This document shows positions 1-64,000 of a DNA stretch of 64,000 nt, piece after piece. The DNA is from Tricholoma matsutake (Eukaryota > Basidiomycota > Agaricomycetes > Agaricales > Tricholomataceae), in the NCBI GenBank assembly GCA_026075535.2, contig AP026539.1, positions 2,232,001-2,296,000 of the forward strand. Direction: 5' to 3'. The translations under genes and the position numbers were made by a program. Position 1 is the stretch's first letter; every line of letters starts with the position of its first letter. The notes below the pieces were generated by a model. The model did no database searches and was not told the origin of the DNA. It saw only the letters and a list, made by a program, of their open reading frames with translations.

Positions 1-845
1 ATCGTAGGGAGCAAGGTTGCCTAGTGAGGGGGAACAGTCATGGCTGAGCTCCAAGGCATGGTGCTGAAAGCACGAGAGATCAGGGGCTTACTGATCACTG
101 TGCTGGGTGTCTGATAACGTTATTAGCCACAGCAATTGCCATGCTCACGACAACATTTGTCTCTCTGGGTTGTACTTCTGCTTGTCATACTACCTTGTTT
201 TACATGCAAATAGTACAACAATAATATGGTGTTTCTGTCTTTTCAAAAAATTATTTGGGCTTCTATGGGCCGAGGAAATTGATCTGCTGTTATTAGCCTG
301 ACAGTGGCACTGCCACAAGTTATCTGCCATAGGGGTCAGTTATTAGCCATCCACCCAATATTATTGGTTTCCACTCTGGATCCACAGCTGTATCTTCCAA
401 ACAAGCACTCTTAGTTCATTTCAGATGTCTTCCATTTAATATCCCCTGCTGTAATTTAAAAATGAGACAAGACTTTGCTTAGGATCATGTCTTTCTTGGT
501 CACTCCTCAATATTAATCTGCACACCTATATTTTGCTATGAATCTACTATCAAACTACTGGAAGATATTCCACAGGTATCAGGGAGGTTTCAAGCAACTT
601 GTAGTGCAGTATACCCAGCAGTCAGTGACCTTCTAGGCAGTTGTCACATCCCCAGATTTCAGATTCTCAGCTGTGGGCTAAATACACATGAAAAGGTTAG
701 ACTCAGGTACTTCACATGTCCATGTACTGTAGATTTCAATTATACTCATATTATTCTATGAGGACCTGGTCCATTTGTTTAGCAAAAATACCTGTTGTTT
801 GCTTATTCACTACCAACAGCACCAAAAGACATTTTGAAAAGGATT
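1..845. other. AT-rich intergenic DNA, no gene seen
   Basis: I see no convincing coding sequence; the one short ORF (107-301) lacks any recognisable motif. Positions 79-111 hold a segment close to one that recurs at 1004-1036, between the two copies of the direct duplication described next. This suggests that a small dispersed repeat sits here. Confidence 0.5.
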
Positions 846-1195
846 AATAGTAGTTGTGAAGAATCCTAAGTCCAGTTGCAGTTTTTTTGATTAGTAGAAA
901 ATGGCTGCAGACTTTTGTGGAAGGAGCCAGCAATTCTTTTAATTTTTAGTTCTTTTTCCGATATTTGCATCTATTTATACCCAGCAGAGTGATTGGAAAA
1001 CCATCAGGGGCTTACCGATCACTGTGCTGGGTGTCTAAATAGTAGTTGTGAAGAATCCTAAGTCCAGTTGCAGTTTTTTTGATTAGTAGAAAATGGCTGC
1101 AGACTTTTGTGGAAGGAGCCAGCAATTCTTTTAATTTTTAGTTCTTTTTCCGATATTTGCATCTATTTATACCCAGCAGAGTGATCGGAAAACCA
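846..1195. repeat. 158-bp direct tandem duplication with 34-bp joint
   Basis: Positions 846-1003 and 1038-1195 are the same 158-bp sequence offset by 192 bp. I found one mismatch (T994 against C1186), which is a CpG to TpG type change. The 34-bp joint (1004-1037) resembles positions 79-112. The near identity indicates a recent duplication. No coding potential was seen. Confidence 0.9.
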
Positions 1196-1274
1196 GATCA
1201 GGCAGTAGACCGGAGATTAAGATGTGGCAGCCAGCCACATTGAATTGGGGGCCAAGCATGGATTGGGTTGATAT

Positions 1275-1700
1275 TATAAGGGCAACCTAAGCCTCTAGCA
1301 AAGGGAAATCTGAAGTTAAAATTATACTACATAATACAGGCATTGGGGGCGCACCTAGCAAAGGGAAATCCGAAGAGAAAACTCTAAGGATCCCCTTGCT
1401 GATGCCCAGTATATGTGAAGACGACAAAAATCAAATATAACCTAAAAATAGAAAAAGGCGGAGATAGGCGGATCAAGGCCGCCGAATGACATCATACCAA
1501 GGGGTATGTGTCGGAAGGGGTACTCCGCCTCTAAATATAAAAGTGTCAACATATACAAACATGATAGCAAGGGAAAATTAGTAATAAAATCCAGAAAAAT
1601 CATAGAAAATGAAGAATAGAAGGAAATGAGGTGGGGAAAAATATGGGACGAACATAAAAAATAGGAAAAACACACAGGGCACCCCCTTAGTCCCCTTACA
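1275..1700 (-). repeat. 3' LTR of Gypsy copy A
   Basis: This 426-bp LTR starts TGTAAGGG on the minus strand (at 1700) and ends CCCTTATA (at 1275), so the termini are near-inverted repeats. It is preceded on the minus strand by a purine-rich tract (1701-1713, AGAGAGGGGGTGA) that would be the polypurine primer for plus-strand synthesis. An 11-aa-to-77-aa ORF inside the LTR is not considered a gene. Confidence 0.95.
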
Positions 1701-1735
1701 TCACCCCCTCTCTAAGATGCATCGCCCCGATGCAT

Positions 1736-2368
1736 TCAAAATTGTATACGACCAAAGTCCGTGACTTGAATGCGACGCGGTGCAGCAGTGTGCCGTCGGT
1801 GGAATTCCTTGATTAACCGAGGGGCATTTACGTCAGACTCTTCGACCCATGAGTTCTCCTCATACCCATAACCCTTCCAATATACCAAATACTGGAGTTT
1901 TCCTCGACGCAAATGGCTGTCCAAGATTGACTCGACTTCATATTGGGGTTCTCCCTCGATCACTGTAGGTGGTGGTGGTGGGTGTGAATGGCGTCCCGGG
2001 AATGGATCTGGGGGAGCTGGAAGCAATTTGACGACATGGAAGACGGGATGGAGTCTGGACATGGAGGCTGGGAGGCATAGACGATAGGCATGTGTTCCAA
2101 CGCACTTGACAATGGGGAAAGGTCCCAAGAAGCAATGAGCGAGTTTCTTGGATGGACGTGTAGTGGAGATGTCACTGGAGTCAAGATAAACTTGATCACC
2201 AACCTTGTACTGAGGGGTTGGGGAGTGGCGCTGGTTGTAAAATCGTGCCATGTCGTCCTTCGCCTTTGCTAAGGCTGCCCTTGCCTCCTCCAAGCTATCC
2301 CTCATGCGTTCTGTGAACTCATTCACTGTCTCGATGTGTGAGGGAGTTTGGCGAGGTTCAAATCCCAT
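1736..2368 (-). CDS. Integrase C-terminal tail with chromodomain (Gypsy A)
   Basis: This 210-residue frame continues the pol polyprotein after a single TGA. It begins with the GPY/F-type integrase tail (MGFEP near the start, then the KVGDQVYLDSSDI and LGPFPIVK segments). It ends with a chromodomain at about residues 143-195, recognisable from YEVESILDS, LVYWKGYGYEENSW and the following EF/H-rich helix. Chromodomains of this kind direct chromovirus integrase to modified histones in heterochromatin. The frame is the same as pol, so the original product was probably one polyprotein. The start codon at 2368 is only the first Met after the stop and is not a demonstrated start. Confidence 0.85.
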   Translation of the reverse strand: MGFEPRQTPSHIETVNEFTERMRDSLEEARAALAKAKDDMARFYNQRHSPTPQYKVGDQVYLDSSDISTTRPSKKLAHCFLGPFPIVKCVGTHAYRLCLPASMSRLHPVFHVVKLLPAPPDPFPGRHSHPPPPPTVIEGEPQYEVESILDSHLRRGKLQYLVYWKGYGYEENSWVEESDVNAPRLIKEFHRRHTAAPRRIQVTDFGRIQF

Positions 2369-2377
2369 GCGTGGATG

Positions 2378-5300
2378 TCATCCAGTGTCTAAGAGGAAAG
2401 GGGTCTGTTGAGTGGAAGCATGGACATGGTTGTTGTATCTGAACTCGGCCAAAGGAAGGAGATCATCCCAATTGTCCTGGCGTTCATTGACAAAGAGGCG
2501 GATGTACTGCTCCAGTTCCTGGTTGACTCGCTCCGTCTGGCCATCAGTTTGTGGGTGATAAGCAGTTGAAGCGAGGAGTTTGATCCACAGGAGCCGGTAC
2601 AGCTCACGAGTGAACTCTGCCATGAACTGAGGGCCACAATCCGAGAGGAAGGCACCAGGAAGTCCATGTAACTTCCACATGTGGTGGAGGTAGAGTCGAG
2701 CGGCACCTAGGGCACTGACAGTGGTGTGAGTGGGAATGAAGTGAGCGCGTTTTCCCACTGAGTCAACTGTGCACATCACTGCATCAAACCCGTTTGACTC
2801 TGGCAATTCCACCACAAAGTCGACGCTGACGACATCCCAATGACTCTCTGGAACAGGAAGAGGGTGTAGCTCACCAATAGGCTTGCGACGAGGGACCTTG
2901 GTGCATAAGCAAAGGTCACAAGTGCAACAATACTGACCAATGAGCCGTGACATTTGTGGCCACCAATAGTTCCGTGAGGTGAGCTCCAAGGTCTTCCAGC
3001 GTCCGGGGTGGCCAGCAATCTGTGAGTCATGGTGTTGGGATATGATGCGCCGGCAAAGGTCTGGGTCATTGGGAACATAGATGCGATCCCTGAAATACAA
3101 CAAGTCCTCCTTTTCAGCCCACTCTGCCGCATGTAAGGAAAGGGTCGATCCCTTCCTCAGTTCTTTAACAGCTCGGGCGACAACATCCTCATGTAAACCG
3201 CTACGGTTTGCGTGACGAATGTCACGTAGAATGTCCCGCTCCTCGCCCTGGGGTACGATGCCTTCCAGTGCCCGAATGGTGAACAGGTCTGGCTGCAACA
3301 GCACAATGTTTTGGTTGTCACCGCTGCCATCCCCATGGTCTGCACGTCGGGATAGGGCATCGGTCTTCCCCATGCTGCGACCCGGACGGTGGTGCAAGGA
3401 GAAGTCAAATCTAGATAGATACAGGGACCAACAAGCTTGACGACAGTTCAATTTCTTGGCCGTCATGAAGTACTCGAGGTTCTTGTGATCCGTCCAAATT
3501 TCCACCTTGTGTTGGGCACCCTCAAGGAAGTGTTGCCACTCCTCAAGCGCACGCATTATCGCCAACATCTCCTTGTCATGGATCTCGTAGTTTCTCTCTA
3601 CAGCACTAAGGCTTTTGGAGTAGAATGCAACAGGATGCCACTTCTGGTCCTCCGGAGACTGCTGAGACAACACAGCGCCCATCGCAAAGTCAGAACTGTT
3701 GGCTTCTACACGAAAAGGACGCGAATCGTCAGCAAAGGTAAGGATCGGAGCGGAAGTGACCATCTCCTTAAGCTTTTCGAACGCCTCCTGTTGTGCATTA
3801 TCCCACCTCCATGCCTCCTTTCCTGTCAAGTCGAACAGCGGTCGTGCATGATGTGAGAAATCCTTGATAAAACGCCGATAAAAATTGATGAAGCCCAGGA
3901 AAGACTGCACCTCCTTCTTGTTCGTGGGCGTAGGCCAAGCTGTGACCCCATTTACCTTGATAGGATCCATCTCCACTTGACCCTCCGAGATAATCAGGCC
4001 GAGGTACTCGATCTTGGTCCTTTCGAACTCGCATTTGTCCTGACGAAGGTAGAGTTTGTACCGTCGAAGTCGCTCTAGGACGAGGCGCGTGATGCGACGG
4101 TGCTCTTCAACCGTGCGAGTGAAGATGAGGATGTCGTCGAGATAGATGCAGACAATGCCTTCGAGGATGAGGTCATGGAAGATGTCGTTCATCATGGTCT
4201 GAAAGGTGGCAGGGCTATTAGTAAGGCCAAAGAACATGACAAGCGGTTCAAAAAGACCACGGTTGGTACGAAAGGCTGCCTTCCACTCATCTCCCTCCTT
4301 TATCCTCACATTATTATAGCCCCAACGGACATCGAGCTTGGTGAAGTATCGGGCTCCACGGAGCTGGTTTACGGGTTCGGAGATGAGGGGTAGTGGGTAG
4401 CGATTTTTGACCGTGATGTTGTTGAGTCTTCTGTAGTCTTGAACCAGTCGAAGTGAGCCATCCTTCTTCTTGACAAAGAAAAAGGGAGAGGCCATGGGTG
4501 ACTTCGATGGTCGAATATGTCCAGAGGCCAGGTGCTCGTCGATGAACTGGTCAAGCTGCCGTTGTTCCTCCGGAGAGAGAGGATAGACCTTGCAGGATGA
4601 AGGGGTTGCACCGGGGGTGAGTTCGATCGCGTGATCCCATGGCTTACGCGCAGGAAGAGAGTCGAATGACTCCTTGGAGAACACATCTTCAAACTCATGG
4701 AGATGAGGGAGTAAGGAGTTAGTAGAGGATTTAGCAGCGTTGTTTTTGTGGAAGGCCTCGGTGAGGCGTTGGGATATGTTCGATGTGGCACACACCTCAT
4801 GCGATGAGCGAATCGCAGTGTAGAAGATCCGATCACCCTCCTCCACTTCCTCTGGGTCCTCATCATCATCATCCGAGTCCGGCATTAGATCAGGAACCCC
4901 TTCCAATTCCACTTCAGGTATAGGCAGGGGTCCAGCATGACACTTCTGAGTTCGTCGTATTGCCGCCTTTTGTCCATGACGTTCTTGCCTGGCTTCTGTG
5001 AAACACGTCCGACAGCGGGATGGACATCGGCTCATGGTAACCTCCCCGGTGCGCCAGTCGACCTCTGGGTTATGGTCTCGAAGCCATGGATATCCCAAAA
5101 TTGCCTTTTGCTTTCCTAATTGAGTGACAGCAAAAAGGGCACGCTCACTATGATCTTTGTAACGGAGAACCAGGTCTGCAACCTCTCGGATGGCACCAGC
5201 TTCATTTGGGGATCCATCCACGTTATATACAGGTATCGGACGTGAGAGTGAGCGAGTATTTAGACGATGTTGTTGTACCAGATGGGAATCGATGAAGAGA

Positions 5301-5614
5301 CCAGTCGCACCAGAGTCCAGGAGCGCAGAAACACCGAGTATCTGTCCAGTGTCGGTCGTCTGCAGTTCGATGGCTAGGTTTAAGGAATGTGCAGAGGGAG
5401 TGGATGCCACAATATACTTGCGTGGTAGTTTACGCTCCCATGATTTAATTTTGGGACGTGGAGTAGAAGGAGAGATGGGGAGAGCAGGTACGTCTTTAGC
5501 CAACTTCGAAGGGTCAGAGAGGGGAGCAGTCACAGAAATGGATTCATTCTCCAGGGATTCAACTGACAAGACTTCAAAGCGGTTATGGACAGGCAGTGAG
5601 GGCGTACGATTCAC
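2378..5614 (-). CDS. pol: Pol polyprotein: protease-RT-RNase H-integrase (Gypsy A)
   Basis: This 1,078-residue frame reads through all Ty3/Gypsy pol domains in order. The aspartic protease has DSGA at residues 100-103. The reverse transcriptase has the YLDD active site at 491-494. The RNase H has Asp at 642, the ERNYEIHDKE block near 673-682 and DALSRRADH near 752-760. The integrase has a zinc-binding His/Cys region at about 861-902 and the D,D35E residues D932, D992 and E1028. The frame starts with GTG at 5614, but it lies in the -1 frame of gag and extends upstream past the slippery site at 5629-5635. Translation is therefore most likely by frameshifting rather than from its own start. Residue 993 is Cys where copy B has Arg, a CpG change. 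It ends at TGA 2380-2378. Confidence 0.95.
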   Translation of the reverse strand: MNRTPSLPVHNRFEVLSVESLENESISVTAPLSDPSKLAKDVPALPISPSTPRPKIKSWERKLPRKYIVASTPSAHSLNLAIELQTTDTGQILGVSALLDSGATGLFIDSHLVQQHRLNTRSLSRPIPVYNVDGSPNEAGAIREVADLVLRYKDHSERALFAVTQLGKQKAILGYPWLRDHNPEVDWRTGEVTMSRCPSRCRTCFTEARQERHGQKAAIRRTQKCHAGPLPIPEVELEGVPDLMPDSDDDDEDPEEVEEGDRIFYTAIRSSHEVCATSNISQRLTEAFHKNNAAKSSTNSLLPHLHEFEDVFSKESFDSLPARKPWDHAIELTPGATPSSCKVYPLSPEEQRQLDQFIDEHLASGHIRPSKSPMASPFFFVKKKDGSLRLVQDYRRLNNITVKNRYPLPLISEPVNQLRGARYFTKLDVRWGYNNVRIKEGDEWKAAFRTNRGLFEPLVMFFGLTNSPATFQTMMNDIFHDLILEGIVCIYLDDILIFTRTVEEHRRITRLVLERLRRYKLYLRQDKCEFERTKIEYLGLIISEGQVEMDPIKVNGVTAWPTPTNKKEVQSFLGFINFYRRFIKDFSHHARPLFDLTGKEAWRWDNAQQEAFEKLKEMVTSAPILTFADDSRPFRVEANSSDFAMGAVLSQQSPEDQKWHPVAFYSKSLSAVERNYEIHDKEMLAIMRALEEWQHFLEGAQHKVEIWTDHKNLEYFMTAKKLNCRQACWSLYLSRFDFSLHHRPGRSMGKTDALSRRADHGDGSGDNQNIVLLQPDLFTIRALEGIVPQGEERDILRDIRHANRSGLHEDVVARAVKELRKGSTLSLHAAEWAEKEDLLYFRDRIYVPNDPDLCRRIISQHHDSQIAGHPGRWKTLELTSRNYWWPQMSRLIGQYCCTCDLCLCTKVPRRKPIGELHPLPVPESHWDVVSVDFVVELPESNGFDAVMCTVDSVGKRAHFIPTHTTVSALGAARLYLHHMWKLHGLPGAFLSDCGPQFMAEFTRELYRLLWIKLLASTAYHPQTDGQTERVNQELEQYIRLFVNERQDNWDDLLPLAEFRYNNHVHASTQQTPFLLDTG

Positions 5615-6729
5615 TCGCTGCGAATAGGAAAATCCTGCTCCTCTACAACTTCCAGCTTAACCTCCTCTGCAACTTGATCCTTCGCTTCCTCAACATCTAC
5701 AAGTGCCAACAGATCTTGCAGGAGTTCGTCTCGTCCCTCGGGGGTGAGCATGCGGATATCCTGACGATGGGGACACGCTCCAGCCCTGTGTCCAGGTTCC
5801 CCACAACGGTAGCAGAGATCCAAGTTACGTGCATGGCTGCGGGCTGCATCAACATCCATTGGTACTGGGATATTGACGGCTGGTGTGGGAGTTTGACGAA
5901 CAGGAATGGGGTTAGGGCGGGGGAGGCTTCGATTGAAGGTGTAGGGTGTATGAGTGGTAGTTGGAGCACGGAATGCAGCATTAAACGCCGCATTTGTGAG
6001 TCGGTTCTCGTCACAGAGTGAAGCAGCTTCATACCAAGCAAGGATATCATTGTCCGCTGGGCGCCCTTCCAACATCTGTGCAATCTGGTCCTGAATTTCT
6101 CGGTTGAGCCCCCGTCGGAACTTCACCACCACTGGTAACCCACTCCCATACCCTGCCATGTCCACCAAATCCTTGAACTCATCGATATAGTCGTCCACGG
6201 ATCGACGTCCCTGGTGGTAAGTGGATGACTCAAGTCGTGTCACTGCTCGGTGGCGTTCATTGAGGGGGCAGAAGTGGCGTACGAACTCAGCTCGAAAGTC
6301 ACCCCAAGTGGAGAAAGGTAGAGAACCGAGTTCTTTAGTTTGACGTAGGATACGGTCCACATAGAGATAGGCGCGTTCAGATTTGATGTATGTGAAGGCC
6401 CAATAAATTTTTGCAGCCTCATCGATGAATTGATGCGACTGGAGACTAATGTATAACTCACAGGAATTAAGGAATGCACGTCCCTGGGCACGTGCACCAT
6501 TAAATTTGGCGGGGGGGGACGGTTTGATCTGGGCACGTTCCTTAGTGGACGCGTTTGGCAAAACATCGTTGTTGGGTGCGCTTGGAGTCGTGAAGGGGGA
6601 ACTATTAGTCGTAGGGTTAGCCTGGAGGGTCCTAACGAAGTTTTCAATCGTCGATTTAAGCGAGTCGATTTGCGTGCGCATTCCGGAAACGTCACTTTCA
6701 AGCGCGTCGAAGCGTTCTGATGCGTCCAT
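5611..6729 (-). CDS. gag: Gag capsid-nucleocapsid protein (Gypsy A)
   Basis: This is a 372-residue Gag. I chose the ATG at 6729 (MDASERFDAL) because the longer frame upstream to 6765 opens only with GTG and copy B has the same ATG at 45040. The N-terminal part contains a coiled-coil-like stretch, followed by a retrotransposon Gag core (ISLQSHQF, YLYVDRIL, FSTWGDFRAEFVRHF, SVDDYIDEFKDLVD). Near the C terminus is an intact CX2CX4HX4C zinc knuckle (CYRCGEPGHRAGAC). The product forms the particle and packages element RNA. The stop at 5613-5611 overlaps the pol frame. Confidence 0.92.
   Translation of the reverse strand: MDASERFDALESDVSGMRTQIDSLKSTIENFVRTLQANPTTNSSPFTTPSAPNNDVLPNASTKERAQIKPSPPAKFNGARAQGRAFLNSCELYISLQSHQFIDEAAKIYWAFTYIKSERAYLYVDRILRQTKELGSLPFSTWGDFRAEFVRHFCPLNERHRAVTRLESSTYHQGRRSVDDYIDEFKDLVDMAGYGSGLPVVVKFRRGLNREIQDQIAQMLEGRPADNDILAWYEAASLCDENRLTNAAFNAAFRAPTTTHTPYTFNRSLPRPNPIPVRQTPTPAVNIPVPMDVDAARSHARNLDLCYRCGEPGHRAGACPHRQDIRMLTPEGRDELLQDLLALVDVEEAKDQVAEEVKLEVVEEQDFPIRSE
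5629..5635 (-). promoter_or_regulatory. Candidate -1 frameshift site GGATTTT, gag-pol (Gypsy A)
   Basis: On the minus strand the gag codons read CAG GAT TTT CCT. Slipping back one base at G-GAT-TTT enters a frame that stays open into pol (GGA TTT TCC TAT TCG CAG). The last stop in the pol frame lies only about 30 nt upstream, so the shift must occur in this short window, and I saw no better heptamer. GGATTTT is not a perfect XXXYYYZ but is close to the GGATTTA site known from MMTV pro-pol. The same site is kept in copies B and C. Confidence 0.6.
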
Positions 6730-6883
6730 GTCGCTAGGGAGCGCGTTTGGCGAAAATGGCGGCACAATAAAGGCGAGAGTATCTGGAACGGTGTGTAGGG
6801 ACTCTGTGGAGCTTTGGGAAGCGTCGTCCAGTCCGTACCTGCCTATTTTGGGCAGCGCGTTCGCGATTTTCGGGCCTTAGGGG

Positions 6884-6893
6884 AGAGTTTTCT
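6884..6893 (-). promoter_or_regulatory. Self-primer binding site (Gypsy A)
   Basis: Minus-strand AGAAAACTCT lies 2 nt inside the 5' LTR (the LTR edge is 6896). It is perfectly complementary to AGAGTTTTCT inside the same LTR (positions 6997-7006). I inferred self-priming from this and from the lack of any obvious tRNA 3'-end match. Confidence 0.7.
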
Positions 6894-6895
6894 AC

Positions 6896-7321
6896 TATAA
6901 GGGCAACCTAAGCCTCTAGCAAAGGGAAATCCGAAGTTAAAATTATACTACATAATACAGGCATTGGGGGCGCACCTAGCAAAGGGAAATCCGAAGAGAA
7001 AACTCTAAGGATCCCCTTGCTGATGCCCAGTATATGTGAAGACGACAAAAATCAAATATAACCTAAAAATAGAAAAAGGCGGAGATAGGCGGATCAAGGC
7101 CGCCGAATGACATCATACCAAGGGGTATGTGTCGGAAGGGGTACTCCGCCTCTAAATATAAAAGTGTCAACATATACAAACATGATAGCAAGGGAAAATT
7201 AGTAATAAAATCCGGAAAAATCATAGAAAATGAAGAATAGAAGGAAATGAGGTGGGGAAAAATATGGGACGAACATAAAAAATAGGAAAAACACACAGGG
7301 CACCCCCTTAGTCCCCTTACA
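6896..7321 (-). repeat. 5' LTR of Gypsy copy A
   Basis: This 426-bp LTR matches the LTR at 1275-1700 except at two CpG sites that I found. It is followed on the plus strand by the target duplication GATAT (7322-7326). The downstream half contains two 21-bp direct repeats spaced 60 bp apart, lying between the predicted RNA start and the primer site. Confidence 0.95.
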
Positions 7322-8570
7322 GATATGACATATATTTGCAGTAAATCTATCTGTTTATATGAGTTAGAAAACTATTCAACACCCATTCTAAGTGATTCAT
7401 GGCCAAACACAGACTCCAACCCATTCGCTAAAGGAAATAGGTCCACGAGACATTATCTTATGAGTTTGTACATGTTTGTTTTGAACCTTAATATTTGGAC
7501 AATTTCCCATAGTGACTGCCAAAACTTGCTGTGGTGGTAGACGCATGTTTGGCTCTGGTGGCACAAATCTTGAAATCTCACTGACTGTGATGGCGTGGTC
7601 TTGTTTGGTTCTCGGAGCAGAACAGCAAGTCGTGTTTTAGTTGTGTTACAGTAATCTCATTGTACATGCATCGTGTCCAAGTCATGTTTGAGTCATGTAA
7701 ATAAGTTATATGCCACATAGATACTATTTACCATCCTCCACAATGGACTGAAAACTGCTTACCTTCCAGGACTTTGTGCACAACTTTTATTTGCCATATA
7801 CATGGTCTAGGGACTACCATGGATGGATATGGATATGGATATTGCATGGGTGATATCCATGGATGAATGGATGGTTACTATTACATTTAAATAAATGAGT
7901 AATATAGTCTTGGTAAGGAATAACATGGGTATGGGTATGGTAAAATCCATGGTGTTCAGGTCACGGGTTCTGCATGGTTACTATGGTATTAGAATTGCTG
8001 ACCCATTGATTACTGAGACCCTTCACACAGTGTGTTGGCGGTCAACACAACCATTGCCACACCACTGATGATCAATATTGCCACTAGAGATCTGCATGCA
8101 ACCACCACCAGCACCTGACCTTCCCACAATACAAGCCTATGAATAGTGAGGCATCCTGTGTCTGCCTCACTATTCCTAGACTTGATTGCATCAAAACCCT
8201 ACCACCAGTTCTCATGCCAATCACCACCCGATCACCATCTCCCATGATCAACATGTGCCACAGCCTTGGCTAGTGTCATGCTCATCATCCCCTCATGTTA
8301 TTCCACTCATTTCTGGCCCTTTTTCCTTCACTTTTTTTGGTAGGTTTACAAGTCCTTAACAGAGTTGAGACTCATTCTTCAAAACTGGAATCAATGAAAA
8401 GTTCAGTGTGACCATTTTTCCATGTCTGTTTTCCCCATGGTTAGTAATTTGAGCAACCATTGAGGTAGAGGAAATCCATATGCATCCAGTGTCACCTGAT
8501 TGGGCATGATGAATGTGACAAAAGTGCAAAAATTTGCATATCAAAGAAAGCACATAAATTTCAAGCAATC
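7322..8570. other. Intergenic DNA with simple repeats, no gene seen
   Basis: No coding region can be supported. Positions 7815-7880 are rich in repeated GGATATGGAT/CCATGGAT-like words. A strong hairpin lies at 8141-8175 (listed separately). A 95-codon minus-strand ORF (8356-8643) straddles the edge of the inverted repeat and shows no domain motif. Confidence 0.5.
8141..8175. repeat. 13-bp perfect hairpin
   Basis: GAATAGTGAGGCA (8141-8153) and its exact reverse complement (8163-8175) enclose a 9-nt loop. This is isolated and not part of the listed elements. It could be a decayed foldback or an RNA hairpin; the sequence alone does not decide. Confidence 0.7.
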
Positions 8571-8591
8571 TCACTGCTGGGGCTGGGTGCT

Positions 8592-8981
8592 GTTTCCTCT
8601 GGAAACATGGATCAGGATATGTGTTTTGAGATTTCTGGTCCATGTTTCCATGAGAAATATGTAGAAAGTATTCACAGGTGAAATCTTAAAAACATAAATC
8701 ATGTTTGTCAGCTGTTTTAATTTAAAAAATCAGACATTTATCCAAGAATTTTTCTCTAAGAAACAGGTAGAAAAAATGGAAAGTGTTTCCATATTGTTTA
8801 CTTTAAAAATTTGTTACATTTTTCTTACCATGTTCCTAAGAAATAAATGTATCAAGGATCCATGCATGTGTCTGTTGAAAAACCTTATAGTTTATGTATC
8901 AGAAATACGCTTCGGAAACATTACATGTGTTTCCTGGAGAAACACGAATCGAGAAAACACGTAACATTTTTCCATGGGAAA
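8592..8981. repeat. Cluster of GTTTCC-N3-GGAAAC palindromes (left arm end)
   Basis: Short inverted repeats of one kind recur near the arm end. Examples are GTTTCC-TCT-GGAAAC at 8592-8606, an imperfect copy near 8644-8658, TTTCTCTAAGAAA at 8751-8763, GTGTTTC/GAAACAC at 8927-8945, and TTTCC-ATG-GGAAA at 8969-8981. The same cluster is mirrored at 25141-25530. The layout resembles subterminal binding sites of some DNA transposons, but no transposase for it was found. Confidence 0.65.
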
Positions 8982-9189
8982 CACGAAAAGATACATCAAC
9001 TGCCCCACTCATTGCGTCGATGATTGCGCAATGAGTGACTCCCATGGGGACTCACTCAATGGGTATGGGCATGATGGATGCTCAGAGGGTCACTCATGCA
9101 ATAACATCCAGCAGCTTGGTCTTATCAGTAAAATTTGCAGTTGTATTTTGTATGTAACTGGTCGGCTACTACTTGGAAGAACTTGAAAA

Positions 9190-12100
9190 TGAAGAATTGC
9201 CTGGTGCCGAAGGGAATGGATAACAGCTTGTAGATGAAGGTCCCACCAAACTCAACACATATCAACGTGAGGCATGAAATGGCAGAACTACCATGACATT
9301 GTACATGCGGTGCTCAATGCTCCATGGCATGAGGGTTCAGCGTGTTGTAACCACCTGGACTTAGGGTTGCCTGGTGCCAAAAGGGATGGATAACAGCTTG
9401 TAGATGTCGGTCCCAAACTCAATGCATATAGCGTGATAAGTAACAACTGTTGCAGTCTCACAGTAACCAATGGAACTAGCATGACATTCAAGTGCTCAAT
9501 GCTCAATGGTGTGAGGGGTTTCAACCAGCTGTCTCGCAAAGGTTGGCAATCTGAGGTTGGTCATAATGTGTGAACATCTCATTCCCAAGAATAGTGTTGG
9601 CAACCTGAGCAGCATGGACAAGGTTCATCTCCAGTAAATGTGTTTGCAAGTGTCCTTGCTCAGACTTGTTGTCCTTGAGCACATCAAGTAAGAATGAAGT
9701 TGCAGGTTGAAGAACTTGAAATGAAGAGTTGCCTGGCGCCGAAGGGGATGGATAACAGCTTGGAGATATACCCATACTCAATGCATATCAGCATGAGGCT
9801 TGCATAATGGAAAGAACTGGAAATGGCAGAACTACCATGATGTTCTCCATGTGGTGCTCAATGCTCAACGGCGTGAGGGGTTTGAATGTACTGTAACCGC
9901 CGAGGGCAAGAATACCACACACTTATCACAAGAAAAACAAGACCTGCCTGTCGCCAAAGGGTCTCGATAACCTCGTAGATGCAGGTCCCAAGCTCAATGC
10001 ATGTCTGTGTGAGATTTGCAAACACTGTCAGTGACCTCAAGGCCATCAACAATTTGGCGAGCATAGACATGGGTGACACCAGTGTACGAGTCATGGGACA
10101 CAGCATTTTATTTGTCAACTTTCCAGTGGCTTGAGGGAGACAGATAAATATTCTCCGTTGAGTGTTAGTTAGTGCTATCATAGACAGAGGCTGTTGAGCC
10201 TTTTGGGAAGTCCCAATGTTGGGTCCAGTGATGGTACAAAATATGGTGGTGGTGAAGACCGTAGTGGTGGTATGGCCCTTGAATGCGATAGCGCGGTTAG
10301 TTTGGAGGGACAGAATGTACCTGTTGGTAATGATGAAGTAGCAGAGCATTCCAATGTGCATTCTGCTTCATGGTCACACTTATCCCACTCTTTAAGAACC
10401 ACCGCATCATTCTCTATGAACCTCAAGACTAGAAACTGACTCTCCTGTGAGTGGCTGCCTGTCTGCATCCCTGATGGTGAAAGTCAGGAATGACATCTGC
10501 TGCCTCCGCATAGGGAATATTCTTATAGTGGATGTTAGAGTGGCAGTGGCAGGTGCAGATGAAATTGGATTGCTCTGTTATCCTCCTACCGAAGAAGTAT
10601 GATTAGCATCTAGGATCTGATTAATGGCTATGGTAGGTGGCCTATGCATGTCATACATCCTCCCTCTCTCCTGCGGATGGAAGACAAGGTTGAGAGTCAC
10701 TGTGACCCGGTATCTCCACCATAGACAACATAGAGAGGGAGGAGTACATAGGGTGTCAATTTTGTTTGCCATCATGGGCAAAGTAGCAAAAGAATGCCTG
10801 TGTCAGAACCCACTTCCTTGTCGTCTTACTCTGTATTGACCTTCTTGTGGTAAATGATATCATTGTCTCCAACAACATCTATGTCTTGATAACAATTTGC
10901 AGCCACCTTAGTAGCTGGAGCTCCTCCTCAACCCCAGCAGCACTGCATTCAGGTTCAGACTGGGATGGAAGTGGAAGTCAATAGGTATGCAGTAGGACTC
11001 TACGCAGAGGCGTGCACCGGCATACTCTACGCTGAGGATATATCACACACACTCAGCTTCCGCCACCTGAGCATCACCAGGAGCGCTAACATGCCATGCG
11101 CAGTGGACTCCACTGATTCAGCCACAACAAACTTCATCCAACACCAACATCATATGTCTTACAGTGCCCAATGCCAAGTGAGATGGGGACTGAGATATAA
11201 GATGTAAACAGCAAGTCAAAAACATTGTGGATCAATGCACTAAACTCAACACATCAGCATAAGGTTTTGATCCCGTGATTGTCTGAATCTGTTGGTAGGA
11301 ATTCGGAAATCTTCGGTTGAAAAACCTGACATAAACGCAGACAGCATGAGGGGTTTGAGAATGCTGTGATGGCCAGAGCTGGGGAGTAGGAATGCAACAC
11401 AATCATCCCAAGAAAAACACGAGTTGCCTGCCACCAAAGGGGATCAATAGCAGTCATTGCACCTGGAGGAGATAATGAGAAACAGCTTGCTGAGCAAATA
11501 TGAACTGACTTACCACATAGTCAGACATAACCCATAACTAATAATCGCCCCCAGCAGATAACCAGACTAGCAACCAAGAGGCAAACTCATCAAAAGTAGA
11601 AAAGAACAGGTGCCAATGAGGGCACCTAGAAAGCCAGTCAAATCGCCAGTGGGTATGACATGGAGAATATGACACAATCGTCACAAGAAAAACACTGGTT
11701 GCCTGGCGTGAAAGGGGATGGATACCAGCTTGCAGATGTAGGTCCCAAACTCAACGCATATCAGCGTGAGGTTTTTGCAAATTGTTGCAGCTAAGCAGGA
11801 CTTCATACATTGCATACTTGGAAGTACCACTGTGACGTTCAACTTGCAGTACTCAATGCTCAATGGCATGAGGGATTTGCACGTGCTATGACCGCTGGGA
11901 CTTCAGAGTAAGAATATGACAGTCTTTGCAAGAAAAACAAGAGCAGATCCATAGTAGTCATTGAAACTGGAGGAGATAATGAGAAACAGCTTGCTGAGCA
12001 AAGATAAACTGACTTACCACGTAGTCAGACATAACCAAAGCTGATAATCTCCCCCAGCAGATATCATCCACTAATAACCAGAGGCAAATTCAACAAAGTA

Positions 12101-12350
12101 AACTAGCGTCGTCGCAGAGTAGAAAAGAACAAGGGGAAAGGATAGCCTCTGAAAAGTGAGCCACAACTTGCCTGGCGCCGAAGGGGATGGATAACATCTT
12201 GTAGATGTAGTCCCAAACTCAATGCATATCAGCATGAGGCTTGCATATACTGGAACTGGCAGAACTACTGTGACGTTCTCCTTGCGGTGCTCAACGCTCA
12301 ATGGTGTGAGGGGTTTGAAGGAGTTGTGACAGCCATTGCCAGATTGTTGA
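9190..12350 (+). repeat. Satellite array, forward orientation (left arm)
   Basis: Diverged copies of a ~250-bp unit recur here, in places separated by other DNA. Clear unit starts are near 9200, 9369, 9731, 9948, 11699 and 12170. A typical unit begins GCCTGGCGCCGAAGGGGATG, passes through GGTCCCAAACTCAATGCATA and GGCAGAACTACCGTGACGTT, and ends CAATGGTGTGAGGGGTTTGA. There are two subtypes, one with GATGGATAACAGCTTGTAGA and one with TCTCGATAACACCTTGTAGA. No coding function is visible. Confidence 0.85.
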
Positions 12351-12456
12351 ACACTGAGGGATGAGGGAGGGATGATTGATGATTGATGATGAGTGATGTC
12401 AATGAGCATATCCGATGTCTAACCGGCCCTAAAGACTTGGGCAAATTTGTATAGTT

Positions 12457-14025
12457 TTGTCCAGAACTCCTTCAAAGTTCAAACCCCTCACACCATTGAG
12501 CATTGAGCACCGCAAGGAGAACATCACGGTAGTTCTGCCAGTTCCAGTATATGCAAGCCTCACGCTGATATGCGTTGAGTTTCCCTTGGTGTTCAACAAT
12601 CTGGCAACGGCTGTCACAACTCCTTCAAACCCCTCACGCCGTTGAGCATTGAGCACCAGAACACAATTCTTCCACCTCAAGTTCTTGCAACCATGATGAA
12701 GTCCTGCTTGTTGTGATGCTGTAACAGTTTGCAAATCTCATGCGGACGTGCGTTGAGCTTGGGACCTGCATCTACAAGGTGCCTTTGGTGACAGGCAGGT
12801 TTTGTGTTTCTTGTGATAATTGTGTGGTATTCTTACCCTTGGTAATTACAGTACACTCAAACCCCTCATGCCATTGAGTGTTGAGCACCACAAGTAGACC
12901 GTCACGGTAGTTCTGCCATCTCAAGTTTTTATAAGTATGCAAACAATGAAGTCCTGGTTACTGTGAGGCTGCAACAGTTGTTAAATATCACACTATACGT
13001 GTTGAGTTTGGGACCTGCTGTTATCAAGACTTGGGCAGCAGGCAAGTCTTGTTTTTCTTCTAATAATTGCATCGCATTCTTATACTCATGTTCCAGTGGT
13101 TACAGTACATTCAAACCCCTTCTGTGCCATTGAGCATTGAGCACCATGAGTAGAACGTCACCATGGTGCTTCCATTCAAAGTTTTGCCAAGTGTAGTCCT
13201 TCCACCCCCAAGCCCTGGCGGTTACAGCAAGCTCAAACCCTCACACCCTTGAGCGTTGAGCACCACAAGTAGAGTTCTTCCTAATATGCAAGCCTCACGC
13301 TGATCTGCATTGAGTTTGGTACCAACATCTACAAGCTGTTATCCATCCCCTTCGGTGCCAGGCAACTCTTGTCTTTCTCACGACAATTGTGTCGTATTCT
13401 TGTCCCAAGTCCCTGCACTTACAGCATGCTGAAACCCCTCACACCATTGAGCGTTGAGCACCAGAACACAAATCTTCCACCTCAAGTTCTTGCAACCATG
13501 ATGAAGTCCTGCTTGTTGTGACACTGTAACAGTTTGCAAATCTCATGTGGACATACGTTGAGCTTGGGACCTGCATCTACAAGGTGTTATCGAGACCCTT
13601 TGGCGACAGGCAGGTTTTGTTTTTCTTGTGATAATTCTTACCCTTGGCGATTACAGTACATTCAAACCCCTTGAGCATTGAGCACCGCAAGGAGAATGCC
13701 ACAGTAGTTCTGCCATTTCCAGGATATACAAGCCTCACACTGATATGCATTGAGTTTGGGACCTACATCTACCTCAAGTTTGTGCAAGTATGAAGTCCTG
13801 CTTGTTGTGATGCTGTAACAGTTTGCCCACCTCATGCGAACATGCATTGAGCTTGGGACCTGCATCTACTACAAGATGTTACCGAGACTCTTTGGCAACC
13901 AGCAGGTTCTGTTTTTCTTGTGATAATTGTGTGGTATTGTTACTGGGCAATTACAGTATGTTCAAACCCTTCATGCCGTTGAGCGTTGAGCACCAGAACA
14001 CAAATCTTCCACCTCATATATCTGA
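12457..14025 (-). repeat. Satellite array, reverse orientation (left arm)
   Basis: The same ~250-bp unit continues in the opposite orientation after a junction at about 12350-12456. Copies are readable as CAAACCCCTCACACCATTGA followed by the rest of the unit in reverse. The junction holds an ATTGATGATTGATGATGA-like simple stretch. The array is mirrored in the right arm as a forward array up to about 21665. Confidence 0.85.
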
Positions 14026-14206
14026 TATGAGTTCCAATTCAACACTCAATTCTCGTCTTTTTTCCACTTCCCGTTTACTCAGCATCCAAGGCTATGACCA
14101 CCTGCTGCTAGTCGATGATATGCTTTGTTTCAATCTGCCCCGATTTCGCCCACATTCAGGTTGACTGGTGGCTGTTGGGCGCCATGTTTAGGAACTGTGG
14201 TCTCCT

Positions 14207-14560
14207 AATTCTGCCCAAGTTATGTTCTATCCTGGAGTTCCTCCTGCAGATTTCCAGTTAGTGTGTCCTTCAGATGAGACGCAGCAAAGATATGATGGTC
14301 ATCTGGGCAGGTATGACTATACTGTCTCACCACAACTGCTGTCTGCACAACACCCATGGCGCATATTTATCCTGCGACAGGAGTTGGGCTTCAAGCGACA
14401 GTCTGAGTATCCAGAATTTGCCCTCTGGTCGTTTTTTACCCTAGGAATGGATAAAGATGATGTAAAGCTACGGAATCTCCAAGAGTTCATCATTGTAAGC
14501 CAAGCCTCCATTTCCCGCATACCTCACTGGATGGCTACAAAACAGATGACCATATTTTGA
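14207..14560 (+). pseudogene. Fragment of unrecognised conserved-looking protein (copy 1)
   Basis: The frame reads about 117 residues (the first Met is at 14222) and stops at 14560. It has the composition of a real protein, with motifs FYPGVPPADF, RYDGHLGRYD, PWRIF and EFALWSFF. The same spacing FYPG-P, DG-LG-D and PW--F occurs in the minus-strand fragment at 14586-15130, so the two are probably distant paralogues facing each other. I do not recognise the family by name. Many basidiomycete hypothetical proteins have this flavour, but that is memory rather than a search. No start context, promoter or intact upstream part is visible, and the left edge lies close to the inner edge of the repeat arm, so I treat it as a truncated fragment. 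Confidence 0.45.
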
Positions 14561-14585
14561 AAATCACCAGATGATCAGGCCATGA

Positions 14586-15130
14586 TCTCTAATTCCTCTT
14601 CATTCGGGTAAAATGGGTGGTGATCAAGTGTGAAGAAACATGCATTGTTATAAGGGTATCTGTATGTCCTAACTTTCTGCCATAAGTAGCTGGCTTGGGA
14701 TTTCAGCTTGGAGAGATATTCTGGATCTAAATGCCCATTCATTGAAGACCGCCACGCTGCTCATAAAGGGACTAATTCCGGATCCATCGAGCGCCAAGCT
14801 TCAGGAGTGGACATGGTGACTTTGGCAAAAGCCTAGCCAAGGAGCCTTTGGGTTGAAGTGTTCAGGATGTAAGGTCCAATCCCTTGGGCCTAAACACCCA
14901 TCAATGTAATGGAAAGGAGGGTAATGGTATGCAGGTAAAACTTTGGTTAGCGGTGCTCCAGGATAGAAGTCGACTTTGTCGCAGTTGGGCAACCACACTT
15001 CATGGAAGGTGTCCTCGATCTTAACAGTACACCTATAGGCTTGTTCTATAACAGGCACATAGAATGAGAGCTGATCGTAAACCACCAGAGGCTCCTTGGT
15101 AGACTTGAGTGATATCCATGCAGGGTGTAT
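14586..15130 (-). pseudogene. Fragment of unrecognised conserved-looking protein (copy 2)
   Basis: Read on the minus strand, the frame runs STKEPLVVYDQLSF, then VDFYPGAP, HYIDGCLGPRDWTL and KAPWLGF. After frame changes and a stop, coding-like sequence resumes with HLDPEYLSKLKSQASYLW and HHPFYPNEEELEIM before a final stop near 14590. It is similar in motif order to the plus-strand fragment at 14207-14560. The gene is broken by at least one stop and a frame change. The function is unknown. Confidence 0.45.
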
Positions 15131-16072
15131 CAGTCTCTGCCATTTTGATATTCACCTTCGCAGGAGAGGGGGTTACCACTGGTGTAGTGGCAGAATTTGA
15201 AGATAGTTCAAGTTGATGACATAAGCAAATGTAACAAAATGAAAGCATGAGGTGACGGAGGCTTTTTGGTTCTAGGCAACATGAAGGCTGGAATACCACT
15301 CAAAATATCTGGTGTTATGCTGAGTGATGCTCATCCGAGATTATTAGTAACCCTTACTGTATGCATGATCAAGTCTTTCCAATTTCACACTGAATGTAGC
15401 CCGAGTCGTTTAAGATCTACATAAACTTCGAATTGTGAAGAATTTGGTTGGAGGGATTTGACGCGTCGCTGGCAAATGATCCTATCCTATCATCCTAATA
15501 TTAGTGTTCTATGCAAATTATCAACATGGAAGCCCTAATACATAGTTGACATAGTGCATCGCTGATATTTTCCACCTTGTGTTATGATCAACAGATGCCC
15601 TAGTCACATACTCCTGCTTGCATGGAAACATGGGAGAAAAAGATGGAAACCTGCAGCAATATCATTTCATAGACCTTCAGATACTTGTTTGTAGATAATC
15701 CTCTCGAAAAGTGGCTCAGATAAGATGTTTGTTGCCCCAGTCTTGTTCTTTGGAACTGTCAATGGAAAGTTTGTGTGAACAAATCTCTGTATGCCTTCCA
15801 CAGGAGCATCGGCTCACCCTCATCAAGGATGACAGATGACAGAACTCCCTACACTGGCTCCTTGTCCATCTTGTTCATGATCACTTCTGACACCAGCTTC
15901 TTATTCATTTTGGCATGACAATGGTTGGAAAGCAAGGTGCGGTGTTTTTCAGATGCTCCTTGAGCACAGAACTCCTTGCTATTCTTTGGAGTCAAGAGAT
16001 GCTGTCAGTTCTGAGGTTTGCTTTTGAAGAACTTCTTTTTCGAGAACAGCCTGGTTGTAGAAACCACAGGTT

Positions 16073-16798
16073 TCAGAAAGCTGACTCCTCAAGGATTGCA
16101 ACTGGAGTATTGTTAATAAGGGGTGGGTAGTGAGGAGTTATAGAAGAGCACACCTTCGCATTTGCTTTCTCAAGATCACCCGACTCCACAATTCTGACCT
16201 TGGCCTTCACTTTATAAGCTTCCTTGAATTCTTTATGCAAACTCCCCCGGTGAGGAGGGTCTGTCTCTAGCTCATGGACATGCTTGCTTGGCTTATGGGT
16301 CCTACTAGGCTGTGCTGCACATGGAAAATCACCAGGGTTATTGCCCAGGAAAGGAGCACCAGTGGAGTCAGTGCCAGGGTCAGCTGGAGTGGCCAACGGT
16401 GTAGCAGAATGCAAGGTAGTGGCTCTGCCCCCATCTCCTGCAGAGGCTGCCAGGGAAGGCATTGCATGCTGTATGGGTTCATTAGGTGGCAATGAACTGG
16501 CATCCTCGATGGAATTTAAGTATGAGCCTGGAATAGGTGGTGGGAACAGACGATCATCATCCACTGACATGTGTTGGGTGATATTTGGGTGCTGTAGCAG
16601 GTTTGAGTGAGCAGAGAATTCACTGAGGGGGTGAAACACAAATACCAATGTGATAGGTTCCATCTCCATGTTGGTAGCTGTGGTTCTATCTTTGTAGGGT
16701 GAGCTGTTGGGCATGAAACAGACTGTGGATGTGGAAGAAGGTTGCTCAGTTGGAGGTAATGCAGGAGCACGTAAACACAAACTTGTGTTGCCACTCAC
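16073..16798 (-). CDS. Hypothetical 241-residue Pro/Ser-rich ORF
   Basis: This open frame on the minus strand encodes a low-complexity, proline- and serine-rich N-terminal two thirds. A more charged C-terminal part follows (KEFKEAYKVKAKVRIVESGD, then LEKANAKV). No domain, signal peptide or membrane segment is evident. Downstream on the same strand, coding-like residues continue after the stop in other frames (towards 15900), which suggests a larger decayed gene. The initiation codon is not supported by context. It may be a remnant of a host gene or of an element protein. Confidence 0.35.
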   Translation of the reverse strand: MSGNTSLCLRAPALPPTEQPSSTSTVCFMPNSSPYKDRTTATNMEMEPITLVFVFHPLSEFSAHSNLLQHPNITQHMSVDDDRLFPPPIPGSYLNSIEDASSLPPNEPIQHAMPSLAASAGDGGRATTLHSATPLATPADPGTDSTGAPFLGNNPGDFPCAAQPSRTHKPSKHVHELETDPPHRGSLHKEFKEAYKVKAKVRIVESGDLEKANAKVCSSITPHYPPLINNTPVAILEESAF

Positions 16799-17178
16799 AG
16801 GGGGGGGGGGGATCAGATTTTGTGGAGTTGATCCCCAATGGGCAGGGAAACAAAGCCGCTTAAACTGAAAGGCAAAACTCGCTTTAACGCTGTCCCACTC
16901 ACCTTAACACTCTCCCAACTCTTTGCTATTATTGCCCAGAGAACTTGCTCACAAAATGGTATCAGCACTCCACCGCTATTTTGCCACTGTAAGGGTACAT
17001 CGTGAATCTGATAACGGTGAAGATACACTGCTTAAGCTTGATAGCAGGATGACACCATAAACTTGAATGGCCACCTGTATGCTGCAGCCTCCCCTGGAGT
17101 GGTGTTAAAGGCCATACACACACAGAGAAATGCAAATGACCGTGTCCCTCACCTCGATCTTGTTCTTGAAGAGAATAG

Positions 17179-17475
17179 GCTCCAGCCATACATGGCATTG
17201 TTACCATCATTTATCGAAAGAAGGAAACCTGCTTCCATATCTTTGTCAAGAACCACAAACAACTAAGATCCAACAGGATTGTCGAAGGATGGAAGAATGG
17301 AGCAAGCTGGAAAGGGGACATCCTAGTAATGTGCAAAGGCCTGGTACATGAGTTTGTTGGCTCCCGTGGAGGAGATGCAGCGCTGGCTGACTTTGCGGTG
17401 AAGAGGTTAGTACCCTACAACTCAATTCACAGCCAGGGAACTGACCAGATTTCCATAGCTTCGTTAAAGAAGTAA
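17179..17475 (+). pseudogene. Unrecognised protein fragment, short open frame
   Basis: A 98-codon open frame runs from just after a TAG (17176-17178) to TAA at 17473-17475. It lacks an early ATG. The residues look like real protein: ETCFHIFVKNHKQLRSNRIV, GWKNGASWKGDILVM and RGGDAALADFAVKRLVPYN. It could be an exon or a broken gene. I cannot name the family. It shares no frame with the neighbouring fragments. Confidence 0.4.
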
Positions 17476-17861
17476 AACAGAAAAGATGTTTTTGTATCCC
17501 AAAAAACCTCGTTTTCAACAAAAAGTGATTCATGAGTGGGGTACCACAAGAGAGACTTCGAACTTGAAGTCCAGGCCATTACCAGTTCGTTTTGGGCAGC
17601 TTACCATCTGATTAGTAATTAGCCAGCTAATAGATTCAGATACATTAATATTTGTCATCACTTACTATGTACTTTGTTATGTGTGCATAAGTTTCATCTA
17701 GATCACAATCAGTGAGAGCTATATGACGTCTACAAATAAAATACCATAGAATGTTTTGATCTTCCATGTCAGTAATGGTAATGCAGTGTCAACTCAAGCT
17801 ACTAACATTGTGGTGTTGGATAGCTCAAGAAGTTGTCATGCGACCAATCATATCGACATCC

Positions 17862-18070
17862 GTAGATCCATTCATGCCAAAGGGGATGGAAAACAGTTTG
17901 TAGATGTAGGTCCCATACTCAACGCATATCAGCATGAGGCTTGCATGATGGGAAGAACTTGAAATGGCAGAACTACCGTGGCGTTCGACTTGGTGCTCAA
18001 TGCTCAATGGTGTGAGGGGTTTGAACTACTGTAACCGCCAAGGGCAAGAATACCACACAATTATCACAAG
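17862..18070 (+). repeat. Satellite unit inside the spacer
   Basis: This is one forward copy of the ~250-bp arm satellite (AAAGGGGATGGA, TAGGTCCCATACTCAACGCA, GTGTGAGGGGTTTGAA). It shows that the family is not confined to the arms. Confidence 0.85.
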
Positions 18071-18079
18071 AATAAAGGG

Positions 18080-18550
18080 ATAGAGATAACAGGCAGTACT
18101 AAGGTGGTTGAAACCTCGGCCAGTCTTGTCCCTCGGCACAGCAGGTACTTCAAGTTTGACATCATTGTGGGCAAAGAATTTCCAGTGCTTTGTGACTCTT
18201 TTTCCATCTAACAAAAATGATCAGAATTGAGTATCACATGATACCAGCTCACCACTTGGATAAGATCCATAATTGATTTGAAATCATCCTCAAACTCTCC
18301 AATTGTCTTCATGAAGTTGGGCACCTGCAATAAAATGCCGCGGTAGAGCTTCAAGTTGAAGTATGCATCTTTTTGTCCATCGAGATGTTCTCTTTTACTC
18401 TAGTTAGCACACATATACGCCCTAGGATAATCTTTACTCGCTCATCGCTGTCGAATTCCTCCTCTGCAATCTTGAAAAACCTGTCCTCCACTAAACTGAA
18501 GTGAAAAGCCTTGTTGAGATCATTCCCCAGGCCGTATATGCATGTGATCT
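18080..18550 (-). pseudogene. Decayed gene fragment (unnamed fungal family)
   Basis: The minus strand reads ITCIYGLGNDLNKAFHFSLV, DRFFKIAEEEFDSDERVKII and GRICVLTRVKENISMDKK in one frame. After a one-base shift it reads KDAYFNLKLYRGILLQVPNF and MKTIGEFEDDFKSIM, and then, in a third frame, KHWKFFAHNDVKLEVPAVPR and KTGRGFNHLSTACYL. The continuity of protein-like sequence across frames indicates a gene broken by frameshifts or containing unspliced introns. The end of the fragment runs into a satellite copy. I have a weak memory of similar hypothetical proteins in Agaricomycetes but no function. Confidence 0.5.
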
Positions 18551-19329
18551 AACAAAGTCCATTGAGTATTCTAAAAGTGGCTCCAAGAATATCACACAGA
18601 AGAGTAAGCACTTACTTTAGGATTCCCCATTTTCTCTTCCTTCTACTCGCTTCTTCCTCGAGTGCATCCCGGAGCAAGTTAGGACCTCGCTTTCACGTAT
18701 CGGCCACTTTCTTTGTCTTCCTCATCTTTGTCTGGTTGTGGAGATGTACGCTTGTCAACAATAAGGCCATGGCTCTAGGAGGGACATTGCAACTGCAAGA
18801 GTGGTGCTGGTGGATGTGAAAGGCATGATGGCGCTGGTGTGTGAGGCTTCAGTGTGGGAGTTCATGATGGTCAAGGGGTAAACCAATGCTATCCTTCATA
18901 CCTCCCACTCTGAGTGCCCACCAAACCCAGCCAGGATCCTGAGGCTAGCCTTGGCCCTGAGCAATGCATTCCCCAGGAAGGCCGAGCCGATCATAGCTCC
19001 CCCTTCGGAAGGGTTAAAGGCCCAGGGAGCTGTGGAGCACTGATCATAGCGCTTGGTTTCCACAGCTCTCCCCTGGCATTCCAGCTAGCTGGGATGCTGT
19101 CATGGGAGATGGGGGTGTAAGTGTCATGCCCCGGGAGTCACTGCGCTTTCCCTCCTGATGATAAGCGCAGAAAGACTTTACTTACCATGTAATCAGACAT
19201 AATCAATGCAGATAATCAACACCAGCAGATAACATCTGCTAACAACCAGAGGCAAATTTGACAAAGTAAATTAGCATCGTTGCAGAGTAGAAAAGAACAA
19301 GTGTCAAGGATAGCCTCCAGAAAGCTAGT
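18551..19329. other. No gene seen
   Basis: Short ORFs at 18562-18819 and 18914-19120 have no recognisable motif. Positions about 18998-19012 form a short CCCTTC/GAAGGG palindrome. Confidence 0.4.
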
Positions 19330-19988
19330 CATGAGTTGCCTGGTGCCGAAGGGGATGGATAACAGCATGTAGATGTTGGTCCCAAACTCAATGCATACAG
19401 CGTGATAATTAACAACTGTTGCAGCCTCACAGTAACCAGGACTTTGTCGGTTGTATATTTGTAAGAACTGGAAATGGCAGAACTTCCATGATGTGCGACT
19501 TGCCATGCTCAATGCTCAATGGCGTGAGGGTTGCAGCGTGTTGTAACTGCCTGGACTTAGGGTTGCCTGGTGCCAAAGGGGATGGATAACAGCTTGTAGA
19601 TGAAGGTCCCAAACTGAATGTATATCAGCGTGAGGATGACTTCTTCAGGTGCAAACTTGGAAGAACCTAAAATGACATCACATGAAGATCACAAGAAAAA
19701 CAAGACCTGCCTGTCGCCAAAGGGTCTCGATAACACCTTGTAGTAGACACAGGTCCCAAGCTCAACACATGTCCGTATGAGATTTGCAAACTGTTACAGC
19801 GTCACAACAAGCAGGACTTCATCATGTTTGCAAGAACTTGAGGTGGAAGAATTGTGTTCTGGTGCTCAACACTCAATGGCATGAGGGGTTTCAGTGTGCT
19901 GTAAGCGCAGGGACTTGGGACAAGAATACGACACAATCATTGTGAGAAAAACAAGAGTTGCCTGGAACCAAAGGGGATGGATAACAGC
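19330..19988 (+). repeat. Satellite units adjoining the right arm
   Basis: Forward copies of the ~250-bp unit start near 19337, 19565, 19710 and 19960, and run without a break into the right arm. The inner arm boundary at 19989 therefore lies inside a satellite unit. Confidence 0.85.
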
Positions 19989-22900
19989 TTGAAACAAAGC
20001 ATATCATCGACTAGCAGCAGGTGGTCATAGCCTTGGATGCTGAGTAAACGGGAAGTGGAAAAAAGACGAGAATTGAGTGTTGAATTGGAACTCATATCAG
20101 ATATATGAGGTGGAAGATTTGTGTTCTGGTGCTCAACGCTCAACGGCATGAAGGGTTTGAACATACTGTAATTGCCCAGTAACAATACCACACAATTATC
20201 ACAAGAAAAACAGAACCTGCTGGTTGCCAAAGAGTCTCGGTAACATCTTGTAGTAGATGCAGGTCCCAAGCTCAATGCATGTTCGCATGAGGTGGGCAAA
20301 CTGTTACAGCATCACAACAAGCAGGACTTCATACTTGCACAAACTTGAGGTAGATGTAGGTCCCAAACTCAATGCATATCAGTGTGAGGCTTGTATATCC
20401 TGGAAATGGCAGAACTACTGTGGCATTCTCCTTGCGGTGCTCAATGCTCAAGGGGTTTGAATGTACTGTAATCGCCAAGGGTAAGAATTATCACAAGAAA
20501 AACAAAACCTGCCTGTCGCCAAAGGGTCTCGATAACACCTTGTAGATGCAGGTCCCAAGCTCAACGTATGTCCACATGAGATTTGCAAACTGTTACAGTG
20601 TCACAACAAGCAGGACTTCATCATGGTTGCAAGAACTTGAGGTGGAAGATTTGTGTTCTGGTGCTCAACGCTCAATGGTGTGAGGGGTTTCAGCATGCTG
20701 TAAGTGCAGGGACTTGGGACAAGAATACGACACAATTGTCGTGAGAAAGACAAGAGTTGCCTGGCACCGAAGGGGATGGATAACAGCTTGTAGATGTTGG
20801 TACCAAACTCAATGCAGATCAGCGTGAGGCTTGCATATTAGGAAGAACTCTACTTGTGGTGCTCAACGCTCAAGGGTGTGAGGGTTTGAGCTTGCTGTAA
20901 CCGCCAGGGCTTGGGGGTGGAAGGACTACACTTGGCAAAACTTTGAATGGAAGCACCATGGTGACGTTCTACTCATGGTGCTCAATGCTCAATGGCACAG
21001 AAGGGGTTTGAATGTACTGTAACCACTGGAACATGAGTATAAGAATGCGATGCAATTATTAGAAGAAAAACAAGACTTGCCTGCTGCCCAAGTCTTGATA
21101 ACAGCAGGTCCCAAACTCAACACGTATAGTGTGATATTTAACAACTGTTGCAGCCTCACAGTAACCAGGACTTCATTGTTTGCATACTTATAAAAACTTG
21201 AGATGGCAGAACTACCGTGACGGTCTACTTGTGGTGCTCAACACTCAATGGCATGAGGGGTTTGAGTGTACTGTAATTACCAAGGGTAAGAATACCACAC
21301 AATTATCACAAGAAACACAAAACCTGCCTGTCACCAAAGGCACCTTGTAGATGCAGGTCCCAAGCTCAACGCACGTCCGCATGAGATTTGCAAACTGTTA
21401 CAGCATCACAACAAGCAGGACTTCATCATGGTTGCAAGAACTTGAGGTGGAAGAATTGTGTTCTGGTGCTCAATGCTCAACGGCGTGAGGGGTTTGAAGG
21501 AGTTGTGACAGCCGTTGCCAGATTGTTGAACACCAAGGGAAACTCAACGCATATCAGCGTGAGGCTTGCATATACTGGAACTGGCAGAACTACCGTGATG
21601 TTCTCCTTGCGGTGCTCAATGCTCAATGGTGTGAGGGGTTTGAACTTTGAAGGAGTTCTGGACAAAACTATACAAATTTGCCCAAGTCTTTAGGGCCGGT
21701 TAGACATCGGATATGCTCATTGACATCACTCATCATCAATCATCAATCATCCCTCCCTCATCCCTCAGTGTTCAACAATCTGGCAATGGCTGTCACAACT
21801 CCTTCAAACCCCTCACACCATTGAGCGTTGAGCACCGCAAGGAGAACGTCACAGTAGTTCTGCCAGTTCCAGTATATGCAAGCCTCATGCTGATATGCAT
21901 TGAGTTTGGGACTACATCTACAAGATGTTATCCATCCCCTTCGGCGCCAGGCAAGTTGTGGCTCACTTTTCAGAGGCTATCCTTTCCCCTTGTTCTTTTC
22001 TACTCTGCGACGACGCTAGTTTACTTTGTTGAATTTGCCTCTGGTTATTAGTGGATGATATCTGCTGGGGGAGATTATCAGCTTTGGTTATGTCTGACTA
22101 CGTGGTAAGTCAGTTTATCTTTGCTCAGCAAGCTGTTTCTCATTATCTCCTCCAGTTTCAATGACTACTATGGATCTGCTCTTGTTTTTCTTGCAAAGAC
22201 TGTCATATTCTTACTCTGAAGTCCCAGCGGTCATAGCACGTGCAAATCCCTCATGCCATTGAGCATTGAGTACTGCAAGTTGAACGTCACAGTGGTACTT
22301 CCAAGTATGCAATGTATGAAGTCCTGCTTAGCTGCAACAATTTGCAAAAACCTCACGCTGATATGCGTTGAGTTTGGGACCTACATCTGCAAGCTGGTAT
22401 CCATCCCCTTTCACGCCAGGCAACCAGTGTTTTTCTTGTGACGATTGTGTCATATTCTCCATGTCATACCCACTGGCGATTTGACTGGCTTTCTAGGTGC
22501 CCTCATTGGCACCTGTTCTTTTCTACTTTTGATGAGTTTGCCTCTTGGTTGCTAGTCTGGTTATCTGCTGGGGGCGATTATTAGTTATGGGTTATGTCTG
22601 ACTATGTGGTAAGTCAGTTCATATTTGCTCAGCAAGCTGTTTCTCATTATCTCCTCCAGGTGCAATGACTGCTATTGATCCCCTTTGGTGGCAGGCAACT
22701 CGTGTTTTTCTTGGGATGATTGTGTTGCATTCCTACTCCCCAGCTCTGGCCATCACAGCATTCTCAAACCCCTCATGCTGTCTGCGTTTATGTCAGGTTT
22801 TTCAACCGAAGATTTCCGAATTCCTACCAACAGATTCAGACAATCACGGGATCAAAACCTTATGCTGATGTGTTGAGTTTAGTGCATTGATCCACAATGT

Positions 22901-25551
22901 TTTTGACTTGCTGTTTACATCTTATATCTCAGTCCCCATCTCACTTGGCATTGGGCACTGTAAGACATATGATGTTGGTGTTGGATGAAGTTTGTTGTGG
23001 CTGAATCAGTGGAGTCCACTGCGCATGGCATGTTAGCGCTCCTGGTGATGCTCAGGTGGCGGAAGCTGAGTGTGTGTGATATATCCTCAGCGTAGAGTAT
23101 GCCGGTGCACGCCTCTGCGTAGAGTCCTACTGCATACCTATTGACTTCCACTTCCATCCCAGTCTGAACCTGAATGCAGTGCTGCTGGGGTTGAGGAGGA
23201 GCTCCAGCTACTAAGGTGGCTGCAAATTGTTATCAAGACATAGATGTTGTTGGAGACAATGATATCATTTACCACAAGAAGGTCAATACAGAGTAAGACG
23301 ACAAGGAAGTGGGTTCTGACACAGGCATTCTTTTGCTACTTTGCCCATGATGGCAAACAAAATTGACACCCTATGTACTCCTCCCTCTCTATGTTGTCTA
23401 TGGTGGAGATACCGGGTCACAGTGACTCTCAACCTTGTCTTCCATCCGCAGGAGAGAGGGAGGATGTATGACATGCATAGGCCACCTACCATAGCCATTA
23501 ATCAGATCCTAGATGCTAATCATACTTCTTCGGTAGGAGGATAACAGAGCAATCCAATTTCATCTGCACCTGCCACTGCCACTCTAACATCCACTATAAG
23601 AATATTCCCTATGCGGAGGCAGCAGATGTCATTCCTGACTTTCACCATCAGGGATGCAGACAGGCAGCCACTCACAGGAGAGTCAGTTTCTAGTCTTGAG
23701 GTTCATAGAGAATGATGCGGTGGTTCTTAAAGAGTGGGATAAGTGTGACCATGAAGCAGAATGCACATTGGAATGCTCTGCTACTTCATCATTACCAACA
23801 GGTACATTCTGTCCCTCCAAACTAACCGCGCTATCGCATTCAAGGGCCATACCACCACTACGGTCTTCACCACCACCATATTTTGTACCATCACTGGACC
23901 CAACATTGGGACTTCCCAAAAGGCTCAACAGCCTCTGTCTATGATAGCACTAACTAACACTCAACGGAGAATATTTATCTGTCTCCCTCAAGCCACTGGA
24001 AAGTTGACAAATAAAATGCTGTGTCCCATGACTCGTACACTGGTGTCACCCATGTCTATGCTCGCCAAATTGTTGATGGCCTTGAGGTCACTGACAGTGT
24101 TTGCAAATCTCACACAGACATGCATTGAGCTTGGGACCTGCATCTACGAGGTTATCGAGACCCTTTGGCGACAGGCAGGTCTTGTTTTTCTTGTGATAAG
24201 TGTGTGGTATTCTTGCCCTCGGCGGTTACAGTACATTCAAACCCCTCACGCCGTTGAGCATTGAGCACCACATGGAGAACATCATGGTAGTTCTGCCATT
24301 TCCAGTTCTTTCCATTATGCAAGCCTCATGCTGATATGCATTGAGTATGGGTATATCTCCAAGCTGTTATCCATCCCCTTCGGCGCCAGGCAACTCTTCA
24401 TTTCAAGTTCTTCAACCTGCAACTTCATTCTTACTTGATGTGCTCAAGGACAACAAGTCTGAGCAAGGACACTTGCAAACACATTTACTGGAGATGAACC
24501 TTGTCCATGCTGCTCAGGTTGCCAACACTATTCTTGGGAATGAGATGTTCACACATTATGACCAACCTCAGATTGCCAACCTTTGCGAGACAGCTGGTTG
24601 AAACCCCTCACACCATTGAGCATTGAGCACTTGAATGTCATGCTAGTTCCATTGGTTACTGTGAGACTGCAACAGTTGTTACTTATCACGCTATATGCAT
24701 TGAGTTTGGGACCGACATCTACAAGCTGTTATCCATCCCTTTTGGCACCAGGCAACCCTAAGTCCAGGTGGTTACAACACGCTGAACCCTCATGCCATGG
24801 AGCATTGAGCACCGCATGTACAATGTCATGGTAGTTCTGCCATTTCATGCCTCACGTTGATATGTGTTGAGTTTGGTGGGACCTTCATCTACAAGCTGTT
24901 ATCCATTCCCTTCGGCACCAGGCAATTCTTCATTTTCAAGTTCTTCCAAGTAGTAGCCGACCAGTTACATACAAAATACAACTGCAAATTTTACTGATAA
25001 GACCAAGCTGCTGGATGTTATTGCATGAGTGACCCTCTGAGCATCCATCATGCCCATACCCATTGAGTGAGTCCCCATGGGAGTCACTCATTGCGCAATC
25101 ATCGACGCAATGAGTGGGGCAGTTGATGTATCTTTTCGTGTTTCCCATGGAAAAATGTTACGTGTTTTCTCGATTCGTGTTTCTCCAGGAAACACATGTA
25201 ATGTTTCCGAAGCGTATTTCTGATACATAAACTATAAGGTTTTTCAACAGACACATGCATGGATCCTTGATACATTTATTTCTTAGGAACATGGTAAGAA
25301 AAATGTAACAAATTTTTAAAGTAAACAATATGGAAACACTTTCCATTTTTTCTACCTGTTTCTTAGAGAAAAATTCTTGGATAAATGTCTGATTTTTTAA
25401 ATTAAAACAGCTGACAAACATGATTTATGTTTTTAAGATTTCACCTGTGAATACTTTCTACATATTTCTCATGGAAACATGGATCAGAAATCTCAAAACA
25501 CACATCCTGATCCATGTTTCCAGAGGAAACAGCACCCAGCCCCAGCAGTGA
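19989..25551 (-). repeat. Right arm of giant inverted repeat (5,563 bp)
   Basis: This is the reverse complement of 8571-14133 with constant coordinate sum 34122. All mirrored ORFs in the two arms translate identically. It contains a forward satellite array from 19989 to about 21665, a junction at about 21666-21772, a reverse array to about 24930, and the mirrored palindrome cluster at 25141-25530. Its outer end touches the start of a DDE transposase pseudogene. Confidence 0.95.
25141..25530. repeat. Cluster of GTTTCC-N3-GGAAAC palindromes (right arm end)
   Basis: This is the mirror of 8592-8981 in the other arm, with the same five or six short inverted repeats. Confidence 0.65.
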
Positions 25552-25559
25552 CATAAGGG

Positions 25560-25806
25560 CACGGTGCAAAAGTGGCTTGCATGAGATAAGAAGGGTTGGT
25601 CAGAGAATATGGTCAAGAATGTTGAACGTCATTCAGCTCTTCATGGAATGGGCTGAGTGGGATTCCTGACACCATACCCCGAAATGGTGGAAGAGATTAA
25701 AAAGGAATTGCTGGAAATTTGTACATTGGGAATTGAAGTCAGTCAGCTCTTGGGTCAATCTGTCATGATAGCAATCATTCAAACATGCCAACCTGAGAGC
25801 TCTTTA
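25560..25806 (+). pseudogene. DDE transposase pseudogene, N-terminal part
   Basis: Coding-like residues GTVQKWL, then VKNVERHSALHGMG and PYPEMVEEIKKELLEI, then QTCQPE, match the HTH-to-linker part of pogo/CENP-B-type transposases. Stop codons interrupt it near 25590 and 25635. It ends where a TIR element has inserted at a TA dinucleotide (25805-25806) and resumes at 28158. The function, when intact, was cut-and-paste transposition. Family assignment rests on the downstream DDE blocks. Confidence 0.65.
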
Positions 25807-26104
25807 CATTGCCCCACATATTCCTGGTTATCCCTGCCACAGCCATTGTTCACCAAATGTTGCATTCCTGGCTGTTTTTCCTCCAGTGGGATTCCTGGTT
25901 CAGTCCTGGTATATTCCTGGTAAATCAGGCTCTTGGACTCTCAGGAATCTGGGGGGACTGACCAGGAATCCTGTAGGACTCTATAAGAGTAACCAGGACT
26001 CTGTAGGACTCATCAGGACTCACAAGGACTCACAAGGACTCACCAGGAATCCAGTAGGATTGAACCAGGAGTCCTTACTACTACTAAGTAATAAAATAAA
26101 TAAC

Positions 26105-26183
26105 ATGAGCTGGAATTGAACCCTAGGCATGAGACAACAACATTTTAGCATAGCCAATATAACCACTACACCACAAAGACTTA
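26105..26183 (-). pseudogene. tRNA-like sequence, outward facing (left)
   Basis: The minus strand has an A-box match TGGTGTAGTGG and, 43 nt further, a B-box-like GGTTCAATTCC. The T-arm can partly pair. The 5' and 3' acceptor ends do not pair, so this is a tRNA-derived remnant or SINE head and not a working tRNA. It lies about 300 bp inside the left TIR. Confidence 0.5.
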
Positions 26184-26404
26184 TGAGGTATGTCCACTTA
26201 CTGCTCTAGGTACCATTGGGGGGGCTGTGCATGACAAAGCACACAGCCACATATCAACATTGCCAGCTCATCATCCACACTCTCGACGATGACGCCACCT
26301 CCCTTCCACTGCCTCCCCTCCATCAACACCTGTTGCCACTGCTCCTATGGCCACCACCACCTCGTCTAATGCTGCCAACAGCTGCATTTGAACCACCTCG
26401 GGCC

Positions 26405-27365
26405 CAAACAACGACAGATGTCATTTGGGGCCCAGGTAATGTTTTTTACTTTTTTTGTATTGAACTAACTAATATTTTCTTTCCTTCTTTAGGTTCTAAC
26501 TATATCATGACAACAAGACGACACCAAACAACAAAAAGGCCGTAAGGAAATGGGCCCAAACAACGTACATCGTCATTTGGGCCCCAGGTAATTTTTTTTT
26601 TTGTTTGTTTCATTCTTTTTTGATTAATATTAGTTTTCTTTTGAATTTTTATAGTTTCTCGTTGTATGATGCGACCCACCACCACCACCACACCCTCCAC
26701 TGCCATGAGCAGCTGCTCGCGGGGTGGAAATGGGGAGCAACGATGAGGACCATGGAGACGGAGACGAGGAGCTGCAAACGATGAGAGCAGCAGAGTGGCA
26801 AGGCCCAAAATGATGAGAGCAGCAGGGTGGCAAGACAAGGATGGGAGGACAACGGACGACCACAAATACAACAGGACAGGGAGGACAACGGACAACAAGC
26901 ATGACCCAGCACCCAGCACCACTGCTGTGAGCAACTGCTTGCAGGGTGGAAGGAGGGGTGTGAGGACAGAGATGACCACGCAACGACGATAGGACACCAG
27001 CACCAGGGAATGCCCAAGAGACGTTGACAATGAGACTGGATGGGCCCTACATAATTTGTTTTTGTTTGCTGTTTGTTTTTATAAACTAACTAACTCATTT
27101 CATTGGTTTTATAGGTTCTACTCTACTGGTAATGATGGCTGGACATGAGACAACCCAACACACCCACCCCATGCCTGCGAGCCCCTGATCGTAGGGTGGA
27201 TCGTGAGTGTGTGCAGTCGACAACAATGACAATGCTACCACCTACCAGCACCAGAACCCCAAGAAGGCAAAGCATGGCTGCCAACCACAATGGACGACAA
27301 CAACAGGGCCAACAACACACCACCCACCTCCAGCCCCATGAGCCACTGCTCATGGGGTGGATTGC
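26405..27365 (+). repeat. Repeated modules with intron-like spacers and GAGC..GCTC words
   Basis: GGGCCCAAACAACG...TCATTTGGGGCCCAGGTAAT-like blocks (near 26400 and 26550) are each followed by a T-rich stretch that ends in TAG. This looks like a GT..AG intron, but I see no open exon. A word of the form GAGCNNCTGCTCNNNGGGTGGA recurs near 26706, 26930, 27179 and 27340, and again at 37838 in another locus. The short ORFs here are low complexity. Confidence 0.6.
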
Positions 27366-27556
27366 AGGTGGAATGGCGATGACGGCCACCACCACACAGC
27401 AGGAGATGGCCACAATGGCAATGATGACCAGGAAGGGCATGGCGACCAGGAGCAGCATGGAAGTGACACCCAGGATGGCAACGACAAGGACAGCGACAAC
27501 AAAGGCCCAGCACCCAGGATGACAGGGACAGGACAACAGGCATGACTCACCAGGCC

Positions 27557-27797
27557 ACCCCCGCATTTTGTGTGGGGCAGTTTTTTTCATTTTTTGTTTA
27601 TGGTAATACCTTCCCCCTCGCCTGCATTTTACATGGGTGAGGTTTTTCTTTATAATTGTAGTGTTCCCCTCGCGTCGAATGCGAGGGGAGATTAGTTTTA
27701 TATGTATATATTTATGGGACTCCCCCTCACACCTTGTGTGGGGGAGGTTTTTTTTTTATGTAATTAATGGTGTATCCCTCGTGTCCAATGCGAGGGA
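27557..27797. repeat. Array of five GC-rich hairpins separated by T-rich spacers
   Basis: Five consecutive hairpins repeat every ~55 bp: about 27557-27577, 27613-27642, 27666-27688 (CCCCTCGC and GCGAGGGG, a perfect 8-bp stem), 27722-27744 and 27776-27796 (CCCTCG/CGAGGG). Each is followed by a T- or AT-rich run. The stems differ, but the CCCC(C)TC...GAGGGG theme is shared. Confidence 0.8.
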
Positions 27798-27904
27798 TGT
27801 AGTTAATAAATTTTATTTGATCTTAATTGTGAGCTTTGAGAGAGAAATAGCTAAGTTTGAGTTTGAGGGTATAAATACACTTTTACATTACAGCTAATAA
27901 TTCT

Positions 27905-27985
27905 CCTGTGTCTCAACTGGTTAAGCACTTGTTTGGTTTGTCATGTGATTCTTGATCATGAGTTCTAGAGTTCAATCCCTGCTCT
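27905..27985 (+). pseudogene. tRNA-like sequence, outward facing (right)
   Basis: The plus strand has an A-box-like TGTCTCAACTGGTTAAGC and a B-box-like AGTTCAATCCC. Its 3' part (TTCAAT, then GCTC and a T-rich tail) resembles the minus-strand tRNA-like copy at 26105-26183. Both face the ends of the same element. Confidence 0.45.
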
Positions 27986-28157
27986 GAACAAGTTTATTTT
28001 GTAGGTACTTTGTGAAATTCATGAAGTCCGAAACTTGTAAGATATCTCAAATTGACTTTCTATTATGGTATGACTTTAGGGTACCGAGTCTCACTGGATT
28101 CCTGGTGAGTCCTGGTGAGTCCTACTGGATTCCTCCAGGACTATGTGGGGCAGTGTA

Positions 28158-28690
28158 AAGTTCAGCACCCTGATCTGCTGCAAAAATTCAAGGTTTCAGA
28201 ATTCTATGTTGGGCAATTTTTTGAGACTGTAATGAAATGGTCTGTCCAAGCTGGAACTATGGCTGCTGCTCAGTTACTGGATGATTGGAAGATACTATAT
28301 GAATGTATATGTCATTGAATAGTGTACCTGGTGAAGGAGTATGACATACCAGCATGGCTCATTATCAACTTTGATCAAACAGGGCCTCTACTTCTCACTA
28401 GCAAAAACAAGACATATGACCAGCAAGGGGCAAAGGATGTGAAAATTGCTGGAAAAGGAGAAAAATGGGCTTACACGCTATGCATTGCCAGCACACCAGC
28501 TGGTGACTTTCTTCCTTTCCAGCTCATTTGGGCCAGAAAGACATCTAGATCTCTTCCAAAGGGCCCTGAGGTCACCTAGGCCACAGAACATGGTTTTGTT
28601 TTCACATTTGCTAACAGTGGAAAGCAAACAAGCCACTTCAGCACACTTCACTCAATGAAAATCTATGTCCTTCAGCCTTATGTCAAATCT
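28158..28690 (+). pseudogene. DDE transposase pseudogene, central part
   Basis: The frame resumes with VQHPDLLQKFKVSEFYVGQF, then AQLLDDWKILYECI, a TGA at 28316-28318, and EYDIPAWLIINFDQTGPLLL. The D of NFDQTG fits the first catalytic Asp of the DDE_1 superfamily. Next come GKGEKWAYTLCIASTPAGDF and LPFQLIWARKT, then after a stop HFSTLHSMKIYVLQPYVKSV. The frame then meets a second insertion at about 28690. Confidence 0.8.
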
Positions 28691-30088
28691 GTTGATAGGT
28701 CCACCTTGTCATTCAAGCTCAGAAAACACATCTACGATGGTCGTCAAAGCTCTACAAACCCATACAAACCCCTCCCAAGCTCTACAAACCTCTACAAACC
28801 TCTACAAAGTCATGAGAATGCTTCAAAATTCTTTGCAACACTTCGAAACTCTTTGCGACACCTCCAAATTATTTGTATGCCTTCAGCTGCCATAATACAA
28901 TTCCCCCAACCTTCATACAGCTCAGTACATACACCTGTAACATCGTCAATGAGTTCTGAACCAATATCGAGCAATATTGCAGCAATATCAGCCTTTGAAC
29001 AAGTCCGATATTTCCTTGACCAACTTCAAAAATCATCGAACATTGAAAATTGACATCGGACACTATATTGCTATCCGAATAATTATCGCACACATGCCAG
29101 ACATATTCCCTACCATTGTCAAACAATATCGCACCAATATTGGGCCATGAACAAAGTCCAATGAATCTTCAAAAATCTTCAAAAAACATCGAACCTCAAA
29201 AACCATTGTCGGACACAGTATTTCCTGTTCAAACGATTTTCAGATGCATGCTGGACACATGGGACACTATATCGAGTATATTGAACACATTTCAACTGCA
29301 TGTGCATGCATACAATCCGCTCAAAGCAGTTTCCGATCTTTTATTCAATTTATAACAAGGACAGTCTGGTTTTAGCTATTCTTTCTTATTATTTCTTCAT
29401 CGTGTGTTATATTCACCCCTTCTAGGCTCACTTTATTGTTCTGATATACTTATATTGTCTTTTGCCTCAAGTTTTCCACATGTTTGCCTCATGTTCTCTA
29501 GCCTTTTTAGGTAGTTTCTTTATTTTATATAAAAAGATGTACTAGATACAAAGAAAAACAAGAAAGTCGTTGTCTTCCTCCCAGATCACAGTGATTTGAG
29601 AGTACAGTTTAGTATTATTCAGTCCAAAGTTTGGTGTTTTATGCTAAACTTCCTCAAAATTCCTTGCATTACACTATTTTCACTCTTGCTTCCCTCGATT
29701 AGCCTTATCTTCACTTCTACTTCTCATCTAGTTCCCCAATCTTGCATCCAAACATATCTGCACACTCAAAATTCCTCGAAACATCTTCGAAAAATATTGC
29801 AACATCTCAAAAAGCATTGCAACATCTATCATCAAAAATCATCGCAACACCTCAAAAATCATCGCAACATCTTGCACATCATCGTAACCCCTCGAAAATC
29901 ATTGCAAGTCCTCAAAACACATTCTTTTAGCCTTGAACTGCTTCAACAAGCAGTTGTTTTATGACTATTTGATGGTCAGTCTGACAGGTGACATCTAAAG
30001 GGCCTCGCATCCTTCCTCTGACTCGTGTTATACCATCTGAAGCCTTTTTGTGGGTTTTGTTTGGGTTTCTGGGTTGAGCATCATCACT
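28691..30088. other. 1.4-kb insertion in the transposase pseudogene
   Basis: The transposase reads PYVKSV on the left and VIEEMGLPQ on the right, which would join naturally, so this segment is an insertion. Edges are approximate; TTGA words lie near both edges and could be a target duplication. The content is AT-rich with CTACAAACC-like repeats at about 28750-28810 and ATCGCAACA-like repeats at about 29770-29930. No gene was recognised. Confidence 0.6.
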
Positions 30089-30892
30089 GTGATTGAGGAA
30101 ATGGGTCTACCACAGTCTCAGAAAGCACTGTTCTATATTGACATCTATCCTGTTCACTCTGGGCTACCATTCCAAACCTTTTTCTTCAAAGAGGCACCAA
30201 ATATCTTCCTCTTGTTTGCTCCAGGAAACTCCACATCCATGTTTCAGCCGGCTGATGTTTGCCTGAATCGAATCATCAAACATTTCATGCAACAAGAGGT
30301 CCTTGAGTACCTTGTGAAAAGTCATTGAGATCAGATCAAGAAGGGTCAATTAGCCAAACAAGTCAAATTCACTTCATCACTACCAGCACTTTGGGATGCA
30401 ACTGTACAACCTCTGATCAAGCTCTATGATTATGTCCAAAGTTACAAAGGTTCTATGACTATCAAGCAGGCTTAGGAGAGATGTTGGCTAAGCAAGGACC
30501 TTAACCTTGGGGAAAAGTGTCTCGTTGATTGCAAGACTTGAGAGTTGAACTGCCAATATTTGAAGCAAGATGCAACACTTAGAAAGGAAATTGAGGACAA
30601 AATTGGGATGGGACTGGAACTCAATGATGTTGTTGATCATGATGATGCCAATGCCATCAATGGTGTTGACTCTGAAGATTATGATGATCCAACCACTACC
30701 AGTGATGTAGATGATGACATGAGTGTCCCTCTTCCGGTGGTGGTTTGTGCAACCCTTGGACTCAGAGTTGATGGACATGCCAACTCAACACATGAAGTCT
30801 TGCAGTTTATTGTTAATTCAGAAGCCATTGAGCAAGATAGTGAACATCATATTTCCATCACTAGCAATACAGAGAATGTTTGGGCATTTTGA
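30089..30892 (+). pseudogene. DDE transposase pseudogene, C-terminal part
   Basis: The frame reads EEMGLPQSQKALFYIDIYPV, then HSGLPFQTFF, LLFAPGNSTSMFQPADVCLN and RIIKHFMQQEVLEYLV. The Asp in YIDIYPVH and the Asp in QPADV fit the second and third catalytic positions of this superfamily. A TGA at about 30326 and further stops near 30475 and 30540 break the frame. The acidic tail (30545-30892) looks like the normal end of such proteins. Confidence 0.75.
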
Positions 30893-32101
30893 GATGGAGA
30901 TGGGTGTGCATGGCCAGGATGGGTGTGCAAACCACTATTTAAAATATCAAAAGTTAGCGACTCAGCTGTTGTTACATGTTATGCACTGGTAATTAGGCAC
31001 CTTTTTTTCCCCATGTTACACATTATGGTTGCTACCATACAATCAGTTACTGTATTTCAGAACATACAGTCAGAAAGCATCCAGGAGTGGGGCAACAAAC
31101 AGAGCCATTTCTGGAAGCTCTTCTTCACTGAGGCTTGCCTGGCACACACATTGATTCAGTAAATGGTGTAACAGATTCCACTGCTGGCACCATAACAGAA
31201 CTGAACAAAGTCAACTTATTAATGTAAGCAAGAAAAAGGCAAACATACATGGGCGCAATTTGTTCCAATGTGGATAGGGCCACTGTAGGCTCAGAAGGGC
31301 AACATGGTTCAGCTCTGCAAGAACATGTAATTGCACCAAAAAAAAATACCCAATCACTTAGTTTGCATGGTAGCTGCATCACTCACTTTCGCCTTCTCAG
31401 TCTTAATGATAACCCTTCTGAGATGGACTAAGAGTATGTAGAACATGAGGAAGCTGAGGACACAACATACTTTGGATGAGCATCTTTTTTGTTGGCCCTG
31501 TATGGGAATTTAGAAGGCAAGCAAGTAAGCATGAGATAAACCATATACACCCACATTCAGGGCTGAGCTGTGGCAGACAGATATACACAGAATTTTTTGA
31601 GGAAGGCTTTGTAGGCATTTGTAAACAGAGATTGAGTACAGAGAACAATGGGGAGTGTTGAAACCGAAGTTGAGATTTGAAACCCCCAAAGTTCAACATT
31701 TTATGTGCTGATATTGTCTCATGGTTGACAGCAACATGAGGCATCTGCAACAATGATAGAAGACAGAACCCTGTCAGTCAATAAGATACTGAAAAGCAGG
31801 GTGACAACAGATAAGGAACAATCCACAGTGTAAAAAGTTAGGACATCCATACATATGCCAAATTAGAGAATGGTGGAGCCAGATATATGTTGATGCAATG
31901 CAGGAATACCAGCACAACATTCTTGACATCAACAGCAGGTGGTCCATCAGGTGGGCAACACAGGCAACAAACACTAGAAAGCAATATATCAAGGAAGCAC
32001 TGTTGATAAGAAGTTCATTCATCTGTGCTGCATTGCAACCACCAGGTATTAAGGAATTGAATGCAGCACTACAAGTTGTAAATCTGGCGAACTCATGAGC
32101 A
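30893..32101. other. No gene recognised
   Basis: Several 60-115-codon ORFs occur on both strands, but none has recognisable motifs. The 31898-32098 plus-strand ORF (QEYQHNILDINSRWSIRWAT) looks protein-like and could belong to the decayed gene further downstream. Confidence 0.35.
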
Positions 32102-32109
32102 ATAGGAAG

Positions 32110-32318
32110 TAGGGATCTGCATGGGTAACCCCCGGGTATTTCATGCTGTACCGGTACCGGTACCCATAACAGGTTTTACCCATAAACCCACAGGTCTTAG
32201 CTACAAAATGCACCAAAAATCAAGCAAAATGGTCAAGAACTATTGCAACCTGTACACATACCCACATGTACCCATATCTGTAATCCGTATGGGTACACAA
32301 AACCTGTGCAGATCCCTA
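32110..32318. mobile_element. 209-bp hAT-type MITE with 8-bp TSD
   Basis: Perfect 12-bp terminal inverted repeats TAGGGATCTGCA (32110-32121) and TGCAGATCCCTA (32307-32318) are flanked by the identical 8-bp ATAGGAAG at 32102-32109 and 32319-32326. The 8-bp duplication and TAGGG ends are typical of the hAT superfamily. The interior is rich in GGGTAC/GTACCC words and can fold on itself. It has no coding capacity. Confidence 0.92.
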
Positions 32319-32879
32319 ATAGGAAGAATGAAGCACTTCAAGAAGCACATACCACATGAGTCATAACAACCCTGGGACATCTTGGAACACCCCAGTAATT
32401 TTGAGCACCAGTAAGAGCAAGGCAATCTACATTTAGTGACTAGGGTTTATGACAGGACCCCAAACAAGCAGAAGAACGACCATAAGTAGCCACATAGCAT
32501 GATGTGAACCAAGAAGAATGGAGAGTGCATCAGCATAGGGCAGAAATAGCAGCTACCACCGGGAAATCAACAGAGTGTGACAGTAGACGTACAGCTTTTC
32601 TTTCATTCATTGCATAACAAGAACATAATCTTCATACACTCACCCTTAAGAATGAATGCTATGACAAAACAGGAGCACATATGTCAGATGACACAAGTCA
32701 AAAGTTATGAAACTAACAAGTAGAAAAGAAAATGTGCTGGAGCAGAGTGCTGTCAAGAGCAATCATTTGCCAGATGATGATAGACTTGCCAATCTATTCA
32801 AGGTGAGAGTTGGCATGCATCACCACAACATAACACAGAAAGGCACTAATGGATGGTCCTTGGTAGGATCCAGGCACCT

Positions 32880-33640
32880 TCAGTGACAAGTTCACCATCG
32901 AGGGAGTAGAAAATACAACCTCCCAGTGGTTGTTGAAGCACCACAGTCAGCACAATGCAGAGAGGGAAGAAGCAGTACTCACCATACAGGGTATCATTGT
33001 GGCAAAAGATCTACCACCGATTTATGAGAAGCCAAAGTACATAGAACTCATGGATCATCCACCACCACTGACCATAACATCACACAGGATACCTGCACAC
33101 TGCTTGGTACCTGCAACAAAGTGTTGCATTGCTCAGATTGGCAACATTTTCAAGCATGCTGGATGCCATGCAGGAAATATATGGCTATTTTGACTGACAA
33201 TTTGCCAAACATATGCTGGATAGTTGGAGCTGTTCTCCATTGACTACTTTGGAGGATGACTGCCTGGACATATCTAACCATTATCTGACACCACTGCCAG
33301 CAAAAGATGCACATAGACTAGGCAACATACCCTTTCACAAGGGGGTCAATCCTCAGAACATTCTATGCAACATGGTGAAGAGTGACCAGTCATGCTTGTA
33401 CATCCATACTGAAGACAATCAGGTTCAATATTTCATGACACACAGAGATAGTAATGGACACAGAAAGTAAGTAACATAAACTTGCCAAAGGTAATTGATG
33501 AACATACACCAGCTTGGAAACAAATAGGTTTCAGGCATTTGAACTGCAGATGTTCTGCATGGGTGATATTGTTCAGGTCCAACTGTCATTTGTTGTCATT
33601 CCATTGAAAGGAGGGCAGCAAAAGATGCTGATGGTCTTAT
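32880..33640 (+). pseudogene. Decayed gene fragment with a likely intron
   Basis: The plus strand reads VENTTSQWLLKHHSQHNAER, then DLPPIYEKPKYIELM and HRIPAHCLVPATKCCIAQIG in one frame. After a stop and shift it reads HRLGNIPFHKGVNPQNIL and CLYIHTEDNQVQYFMTHRDS. A GTAAGT..TTTCAG stretch (about 33469-33532) could be an intron, after which FQAFELQMFCMGDIVQVQLS and FVVIPLKGGQQKMLMVL follow. The exon-intron-exon logic suggests a real ancestral gene. I do not know its function; similar unnamed proteins are, from memory, common in Agaricomycetes. Confidence 0.5.
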
Positions 33641-34233
33641 GATCAGTCGCTCTCTTAGATGGAATCTTCGCCAACAGTTTAGTGCATAATCTACCAATCA
33701 TCAGAAACAATCATTGACTTTGGTTTCAACAAGGTGGGAAGTTGTAAAATTCCCAGTAGCATGCACTCTGGAAGACAGAAATTGAAGTGGAAGATTGGGT
33801 ACAAAACGAACATTGATGCAGAAAAAAGAAGTGAGAAATGTGATAAGATGCATGTCAACATACCACAACAGCTGCAGGGCTAGTTAGACTAAGAAAAGTA
33901 GTCAGTAAAATTTTGAGCACATTGCAGATGCCAAACCAAGGCTTAAAACAAAACACCACATAGCCTCTGTACCACAATTAAAAGATGTTGCCAACACCAT
34001 GTAACCACCATGCCACAATTTGCAAATAATGTATGATGGCAGCTGGAACCATGACAGGGCAGAGACCCAGCTTCGAAGAATCTCCTGGCTCACCAACCGA
34101 GCATGACATTCAGGAAAATGGGTCATAGATACTATTTTCAAAATGTCTCATGGGAATAGGGTGTAGCACAGGTATGGGTAAACCCATGGTAAATGGCCCA
34201 CAGGTTTGACAGGTATGGGTATGGTTACCAAAA
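33641..34233. other. No gene seen
   Basis: No supportable coding sequence. A short minus-strand ORF (33902-34141) has no recognisable motif. Confidence 0.4.
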
Positions 34234-34392
34234 CACATAGGTAAGCTACATTGTATGGAATGATATGACCTATCAAATGCATAGATTGAATTGAATGATA
34301 TGGGTTCGATGGACACTGTCGAACTCACTATATAAAGTCACTATACTATATTAACCAACGACTACATTGTACACTGATTACTATACCTTACA

Positions 34393-35742
34393 ATAGACAT
34401 GCATTAGGAATGTAATACAGACATTAGTAATGTTTGAAATGCAATGGGCATGGACATGGGCATGGGAGCGGCCACAGACATGGGGACAGCCTTGTGTATC
34501 TGTTTTGATGTATGGCATTGAACTATAGACATGCATTAGGAATGTAATATAGACATTAGTAACATCTGCAATGCAATGGGCACAGACCTGGCCACAGATA
34601 TGGGCACAGCCACTGACACAGCCACTGACATGGGCATGGGGGCGGCCACGGACATGGGGGCAGCCTTGTATATCTGTTTTGATGTATGCTGTTGAACTAT
34701 AGACATGCATTAGGAATGTAATACAGACATTAGTAACATTTGAATGCAATGGGCACAGACCTGGCCATGGATACGGACACAGCCACAGACATGGGCACAG
34801 ACATGGGGATGGCCTTGTATATCTGTTTTGATGTATGCCGTCAAACTATAGACATGCATTAGGAATGTAATACAGACATTAGTAACATTTGAAATGCAAC
34901 AGGCACAGACATGGCCATGGATATGGACACAGCCATGGACACAGCCACGGGAACAGGCACAGACATGGGGACAGCCTTGTATATCTGTTTTGATGTATGC
35001 CGTCAAACTATAGACATGCATTAGGAATGTAATACAGACATTAGTAACATTTGAAATGCAACAGGCACAGACATGGACATGGATACAGACACAGCCATGG
35101 ACACAGCCATGGGAATGGGCACAGACATGGGGATGGCCTTGTATATCTGTTTTGATGTATGCCATCAAACTATAGACATGCATTAGGAATGTAATACAGA
35201 CATTAGTAACATTTGAAATGCAACAGGCACAGACATGGCCACAGATACTGACACAGCCATGGTAATGGGCATGGACATGGGCACGGACATGGGGACGGCC
35301 TTGTATATCTGTTTTGATGTATGCCATTGAACTATGACATGCATTAGGAATGTAATACATACATTAGTAACATTTGAGATGCAATGGGCACAGGCATGGC
35401 CACGGATACGGACACAGCCACTGACACAGCCACTGACACCGCCATGGGAATGGCCACAGCCATGGAAACAGCCAAGGACATGGGGATGGACATGGGGTTG
35501 GCCTTGTATAGCTGTTTCAATGTATGCCGTTGAACTAAGGCTGCTCCTGTGTCTCTGGGCACTCCCATGTCTCTGGCTGCTCCCATCTCTGTGGCTGCTC
35601 CCTTTTTGTGGCCCCTCCCATTTCTCTGTCTGCTCCTGTTTCTCTGATTATTATACCTTACAATAGACCTGCATTAGGAGTGTAATACAGACATTAGTAA
35701 CATTTGAAATGCAATGGGCACAGACACAGGGGGCCGGCCAGG
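34393..35742 (-). repeat. Left array of ~150-bp units (eight copies)
   Basis: The marker CATTAGGAATGTAATACAGA recurs eight times. Spacings measured on ATTAGT are 132, 174, 149, 162, 162, 161 and 330 bp; the two odd values each carry a visible 1-nt deletion, so the original spacings are multiples of 6. The variable part is built from GACACAGCCATG-like hexamer words. Long minus-strand ORFs (34710-35360 and 34381-34749) result from this periodicity and encode a repeated Cys/His-rich sequence. Confidence 0.9.
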
Positions 35743-36479
35743 GCATCGCCATCGAGCACAGACATGGGAATGGGCAATATTAACCTATGCATACTATTCA
35801 CTGTACACATAGTATATCTGTTTTGATGTATGCCATTGAACTAAGGCTGCTGCCATGTCTCTGGCTGCTCCCATTTCTCTGTCTGCTCCCATTTCTCTGT
35901 CCGCTCCCATTTCTCTGTCCGCTCCCATGTCTTGTCTATCCCAACTGACATTATGATCAATTTGCAGTCTGGCAACATGACAGCTTGGCCATCCTACCTG
36001 GTGGCCTGTAACCAGCTCATCCTACCTGCCAATCCAGTTAGTGTCATCCTCATTTGTATTTCTACATTAGTTCTTCCTGTTGCAGGACTTGATAGACAGG
36101 GACTTGTTGAGCTGCCATGCTGAAGTGAAGGCCCTTCAAGATTGAGAACATATGCCACTTTGAAGGAAAGGGTTGAAAATAAGTCGAAATCATTCAAAAG
36201 GAGGTTCTCAAAGATTATGCCATCATCCCACTCAGATGCTATGGACAATCCCCCTGCCAATTCCCAGTGATGTGGAAGGATAATTAATACCTTACTCATA
36301 ATATATACATCTATGTAGCTTTTGTCTGTATTCTGTTCTTAATGCACATCATTGTAGTAATATCATTGTTTTTGTGGTCCTGTCAAGCCCCGATGTCAGT
36401 CCTACTTCCCCATTCCCATTCCCATTCCCATACCCATACCCATCCCCTTCCCCTGCAATTGCACTAAAAACATCTGTGG

Positions 36480-37330
36480 CTGTGTCCATGGCTGTGTCTG
36501 TATCCGTGGCCATGTCTGTGCCTGTTGCATTTCAAATGTTACTAATGTCTGTATTACATTCCTAATGCATGTCTATAGTTCAATGGCATACATCAAAACA
36601 GATATACAAGGCCATCCCTGTGTCCATGGCTGCTCCCATGCCCATGTCAGTCGCTGTGTCCATGGCTGTGTCCATATCCATGGCCATGTCTGTGCCCATT
36701 GCATTTCAAATGTTACTAATGTTTGTATTACATTCCTAATGCATGTCTACAGTTTGATGGCATACATCAAAACAGATATACAAGGCCATCCCTGTGTCCA
36801 TGCCCATTCCCATGGCTGTGTCAGTATCTGTGGCCATGTCTGTGCACATTGCATTTCAAATGTTGCTAATGTCTGTATTACATTCCTAATGCATGTCTAT
36901 AGTTCAATGGCATACATCAAAACAGATATACAAGGCCATCCCCATGTCCAGGGCTGTGTCTGTGGCTGTGTCCATATCTGTGGCCAGGTCTGTGCCCATT
37001 GCATTTCAAATGTTACTAATGTCTGTATTACATTCCTAATGCATGTCTATAGTTCAATGGCATACATCAAAACAGATATACAAGGCCATCCCCATGTCCA
37101 GGGCTGTGTCTGTGGCTGTGTCCATATCTGTGGCCAGGTCTGTGCCCATTGCATTTCAAATGTTACTAATGTCTGCATTACATTCCTAATGCATGTCTAT
37201 AGTTCAATGGCATACATCAAAACAGATATACAAGGCCATCCCGGTGTCCATGGCCACTCCCATGCCCATTGCATTTCAAACATTAGTAATGTCTGTATTA
37301 CATTCCTAATACATGTCTATTGTAAGGTAT
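36480..37330 (+). repeat. Right array of ~150-bp units (six copies)
   Basis: This is the same unit as the left array, in opposite orientation. Starts at 36541, 36715, 36865, 37015, 37165 and 37285 give spacings of 174, 150, 150, 150 and 120 bp, all multiples of 6. The plus-strand frame 36565-37332 stays open for 255 codons as a consequence. Coding function is possible but not supported by any known domain. Confidence 0.9.
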
Positions 37331-37469
37331 AGTAATCAGTGTACAATGTAGTCATTGGTTAATGACTTTATATAGTGAGTTCAACAGCGTCCATCGAACC
37401 CATATCATTCAATACAATGTATGTGTTTGATAGGTTGTATCATTCGATACAATGTAGCTTACCTATGTG

Positions 37470-38945
37470 GCCAACATGCCAGACCTGTGACATACCATAC
37501 CTGTTTTGGCAGTGTGATGGGTATTGACAGGTTGCTTGAATTGCCAGATACAGCCATTGCCAAACTACCAATCAACTTCAGATTTCTGGTTCCTCTTCAC
37601 CCATGGGCATTGCCCATCATAATAGTAAGTTTTTTGTTTCTTTCAACTAACTACATGTGCTCTTTTCTAGGGTACAGTGTCAGCTCAATAACAGTAAGTT
37701 GTTTATTTCTTTCAATTAACTAACTGTTTCTTTTCTCTAGAGGTTCTACCTATGTTGTAACAACAAGACAGTGCCAAGACAGCACACCCATGCCTAGGAC
37801 AATGACCCAGGACAGGACCAGGAGAACCCACCACTGAGAGCCCCTGCTCACAGGGTGGATGAGTTATAAGGGAGTGACAATGAACAGGAGATGGGGATGC
37901 AATGGACAAAGGGAGGAGAACAACAAAGAGAGGAGAACAACAAAGAGAGGAGAACAACAAAGAGAGGAGAACAACAAAGAGAGGAGAACAACAAAGAGAG
38001 GAGAACAACAAAGAGAGGAGAATGACAACCATGAGGGCAGATGATGATGATGACAAATGATGAATGACAAATGACCACCACCACAGCATGCCCATCCACC
38101 ATCACAAACAACTGTGGCCATGGGGAGCAACATCAAGGAGACCACAAAGATGGTGGGGGATGGAGATGGAGACAGAGACAGAAACTGACAAAAACAATGT
38201 GACAACAGAGAGGATGGGGAGGACAATGACTAAACCCAGAGACCTGAGGAGCAGGATACCTCCAAGGTATGCCCCCTACCCCATGGCAACTCACACTCCA
38301 TCCCTAGATGAACAATCATCACAATGTCAAAGGACATGGCCACCACCACCAAACAAATGGTGAGAAGATGAACACTGGGATGGGGCTATGAGGACAGACC
38401 CAAACCACAATACACATCATTTGGGCATTGGGTAAGTTTCTCTGTTCCTTACTTGTTTTTTTTTCTTTTATTTGACTCACTTCTATTTACATTTTATCTT
38501 ACAATGACATGACAACCCCAACCAACACCCCCAGACCTCAACACACCAACTAATGCAACCACTCCATACCCAACAGATGACAAAGATGGGCTATGAATGA
38601 CAACAGGAATGACCCATGATGGATGGGGAATGACAATGACCAATGGGGGATGACCAATGATGGGAACAGGGAAGAAAAACACAACACCCCTCCCGGGGAC
38701 TCCAAGGGCAGGAATGACAAAGGGGGGAATGACAAAGGGGGGACAACAGTAAGTGGGGCAATGTGCCTCCATCACCTGCCTCACATGAACCATGAGTTCT
38801 TTTATCTTTCATTTTTGTTGTCTGTAGTTGTATATAAGGTTGCATAGTAAATTTAGTAGAGATTATACAATTATATTTAACAATGTAGAACATGAAATAC
38901 AAAGCAAACAGAGTAAAAACCGTGGGGAATATACACGGTATCACA
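37470..38945. other. Repeat-rich DNA with intron-like modules
   Basis: GTAAGT-like starts followed by T-rich runs and TAG ends occur at about 37626-37670 and 37697-37740, and another GTAAG start occurs near 38431. The GAGCCCCTGCTCACAGGGTGGA word at 37838 and the ACAACAAGACRRYRCCAA-type segment link this locus to 26405-27365. A minisatellite is listed separately. Tandem AATGACAAAGGGGGG copies lie near 38714-38744. No gene is supportable. Confidence 0.55.
37914..38022. repeat. 17-bp minisatellite, about 6.5 copies
   Basis: AGGAGAACAACAAAGAG repeats with a period of 17 bp at 37914, 37931, 37948, 37965, 37982, 37999 and 38016. Copies are almost identical. There are no unique spacers, so it is not a CRISPR array. 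Confidence 0.95.
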
Positions 38946-39291
38946 TGTAGAAAGTAAATCCTAGTATAAACAACTCAGTCTCTGGATAAGTGACTATATT
39001 AATCCATACTATACCTAGTATAAACAACTGTTGTAGTAGAGTAAGTACACATCAATAAATATGTATAGTAAATATAGCTCACCTCAGTCTCTGGATAAGT
39101 GACTGAGGTGATAAAGTAAACTACTGAAGATATATATACATGTAATGCATAACAAAAGAATGTGTGTCAAAGGAAAAGAGACAAGGGGAAACTTAAACAC
39201 AAACCGACCACGCGGATCAAAGGGAATGCTAAAAATAGCACACACATCAAACACATCAAAAGCGTTATGGACTCACGGTGCAATTCCAACA
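38946..39291 (-). repeat. 3' LTR of Copia element
   Basis: This 346-bp LTR contains a 22-bp direct repeat (38974-38995 and 39083-39104). The second copy is embedded in a perfect 10-bp hairpin, CACCTCAGTC (39080-39089) with GACTGAGGTG (39101-39110). The purine tract GTGAGGAGGAG (minus strand, 39292-39302) precedes it. Confidence 0.95.
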
Positions 39292-39313
39292 CTCCTCCTC
39301 ACATGGAATCCCA

Positions 39314-40141
39314 CTAATGAAGGCCAAGAGATGCATGAAGGACGGTGAAATGTTTAGGTTCCAGGGCTTTAGTAAACATGTCAGCTACATTGTCACAGGT
39401 GTGGATGTAAGTGATAGCTAGGTCGCCCGACTGTACACGCTCACATAGGAAATGATATTTGATGTCGATGTGCTTAACACGTGAATGAAGTAATGGGTCC
39501 TCAGATAAAGTCTTCATAGTGTTGTTGTCGCAGAGGATGGTAGTAGGCAAGTTTTGATGAAAATCAATAGCACATAGTAGCGTATGCAACCAGACGCATT
39601 CCTTTGCGGTCTCAAACACCACTATGTATTCTGCTTCACAGGTGGAAGCTGCCACTACCTTCTGTTTACGTGCTGCCCAAGACACTGCACCTGAGCCAAG
39701 AGAGCACATGTATCCCCCAATGCTGCGACGAGTGTCATGGCAATTAGCCCAGTCGGAGTCACTATAGGCATGCAGGAGAATGGGGTTCTGTCCGCCCAGA
39801 TAAAGGTTGAAGTCCCTAGTTCCCTTTAGATAACGTACTAGCCGTATAGCAGCACTCCAGTGTTCTAAGGAGTACAAATCAAGGTATTGAGAGAGCTGTT
39901 GTACTGCATAAGAAATGTCAGGATGCGTAGATATTGCCAAGTACAATAAGCATCCGACAAGAGAGCAGTAGGGAAGCTTGGCCAGGGCATTCCTGGCATC
40001 CTGGGACATACATTGCAGATTGGAGCACCGTAGTTTCGAACCAGGGTCCAATGGGGCAGAAACGGGGTGTGCTTCTTTCTGACCAAACTGTTCCACTATT
40101 TTGTCAATAAGAGCGGTCTGTGAAAGTGCAACAGTATGCAT
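39314..40141 (-). CDS. pol: Copia RT C-terminus and RNase H segment
   Basis: This 275-residue frame follows a TGA in the same frame as the RT segment. It contains the connection region (EAHPVSAPLDPGSKL, LVGCLLYLAISTHPDISYAV, SAAIRLVRYLKGTRDFNLYL). The Copia RNase H follows, with Asp in YSDSDWANC, ARKQKVVAASTCEAEYI (Glu) and TTILCDNNTMKTL (Asp), and the terminal HIDIKYHFLCERVQSGD. It is not an independent gene; it is the last part of the polyprotein. It ends close to the 3' LTR. Confidence 0.9.
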   Translation of the reverse strand: MHTVALSQTALIDKIVEQFGQKEAHPVSAPLDPGSKLRCSNLQCMSQDARNALAKLPYCSLVGCLLYLAISTHPDISYAVQQLSQYLDLYSLEHWSAAIRLVRYLKGTRDFNLYLGGQNPILLHAYSDSDWANCHDTRRSIGGYMCSLGSGAVSWAARKQKVVAASTCEAEYIVVFETAKECVWLHTLLCAIDFHQNLPTTILCDNNTMKTLSEDPLLHSRVKHIDIKYHFLCERVQSGDLAITYIHTCDNVADMFTKALEPKHFTVLHASLGLH

Positions 40142-40144
40142 GTC

Positions 40145-40831
40145 TCAGTCCCATGAGACAGCAATACCCATAATAAAACATGCCATCCCCAATTCAGAGA
40201 TAGTCCATACTTTGCGCATCTGGTTCTTGAAGCACTCGTTTTTGTCCTTGGAGTCGGCGATGGTTAGATAGTCATCGACATGGACAGCAGCGATAATTGT
40301 ACCAGTGTCAGTTTTACGGTAATAGATACAGGACTCGCACAAGAGGCAGGTAAATCCCCAATTTAGCATCTGCACGTTAAGGGTCTGATTCCAAATGTGC
40401 CCACTCTGTTTCATACCATATAAGCCACGCTGTAGTTGCCAAACCCAGTCCTCCTTGCCCTGCTCCTCAAAACCAGCAGGCTGCTGCATATATTGAATTT
40501 CATCATCCGGAAGTAAGCCATAAAGAAAGGCCATCTTTATGTCAACCTGTTGTGTGTCCCAGCCAAGTGAGGTGGCTGTGTGTAAGAGAATCCACCATGA
40601 TTCCATGCACACAGTCAGTGAGGTAGTTTTGGTGTAGTCCCTGCCATAAATTTGTTCATTTCCTCTGAAGACTAGGTGTACCTTCCATCTAATAGGGGTA
40701 CCCACCTCATTGCACTTAATGTGGAAAATTGGTCTCCCATGCCTAATACATTTCCCTAGTGGAACCTCTGACCTAGGTATACCCCCATTTCTTTCAATGA
40801 GTTCAATTCCTCCAGATAGCCACACTCCCAT
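40145..40831 (-). pseudogene. pol: Copia reverse transcriptase segment
   Basis: This 228-residue frame carries the Copia RT core: the HIKCNEVGTPIRWKVHLVFR region, VDIKMAFLYG with the first Asp, GLYGMKQSGHIWN, and VHVDDYLTIAD with the two active-site Asp residues. The start is artificial because the frame is entered by a frameshift near 40790. Its stop at 40145-40147 is a TGA in frame with the RNase H segment. The element is therefore unlikely to make active RT. Confidence 0.9.
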
Positions 40832-41127
40832 AGTGTTGCATCAACAGATCTTCTGGCTTCATCCCATGTTTTTGGCTCATCCTCAAATTGAAGTGACTCC
40901 AGATCAAAATCTACCATTTCCGAGATCAGGGCCTGAAATTGATGCGCTTGATTGCCCAAATCAAGATTATGAAATGATTGTTGGAGTTCTTCCATGTCAT
41001 CACAATCATGATCAGAGGATTGATCCGTAATGTGATCTGATCGTGCAGCCACAATAGCAGCCCAACGCTCCCACTGCGCCTCCTTTACATGCGCAGCGCT
41101 CTCCAATGATTCTTGCACTGCAGCCAC
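40756..41127 (-). pseudogene. pol: Copia integrase-RT linker segment
   Basis: This acidic, low-conservation 123-residue stretch continues the integrase frame after the TGA at 41191-41193. It ends at a TAG that appears only because of a frameshift; the RT frame takes over about 30 bp before it. It contains ESLESAAHVKEAQWERWAAI and the RT-leading LEELNSLKEMGVY. Confidence 0.75.
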
Positions 41128-41190
41128 TGTTCTAGTAATAGCAGGGCCACCATTGGGGTTTTTGTCTGTGGGTATTAGAACACGGGTAGA

Positions 41191-42477
41191 TCAACGAATA
41201 GGCTGGGTGACAGGTGGCGGTGGCAGTGTCGTGAAACTATTAGAGGGTGCATCAGGGAGAGTGAATTCATGAGAAGACTCAACATCATTGTCTTGCTGTA
41301 AAATAGGACCAAGGAATGTGGGTAGACTACCACTGGACCCAATATCATCATCCTCTCCTAATTTATCGATTGAAGGTGGTGAATAGCCTTCATGGCTCTC
41401 AAGAAAGTGGACATGATATGAAATATGAACCTTACACGTTGTGCAGTTATAACAGCAATATGCTTTTGATTTTGGCTCATAGCCTATCAAGATGCATTTG
41501 ATGGATCGTTCAAGTATCTTGGGATTATCCTTTCCTGGGATAAGCACAAACACCCTGCAACCTATCTCCCAAAGATAGGAATAATCAGGTTTTCTCTCGT
41601 ACCATAATTCCCAAGGCGTTAGGCTTGCTAGTGAATGGGTCGTAGTCTTGGCATGCAAGTGGGCAGCTGTGAGGTAGAACTTGTCCCACAAATAAGCTGG
41701 CAGACCAGCATATATTTGCATAGTGCGCGCTTTAGCCATAAGCGTCCTATGCATTCGCTCAACATGGCCTATGTGAGCCGAGGTGTGAGGTGCCGTGAAA
41801 CGCTGATCAATACCACAAGTCTTCAACCACTCCTTCATTTCGTGCAATTTAAGTTCACTGTTATCGGTGATATAGGTCCTGACTTTGAGGCAGGTTTCGT
41901 TCTCCTGGGCAAGTTCCCAAGCTTTAAGTTCCGTGAAAGCATCATCTTTATTTTGCAATGGTATAGACCATGGGAATGAGGTGTAGTCGTCTACTATATC
42001 CATGATATAACAGTTCCCTGCATGCGACGTTACTGAATGTGGTCCAGATAGATCCACCCACACCTTTTCCAGCTTCCTTGTCACCTTATGGCCTGGTCCC
42101 TCCTGATGTTTCTTGGGGACTGGAGACTTGGTCTGCTTCCCAAGGACACAGGAATAACATTTAGGTAATTTTTGCAATGAAGCAAGCGGCGCACCAGTGA
42201 AAGCACCCTTCTTGGCCATATCCCAGAGTGCCTGGTAATTTGCATGACCCAGACGGCAATGCCATGTCTTGAGAGTAGGGGTATTGTGAACCGTTAGCGC
42301 ATGATCAGCCTGGGCTGATGCAATGTTGAGCGTGTAAAGCTTTGTAGATATGCGCAATCCATGAGCTATGAAGGCCCCAGAGGATTTATCAGTGAACCAG
42401 CATGTGTTACTGTCAAAATGTGCGACAGCATTAGAGTCATCGGCCAGCGTGCCCACTGAGATCAGCTGAACTGCCAA
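41191..42477 (-). pseudogene. pol: Copia integrase segment
   Basis: This 428-residue frame in phase with gag-protease after one TGA begins with the end of protease. It carries the GAG-pre-integrase zinc finger (WHCRLGHANYQALWDMAK, CYSCVLGK) and then the integrase core: Asp in VWVDLSGPHSV, Asp in YITDNSELKL, and Glu in HVERMHRTLM. A C-terminal GRLY-type region follows (LWEIGCRVFVLIPGK). Asp-Asn-Ser replaces the usual DNGGE block. Decay is consistent with CpG loss. Confidence 0.88.
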
Positions 42478-42606
42478 TTTTGGGATGTAGAGGGCATTAC
42501 ATAAAATAATTGATGTGCCCCAGGCTATTCTTAGCTGTATATCACCAACACCGACAGCATCAATAGATGAACCACCGACACCTCTGACAGAGCAAGGTGA
42601 AATGGG

Positions 42607-43818
42607 TCATAAGGTGAGGAAGTCAGACTTGTCAGGGGATATATGTACTGTAGCCCCAGAGTCAATAATAAAGGGGAGAGCATCTAAGGTGATGCATGAG
42701 CGACAAGTCTGTGAAAGGGGTTCCACAGTGAGCACATTGTCAGGGATGGGTGATGTATGGTGTTTCCAGTCCACTGTAGTGGTAAGCTCCTCCTCCACAG
42801 CAACCCATCCTTCATATTCCAGCGCATCCAAAGGGTCTAAAGGCAGCAGGTCGTGAGCAAGCCTGGCAAATTCTGGTGCAGGTGGGGTAGGAATATTGGG
42901 GTCGACCATGACAGTGAAGGCATGACCATTAATGTCCTTCATGGTAATAGGAACCTTCGTAGTGCCAGCCAGTAAGGATTTCTTCTCACGGGCAGCCCTG
43001 CGAGCAGCGATCGACTCCTCGAGTGATTTCCCAGCCATACCACTGCCAGGTTTAATGCAATATTGTTTCATGTGGTCAAGTTTCCCACAGTTAGTGTTGG
43101 TGCAGATTGGTGCATTAGGGAGCTTGGAAGATTTGGACTGTGCGGTAAAAGCAGCATGGTTTTTGGAACCACCACGCTGATCATTCTCAAGTAGTGATTG
43201 TTCGTTCTCCAGAAATAATTTGATATCCTTCGAGCCATATGGAGCTGAGAGGGAAGAAGCAGCAATATCCCATGAAATAATGGAGTGAGCATGTGGAAAA
43301 TTATCACTAAGGGAATTAAGGAGAGCGATGCAACAAAGAAGATCGGCCTGTATATCACCCATGGCAAAAGTGCATTCAATTAATGCACAAATCTTTTCTG
43401 CCATCTTGGGGAGTGGTGTGTCCTTTGTACACTGGATGGAAAGCACTTGTTGTAAGAGCTGGACCTGCCAAACAGGGCCTTCCTTCTGGTGACGGTCCTG
43501 GAGAATTTTCCAGTTTGCATCAGGGCCTACTTTAATGTCCAGGAATTTACGCTCAGATGGAGAGACACTGGATGCAATAAATGCATATGCAAGGTGGGAA
43601 TTCACCTTCCAGTTGGCAAGCGCTCGGAGTTCAGTAGAAGTGGGCTCAGGTATTCTGCCCATAACATACTCATAAAGGCCATTTAATGATAAAGCAATAA
43701 TAATCTCCTCGCACCATTCTTTGTAATTTGATTTAAGTTTGTCGAGCTTCTCCCCAGTATATTGCACAGAAAGTTTGATAGGGGAAACAGATGGGGGATC
43801 AACAGTATCGGTACCCAT
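42607..43818 (-). pseudogene. gag: Copia Gag and protease segment
   Basis: The frame starts with ATG at 43818 and reads 403 residues. It has a UBN2-type Copia Gag (LKSNYKEWCEEIIIALSLNG, LAYAFIASSVS, QVQLLQQVLSIQCTKDT). A knuckle-like CX4CX4HX4C follows (C-TNTN-C-GKLD-H-MKQY-C), which has two extra residues between the first Cys pair compared with the usual CX2C. The protease motif FIIDSGATVHI lies at the end. The TGA at 42607-42609 cuts the protease from the integrase. Confidence 0.88.
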
Positions 43819-44018
43819 GATAGAAAACCGAGGTCAGTGGACGACGAGTGTGCAAAGGGAGATGAGAGAGATGCAATGGTAGAGCAGCCAGGTCCGTGAA
43901 AGACAAAGGAATTGATCCGAGATCAAAAAACGATCAGGGAAATGGATCAGAAGGTATGACAAAGCAGAATGTCAAGTGGCTAGGATACTTTCTCCCGTTG
44001 TTCAAAGATGACGAGAAT

Positions 44019-44029
44019 GGCCCATAACC
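44019..44029 (-). promoter_or_regulatory. Copia primer binding site (initiator tRNA-Met anticodon region)
   Basis: Immediately next to the 5' LTR the minus strand reads GGTTATGGGCC. This is complementary to GGCCCATAACC, the anticodon stem-loop region of eukaryotic initiator tRNA-Met. Priming by a 5' half of this tRNA is known for Drosophila copia. Confidence 0.8.
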
Positions 44030-44375
44030 TGTAGAAAGTAAATCCTAGTATAAACAACTCAGTCTCTGGATAAGTAACTATATCAATCTGTACTATACCT
44101 AGTATAAACAACTGTTGTAGTAGAGTAAGTATGCATCAATAAATATGTATAGTAAATATAGCTCACCTCAGTCTCTGGATAAGTGACTGAGGTGATAAAG
44201 TAAACTACTGAAGATATATATACGTGTAATGTGTAACAAAAGGATGTGTGTCAAAGGAAAAGAGACAAGGGGAAACTTAAACACAAACTGACCACACGGA
44301 TCAAAGGGAATGCTAAAAATAGCACATGCATCAAATGCGTCAAAAGCATTATGGACTCACGGTGCGATTCCAACA
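44030..44375 (-). repeat. 5' LTR of Copia element
   Basis: 346 bp, nearly identical to 38946-39291. Most differences are CG against CA/TG (for example near 44222, 44289 and 44366). Confidence 0.95.
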
Positions 44376-44447
44376 TAACACCTGTGGTATTTTGTGATAG
44401 ACCATGGTAAAAACCTGTCACTGCAGTTGCAGTGTTAGGACGGGCGC

Positions 44448-44873
44448 TGTAAAGGGACTAGGGGGGTGCCCTGTGTGTGTTTCCTATTTTTTGTGTTTGT
44501 CCCATATTTTTCCCCACCTCATTTCCTTCTATTCTTCATTTTCTATGATTTTTCCAGATTTTATTACTAATTTTCCCTTGCTATCATGTTTGTATATGTT
44601 GACACTTTTATATTTAGAGGCGGAGTACCCCTTCCGACACATACCCCTTGGTATGATGTCATTTGGCGGCCTTGATCTGCCTATCTCCGCCTTTTTCTAT
44701 TTTTAGGTTATATTTGATTTTTGTCGTCTTCACATATACTGGGCATCAGCAAGGGGATCCTTAGAGTTTTCTCTTCGGATTTCCCTTTGCTAGGTGCGCC
44801 CCCAATCCCTGTATTATGTAGCATAATTTTAACTTCGGATTTCCCTTTGCTAGAGGCTTAGGTTGCCCTTATA
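44448..44873 (+). repeat. 5' LTR of Gypsy copy B
   Basis: 426 bp, from TGTAAAGGG to CCCTTATA. A TATA-like CATATACT at 44733 lies 30 bp before AGAGTTTTCT (44763-44772), the predicted RNA start. Two 21-bp direct repeats (44773-44793 and 44833-44853) lie between that start and the primer site. Confidence 0.95.
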
Positions 44874-44875
44874 GT

Positions 44876-44885
44876 AGAAAACTCT
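44876..44885 (+). promoter_or_regulatory. Self-primer binding site (Gypsy B)
   Basis: AGAAAACTCT begins 2 nt after the LTR and is perfectly complementary to AGAGTTTTCT at 44763-44772 in the LTR. Confidence 0.7.
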
Positions 44886-45039
44886 CCCCTAAGGCCCGAA
44901 AATCGCGAACGCGCTGCCCAAGATAGGCAGGTACGGACTGGACGACGCTTCCCAAAGCTCCACAGAGTCCCTACACACCGTTCCAGATACTCTCGCCTTT
45001 ATTGCGCCGCCATTTTCACCAAATGCGCTCCCTAGCGAC

Positions 45040-46158
45040 ATGGACGCATCAGAACGCTTCGACGCGCTTGAAAGCGACGTTTCCGGAATGCGCGCGCAAA
45101 TCGACTCGCTTAAATCTACGATTGAAAACTTCGTTAGGACCCTCCAGGCTAACCCTACGACCAATAGTTCCCCATTTACGACTCCAAGCGCACCCAACAA
45201 CGACGTTTTGCCAAACGCGTCCACTAAGGAACGTGCCCAGATCAAACCATCCCCCCCCGCCGAATTTGATGGTGCACGTGCGCAGGGACATGCATTCCTT
45301 AATTCCTGTGAGTTATACATTAGTCTCCAGTCGCATCAATTCGTCGATGAGGCTGCAAAAATTTATTGGGCCTTCACATACATCAAATCTGAACGCGCCT
45401 ATCTCTATGTGGACCGTATCCTACGTCAAACTAAAGAACTCGGTTCTCTACCTTTCTCCACTTGGGGTGACTTTCGAGCTGAGTTCATACGCCACTTCTG
45501 CCCCCTCAATGAACGCCACCAAGCAGTGACACGACTTGAGTCATCCGCTTACCACCAGGGACGTCGATCTGTGGATGACTATATCGATGAGTTCAAGGAT
45601 TTGGTGGACATGGCAGGATATGGGAGTGGGTTACCAGTGGTGGTGAAGTTCCGACGGGGGCTCAACCAAGAAATTCAGGACCAGATTGCACAGATGTTGG
45701 AAGGGTGCCCAGCGGACAATGATATCCTTGCTTGGTATGAAGCTGCTTCACTCTGTGATGAGAACCGACTCACAAATGCGGCATTTAATGCTGCATTCCG
45801 TGCTCCGACTACCACTCATACACCCTACACCTTCAATTGAAGCCTTCCCCACCCTAACCCCATTCCTGTTCGTCAAACTCCCACACCAGCCGTCAATGTC
45901 CCGGTACCAATGGATGTTGATGCAGCCCGCAGCCGTGCACGTAAGTTGGATCTCTGCTACCATTATGGGGAACCTGGACACAGGGCTGGAGCATGTCCCC
46001 ATCATCAGGATATCCGCATGCTCACCCCCGAGGGATGAGATGAACTCCTGCAAGATTTGTTGGCGCTTGTAGATGTTGAGGAAGTGAAGGATCAAGTTGC
46101 AGAGGAGGTTAAGCTGGAAGTTGTAGAGGAGCAGGATTTTCCTATTCGCAGCGAGTGA
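45040..46158 (+). pseudogene. gag: Gag, copy B (two in-frame stops)
   Basis: Starts at the ATG of MDASERFDAL and follows the same frame as copy A Gag to the TGA at 46156-46158. In-frame TGA codons at 45838-45840 and 46036-46038 stand where copy A has CGA (Arg), so both are CpG transitions. The zinc knuckle reads CYHYGEPGHRAGAC; its second Cys has become Tyr and is therefore broken. The slippery heptamer GGATTTT is at 46134-46140. Confidence 0.9.
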
Positions 46159-49100
46159 ATCGTACGCCCTCACTGCCTGTCCATAACTGCTTTGAAGTCT
46201 TGTCAGTTGAATCCCTGGAGAATGAATCCATTTCTGTGACTGCTCCCCTCTCTGACCCTTCGAAGTTGGCTAAAGATGTACCTGCTCTCCCCATCTCTCC
46301 TTCTACTCCACGTCCCAAAATTAAATCATGGGAGCGTAAACTACCACGCAAGTATATTGTGGCATCCACTCCCTCTGCACATTCCTTAAACCTAGCCATC
46401 GAACTGCAGACGACCGACACTGGACGGATACTCGGTGTCTCTGCGCTCCTGGACTCTGGTGCGACTGGTCTCTTCATCGATTCCCATCTGGTACAACAAC
46501 ATTGTCTAAATACTCGCTCACTCTCACGTCCGATACCTGTATATAATGTGGATGGATCCCCAAATGAAGCTGGTGCCATCCGAGAGGTTGCAGACCTGGT
46601 TCTCCGTTACAAAGATCATAGTGAGCGTGCCCTTTTTGCTGTCACTCAATTAGGAAAGCAAAAGGCGATTTTGGGATATCCATGGCTTCGAGACCATAAC
46701 CCAGAGGTCGACTGGCACACTGGGGAGGTTACCATGAGCCGATGTCCATCCCGCTGTCGGACGTGTTTCACAGAAGCCAGGCAAGAATGTTGTGGACAGA
46801 AGGCGGCAATACGATGAACTCAGAAGTGTCGTGCTGGACCCCTGCCTATACCTGAAGTGGAATTGGAAGGGGTTCCTGATCTAATGCCAGACTCGGATGA
46901 TGATGATGAGGACCCAGAGGAAGTGGAGGAGGGTGATCGGATCTTCTACACTGCGATTTGCTCATCGCATGAGGTGTGTGCCACATCGAACATATCCCAA
47001 TGCCTCGCCGAGGCCTTCCACAAAAACAATGCTGCTAAATCCTCTACTAACTCCTTACTCCCTCATCTCCATGAGTTTGAAGACATGTTCTCCAAGGAGT
47101 CATTCGACTCTCTTCCTGCGTGTAAGCCATGGGATCATGCGATCGAACTCACCCCTGGCGCAACCCCTTCATCCTGCAAGGTCTATCCTCTCTCTCCGGA
47201 AGAACAACGGCAGCTTGACCAGTTCATCGATGAGCACCTGGCCTCTGGATGTATTCGACCATCGAAGTCACCCATGGCCTCTCCCTTTTTCTTTGTCAAG
47301 AAGAAGGATGGCTCACTTCGACCGGTTCAAGACTACAGAAGACTCAACAACATCATGGTCAAAAATCGCTACCCACTACCCCTCATCTCCAAACTCGTAA
47401 ACCAGCTCCATGGAGCCCGATACTTCACCAAGCTCGATGTCCGTTGGGGCTATAATAATGTGAGGATAAAGGAGGGAGATGAGTGGAAGGCAGCCTTTCA
47501 TACCAACCATGGTCTTTTTGAACCACTTGTCATGTTCTTTGGCCTTACTAATAGCCCTGCCACCTTTCAGACCATGATGAATGACATCTTCCATGACCTC
47601 ATCCTCGAAGGCATTGTCTGCATCTATCTGGACGACATCCTCATCTTCACTTGCACGGTTGAAGAGCACCGTCGCATCACGCGCCTCATCCTAGAGCGAC
47701 TTCGACGGTACAAACTCTACCTTCATCAGGACAAATGCGAGTTCTAAAGGACCAAGATCGAGTACCTCGGCCTGATTATCTCGGAGGGTCAAGTGGAGAT
47801 GGATCCTATCAAGGTAAACGGGGTCACAGCTTGGCCGACGCCCACGAACAAGAAGGAGGTGCAGTCTTTCCTGGGCTTCATCAATTTTTATCGGCGTTTT
47901 ATCAAGGATTTCTCACATCATGCACGACCGCTGTTCGACTTGACAGGAAAGGAGGCATGGAGGTGGGATAATGCACAACAGGAGGCATTTGAAAAGCTTA
48001 AGGAGATGGTCACTTCCACTCCGATCCTTACCTTTGCTGACGATTTGCGTCCTTTTCGTGTAGAAGCCAACAGTTCTGACTTTGCAATGGGCGCTGTGTT
48101 GTCTCAGCAGTCTCCGGAGGACCAGAAGTGGCATCCTGTTGTGTTCTACTCCAAAAGCCTTAGTGCTGTAGAGAGAAACTACGAGATCCACGACAAGGAG
48201 ATGTTGGCGATAATGTGTGTGCTTGAGGAGTGGCGACACTTCCTCGAGGGTGCCCAACACAAGGTGGAAATTTGGACGGATCACAAGAACCTCGAGTACT
48301 TCATGACGGCCAAGAAATTGAACCATCGTCAAGCTTGTTGGTCCCTGTATCTATCTAGATTTGACTTCTCCTTGCACCACCGTCCGGGTCGCAGCATGGG
48401 GAAGACCGATGCCCTATCCCGACGTGCAGACCATGGGGATGGCAGCGGTGACAACCAAAACATTGTGCTGTTGCAGCCAGACCTGTTCACCATTCGGGCA
48501 CTGGAAGGCATCGTACCCCAGGGCGAGGAGCGGGACATTCTACATGACATTTGTCGCGCAAACTGTAGCAGTTTACATGAGGATGTTGTCACCCGAGCTG
48601 TTAAAGAACTGAGGAAGGGATCGACCCTTTCCTTACGTGCGGCAGAGTGGGCTAAAAAGGAGGACTTGTTGTATTTCAGGGATCGCATCTATGTTCCCAA
48701 TAACCCAGACCTTCGCTGGCGCATCATATCCCAACACCATGACTCACAAATTGCTGGCCACCCCGGACGCTGGAAGACCTTGGAGCTCACCTCACGGAAC
48801 TATTGGTGGCCACAAATGTCACAGCTCATTGGTCAGTATTGTTGCACTTGTGACCTTTGCTTACACACCAAGGTCCCTCGTCGCAAGCCTATTGGTGAGC
48901 TACACCCTCTTCCTGTTCCAGAGAGTCGTTGGGATGTCGTCAGCGTCGACTTTGTGGTGGAATTGCCAGAGTCAAACGGGTTTGATGTGGTGATGTGCAC
49001 AGTTGACTCAGTGGGAAAATGCGCTCACTTCATTCCCACTCACACCACTGTCAGTGCCCTAGGTGCCGCTCGACTCTACCTCCACCACGTGTGGAAATTA

Positions 49101-50046
49101 CATGGACTTCCTGGTGCCTTCCTCTCGGATCGTGGCCCTCAGTTCATGGCAGAGTTCACTCGTGAGCTGTACCGACTCCTGGGGATCAAACTCCTCGCTT
49201 CAACTGCTTATCACCCACAAACTGATGGCCAGACGGAGTGAGTCAACCAGGAACTGGAGCAGTACATCCGCCTCTTTGTCAATGAACACCAGGACGATTG
49301 GGATGATCTCCTTCCTTTGGCTGAGTTCGGGTACAACAACCATGTCCATGCTTCCACTCAACAGACCCCTTTCCTCTTAGACACTGGATGACATCCACGC
49401 ATGGGATTTGAACCTTGCCAAACTCCCTCACACATCGAGACAGTGAATGAGTTCACAGAACGCATGAGGGATAGCTTGGAGGAGGCAAGGGCAGCCTTAG
49501 CAAAGGCGAAGGACGACATGGCGCGATTTTACAACCAATGCCACTCCCCAACCCCTCAGTACAAGGTTGGTGATCAAGTTTATCTTGACTCCAGTGACAT
49601 CTCCACTACACGTCCATCCAAGAAACTTCTTGGGACCTTTCCCCATTGTCAAGTGCATTGGAACACATGCCTATCGTCTACACCTCCCAGCCTCCATGTC
49701 CAGACTCCATCCCATCTTCCATGTCATAAAATTGCTTCCAGCTCCCCCAGATCCATTCCTGGGATGCCATTCACACCCACCACCACCACCTACAGTGATT
49801 GAGGGAGAACCCCAATATGAAGTCAAGTCAATCTTGGACAGCCGTTTGCATCGAGGAAAACTCCAGTATTTGGTACATTGGAAGGGTTATGGGTATGAGG
49901 AGAACTCATGGGTCGAAGAGTCTGACGTAAATGCCCCTCAGTTAATCAAGGAATTCCACCGACGGCACACTGCTGCACCGCGTCGCATTCAAGTCATGGA
50001 CTTTGGTCGTATACGATTTCGAATGCATCAGGGTGATGTATCTTAG
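46155..50046 (+). pseudogene. pol: Pol with chromodomain, copy B (several stops)
   Basis: The copy A pol order is present: protease (DSGATGLFI), RT (IYLDDILIF), RNase H, integrase (SVDFVVELP, FLSDRGPQFM, DGQTE) and chromodomain (LVHWKGYGYEENSWVEES). Stops in the pol frame are TGA 46815, TAA 47745, TGA 49239 and TGA 49389. A 10-bp deletion near 49626, relative to copy A, shifts the frame before the chromodomain. The integrase keeps SDRG where copy A has SDCG, so each copy preserves residues the other lost. Confidence 0.92.
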
Positions 50047-50057
50047 AGAGGGGGTGA

Positions 50058-50483
50058 TGTAAGGGGACTAGGGGGGTGCCCTGTGTGTTTTTCCTATTTT
50101 TTATGTTCGTCCCATATTTTTCCCCACCTCATTTCCTTCTATTCTTCATTTTCTATGATTTTTCCGGATTTTATTACTAATTTTCCCTTGCTATCATGTT
50201 TGTATATGTTGACACTTTTATATTTAGAGGCGGAGTACCCCTTCCGACACATACCCCTTGGTATGATGTCATTTGGCGGCCTTGATCCACCTATCTCCGC
50301 CTTTTTCTATTTTTAGGTTATATTTGATTTTTGTCGTCTTCACATATACTGGGCATCAGCAAGGGGATCCTTAGAGTTTTCTCTTCGGATTTCCCTTTGC
50401 TAGGTGCGCCCCCAATCCCTGTATTATGTAGCATAATTTTAACTTCGGATTTCCCTTTGCTAGAGGCTTAGGTTGCCCTTATA
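50058..50483 (+). repeat. 3' LTR of Gypsy copy B
   Basis: 426 bp. It differs from the 5' LTR at roughly seven positions by eye. The purine tract AGAGAGGGGGTGA (50045-50057) precedes it. Confidence 0.95.
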
Positions 50484-50488
50484 GGTGC

Positions 50489-50946
50489 AGTGTTGGCAGG
50501 TGCAGGTGCAGTGTGTGAAAGTTTACCCATGGTGTGACCCATGCTACACCCTACATGGGAAGAAAGGTTGGCAATTGCCACAATGATAGTGAACAGGTCA
50601 ATTGAAAAAATCCAGGTACCACAAGTCACACAAGCATGGGAACATGTGCATCAATCATCAACAATTGCTGCAACAATAGCAGTCAGATTCCCATGCTAGC
50701 TCAAACTGGGATAAAGCCTCATTCTCAATACTGAGAACTCGGAACCTACAGAGTTTTGGGCATAAAAAAAGTTTGGTTCTAAGTTTGAACACCCCCCCTG
50801 AACTTGAACTGGACCATCCTGAACCTGAACCTGTGGTTCAGTTCAAAGCTCAGCAGATTGCCTGGACTGAACCTGAAGTCCAGTTCTAGGTTCAGCAAAA
50901 CCTTTGAAGAACCAGACTGAACTGAACTTCAGCATCCCTAGGCATT
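50489..50946. other. Intergenic DNA, possible decayed transposon end
   Basis: No gene. Positions 50780-50940 are rich in CTGAACCTGAA/GGTTCAG words and end CAGCATCCCTA (50930-50940), a plausible end of an hAT-like element, but I could not find its partner end. Confidence 0.4.
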
Positions 50947-51585
50947 TCATTTGAAAACTGCCAGGGATGCACACACAGATGTTAGTAAAGTTGGAGACAC
51001 TCCAAGGAAAGTTGGTAGTATAGCATCAATCTTCTGCCAATAACAAAGGAAGCTGGCCCGTGACTTCCATCGCCCCTGAGCTGCAACAATGTCTGGACTA
51101 ATTTCCTGTAAAAGCAACTCTGTGGTGTCACCAATCCAAAAGGAGTGTCCTAATACTGATTCCAGCCCAACCTGTGACCAAATCTCATTGCATGCACTCA
51201 ACATTTCACACTGAGTCCAAGCCTTCCAACCACCACTTTCTGTAGTGTATGCAAACAGTGGAGCATCATCTGGTACTGATGCATTAACCATGCGATGCCA
51301 AGCAAATGATTGGGTAGGATTGCTGAAATCATCCCAGGAAGTGAGAATGATGTCTGTGCCTTGAAACCCAGTAGTCTTGGACCAAGGAATGTAAAACATG
51401 GTGTATGATACACCATTTCTTGTCGACTTATCTGAAACTAATGTTCCTTTCATCACATGGTATTTGGGATCAAACAACCACATGGATGGGGGAGTTGTCT
51501 CGCCCAACCGACAAGTGCCCCAATGTAAGTCTGGTGCCCTCACAGACTTACTACACACACACCAACACACATAATGTGCATGCAA
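50947..51585 (-). pseudogene. Tyrosine recombinase, catalytic C-terminal part (DIRS-like)
   Basis: The minus-strand frame reads APDLHWGTCRLGETTPPSMW, VSYTMFYIPWSKTT, DDAPLFAYTT and finally LESVLGHSFWIGDTTELLLQ, VAAQGRWKSRASFLCYWQKI. The order H-x-x-R, G-R-W and Tyr fits the catalytic end of tyrosine recombinases as found in fungal DIRS-like elements and Cryptons. The expected Arg of HxxR is Trp here (TGG at 51136-51138, probably from CGG), so the enzyme would be inactive. Other parts of the enzyme lie upstream at 52134-52412 and 53043-53351. Confidence 0.8.
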
Positions 51586-52133
51586 AACAACTGTATATAC
51601 CCAAAAAACACTCCAAGCACGCATGCATCAATATCTGCATCAAAGAAATGCTAAATATAGAATTGGGCCATGAAACAATGCCCACTACACATTGCCATCA
51701 CATTCCCATTAATTCCCCATCAATCAATCAAATTCCCATCAAATTCCCATCAATCCCATCAATCCCTGAGAATGATGCACTCCCATCATTTCAACATCAT
51801 GATGTGACCCTACCATGTATAGAAAGTCTTGATGCAGCCATATTCTCAATATGTACAAGGTGGATAGCTATTTTTAGCATACTATAGGTAGTAGGCCATC
51901 TTTCCCTTCATTGCCCCTGTCCCTTCTCCTCTTGCAACAAAGGTATAGTTAATTATTCTTTCTACTGTATAGTACTAATGTCCCTTCCCCTCTTGCAACA
52001 AAGATAACATATTCCTGTCTGTCTGTCTGACTACTGAGTGAGGTTCCCTAACCAGGCAACCTTTCACCCAAAAAGAGGCTTCTGCCATGGCCAGAAGACC
52101 AACATCCTTTGAATTTGATGTGGAGAGGTGTTG
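51586..52133. other. Insertion or intron-like gap within the recombinase
   Basis: No coding similarity. It contains AATTCCCATCAA-like simple repeats (51700-51770) and a near repeat of CCCTTCYCCTCTTGCAACAA (51920 and 51982). It separates two parts of the recombinase. Confidence 0.45.
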
Positions 52134-52412
52134 TCATAATACATACATATGCTGCATAGTAACTGGTGCCCTTGGGGGACATTGGGAAGTGGTTGGCACT
52201 AGCTTTTTGACCCCTTTATGCACAATGTCAACCTGAGAAGTCTTTCCATTCCAAGGAGCTCCATGAAGGGAGTGCCAGAAGTGTAAACCAGACATCCAAT
52301 TTTTTGCACAGTCATAAGAAACTTGGTGAGCTGTGTCAAGACCTGTTCCTCGCCCAATCAGAACCCACATCCATCCAACCCTTTTCCACATCTCAAACCT
52401 GACATCCACCAA
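52134..52412 (-). pseudogene. Tyrosine recombinase, core-binding part
   Basis: The minus strand reads VSYDCAKNWMSGLHFWHSLH, GAPWNGKTSQVDIVHKGVKK and CPPRAPVT. This is the second half of the SAM-like core-binding domain that precedes the catalytic domain in this enzyme class. It follows on from 53043-53351 after a ~630-bp interruption. Confidence 0.7.
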
Positions 52413-53042
52413 CTCCTCCCACTTTCATTCCTGGCCACCTTGCACTGCCCACACTGCTGTGCACCAGGCTGCCTTGTACAGCACCCATGGCCACCTTCCT
52501 GAGGCTGCCATCTCTTTTGCAAATTCAACTACAGACTCCTGTGCAGCCCCCATTAAGTAATTTATGTATGCAGTCAAGACACTGCCACAGTTACTGAGAC
52601 ATTCCACTCCAATTCTGGACTCCAGTATTTAACCTTAGTTAGTTTTGACTTGTATTCCTCAGTTTGTATATCGACATAGACTTGACAAAGACTTAACATA
52701 AATCTGCCAATCCAATCTCATTCTACTCCTACCTCTGACCTCTAAGAGTCCAAACTTCATTTGACTTGACCTTTAATTCTCCCTCCAAAGTTCTGGTCTA
52801 ATACAAACTTAACCCAAGTCCCTCCATACTCTTCCCCACACTTTCTGCACCTACCTGCTCCTACCTCCAAACCTTCATCTTAAAATTAGGACACCAGATG
52901 AGGTGAAGGGTGCAACTTCTTATAAGTTGAAGCCAAGTCCTTTCTGTTCCCCTTTTGCAGAATCTGCTATGACCCAACAACCTTCCACTATCAACATCTA
53001 CAGGGTCCAACCAGATTCTGATGTGCACTTGAGGATCAGTTC
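52413..53042. other. Interruption within the recombinase
   Basis: Short ORFs here do not match the recombinase. It may be an insertion or a retained spacer. No repeat ends were recognised. Confidence 0.4.
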
Positions 53043-53351
53043 TTAACAAGCTGCAACATTAACCAGGAATGCTGCCAGCAATTCACCAGAAGCAGGCATC
53101 CAAAGATCTTCAGAGACTTTGTGACTGTTGCAGAACTGAGTAAAGTGAAGGAGACCTGAAGCATAAGAACATTGGGTATTTGGTGCCAAACTTGCGATGG
53201 AGACCTCCAGCAGTTGTTCGTAAGCTTCAGAACACAACAGATGGATTGTCAAAGCCTGTCTTTCTATAGCAAATGGTGTCATCCAGGATGATAAGCACAA
53301 GGATGTGGCGACCCATGGTCTGAATGGAGATACATTATAGTCATCTCCCAC
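53043..53351 (-). pseudogene. Tyrosine recombinase, N-terminal part
   Basis: The frame reads SLAPNTQCSYASGLLHFTQF, CNSHKVSEDLWMPAS and LLAAFLVNVAA. This is the start of the N-terminal core-binding domain of fungal tyrosine recombinases (A-xNT-xxYxxGLxxFxxFC). It lies directly downstream of the RNase H segment on the same strand, giving the order RT, RNase H, recombinase. Confidence 0.75.
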
Positions 53352-53430
53352 TCATGATTTTCATGTCATAGAAGTAGATGGGAAGCAGTAAGACACTTCA
53401 GAATAGGAGTGCAATTTTATTTTACAGGGG

Positions 53431-54600
53431 TCAAGTACAAATTGAGCTTGTCTGGTAGTGCCACAGTATGAATGATATGGAACAAACATCTGGTAAGATA
53501 CCCTGAGAGACAGAATCCACTTTGTTCTCTGCTGACTCAACATAAACTGGAGCCAAGGATATGTTTGCTGCCACACAGACAACACCCCCACATTGTATTG
53601 ACAAATTTGACATGAAATTATGACTCTGTCCTTGCTGGTGAGCTGTGATCACTCCTTTATTATCAGAACAAAGCAAAATGTGCGAGTCACAGAACCCCAG
53701 ATTGACAAGAATGAGGGCAGCTAATTCTATGGCCACTGTTTCCAGCCATCCAATATCATGACCCAATCCCTTCCAAACTGGCTTTAACCTGAACACAGCC
53801 CAGTCATCCCCTAAAACAATACCAATACCCCATGCCATAGATGCATCAACCCAAAGGTCAATATCAACTGGAGAACCTTTGGACATAAGAGATTGTTTGA
53901 CAGAATCATCAGAGAGTGTCTGGGACCATGCTTGTAATGACAATATTACAGAGGGAGGAGGATATTGAGCAGCAAAGGGGTTCTCATGAAAGGACAATAT
54001 GAAAGCTGATAAAGGCAGCAGGAAAGTCCTACATAGATGAATGATAGATGGGATAGTGCACCAAAGAGCTTCTGGATATCTCATAAAGTCATATGAGACC
54101 CTGATTATGAAGCCAAGGTGCAGTCGACACAACCTTGATTTTGATCTGCTTTGCCTCTAAAACTGAAACTGTTCACTCTGCCAAAGAGAAGACAAAGCCC
54201 AGAAAGTTGAATGACATTGCAAAATCCTGTCCTTTTTGCTTGTGCCATGGAATCCCAGGTGAGCAATGCATGCCAGCACAGAAGCATGGTCATAGTCAAA
54301 CAAAAACATAGAACAAGCAGAAGGGAACAATCCCACTGCAGAAGGGAAGCAAAATACCACCACATCATCAACCCATTTCCCAAATGGGCCCACCTTTTTG
54401 CATTCCCAGATTACTAATGAAGCATCAGCAACCTCTCCTTGCAGACCATGTGCAGATGCAATTCCAAATGTGACACAGTGTTCAGGCCAGAACAAACCTT
54501 GATGGTGTACAACCATGGATTTCTTATGAGTGGGTAACACAGGGATAGTGCAATAAGCTGCCTCAATGTCTAGACTGCAGGGCAGTGCTGAAGCAACCTA
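53431..54600 (-). pseudogene. Reverse transcriptase and RNase H of DIRS-like element
   Basis: The RT part reads SLDIEAAYCTIPVLPTHKKS, HCVTFGIASAHGLQGEVADA and VGPFGKWVDDVVVF, with the RT active site as WVDD. After a stop at 54157 the same frame continues into an RNase H: WVDASMAWGIGIVLG (Asp), ETVAIELAAL (Glu), ILLCSDNKGVI (Asp) and ENKVDSVSQG (Asp). The association with a tyrosine recombinase on the same strand identifies a DIRS/Ngaro-type retroelement. Upstream RT blocks are missing; a TGTAG/G junction at about 54600 could be an intron acceptor. Confidence 0.82.
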
Positions 54601-55845
54601 CACCCACTATCAGCAAAACTAACAATGAACAATAACAATGCAACAAAGCATTTGACTGAGCAAGAAGAGCAGATCAGATACAGAAGGAGTATGCAAGAAT
54701 GACAAAGAAGTTGTTGATAAAACAAGGGGAGCAGATGGAGCCAGAGAGGTAGTGATCAGCCAAAGCATTGGAAGCATTGAAAGTCACAGGAGCATTCAAA
54801 GATGAAGATTGGTTGACAATCATTGTGGAAGAAGGTGGTCCTGATGAAGTAGCTTTTGGTGTAGACAATGAGGATAACCCAGATGATGTGGCTCCTGTAA
54901 CAGACAAAGGAAGGATGGGTTCCAAAGGCCCCAGAGCCATTTGCTTCGCTACTGAATCAGCATTTCTTTTCTTTTCCAGTCATGAACATTCCAGATTGTG
55001 GTGACCTATGGCACTATTCAGAGCCATTAGATTCACATGACTTTGATTGGACATCAGGAAGAAGGAACACTGAGTCTGTGCCTGAGATAAGAATGGGTAG
55101 GATCCAGCATAGTCAGGTTGTATTGTTGCACAGACTGGGCCATAGCAGAGGGTTGAACCTGTCCTTCAGTTCCTGCTACTTGTGGAGTCATTTTGGTCCT
55201 CTCTAGACAAAATTGTGTAGCATATATGAACAAAATACGTGTAGGGGAAAGATTTGTAGACATTGAGACTTGTAAAGAGATAAGGCAAAAGGAAGGCCAC
55301 AAACTTTTCCATTACTACAAAGCCATACATTTATTGTATCATGATTCCTCATTCTTTTGTTCCTCAGTTATTCATCATCTCTCATCCTAAACTTCTAATA
55401 AGTTAGTTGAATCAATAAAAAGCAAAGAACATATATAAAAAACTTACCAGGGACCAATTTGTGCTGTTGGTCCTAAGGATAGGAGCAGTGGAGGAGACAG
55501 TTGTGGTGGTAGTGTGGTGATGATCTGGTGTTGTTGATGTGTGCAATGGTGGTGGGAATGTTTGTTGTTAGTGGGAAAGCTTTTCTGTAAAAGGAAATGT
55601 CAGTGTATTGATGTAGAAATACATAGATCACATGGTATATTAACTTGTAAGATATTCCTTTTAAGGAAATGTCAGAGTGGGGATCCGGGCTAGGCCAGCT
55701 GTTCAAAGCTGCTGGAACCAAGTCAGTAACCTCGATAACAGTGAGCTGCCAAGATGCATGTGTGTTACCCATGCTATCACAAACAACAGCACAAAACTTA
55801 GCATGACCAATTGCATTGATTGTCTAGTATAGATTATAGGAGTAA
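54601..55845 (-). other. Possible upstream (gag-like) region of the DIRS-like element
   Basis: Minus-strand frames 54674-54940 (Ser/Thr/Pro-rich) and 55054-55302 (MTPQVAGTEGQVQPS, MAQSVQQYNLTMLDPT) look protein-like but match nothing I know. No inverted or split terminal repeats of the element were recognised. Its limits are therefore unknown. Confidence 0.35.
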
Positions 55846-56284
55846 TGTAAGGGGACTAGGAGGTGCCCTGTGTGTTTCTCCTGTTTTTTATGTTTGTCCT
55901 ATATTTTTCCTCACTTCATTTCCTCCTATTCTTCATTTTCTATACGTTTTCCTTATTTTATTACTAATTTTCCTTTCTATCACATTTTTGCATGTTGACA
56001 GTTTTATATTTAGAGGCGGAGTACCCTTTCCAACATCTACCCCTTGGTATGATGTCATTCAGCAGCCTTGATCTGCCTATCTCTGCCTTTTCTATTTTTA
56101 GGCTATTATTTGATTTTTGCAATCTTCACATATACTGGGCATTGGCAAAGGGTCCTTAGAGTTTTCTCTTTGGATTTCCCTTTGCTAGTTGCACCTTCAC
56201 TCCCTGTAATATGTACCATAATTTTAACTTTTGATTTCCCTTTGCTAGTCCACTAATTAAGTGGCCTCTAAGGCTGCCCTTATA
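55846..56284 (+). repeat. 5' LTR of Gypsy copy C
   Basis: 439 bp, diverged from the A/B LTRs. The RNA-start segment AGAGTTTTCT (56158-56167) and its complement AGAAAACTCT after the LTR (56287-56296) are both still intact. Confidence 0.9.
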
Positions 56285-56463
56285 GTAGAAAACTCTCTCC
56301 TAAGGCTCGGAATTGTGAACATGCTGCCAAAATAGGCAGGTACAGAGTAGACAATGCCTCCCAGAGCTCAAACAACTCCCTACACACCATTCCAGACTTC
56401 CCTGCCTTAAGTAATTGTTCATTCTCACCTAACACACCACCTAGCATGCTGCACCATCAATGC

Positions 56464-57573
56464 ATCAGAGTGCCTCGACGTGCTTGAAAGCAACATTACT
56501 GGAATATGTGTGCAAATGGATTCACTTAAATCTATGATTAAAAACTTCATCAGAACCCTTCAGACTAGCTCCACAACCAATATTCCCCCCATTATGACTC
56601 CAAGCATGCCCAATAATGACACACCACCTAACACACCCACTAAGGAGTGTGTCCAGATCAAACCGTCCCCCCCCCCCCCCCCCTGCTGAATTTAATGGTG
56701 TGCATGGACAGGGGCATGCATTCCTTAGTTCCTGTGAGTTGTACATCAGTCTCCAGTCACATCAATTTGTCAACAATGCTGCAAAGATTTATTGGACCTT
56801 CACATACATGAAATTTGAACCTGCCTATCTCTATGTGGACCATATTTTGCACCAAACTAAAGAGCTTGGTTCTCTACCTTTCTCCACTTGGGGTGACTTT
56901 CAAGCAGAGTTTGTATGCCACTTTTGTCCCCTCAATGAGCACCACTGAACAGTGCCATGGCTTGACTCATCCTCTTACCATCAGGCACATTGATCTGTGG
57001 ACAATTATATTGAGGAGTTTAAGGACTTGGTGGACATGGCAGAATATGGGAGTGGGCTACCAGTGGTGGTGAAGTTCTGACAGGACCTCAATGGAGAGAT
57101 TCAAGACCAGATTTCACAGATGTTGGAAGGGCACTATGATATCTATGCTTGGTATGAGGCTGCTTCACTCTGTGATGAGAATTGACTCACAAATGCAGCA
57201 TTTAATGCAGCATTCCATGCTCCAACTACCACTCATGTGCCCTACACCTTCAAACAAACCCTCCCCTGCCTTAACCCCATTCCTGTCCATCAGACTCCTG
57301 CACCAGCCATCAGTGCCTCTGTACCAATGGATGTTGATACAGACCATAGTCATGCATGTAGGGTGGATCTCTGCTACTGCTGTGGGGAGACTGGGCACAT
57401 GGCCAGAGTGTGTCCCCATCATCAGGATATTTGCATGCTCACCCCTGAGGGGCGAGATGAACTCCTCCAGGACCTGTGGCACTTGTAGATGTTGAGGAAG
57501 CAAAGGATCAGGTTGCAGAGGAGATCAAGTAAGAAGTTGTAGAGGAGCAGGATTTTTCTATTTGCAGAGAGTG
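56464..57573 (+). pseudogene. gag: Gag, copy C
   Basis: Residues of copy A Gag are readable through several frames: LYISLQSHQFVNNAAKIYWT, LPFSTWGDFQAEFV, and an intact CX2CX4HX4C knuckle CYCCGETGHMARVC. Stops and indels break the frame. The slippery heptamer GGATTTT is kept at 57550-57556. Confidence 0.85.
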
Positions 57574-58356
57574 AATTGTATGCCCTCACTGTCTGTCCAT
57601 AACCACTTTGAAGTTTTGTCAGTTGAATCTCTGGAGAATGAATCTAATTCCATGACTGTTTCCCTCTCTGACCCTTCAAAGTTGGCTGAATCTTCCTATT
57701 TCTCCCTCTGCCCCATGCCCCAAAATTAAATTGTGGGAGTGCAAACTACCACACAAATATATTGTTGCATCCACTCCCTCTACACATTCCTTGAACCTAG
57801 CAATCAAACTACATACTACCAACACTGGACAGATACTTGGTGTCTCTGCACTCCTGGACTCTGGTGCGACTGGTCTCTTCATTGATGCCCATCTCACACA
57901 ACAACATTCCCTGAATACTCACTCACTCTCATGTCCAATACCTGTTTATAATGTGGATGGGTCCCCAAACAAAGCTGGTGCCATCTGAGAGGTTGTAGAC
58001 CTGGTCCTCTGTTACAAAGATCATAGTGAGCATACCCTTTTTGCTGTCACTCAGTTAGGAAAGCAGAAGCTGATCTTGGGCTATCTGTGGCTTTGAGACC
58101 ATAACCCAGAGGTCAACTGGCATACCAGGGAGGTTACAATGAGCCAGTGTCCATCCTGCTGTTGCACTTGTTTCACAGAAGCCAGATAAGAACACCGTGG
58201 ACAAAGGGTCTCAGTATGACACACTCAGAAGTGTCATGCTGGACCCCTGCCTGTGCCTGAGGTGGAGTTAGAGGGGGTTCCTGATCTGATGCCAGACTCA
58301 GATAATGAGGAGGAGGAGCCAGAGGAAGTGGAGGAAGGTGATTGGAATTTCTACAC
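57574..58356 (+). pseudogene. pol: Protease region, copy C
   Basis: HKYIVASTPSTHSLNLAIKL and GVSALLDSGATGLFIDAHLT show the copy A protease with its DSGA motif. The frame is broken by stops (for example TGA at 57986-57988). Sequence then follows the acidic linker before the RT, where the internal deletion begins. Confidence 0.85.
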
Positions 58357-58551
58357 TGTTCAACTTGACAGGAAAGGAGGCATGGAGGTGGGATAATGCA
58401 CAACAGGAGGTGTGTGAAAAGCTTAAGGAGATGGTCACTTCCACTCCCATTCTTACCTTTGCTGACAATTTGTGCCCTTTTTGTGTAGAAGCCAACAGTT
58501 CTGACTTTGCGACAAGCACTGTGTTGTATCAGCAGTCTCCGGAGGACCAGA
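58357..58551 (+). pseudogene. pol: RNase H fragment, copy C
   Basis: Matches copy A pol from about residue 593 (LFDLTGKEAWRWDNAQQEAF) to about residue 657 (QQSPEDQ), after which the element D LTR starts. Confidence 0.85.
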
Positions 58552-58913
58552 TGTTATGATTTGTCTACAGGAACCCACAAGTACAGGCACTTCATTTTTC
58601 TCATTCAACTCGACTCTCTTCCGACGGAAGACACCTTGATGCATGGTGACTCCATGCACCCGAACACACTCCCACATGCACCATGGTACAACAACCCCTT
58701 TACATGAGGTCCATGACATCAGATCCTTGACATCGGATGCCTCATGCTACACATGAAGCTTATCTCTTATTGTTCTCTGACATGCTGCGCTGCAGCACTC
58801 TGTGGCATCAGACGCCTCATGCAAGGCATGAGGCCTGTCTCTTCTATTGTTCTTTCTAATTATACTTGATAACGATCCTACATTCAGATTGGACAATAGA
58901 TATCTTCAAACCG

Positions 58914-58921
58914 TATATAAG
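58914..58921 (+). promoter_or_regulatory. TATA box of element D LTR
   Basis: TATATAAG lies 32 bp upstream of TCAGCTTGACCT (58946-58957), the stretch complementary to the primer site and so the predicted 5' end of the transcript. Confidence 0.65.
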
Positions 58922-58995
58922 CTGTAGTAATACTGTCTGTATTCCTCAGCTTGACCTAATTCAATCAACGGTCTTAAACTCAACCAGAACACTCA

Positions 58996-59206
58996 ACAAC
59001 TAAGGAAGCCCCTTAGTTGTGATACACTTGAACTCAACAGTCAGAAAGCCTCTGACTGTGATACACGAACCGATGGTGCACTCAGAAAGCCTCTGAGTAT
59101 GGACAGCTGTGATGACTTGAGGAAGTACCCAAGTGAAGGCAGAAAGCCCGATACACTAGGAAAGTCTCCTAGTGCAATACAAGACAGTTGGAAAGCCTCC
59201 AACTGT
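58996..59206 (+). repeat. Six tandem pentaloop hairpins in element D R-U5
   Basis: Stems and loops: 58996-59020 (10 bp, loop AAGCC), 59037-59059 (9 bp, AAGCC), 59080-59098 (7 bp, AAGCC), 59115-59134 (7 bp with an A bulge, AAGTA), 59154-59174 (8 bp, AAGTC) and 59184-59206 (9 bp, AAGCC). Stem sequences differ while pairing is kept. GATACAC-like words recur between hairpins. A further hairpin with a different loop (CTATA) is at 59228-59249. Confidence 0.9.
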
Positions 59207-59252
59207 AACACATGAAGCCAAGGCTGAGTTAAGGACCTATAGTCTTAACAAA

Positions 59253-59264
59253 AGGTCAAGCTGA
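59253..59264 (+). promoter_or_regulatory. Self-primer binding site, element D
   Basis: AGGTCAAGCTGA is perfectly complementary over 12 nt to TCAGCTTGACCT at 58946-58957. It lies 2 nt after the predicted LTR end. Confidence 0.75.
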
Positions 59265-59540
59265 TCTACGAAGTCCACCTACCTAGGTGCAGACACAACG
59301 TCTTTCAGACAAAGCCCAGACAGACCTCTGACAGGAGCATCGACATCAGGAAGAACCTTGTGGTATAGATACCAAGTCCGACTAGTACAATACTCAGAAT
59401 CAGCACAAAGGTGGTTCTTGAAGCGAACAGAAGACGAGGAACCAAGATACCTCACTGAAGAAGACTTCAGACTGACAAGCAAAGAAGAAACCCCAGAACG
59501 AGACCCATTCTCCTTATCCAACGACGACATCCCCGATAAC

Positions 59541-60392
59541 ATGTCTACCGAACCCACTGCATCAAACAAGGAGATTAGAATCCAAACCCCCTCTGACTTC
59601 ACAGGGGACCGAACCAGAACTGCAAAGTTCTTACAAGAAGTGAAACTCTATCTGAGAGTAAACCATGGGATCTACAACACAGATGAAAAGAAAATCATCT
59701 TCGCATTGTCGTTTATGAATGGAGGAACCGCCATGCCCTGGGCACAGACATGGGCAGAAAAGGAAGACCTAGGGACATGGTCAACCTTTGAAACAGCGCT
59801 CAAAGCAGCGTTCACCCCAATCAACGAAGCTGGCAGAGCCAGAACCAAAATGAAAACACTAAAGCAGGGACAGGACCTGGAGGATTACATTGCACAATTC
59901 CAAATCCTCCGAGAGAAGGTGGGGATCAATGACAATACTGCCCTGATTGAACTCTTCATGGATGGGTTAAACCCCAGGCTCCTTGAAAGAGTATTCAAGA
60001 TGGAAATGATCCCCACAACCCTAGAAGGGATGATCAATGCTGCCTCCAAGTACGACAGACAATGGAGGAGAGCAAAAGCGATAACTGGGAAATTACAGGA
60101 GAGCTGGGCAAAGAAGACCGCAAACTCCAAACCAAAAGAAACCCCACTAGAAATCAACTGACTCTCTGACCAGGAGAGGGTCAAACACATGAAGAAGGGG
60201 CTATGCTTTGTGTGCCACCAACCTGGGCACAGAGCAACCAAACACAAGAAAGGGGAAACAAGAACCAAGAACCAGTCATTCCCAAAGAAGAAAGGCGAAG
60301 AGGCCTACTCAAAGATCCGAGCGATCATAAAAGACCTCGATGAAGAAGACAGGACAAGGGCTCTCACTGCAATAGAGGATGAGGGTTTTTAA
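59541..60392 (+). pseudogene. gag: Gag of element D (one in-frame TGA)
   Basis: I chose the ATG at 59541 (MSTEPTASNKEI); the frame is open further upstream to at least 59358 without an ATG and still looks protein-like, so an N-terminal extension cannot be excluded. The core has the Gag motif series FLQEVKLYLRVNHG, WSTFETALKAAF, DLEDYIAQFQILREK and LFMDGLNPRLLERVF. A TGA at 60159-60161 (CGA in the presumed ancestor) precedes the nucleocapsid CFVCHQPGHRATKH, in which the last zinc ligand is His rather than Cys. It stops at TAA 60390-60392. Confidence 0.88.
60383..60389 (+). promoter_or_regulatory. Canonical -1 frameshift heptamer GGGTTTT (element D)
   Basis: In the gag frame the codons are GAG GGT TTT TAA, so G-GGT-TTT is an XXXYYYZ heptamer immediately before the stop. 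A -1 slip reads GGG TTT TTA AAG and continues open into the protease frame (MPGTTELS at 60410). A short stem, GGT-GG-CCTG with CAGG-T-ACC (60396-60421), begins 7 nt after it. Confidence 0.8.
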
Positions 60393-61835
60393 AGAGGTGG
60401 CCTGCCTCGATGCCAGGTACCACTGAACTTTCCATTAGCTCTGTATTACTAGCCACTTTGAAGGATCAATCTATGCATTTAGACGTCAAAGTGCTAGGAG
60501 CAGACGGGAGGAAAGTCATCGAAACTGAAGCCCTACTCGACTCAGGAGCGGGAGGAGTATTCATGAGCCATGAATTTGCAGAAGAAAACGAACTCAGACT
60601 GCACCCCCTGGAAAGAATCATTAAGGTGAAGAATGTGGATGGAACCCCAAACAAGAAAGGGGAAATCTCCCAATATGCCAGGGGACCGCTAATGATCAAC
60701 GGGTGAACATTCCTGACGACCTTCCTGATTGTGGGATTGGGAGGAGAATCGATCATCTTGGGCCTGCCATAGCTCAGGAAGATTAACCCAGTAATCAACT
60801 GGAGAACCGGAACCTTCCAGTTCAGGGCGAAGGACGAGAGTCACCTGGAACTCTCACATGGGAAAGGAAGAACCCTCATTAGGAGGGTGCAAACCGAGAA
60901 ACCCAACAAAAGGTGCCTATCATGGCGCCAGAAGGGAACTGAAAAGAAGGAGAACCCCTTCAACATGACAAAAGAAGAACGACAGGCATGGTGCCGAAGA
61001 ATAGTCACCAGAGAAAAAGAAAAAATCGATCTCAAAATAAAGACAAGAGAAGAGCAATGGGTGCAATTCAAGAGGCTAGCTGCCAGGGAAAGAGAAAGAC
61101 TCCTTTCCAAGACAAAGACACCGATGAAAGAAGAATGGCTTGAGCAATGCCAAAGAATCATCGCCAAGGCAAAGATAATGGGAGGAGCCCTCCACACCAA
61201 ACCAAGAAACAGAATGCCCACTGAGACCAGAAGGGCAACGATAGAAGAAGTGAACGATGAAGAGATTGCAGTCACAACTCTTCAGGATGCGGAGCCCATT
61301 GGGCCACAGGACGAAGAAAGCACTGGGAAGGAAAACCCAACATTGGCAAACCACAAACAGGCAATGGAACAGACAACAGGACAACCAGAGGAGACACCCA
61401 TGCAAGGGATCACGGACGACAAACTACTAATTGCCTACATCTGAGGAGAACCCGTCATTGGCATTTTCGAACCAAGGAAAACCCCGCTGACAGAAGAGTA
61501 TGACAAGCCAAGAAAGATACTTGTACTCCCAATCAATGAAGAAGATCTCCTGACTCGTAAAGGCAAAAGGAACACCACAATACGTCTATGGGCAGAACAT
61601 CTGGATTAGGGCAAAAACATCGGTCTCACAGCACCTGGCGCATCAAAAGGAAGGAGACCCGGAACGGAAGACCCTGGACGAACTACTCCCAGAGCAATAC
61701 AAAGAGTACCGATGGATATTTGAGAAGGAAGCATCGGAAAGATTCCCAGAATCAAGATCCTGGGATCACATGATAGACCTCAAATCGGACTTTGTGGCAA
61801 AAGATTGCAAGGTATACCCACTGTCACCAGCATAA
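60389..61835 (+). pseudogene. pol: Protease and pol linker of element D (several stops)
   Basis: The -1 frame gives the protease (EALLDSGAGGVFMSHEF, with DSGA) and then a TGA at 60704-60706 and TAG at 60770-60772. The charged linker 60887-61444 (KEERQAWCRR, EREKIDLKIK-like) is rich in Lys/Glu and may be a coiled coil. After a TGA at 61442-61444 and a one-base shift near 61566, the reading continues YVYGQNIWIRAKTSVSQHLA to TAA at 61833-61835. The stops fit CpG and G-to-A decay. Confidence 0.85.
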
Positions 61836-64000
61836 CAAAAGAAACTCGATGAGTTTCTCGATGAAAGCCTGGAAAAAGGATACATTCGACCATCGAAATC
61901 ACCCATGGCATCCCCATTCTTCTTTGTTGCGAAGAAGGACTCAGACACGCTATGGCCCTGCCAAGATTACAAGTACTTGAATAACGGAACGATCAAGAAC
62001 ACCTACCCACTGCCGCTGGTAGGAGACCTGTTAGACAAGCTGAGAGGGGCAAAATGGTTTACGAAATTGGACATCCGATGGGGGTATCACAACATCAGAA
62101 TCAAGGATGGAGATCAATGGAAGGCAGCCTTCAAGATGAATCAAGGGCTGTTCAAACCAACAGTGATGTTCTTTGGATTATGCAAGTCACCGGTGACCTT
62201 CCAGGCAATGATGAATGAGATATTTTGTGACATGATCAGAGAAGGATGGCTCATGATTTACATGGACAACATCCTGATATTCTCCAAGGATCAGAACAAA
62301 CACCAGGAAAGGACAAAGAGAGTACTGCAAAGACTGGTGGAAAGTGACTTATACCTGAAGCCGGAGAAGTGCAAGTTTGACGTCCACAAAGTGGAATTCT
62401 TGGGTCTAATCATCCGACCCAATGAAATTGCCATGGACAACACGAAACTGGCAGGTATACAGGATTGGCCTACCCCGACTAACGTAAAGGCAGTCAGATC
62501 CTTCCTGGGGTTTGGGAATTTCTACAGGAAATTCATTGGACGTTTCGCAGAGACAAGCAGACCACTTAATGAACTGACAAAGAAGAACAAGATGTTTGAC
62601 TGGACAACTGAATGCGAAAATGCCTTTCAGATGCTGAAAAGGAAATTCACAGAAGCACTGGTACTGCTGATGCCAGACCCAACAAAACCATTCACAATTG
62701 AATCAGACGCCTCAAAACACGCAACAGGAGGAGTGCTGAGACAAAGAGACACGAATGGAGATTGGCACCCATGCGGATATATATCACATGCATTGACACC
62801 AATGGAACGAAACTACAAAATCTATGACAGGGAACTACTCGCAATAGTACAGTCACTAGAAACCTGGAGGCACTACCTGAAGGGTTCAGAACACCCAGTA
62901 GTAATCCTCTCGGATCACAAGAACCTGACATACTTCCGAACGGCACAGAAACTAAACAGGAGACAGGCAAGATGGAGCTTATTCTTGTCAGAATTCAAAT
63001 TACAGCTTGTTCACGTGCCCAGATCTCAAATGGTGCAAAGTGATGCTTTATCACAAAGGGCTGACCACATACCGGAAGAAGACAACGACAATGAAGATAT
63101 CACAATGTTACCAGAAACGGTATTTGTGAAATTCATTGCCACTGAAATACATGACCTGCTTGCAGGGAGCATCATGAAAGATGACCTGGTGAAGAGTGCA
63201 ATCGAAGCGCTAAAGACCAAAGGAGCACCACCAATAAAGTTGGCATTAGAAGACTGGAAAATAGAGGATGGCCTTCTATTCTTCCAAAATCGATGCTATG
63301 TCCCTGACAACGGGGACATACAAAAGAAGCTGGTACAGAAATACCATGAAGGGGTAACCAGCAGACACCCAGGACAATGGCAGACAACTGAAATGGTTAG
63401 GAGGGACTACTGGTGGCCAGGAATGATGATGTACATCAAGAACTATGTTGCTGGATGCGCTACATGCCAGCAGATGAAGGTCAACACCCACCCAACGACA
63501 CCGCCCCTACAACCAATCAAATCCAAAGCAACAAGGCCATTCACAATGGTAACGACTGACTTCATAACTGACCTACTGGAGTCCGACGGTTATGATGTGC
63601 TCATGGTCGTGGTAGACCATGGGCTTATGAAGGGGGTAATTTTCATCCCTTGCAAGAAAACAATCGATGCACTGGGAGCAGCGACCCTCTATCTGGATTA
63701 CGTCTACAAATGGTTCGGCCTTCCAGACAAAATTATATCGGACAGGGACCCCAGATTCGCCTCACAGCTATTCCAAGAGTTAGGAAGATTGCTCAGAATT
63801 AAGCTGGCAATGAGTATGGCATACCACCCCCAGACCGATGGAGAAACAGAATGGGTGAATCAAGAAGTAGAAGTCTGCCTGCAGATCTTCTGCTTGAACA
63901 ACCAAGAGAAATGGAAGCACTTCCTTCCAACAGCAGAGTTCACCCACAACCAAAGGATGCACTCCACCCAGAAAAGCTCCCCATTCTATCTGATGATGGG
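61836..64000 (+). CDS. pol: RT-RNase H-integrase frame of element D (open at window edge)
   Basis: This frame is open for 721 codons with no stop before the window ends. The RT part begins FLDESLEKGYIRPSKSPMAS and has the first Asp in TKLDIRWGYHN. Its active-site box is YMDN at residues 142-145 (62259-62270) instead of YxDD, so the RT is probably dead. RNase H shows SDASKHATGGVL, ERNYKIYDRELLAI and SDHKNLTYF. The integrase shows the zinc region (YHEGVTSRHPGQW, CATCQQMK) and Asp, Asp, Glu in TTDFITDLL, ISDRDPRFAS and DGETEWVNQ. The frame start is set only by the preceding TAA and is not a real initiation site. Confidence 0.92.

Follow-up and report, generated by a model that had tools for sequence, protein, structure and literature searches.

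A hairpin array with one repeated head in the predicted self-priming leader of a Tricholoma matsutake Ty3/Gypsy retrotransposon, a candidate RNA recognition signal

The leader of a chromodomain Ty3/Gypsy retrotransposon in Tricholoma matsutake carries, enclosed by a predicted self-priming structure, an array of short hairpins that differ in their stems and share one head. We tentatively interpret this array as a multivalent RNA recognition signal in a self-primed chromovirus leader, read most likely by the element's own Gag. The anatomy of the leader, its predicted fold, the recurrence of the array across the family and the head consensus come directly from computation, and the hairpins with their head are well supported. 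Protein binding, Gag as the binder and packaging as the outcome are what we infer, and for this reason we hold the proposal as a whole at slightly less than an even chance. To our knowledge, little has been established about how self-primed retrotransposons select their own RNA. A short, repeated, sequence-defined hairpin head present in hundreds of copies is a candidate signal open to direct testing, and the range of about four to seven units among copies forms a natural series for dose effects.

Results

The array-bearing element and its insertion site

The window, a stretch of 64,000 nucleotides, lies on chromosome 2 of T. matsutake, whose genome was searched as 161,040,721 bases in 13 contigs; excerpts of PMC10211490 describe a telomere-to-telomere assembly of this species. 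The array-bearing element is about 7.5 kb long with LTRs of 699 bp, the 3' LTR lying beyond the end of the window. Its features are listed in Table 1. It is inserted in the pol region of a marY1-like element: marY1-like pol forms the 3' flank, and the 5' neighbourhood matches up to position 58554. The flanking 5-mers, CCAGA and CCACA, suggest a target duplication with one change.

Table 1. Features of the array-bearing element in the window
Feature	Position	Strand	Basis
5' LTR (TGTTATGA ... CTTAACA)	58552..59250	+	BLASTN against the same element's 3' LTR (L011), and 3' LTR/host junction
TATATAA box	58914..58920	+	sequence; putative function from spacing, 32 nt upstream of self-primer
Self-primer TCAGCTTGACCT at predicted RNA 5' end	58946..58957	+	perfect 12-nt PBS complement; fold
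Inner closing stem, 5' side (GGTCTTAAACTC)	58970..58981	+	MFE fold
H1, 10 bp, loop AAGCC	58996..59020	+	fold, hairpin scan
H2, 9 bp, loop AAGCC	59037..59059	+	fold, hairpin scan
H3, 7 bp, loop AAGCC	59080..59098	+	fold, hairpin scan
H4, 7 bp and one bulged A, loop AAGTA	59115..59134	+	fold, hairpin scan
Degenerate unit, GGC/GCC, letters AAGCC kept, without long stem	59138..59148	+	alignment of copies
H6, 8 bp, loop AAGTC	59154..59174	+	fold, hairpin scan
H7, 9 bp, loop AAGCC	59184..59206	+	fold, hairpin scan
Inner closing stem, 3' side (GAGTTAAGGACC)	59226..59237	+	fold, pair probability, copies
Primer-binding site (PBS) AGGTCAAGCTGA	59253..59264	+	2 nt past the LTR's final CA
gag frame (Ty3_capsid, Retrotrans_gag), early stop in window copy	59265..60161	+	
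pol frame: RT, RNase H, integrase; continues past window	61836..63998	+	

The reading frames of the window copy are interrupted. Open pieces of the element match Gag (Ty3_capsid), RT, RNase H and integrase, and the protease only weakly. After the integrase core, just beyond the window (locus L191), come a Tf2-1-like SH3 domain (PF24626, 1.6e-14) and a chromodomain (PF00385, 5.7e-17), which sit in two separate open pieces. About 800 bp separate the chromodomain piece from the 3' LTR (L191:655-1449); the one reading frame checked in that interval (L191, 850-1350) had no match in Pfam. Proteins named Transposon Tf2-6 polyprotein are among the best RT matches, and close RT matches also occur in the mushrooms Lyophyllum, Moniliophthora and Sparassis.

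A predicted self-priming leader with a second closing stem

A preliminary description of this DNA had proposed a self-primer near the start of the transcript, and that layout is borne out by a perfect 12-nt complement between 58946-58957 and 59253-59264. The RNA 5' end is provisionally placed at 58946 from the TATA box. We predict an element of the Tf1/sushi self-primed type, in which the self-primer is cleaved by RNase H. The PBS is identical in 61 of the 65 sequences tallied after the LTR end, and one of the other four is plainly host DNA. Inside the array-bearing family the self-primer shows no covariation.

The 321 nt from self-primer to PBS (58946-59266) fold with an MFE of -115 kcal/mol (z = -8.8, with 0 of 100 shuffles as good). 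The primer/PBS duplex is outermost in the predicted fold, the closing stem lies inside it, and the enclosed loop holds six hairpins and weaker helices. Pair probabilities in the window copy are 0.999 for primer/PBS and 0.99 for the closing stem, and those inspected were unchanged when the first 615 nt were folded instead. The closing stem has 11 pairs as counted in the analysis and 14 in the MFE of the window copy. Neither this second closing stem nor the degenerate unit at 59138-59148 had appeared in the preliminary description. Pair 58977/59230 is A-U in 11, G-U in 55 and G-C in 10 of 76 copies. Among 64 distinct PBS-bearing copies, the MFE includes the primer/PBS duplex in all 64 and a closing stem of at least 8 pairs in 46, with the stem absent or short in 18; by these counts the closing stem is less firm than the primer duplex and the hairpins. 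Two further duplexes are expected in a Tf1/sushi layout; one was found, the closing stem, and the third was not identified.

A small CTATA-loop hairpin at the LTR end (59232-59246) also recurs, with 19 hits in 21 arrays and 36 in 39, and it competes with the closing stem for shared bases. The two could form a two-state switch, and their competition may explain the 18 of 64 folds without the closing stem.

The hairpin array and its common head

All six hairpins first noticed at 58996-59206, with stems of 7-10 bp and the loops AAGCC (four times), AAGTA and AAGTC, were found again, and their location inside the LTR between self-primer and PBS was confirmed. The array alone (211 nt) folds with z = -6.5. 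For the 321 nt from self-primer to PBS, the opposite strand also folds well (z = -6.5), because the array units are palindromes. Perfect pentaloop hairpins with stems of at least 7 bp number five, whereas 2000 dinucleotide shuffles averaged 0.022 and never gave more than 1. With stems of at least 7 and loops of 3-8, the array is the densest cluster of perfect hairpins in the window (five starts in 211 nt; three in the next best cluster outside it). The pair probability, taken at one central pair per hairpin, is 0.996-1.0. A search of 58500-59700 against Rfam gave no match up to E = 1. Loop-loop kissing through AAGCC was considered and rejected: the complement GGCTT is absent from the 615-nt leader, a weak observation with only about 0.6 occurrences expected by chance.

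The head G-R-[AAGYM]-Y-C is present in 84 of 88 pentaloop hairpins from 15 copies found automatically by the self-primer/PBS pair alone, and the remaining four deviate from it by one letter; this count covers pentaloop hairpins at or below -4.5 kcal/mol, with the recurrent LTR-end hairpin set aside. Six hand-picked copies have the head in 32 of 34 hairpins. A scan for AA-loops in 76 arrays returned 436 hairpins, 429 of them with AAGCC, AAGTA, AAGTC or AAGCA. To describe the stems, the 28 of 69 hairpin forms seen at least twice were reduced to 15 cores, some of them one pair apart. Counting from the loop, pair 2 is G-C in all 15 cores, pair 1 is A-U in 8 and G-C in 7, and pairs 3-7 vary. Because the stem is free under a fixed head, a site for a loop-reading protein is favoured over a mere spacer.

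Family size and unit number

The self-primer/PBS pair occurs at 234 places in the genome at a spacing of 282-312 nt and at a further 61 places at 313-343 nt, while reversed-pattern controls for both counts gave 0; these counts cover spacings of 282-343 nt, and the whole array was read in only part of the places. Two adjacent hairpin heads occur 1293 times in the genome (control 0). From 112 genome loci, 89 distinct leaders were obtained, of which the first 76 were aligned; four loci of that stage gave no leader. The loci came from three sources: the best 40 by similarity of 1092 candidates; a pattern containing the head, with a bias towards intact heads; and the self-primer/PBS pattern, from which 15 were taken automatically and 6 were hand-picked for an unusual-looking H1. 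All arrays are from one species.

The array consists of tandem units of about 40 nt with similar flanks, and units have been gained or lost among copies. Leader lengths cluster near 239, 272, 303 and 344 nt. In the longest type the window H1 and the common H1 occur together, making seven units, and the shortest, judged by eye, keeps four. The AA-loop scan of 76 arrays, which is blind to weak stems and to loops such as AGGTC, finds six hairpins in 60, five in 8, four in 4, three in 2 and seven in 2. MFE structures of the 64 PBS-bearing copies have AA-pentaloop hairpins numbering six in 46, five in 11, four in 5, three in 1 and seven in 1. Of 39 copies chosen by overall similarity, 34 have six AAR-loop hairpins and 5 have five; of the 15 automatic self-primer/PBS copies, 10 have six heads, 4 have five and 1 has four.

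Covariation and constraint on pairing

The preliminary description had judged selection on structure a more likely cause of the preserved pairing than simple duplication. Structural constraint is upheld. Of 4475 pair cells in the alignment of 76 copies, 97.9% are paired; shuffles average 96.6%, and none of 500 is as high. Doubly changed cells number 56, against a shuffle mean of 8.4 (again 0 of 500 as high). When the 3' partners are slid, 28-43% of cells are paired and at most 5 are doubly changed. Nine of 61 pairs are changed on both sides, a number reached by 14 of 500 shuffles; further pair types, at 37, are not above shuffles (342 of 500). The opposition to duplication has to be given up, duplication not being an alternative to constraint. 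At least one 'compensatory' change, in H1 between the window and the common type, turned out to involve two different hairpins, as shown by L054-type copies, which have both. Some of the apparent covariation reflects unit duplication, loss or conversion and not point compensation.

On a tree built from the non-stem columns of 89 sequences, changes common to several copies keep the pair in 25 cases and break it in 7, compared with 37 and 42 for private changes (p = 0.003). Leaving out H1 and H2, which paralogy or conversion could affect most, gives 15:7 for shared and 24:32 for private changes (p = 0.077). G-U against A-C stands at 14:4 among shared changes and 30:29 among private ones (p = 0.058), and this G-U excess points to the sense RNA as the constrained strand. 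RNAalifold on the 76 copies supports the structure in part: H2, H3, the closing stem and most of H6 are returned, but H1 and H7 are reduced to three pairs each, another small helix takes the place of H4, and a competing helix appears at columns 122-126/181-185. Covariation contributes only -1.87 of the -47.2, and the PBS lies outside that alignment. With CpG columns removed, diversity is lowest in loops (0.038), followed by the closing stem (0.046), the hairpin stems (0.061) and the spacers (0.086). Much of the variation among spacers is CpG decay, and for that reason stem conservation relative to spacers was dropped as a main argument.

Predicted self-primed relatives that lack the array

Two Gypsy elements of about 6.05 kb with LTRs of about 430 bp, 97% alike, lie in the window at 1272-7322 (minus strand) and 44442-50484 (plus strand). 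Both are called marY1-like, size being the only ground for identifying them with marY1, and a 10-nt inverted pair suggests that both are self-primed too. In the element at 44442-50484 this possible self-primer/PBS pair is found at 44763-44772/44876-44885, just past the LTR, with 103 nt between. Its leader lacks a hairpin array and has an unremarkable fold (z = -0.6).

Contigs filed as cyanobacterial MAGs contain two further predicted self-primed Gypsy elements (L235:206-357 and L238:128-293); these contigs are probably eukaryotic contamination of bacterial genome records. Their primer letters are unrelated but the layout is the same: the self-primer, ACTCTTGATCAA in L235 and CAGTCTCGACAA in L238, lies 128 nt and 142 nt from its complement, respectively, a TATA-like box precedes it by about 30 nt, and the PBS follows 2 nt past ...CA (LTR ends placed by eye). 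They are distant, with 39% and 42% identity in pol, and neither has the array. Among twelve distant loci in bacterial-titled contigs, none exceeds 3 perfect hairpins (7 bp or more) per 250 nt; not all 12 reach the 5' LTR, and only in L235 and L238 can the array be called absent with confidence. Searches of IMG/VR found no relatives by Gag or by RT, and the hairpin-pair pattern matched at least 120 stretches there, in line with chance.

Because predicted self-primed relatives without the array exist, the array would not be needed for self-priming; it appears to be dispensable, either an add-on to an otherwise standard leader or lost from one. In the array-bearing element, self-primer and PBS are two to three times as far apart as in L235, L238 and the marY1-like element. 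The earlier suggestion that the hairpins bring the priming segments together fits the fold. Compaction cannot be their whole purpose, however, because arrayless relatives span 103-142 nt and the conserved head needs another explanation.

Discussion

Comparison with known systems

The self-priming frame is already known, and the hairpin array inside it appears to be the new part. Excerpts of PMC10085805 and PMC4600332 describe a 'pretzel' self-priming structure of three duplexes for Tf1, Tf2, Tosmo elements and Tj1, and according to excerpts of PMC6317226 self-priming is likely common in Tf1/Sushi elements. As in those accounts, the RNA 5' end is predicted to pair with a PBS just past an LTR that ends in CA, an additional duplex is predicted between PBS-adjacent sequence and the LTR, and Pol has a Tf2-1-like SH3 domain and a chromodomain. 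Unlike the structures in these excerpts, which consist of duplexes only, the matsutake element has same-head hairpins inside the inner duplex. Excerpts of PMC10211490 and PMC10627285 give marY1 of T. matsutake as 6047 bp with a 426-bp LTR. It shares its host and its Ty3/Gypsy class with the array-bearing element but differs in size as described there (6 kb and a 426-bp LTR against about 7.5 kb and 699 bp); the DNA identity between the array-bearing and marY1-like elements is 65-66% over about 480 bp of pol. No Gypsy element with such an array turned up in the literature searched (open-licence PMC papers, partly on neighbouring topics), in agreement with the preliminary description.

The packaging signal of alphaviruses is bound by capsid. 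In excerpts of PMC8233893 it comprises 4-6 stem-loops with a conserved GGG, and is thus likewise a stem-loop array sharing one short loop sequence. The virus described there is unrelated, its signal lies in the coding region and not in an LTR leader, and its packaging function is reported, whereas for the matsutake array packaging is a conjecture.

Proposed function and alternatives

In the proposed mechanism, the 5' 12 nt of the sense RNA would pair with the PBS and the inner stem could close beneath, so that the enclosed loop would display about four to seven hairpins with free lower stems and like heads, each a G-C pair, an R-Y pair and a pentaloop AAGYM. A protein, most probably the Gag encoded by the element, would read both loop and structure and bind several heads at once, and Gag binding would lead to the choice of self RNA for particle assembly and reverse transcription. 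Units of about 40 nt would be duplicated, lost and converted, perhaps by template switching during reverse transcription, and selection would keep each unit paired. A fuller version, which we regard as doubtful, has a modular, expandable Gag-docking array, with free stems and fixed G-R-AAGYM-Y-C heads inside a Tf1-type self-priming structure, whose unit number shifts between subfamilies under packaging competition in one mushroom genome.

The usual zinc knuckle of Gag is CCHC. Four of five Gag relatives contain a complete CFxCHxxGHxxxxH knuckle, and the fifth sequence ends inside the knuckle; relatives P0003, P0006, P0012 and P0013 thus show C-x2-C-x4-H-x4-H in place of CCHC. Pfam knuckle models give hits in only two of the five relatives, both below cut-off (E 0.036 and 0.052).

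The head consensus would suit any sequence-specific RNA-binding protein, and a host protein might bind the heads to control translation, export or silencing instead of packaging. The array does sit in the 5' leader ahead of gag, where the primer/PBS and closing stems, as folded, could block scanning; upstream AUGs in the spacers nevertheless differ among copies (alignment, by eye), and we consider a host reader unlikely, though worth keeping in view. It is rather unlikely that the array is only a scaffold, a self-folding spacer with unread loops that compacts the leader so that the RNA 5' end reaches the PBS. Such a role agrees with the geometry, the hairpins occupying 131 of the 295 nt between self-primer and PBS and leaving 164 nt, near the 103-142 nt of arrayless relatives. 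Those relatives, however, are predicted to reach the PBS anyway, and compaction does not require one head (G-C, R-Y, AAGYM) in 84 of 88 hairpins.

Ordinary tandem duplication in the LTR would keep pairing if palindromic units were copied or converted whole. Units do share flanks, the two forms of H1 occur together in L054-type copies, H2 of the window type has a core identical to that of H3, and the tree contrast without H1 and H2 is not significant. Several new stem pairs nevertheless match no other unit seen: H6 CACTAGGA/TCCTAGTG to CAGTAAGA/TCTTACTG, H1 TAGG/CCTA to CAGG/CCTG, a paired G/C deletion in H4, and H1 of L227. The A-U/G-U/G-C series, moreover, is in the closing stem, which belongs to no unit, and duplication as the full account is improbable. 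We give very little credence to a role at the DNA level, through transcription-factor binding or cruciform formation in the LTR. In its favour, the DNA is palindromic and lies downstream of a promoter, and the opposite strand also folds well; against it, the stem sequences differ, the loop is asymmetric, and shared branches favour G-U over A-C (14:4, p only 0.058).

Other repeats in the window

Two 5.57-kb copies at 8568-14137 and 19985-25554 form an inverted pair, 99.9% identical and 5.8 kb apart. The region 34390-37470 consists of nested tandem repeats, with units of about 12-18 bp and about 150-485 bp, together with an inverted copy of the same repeats.
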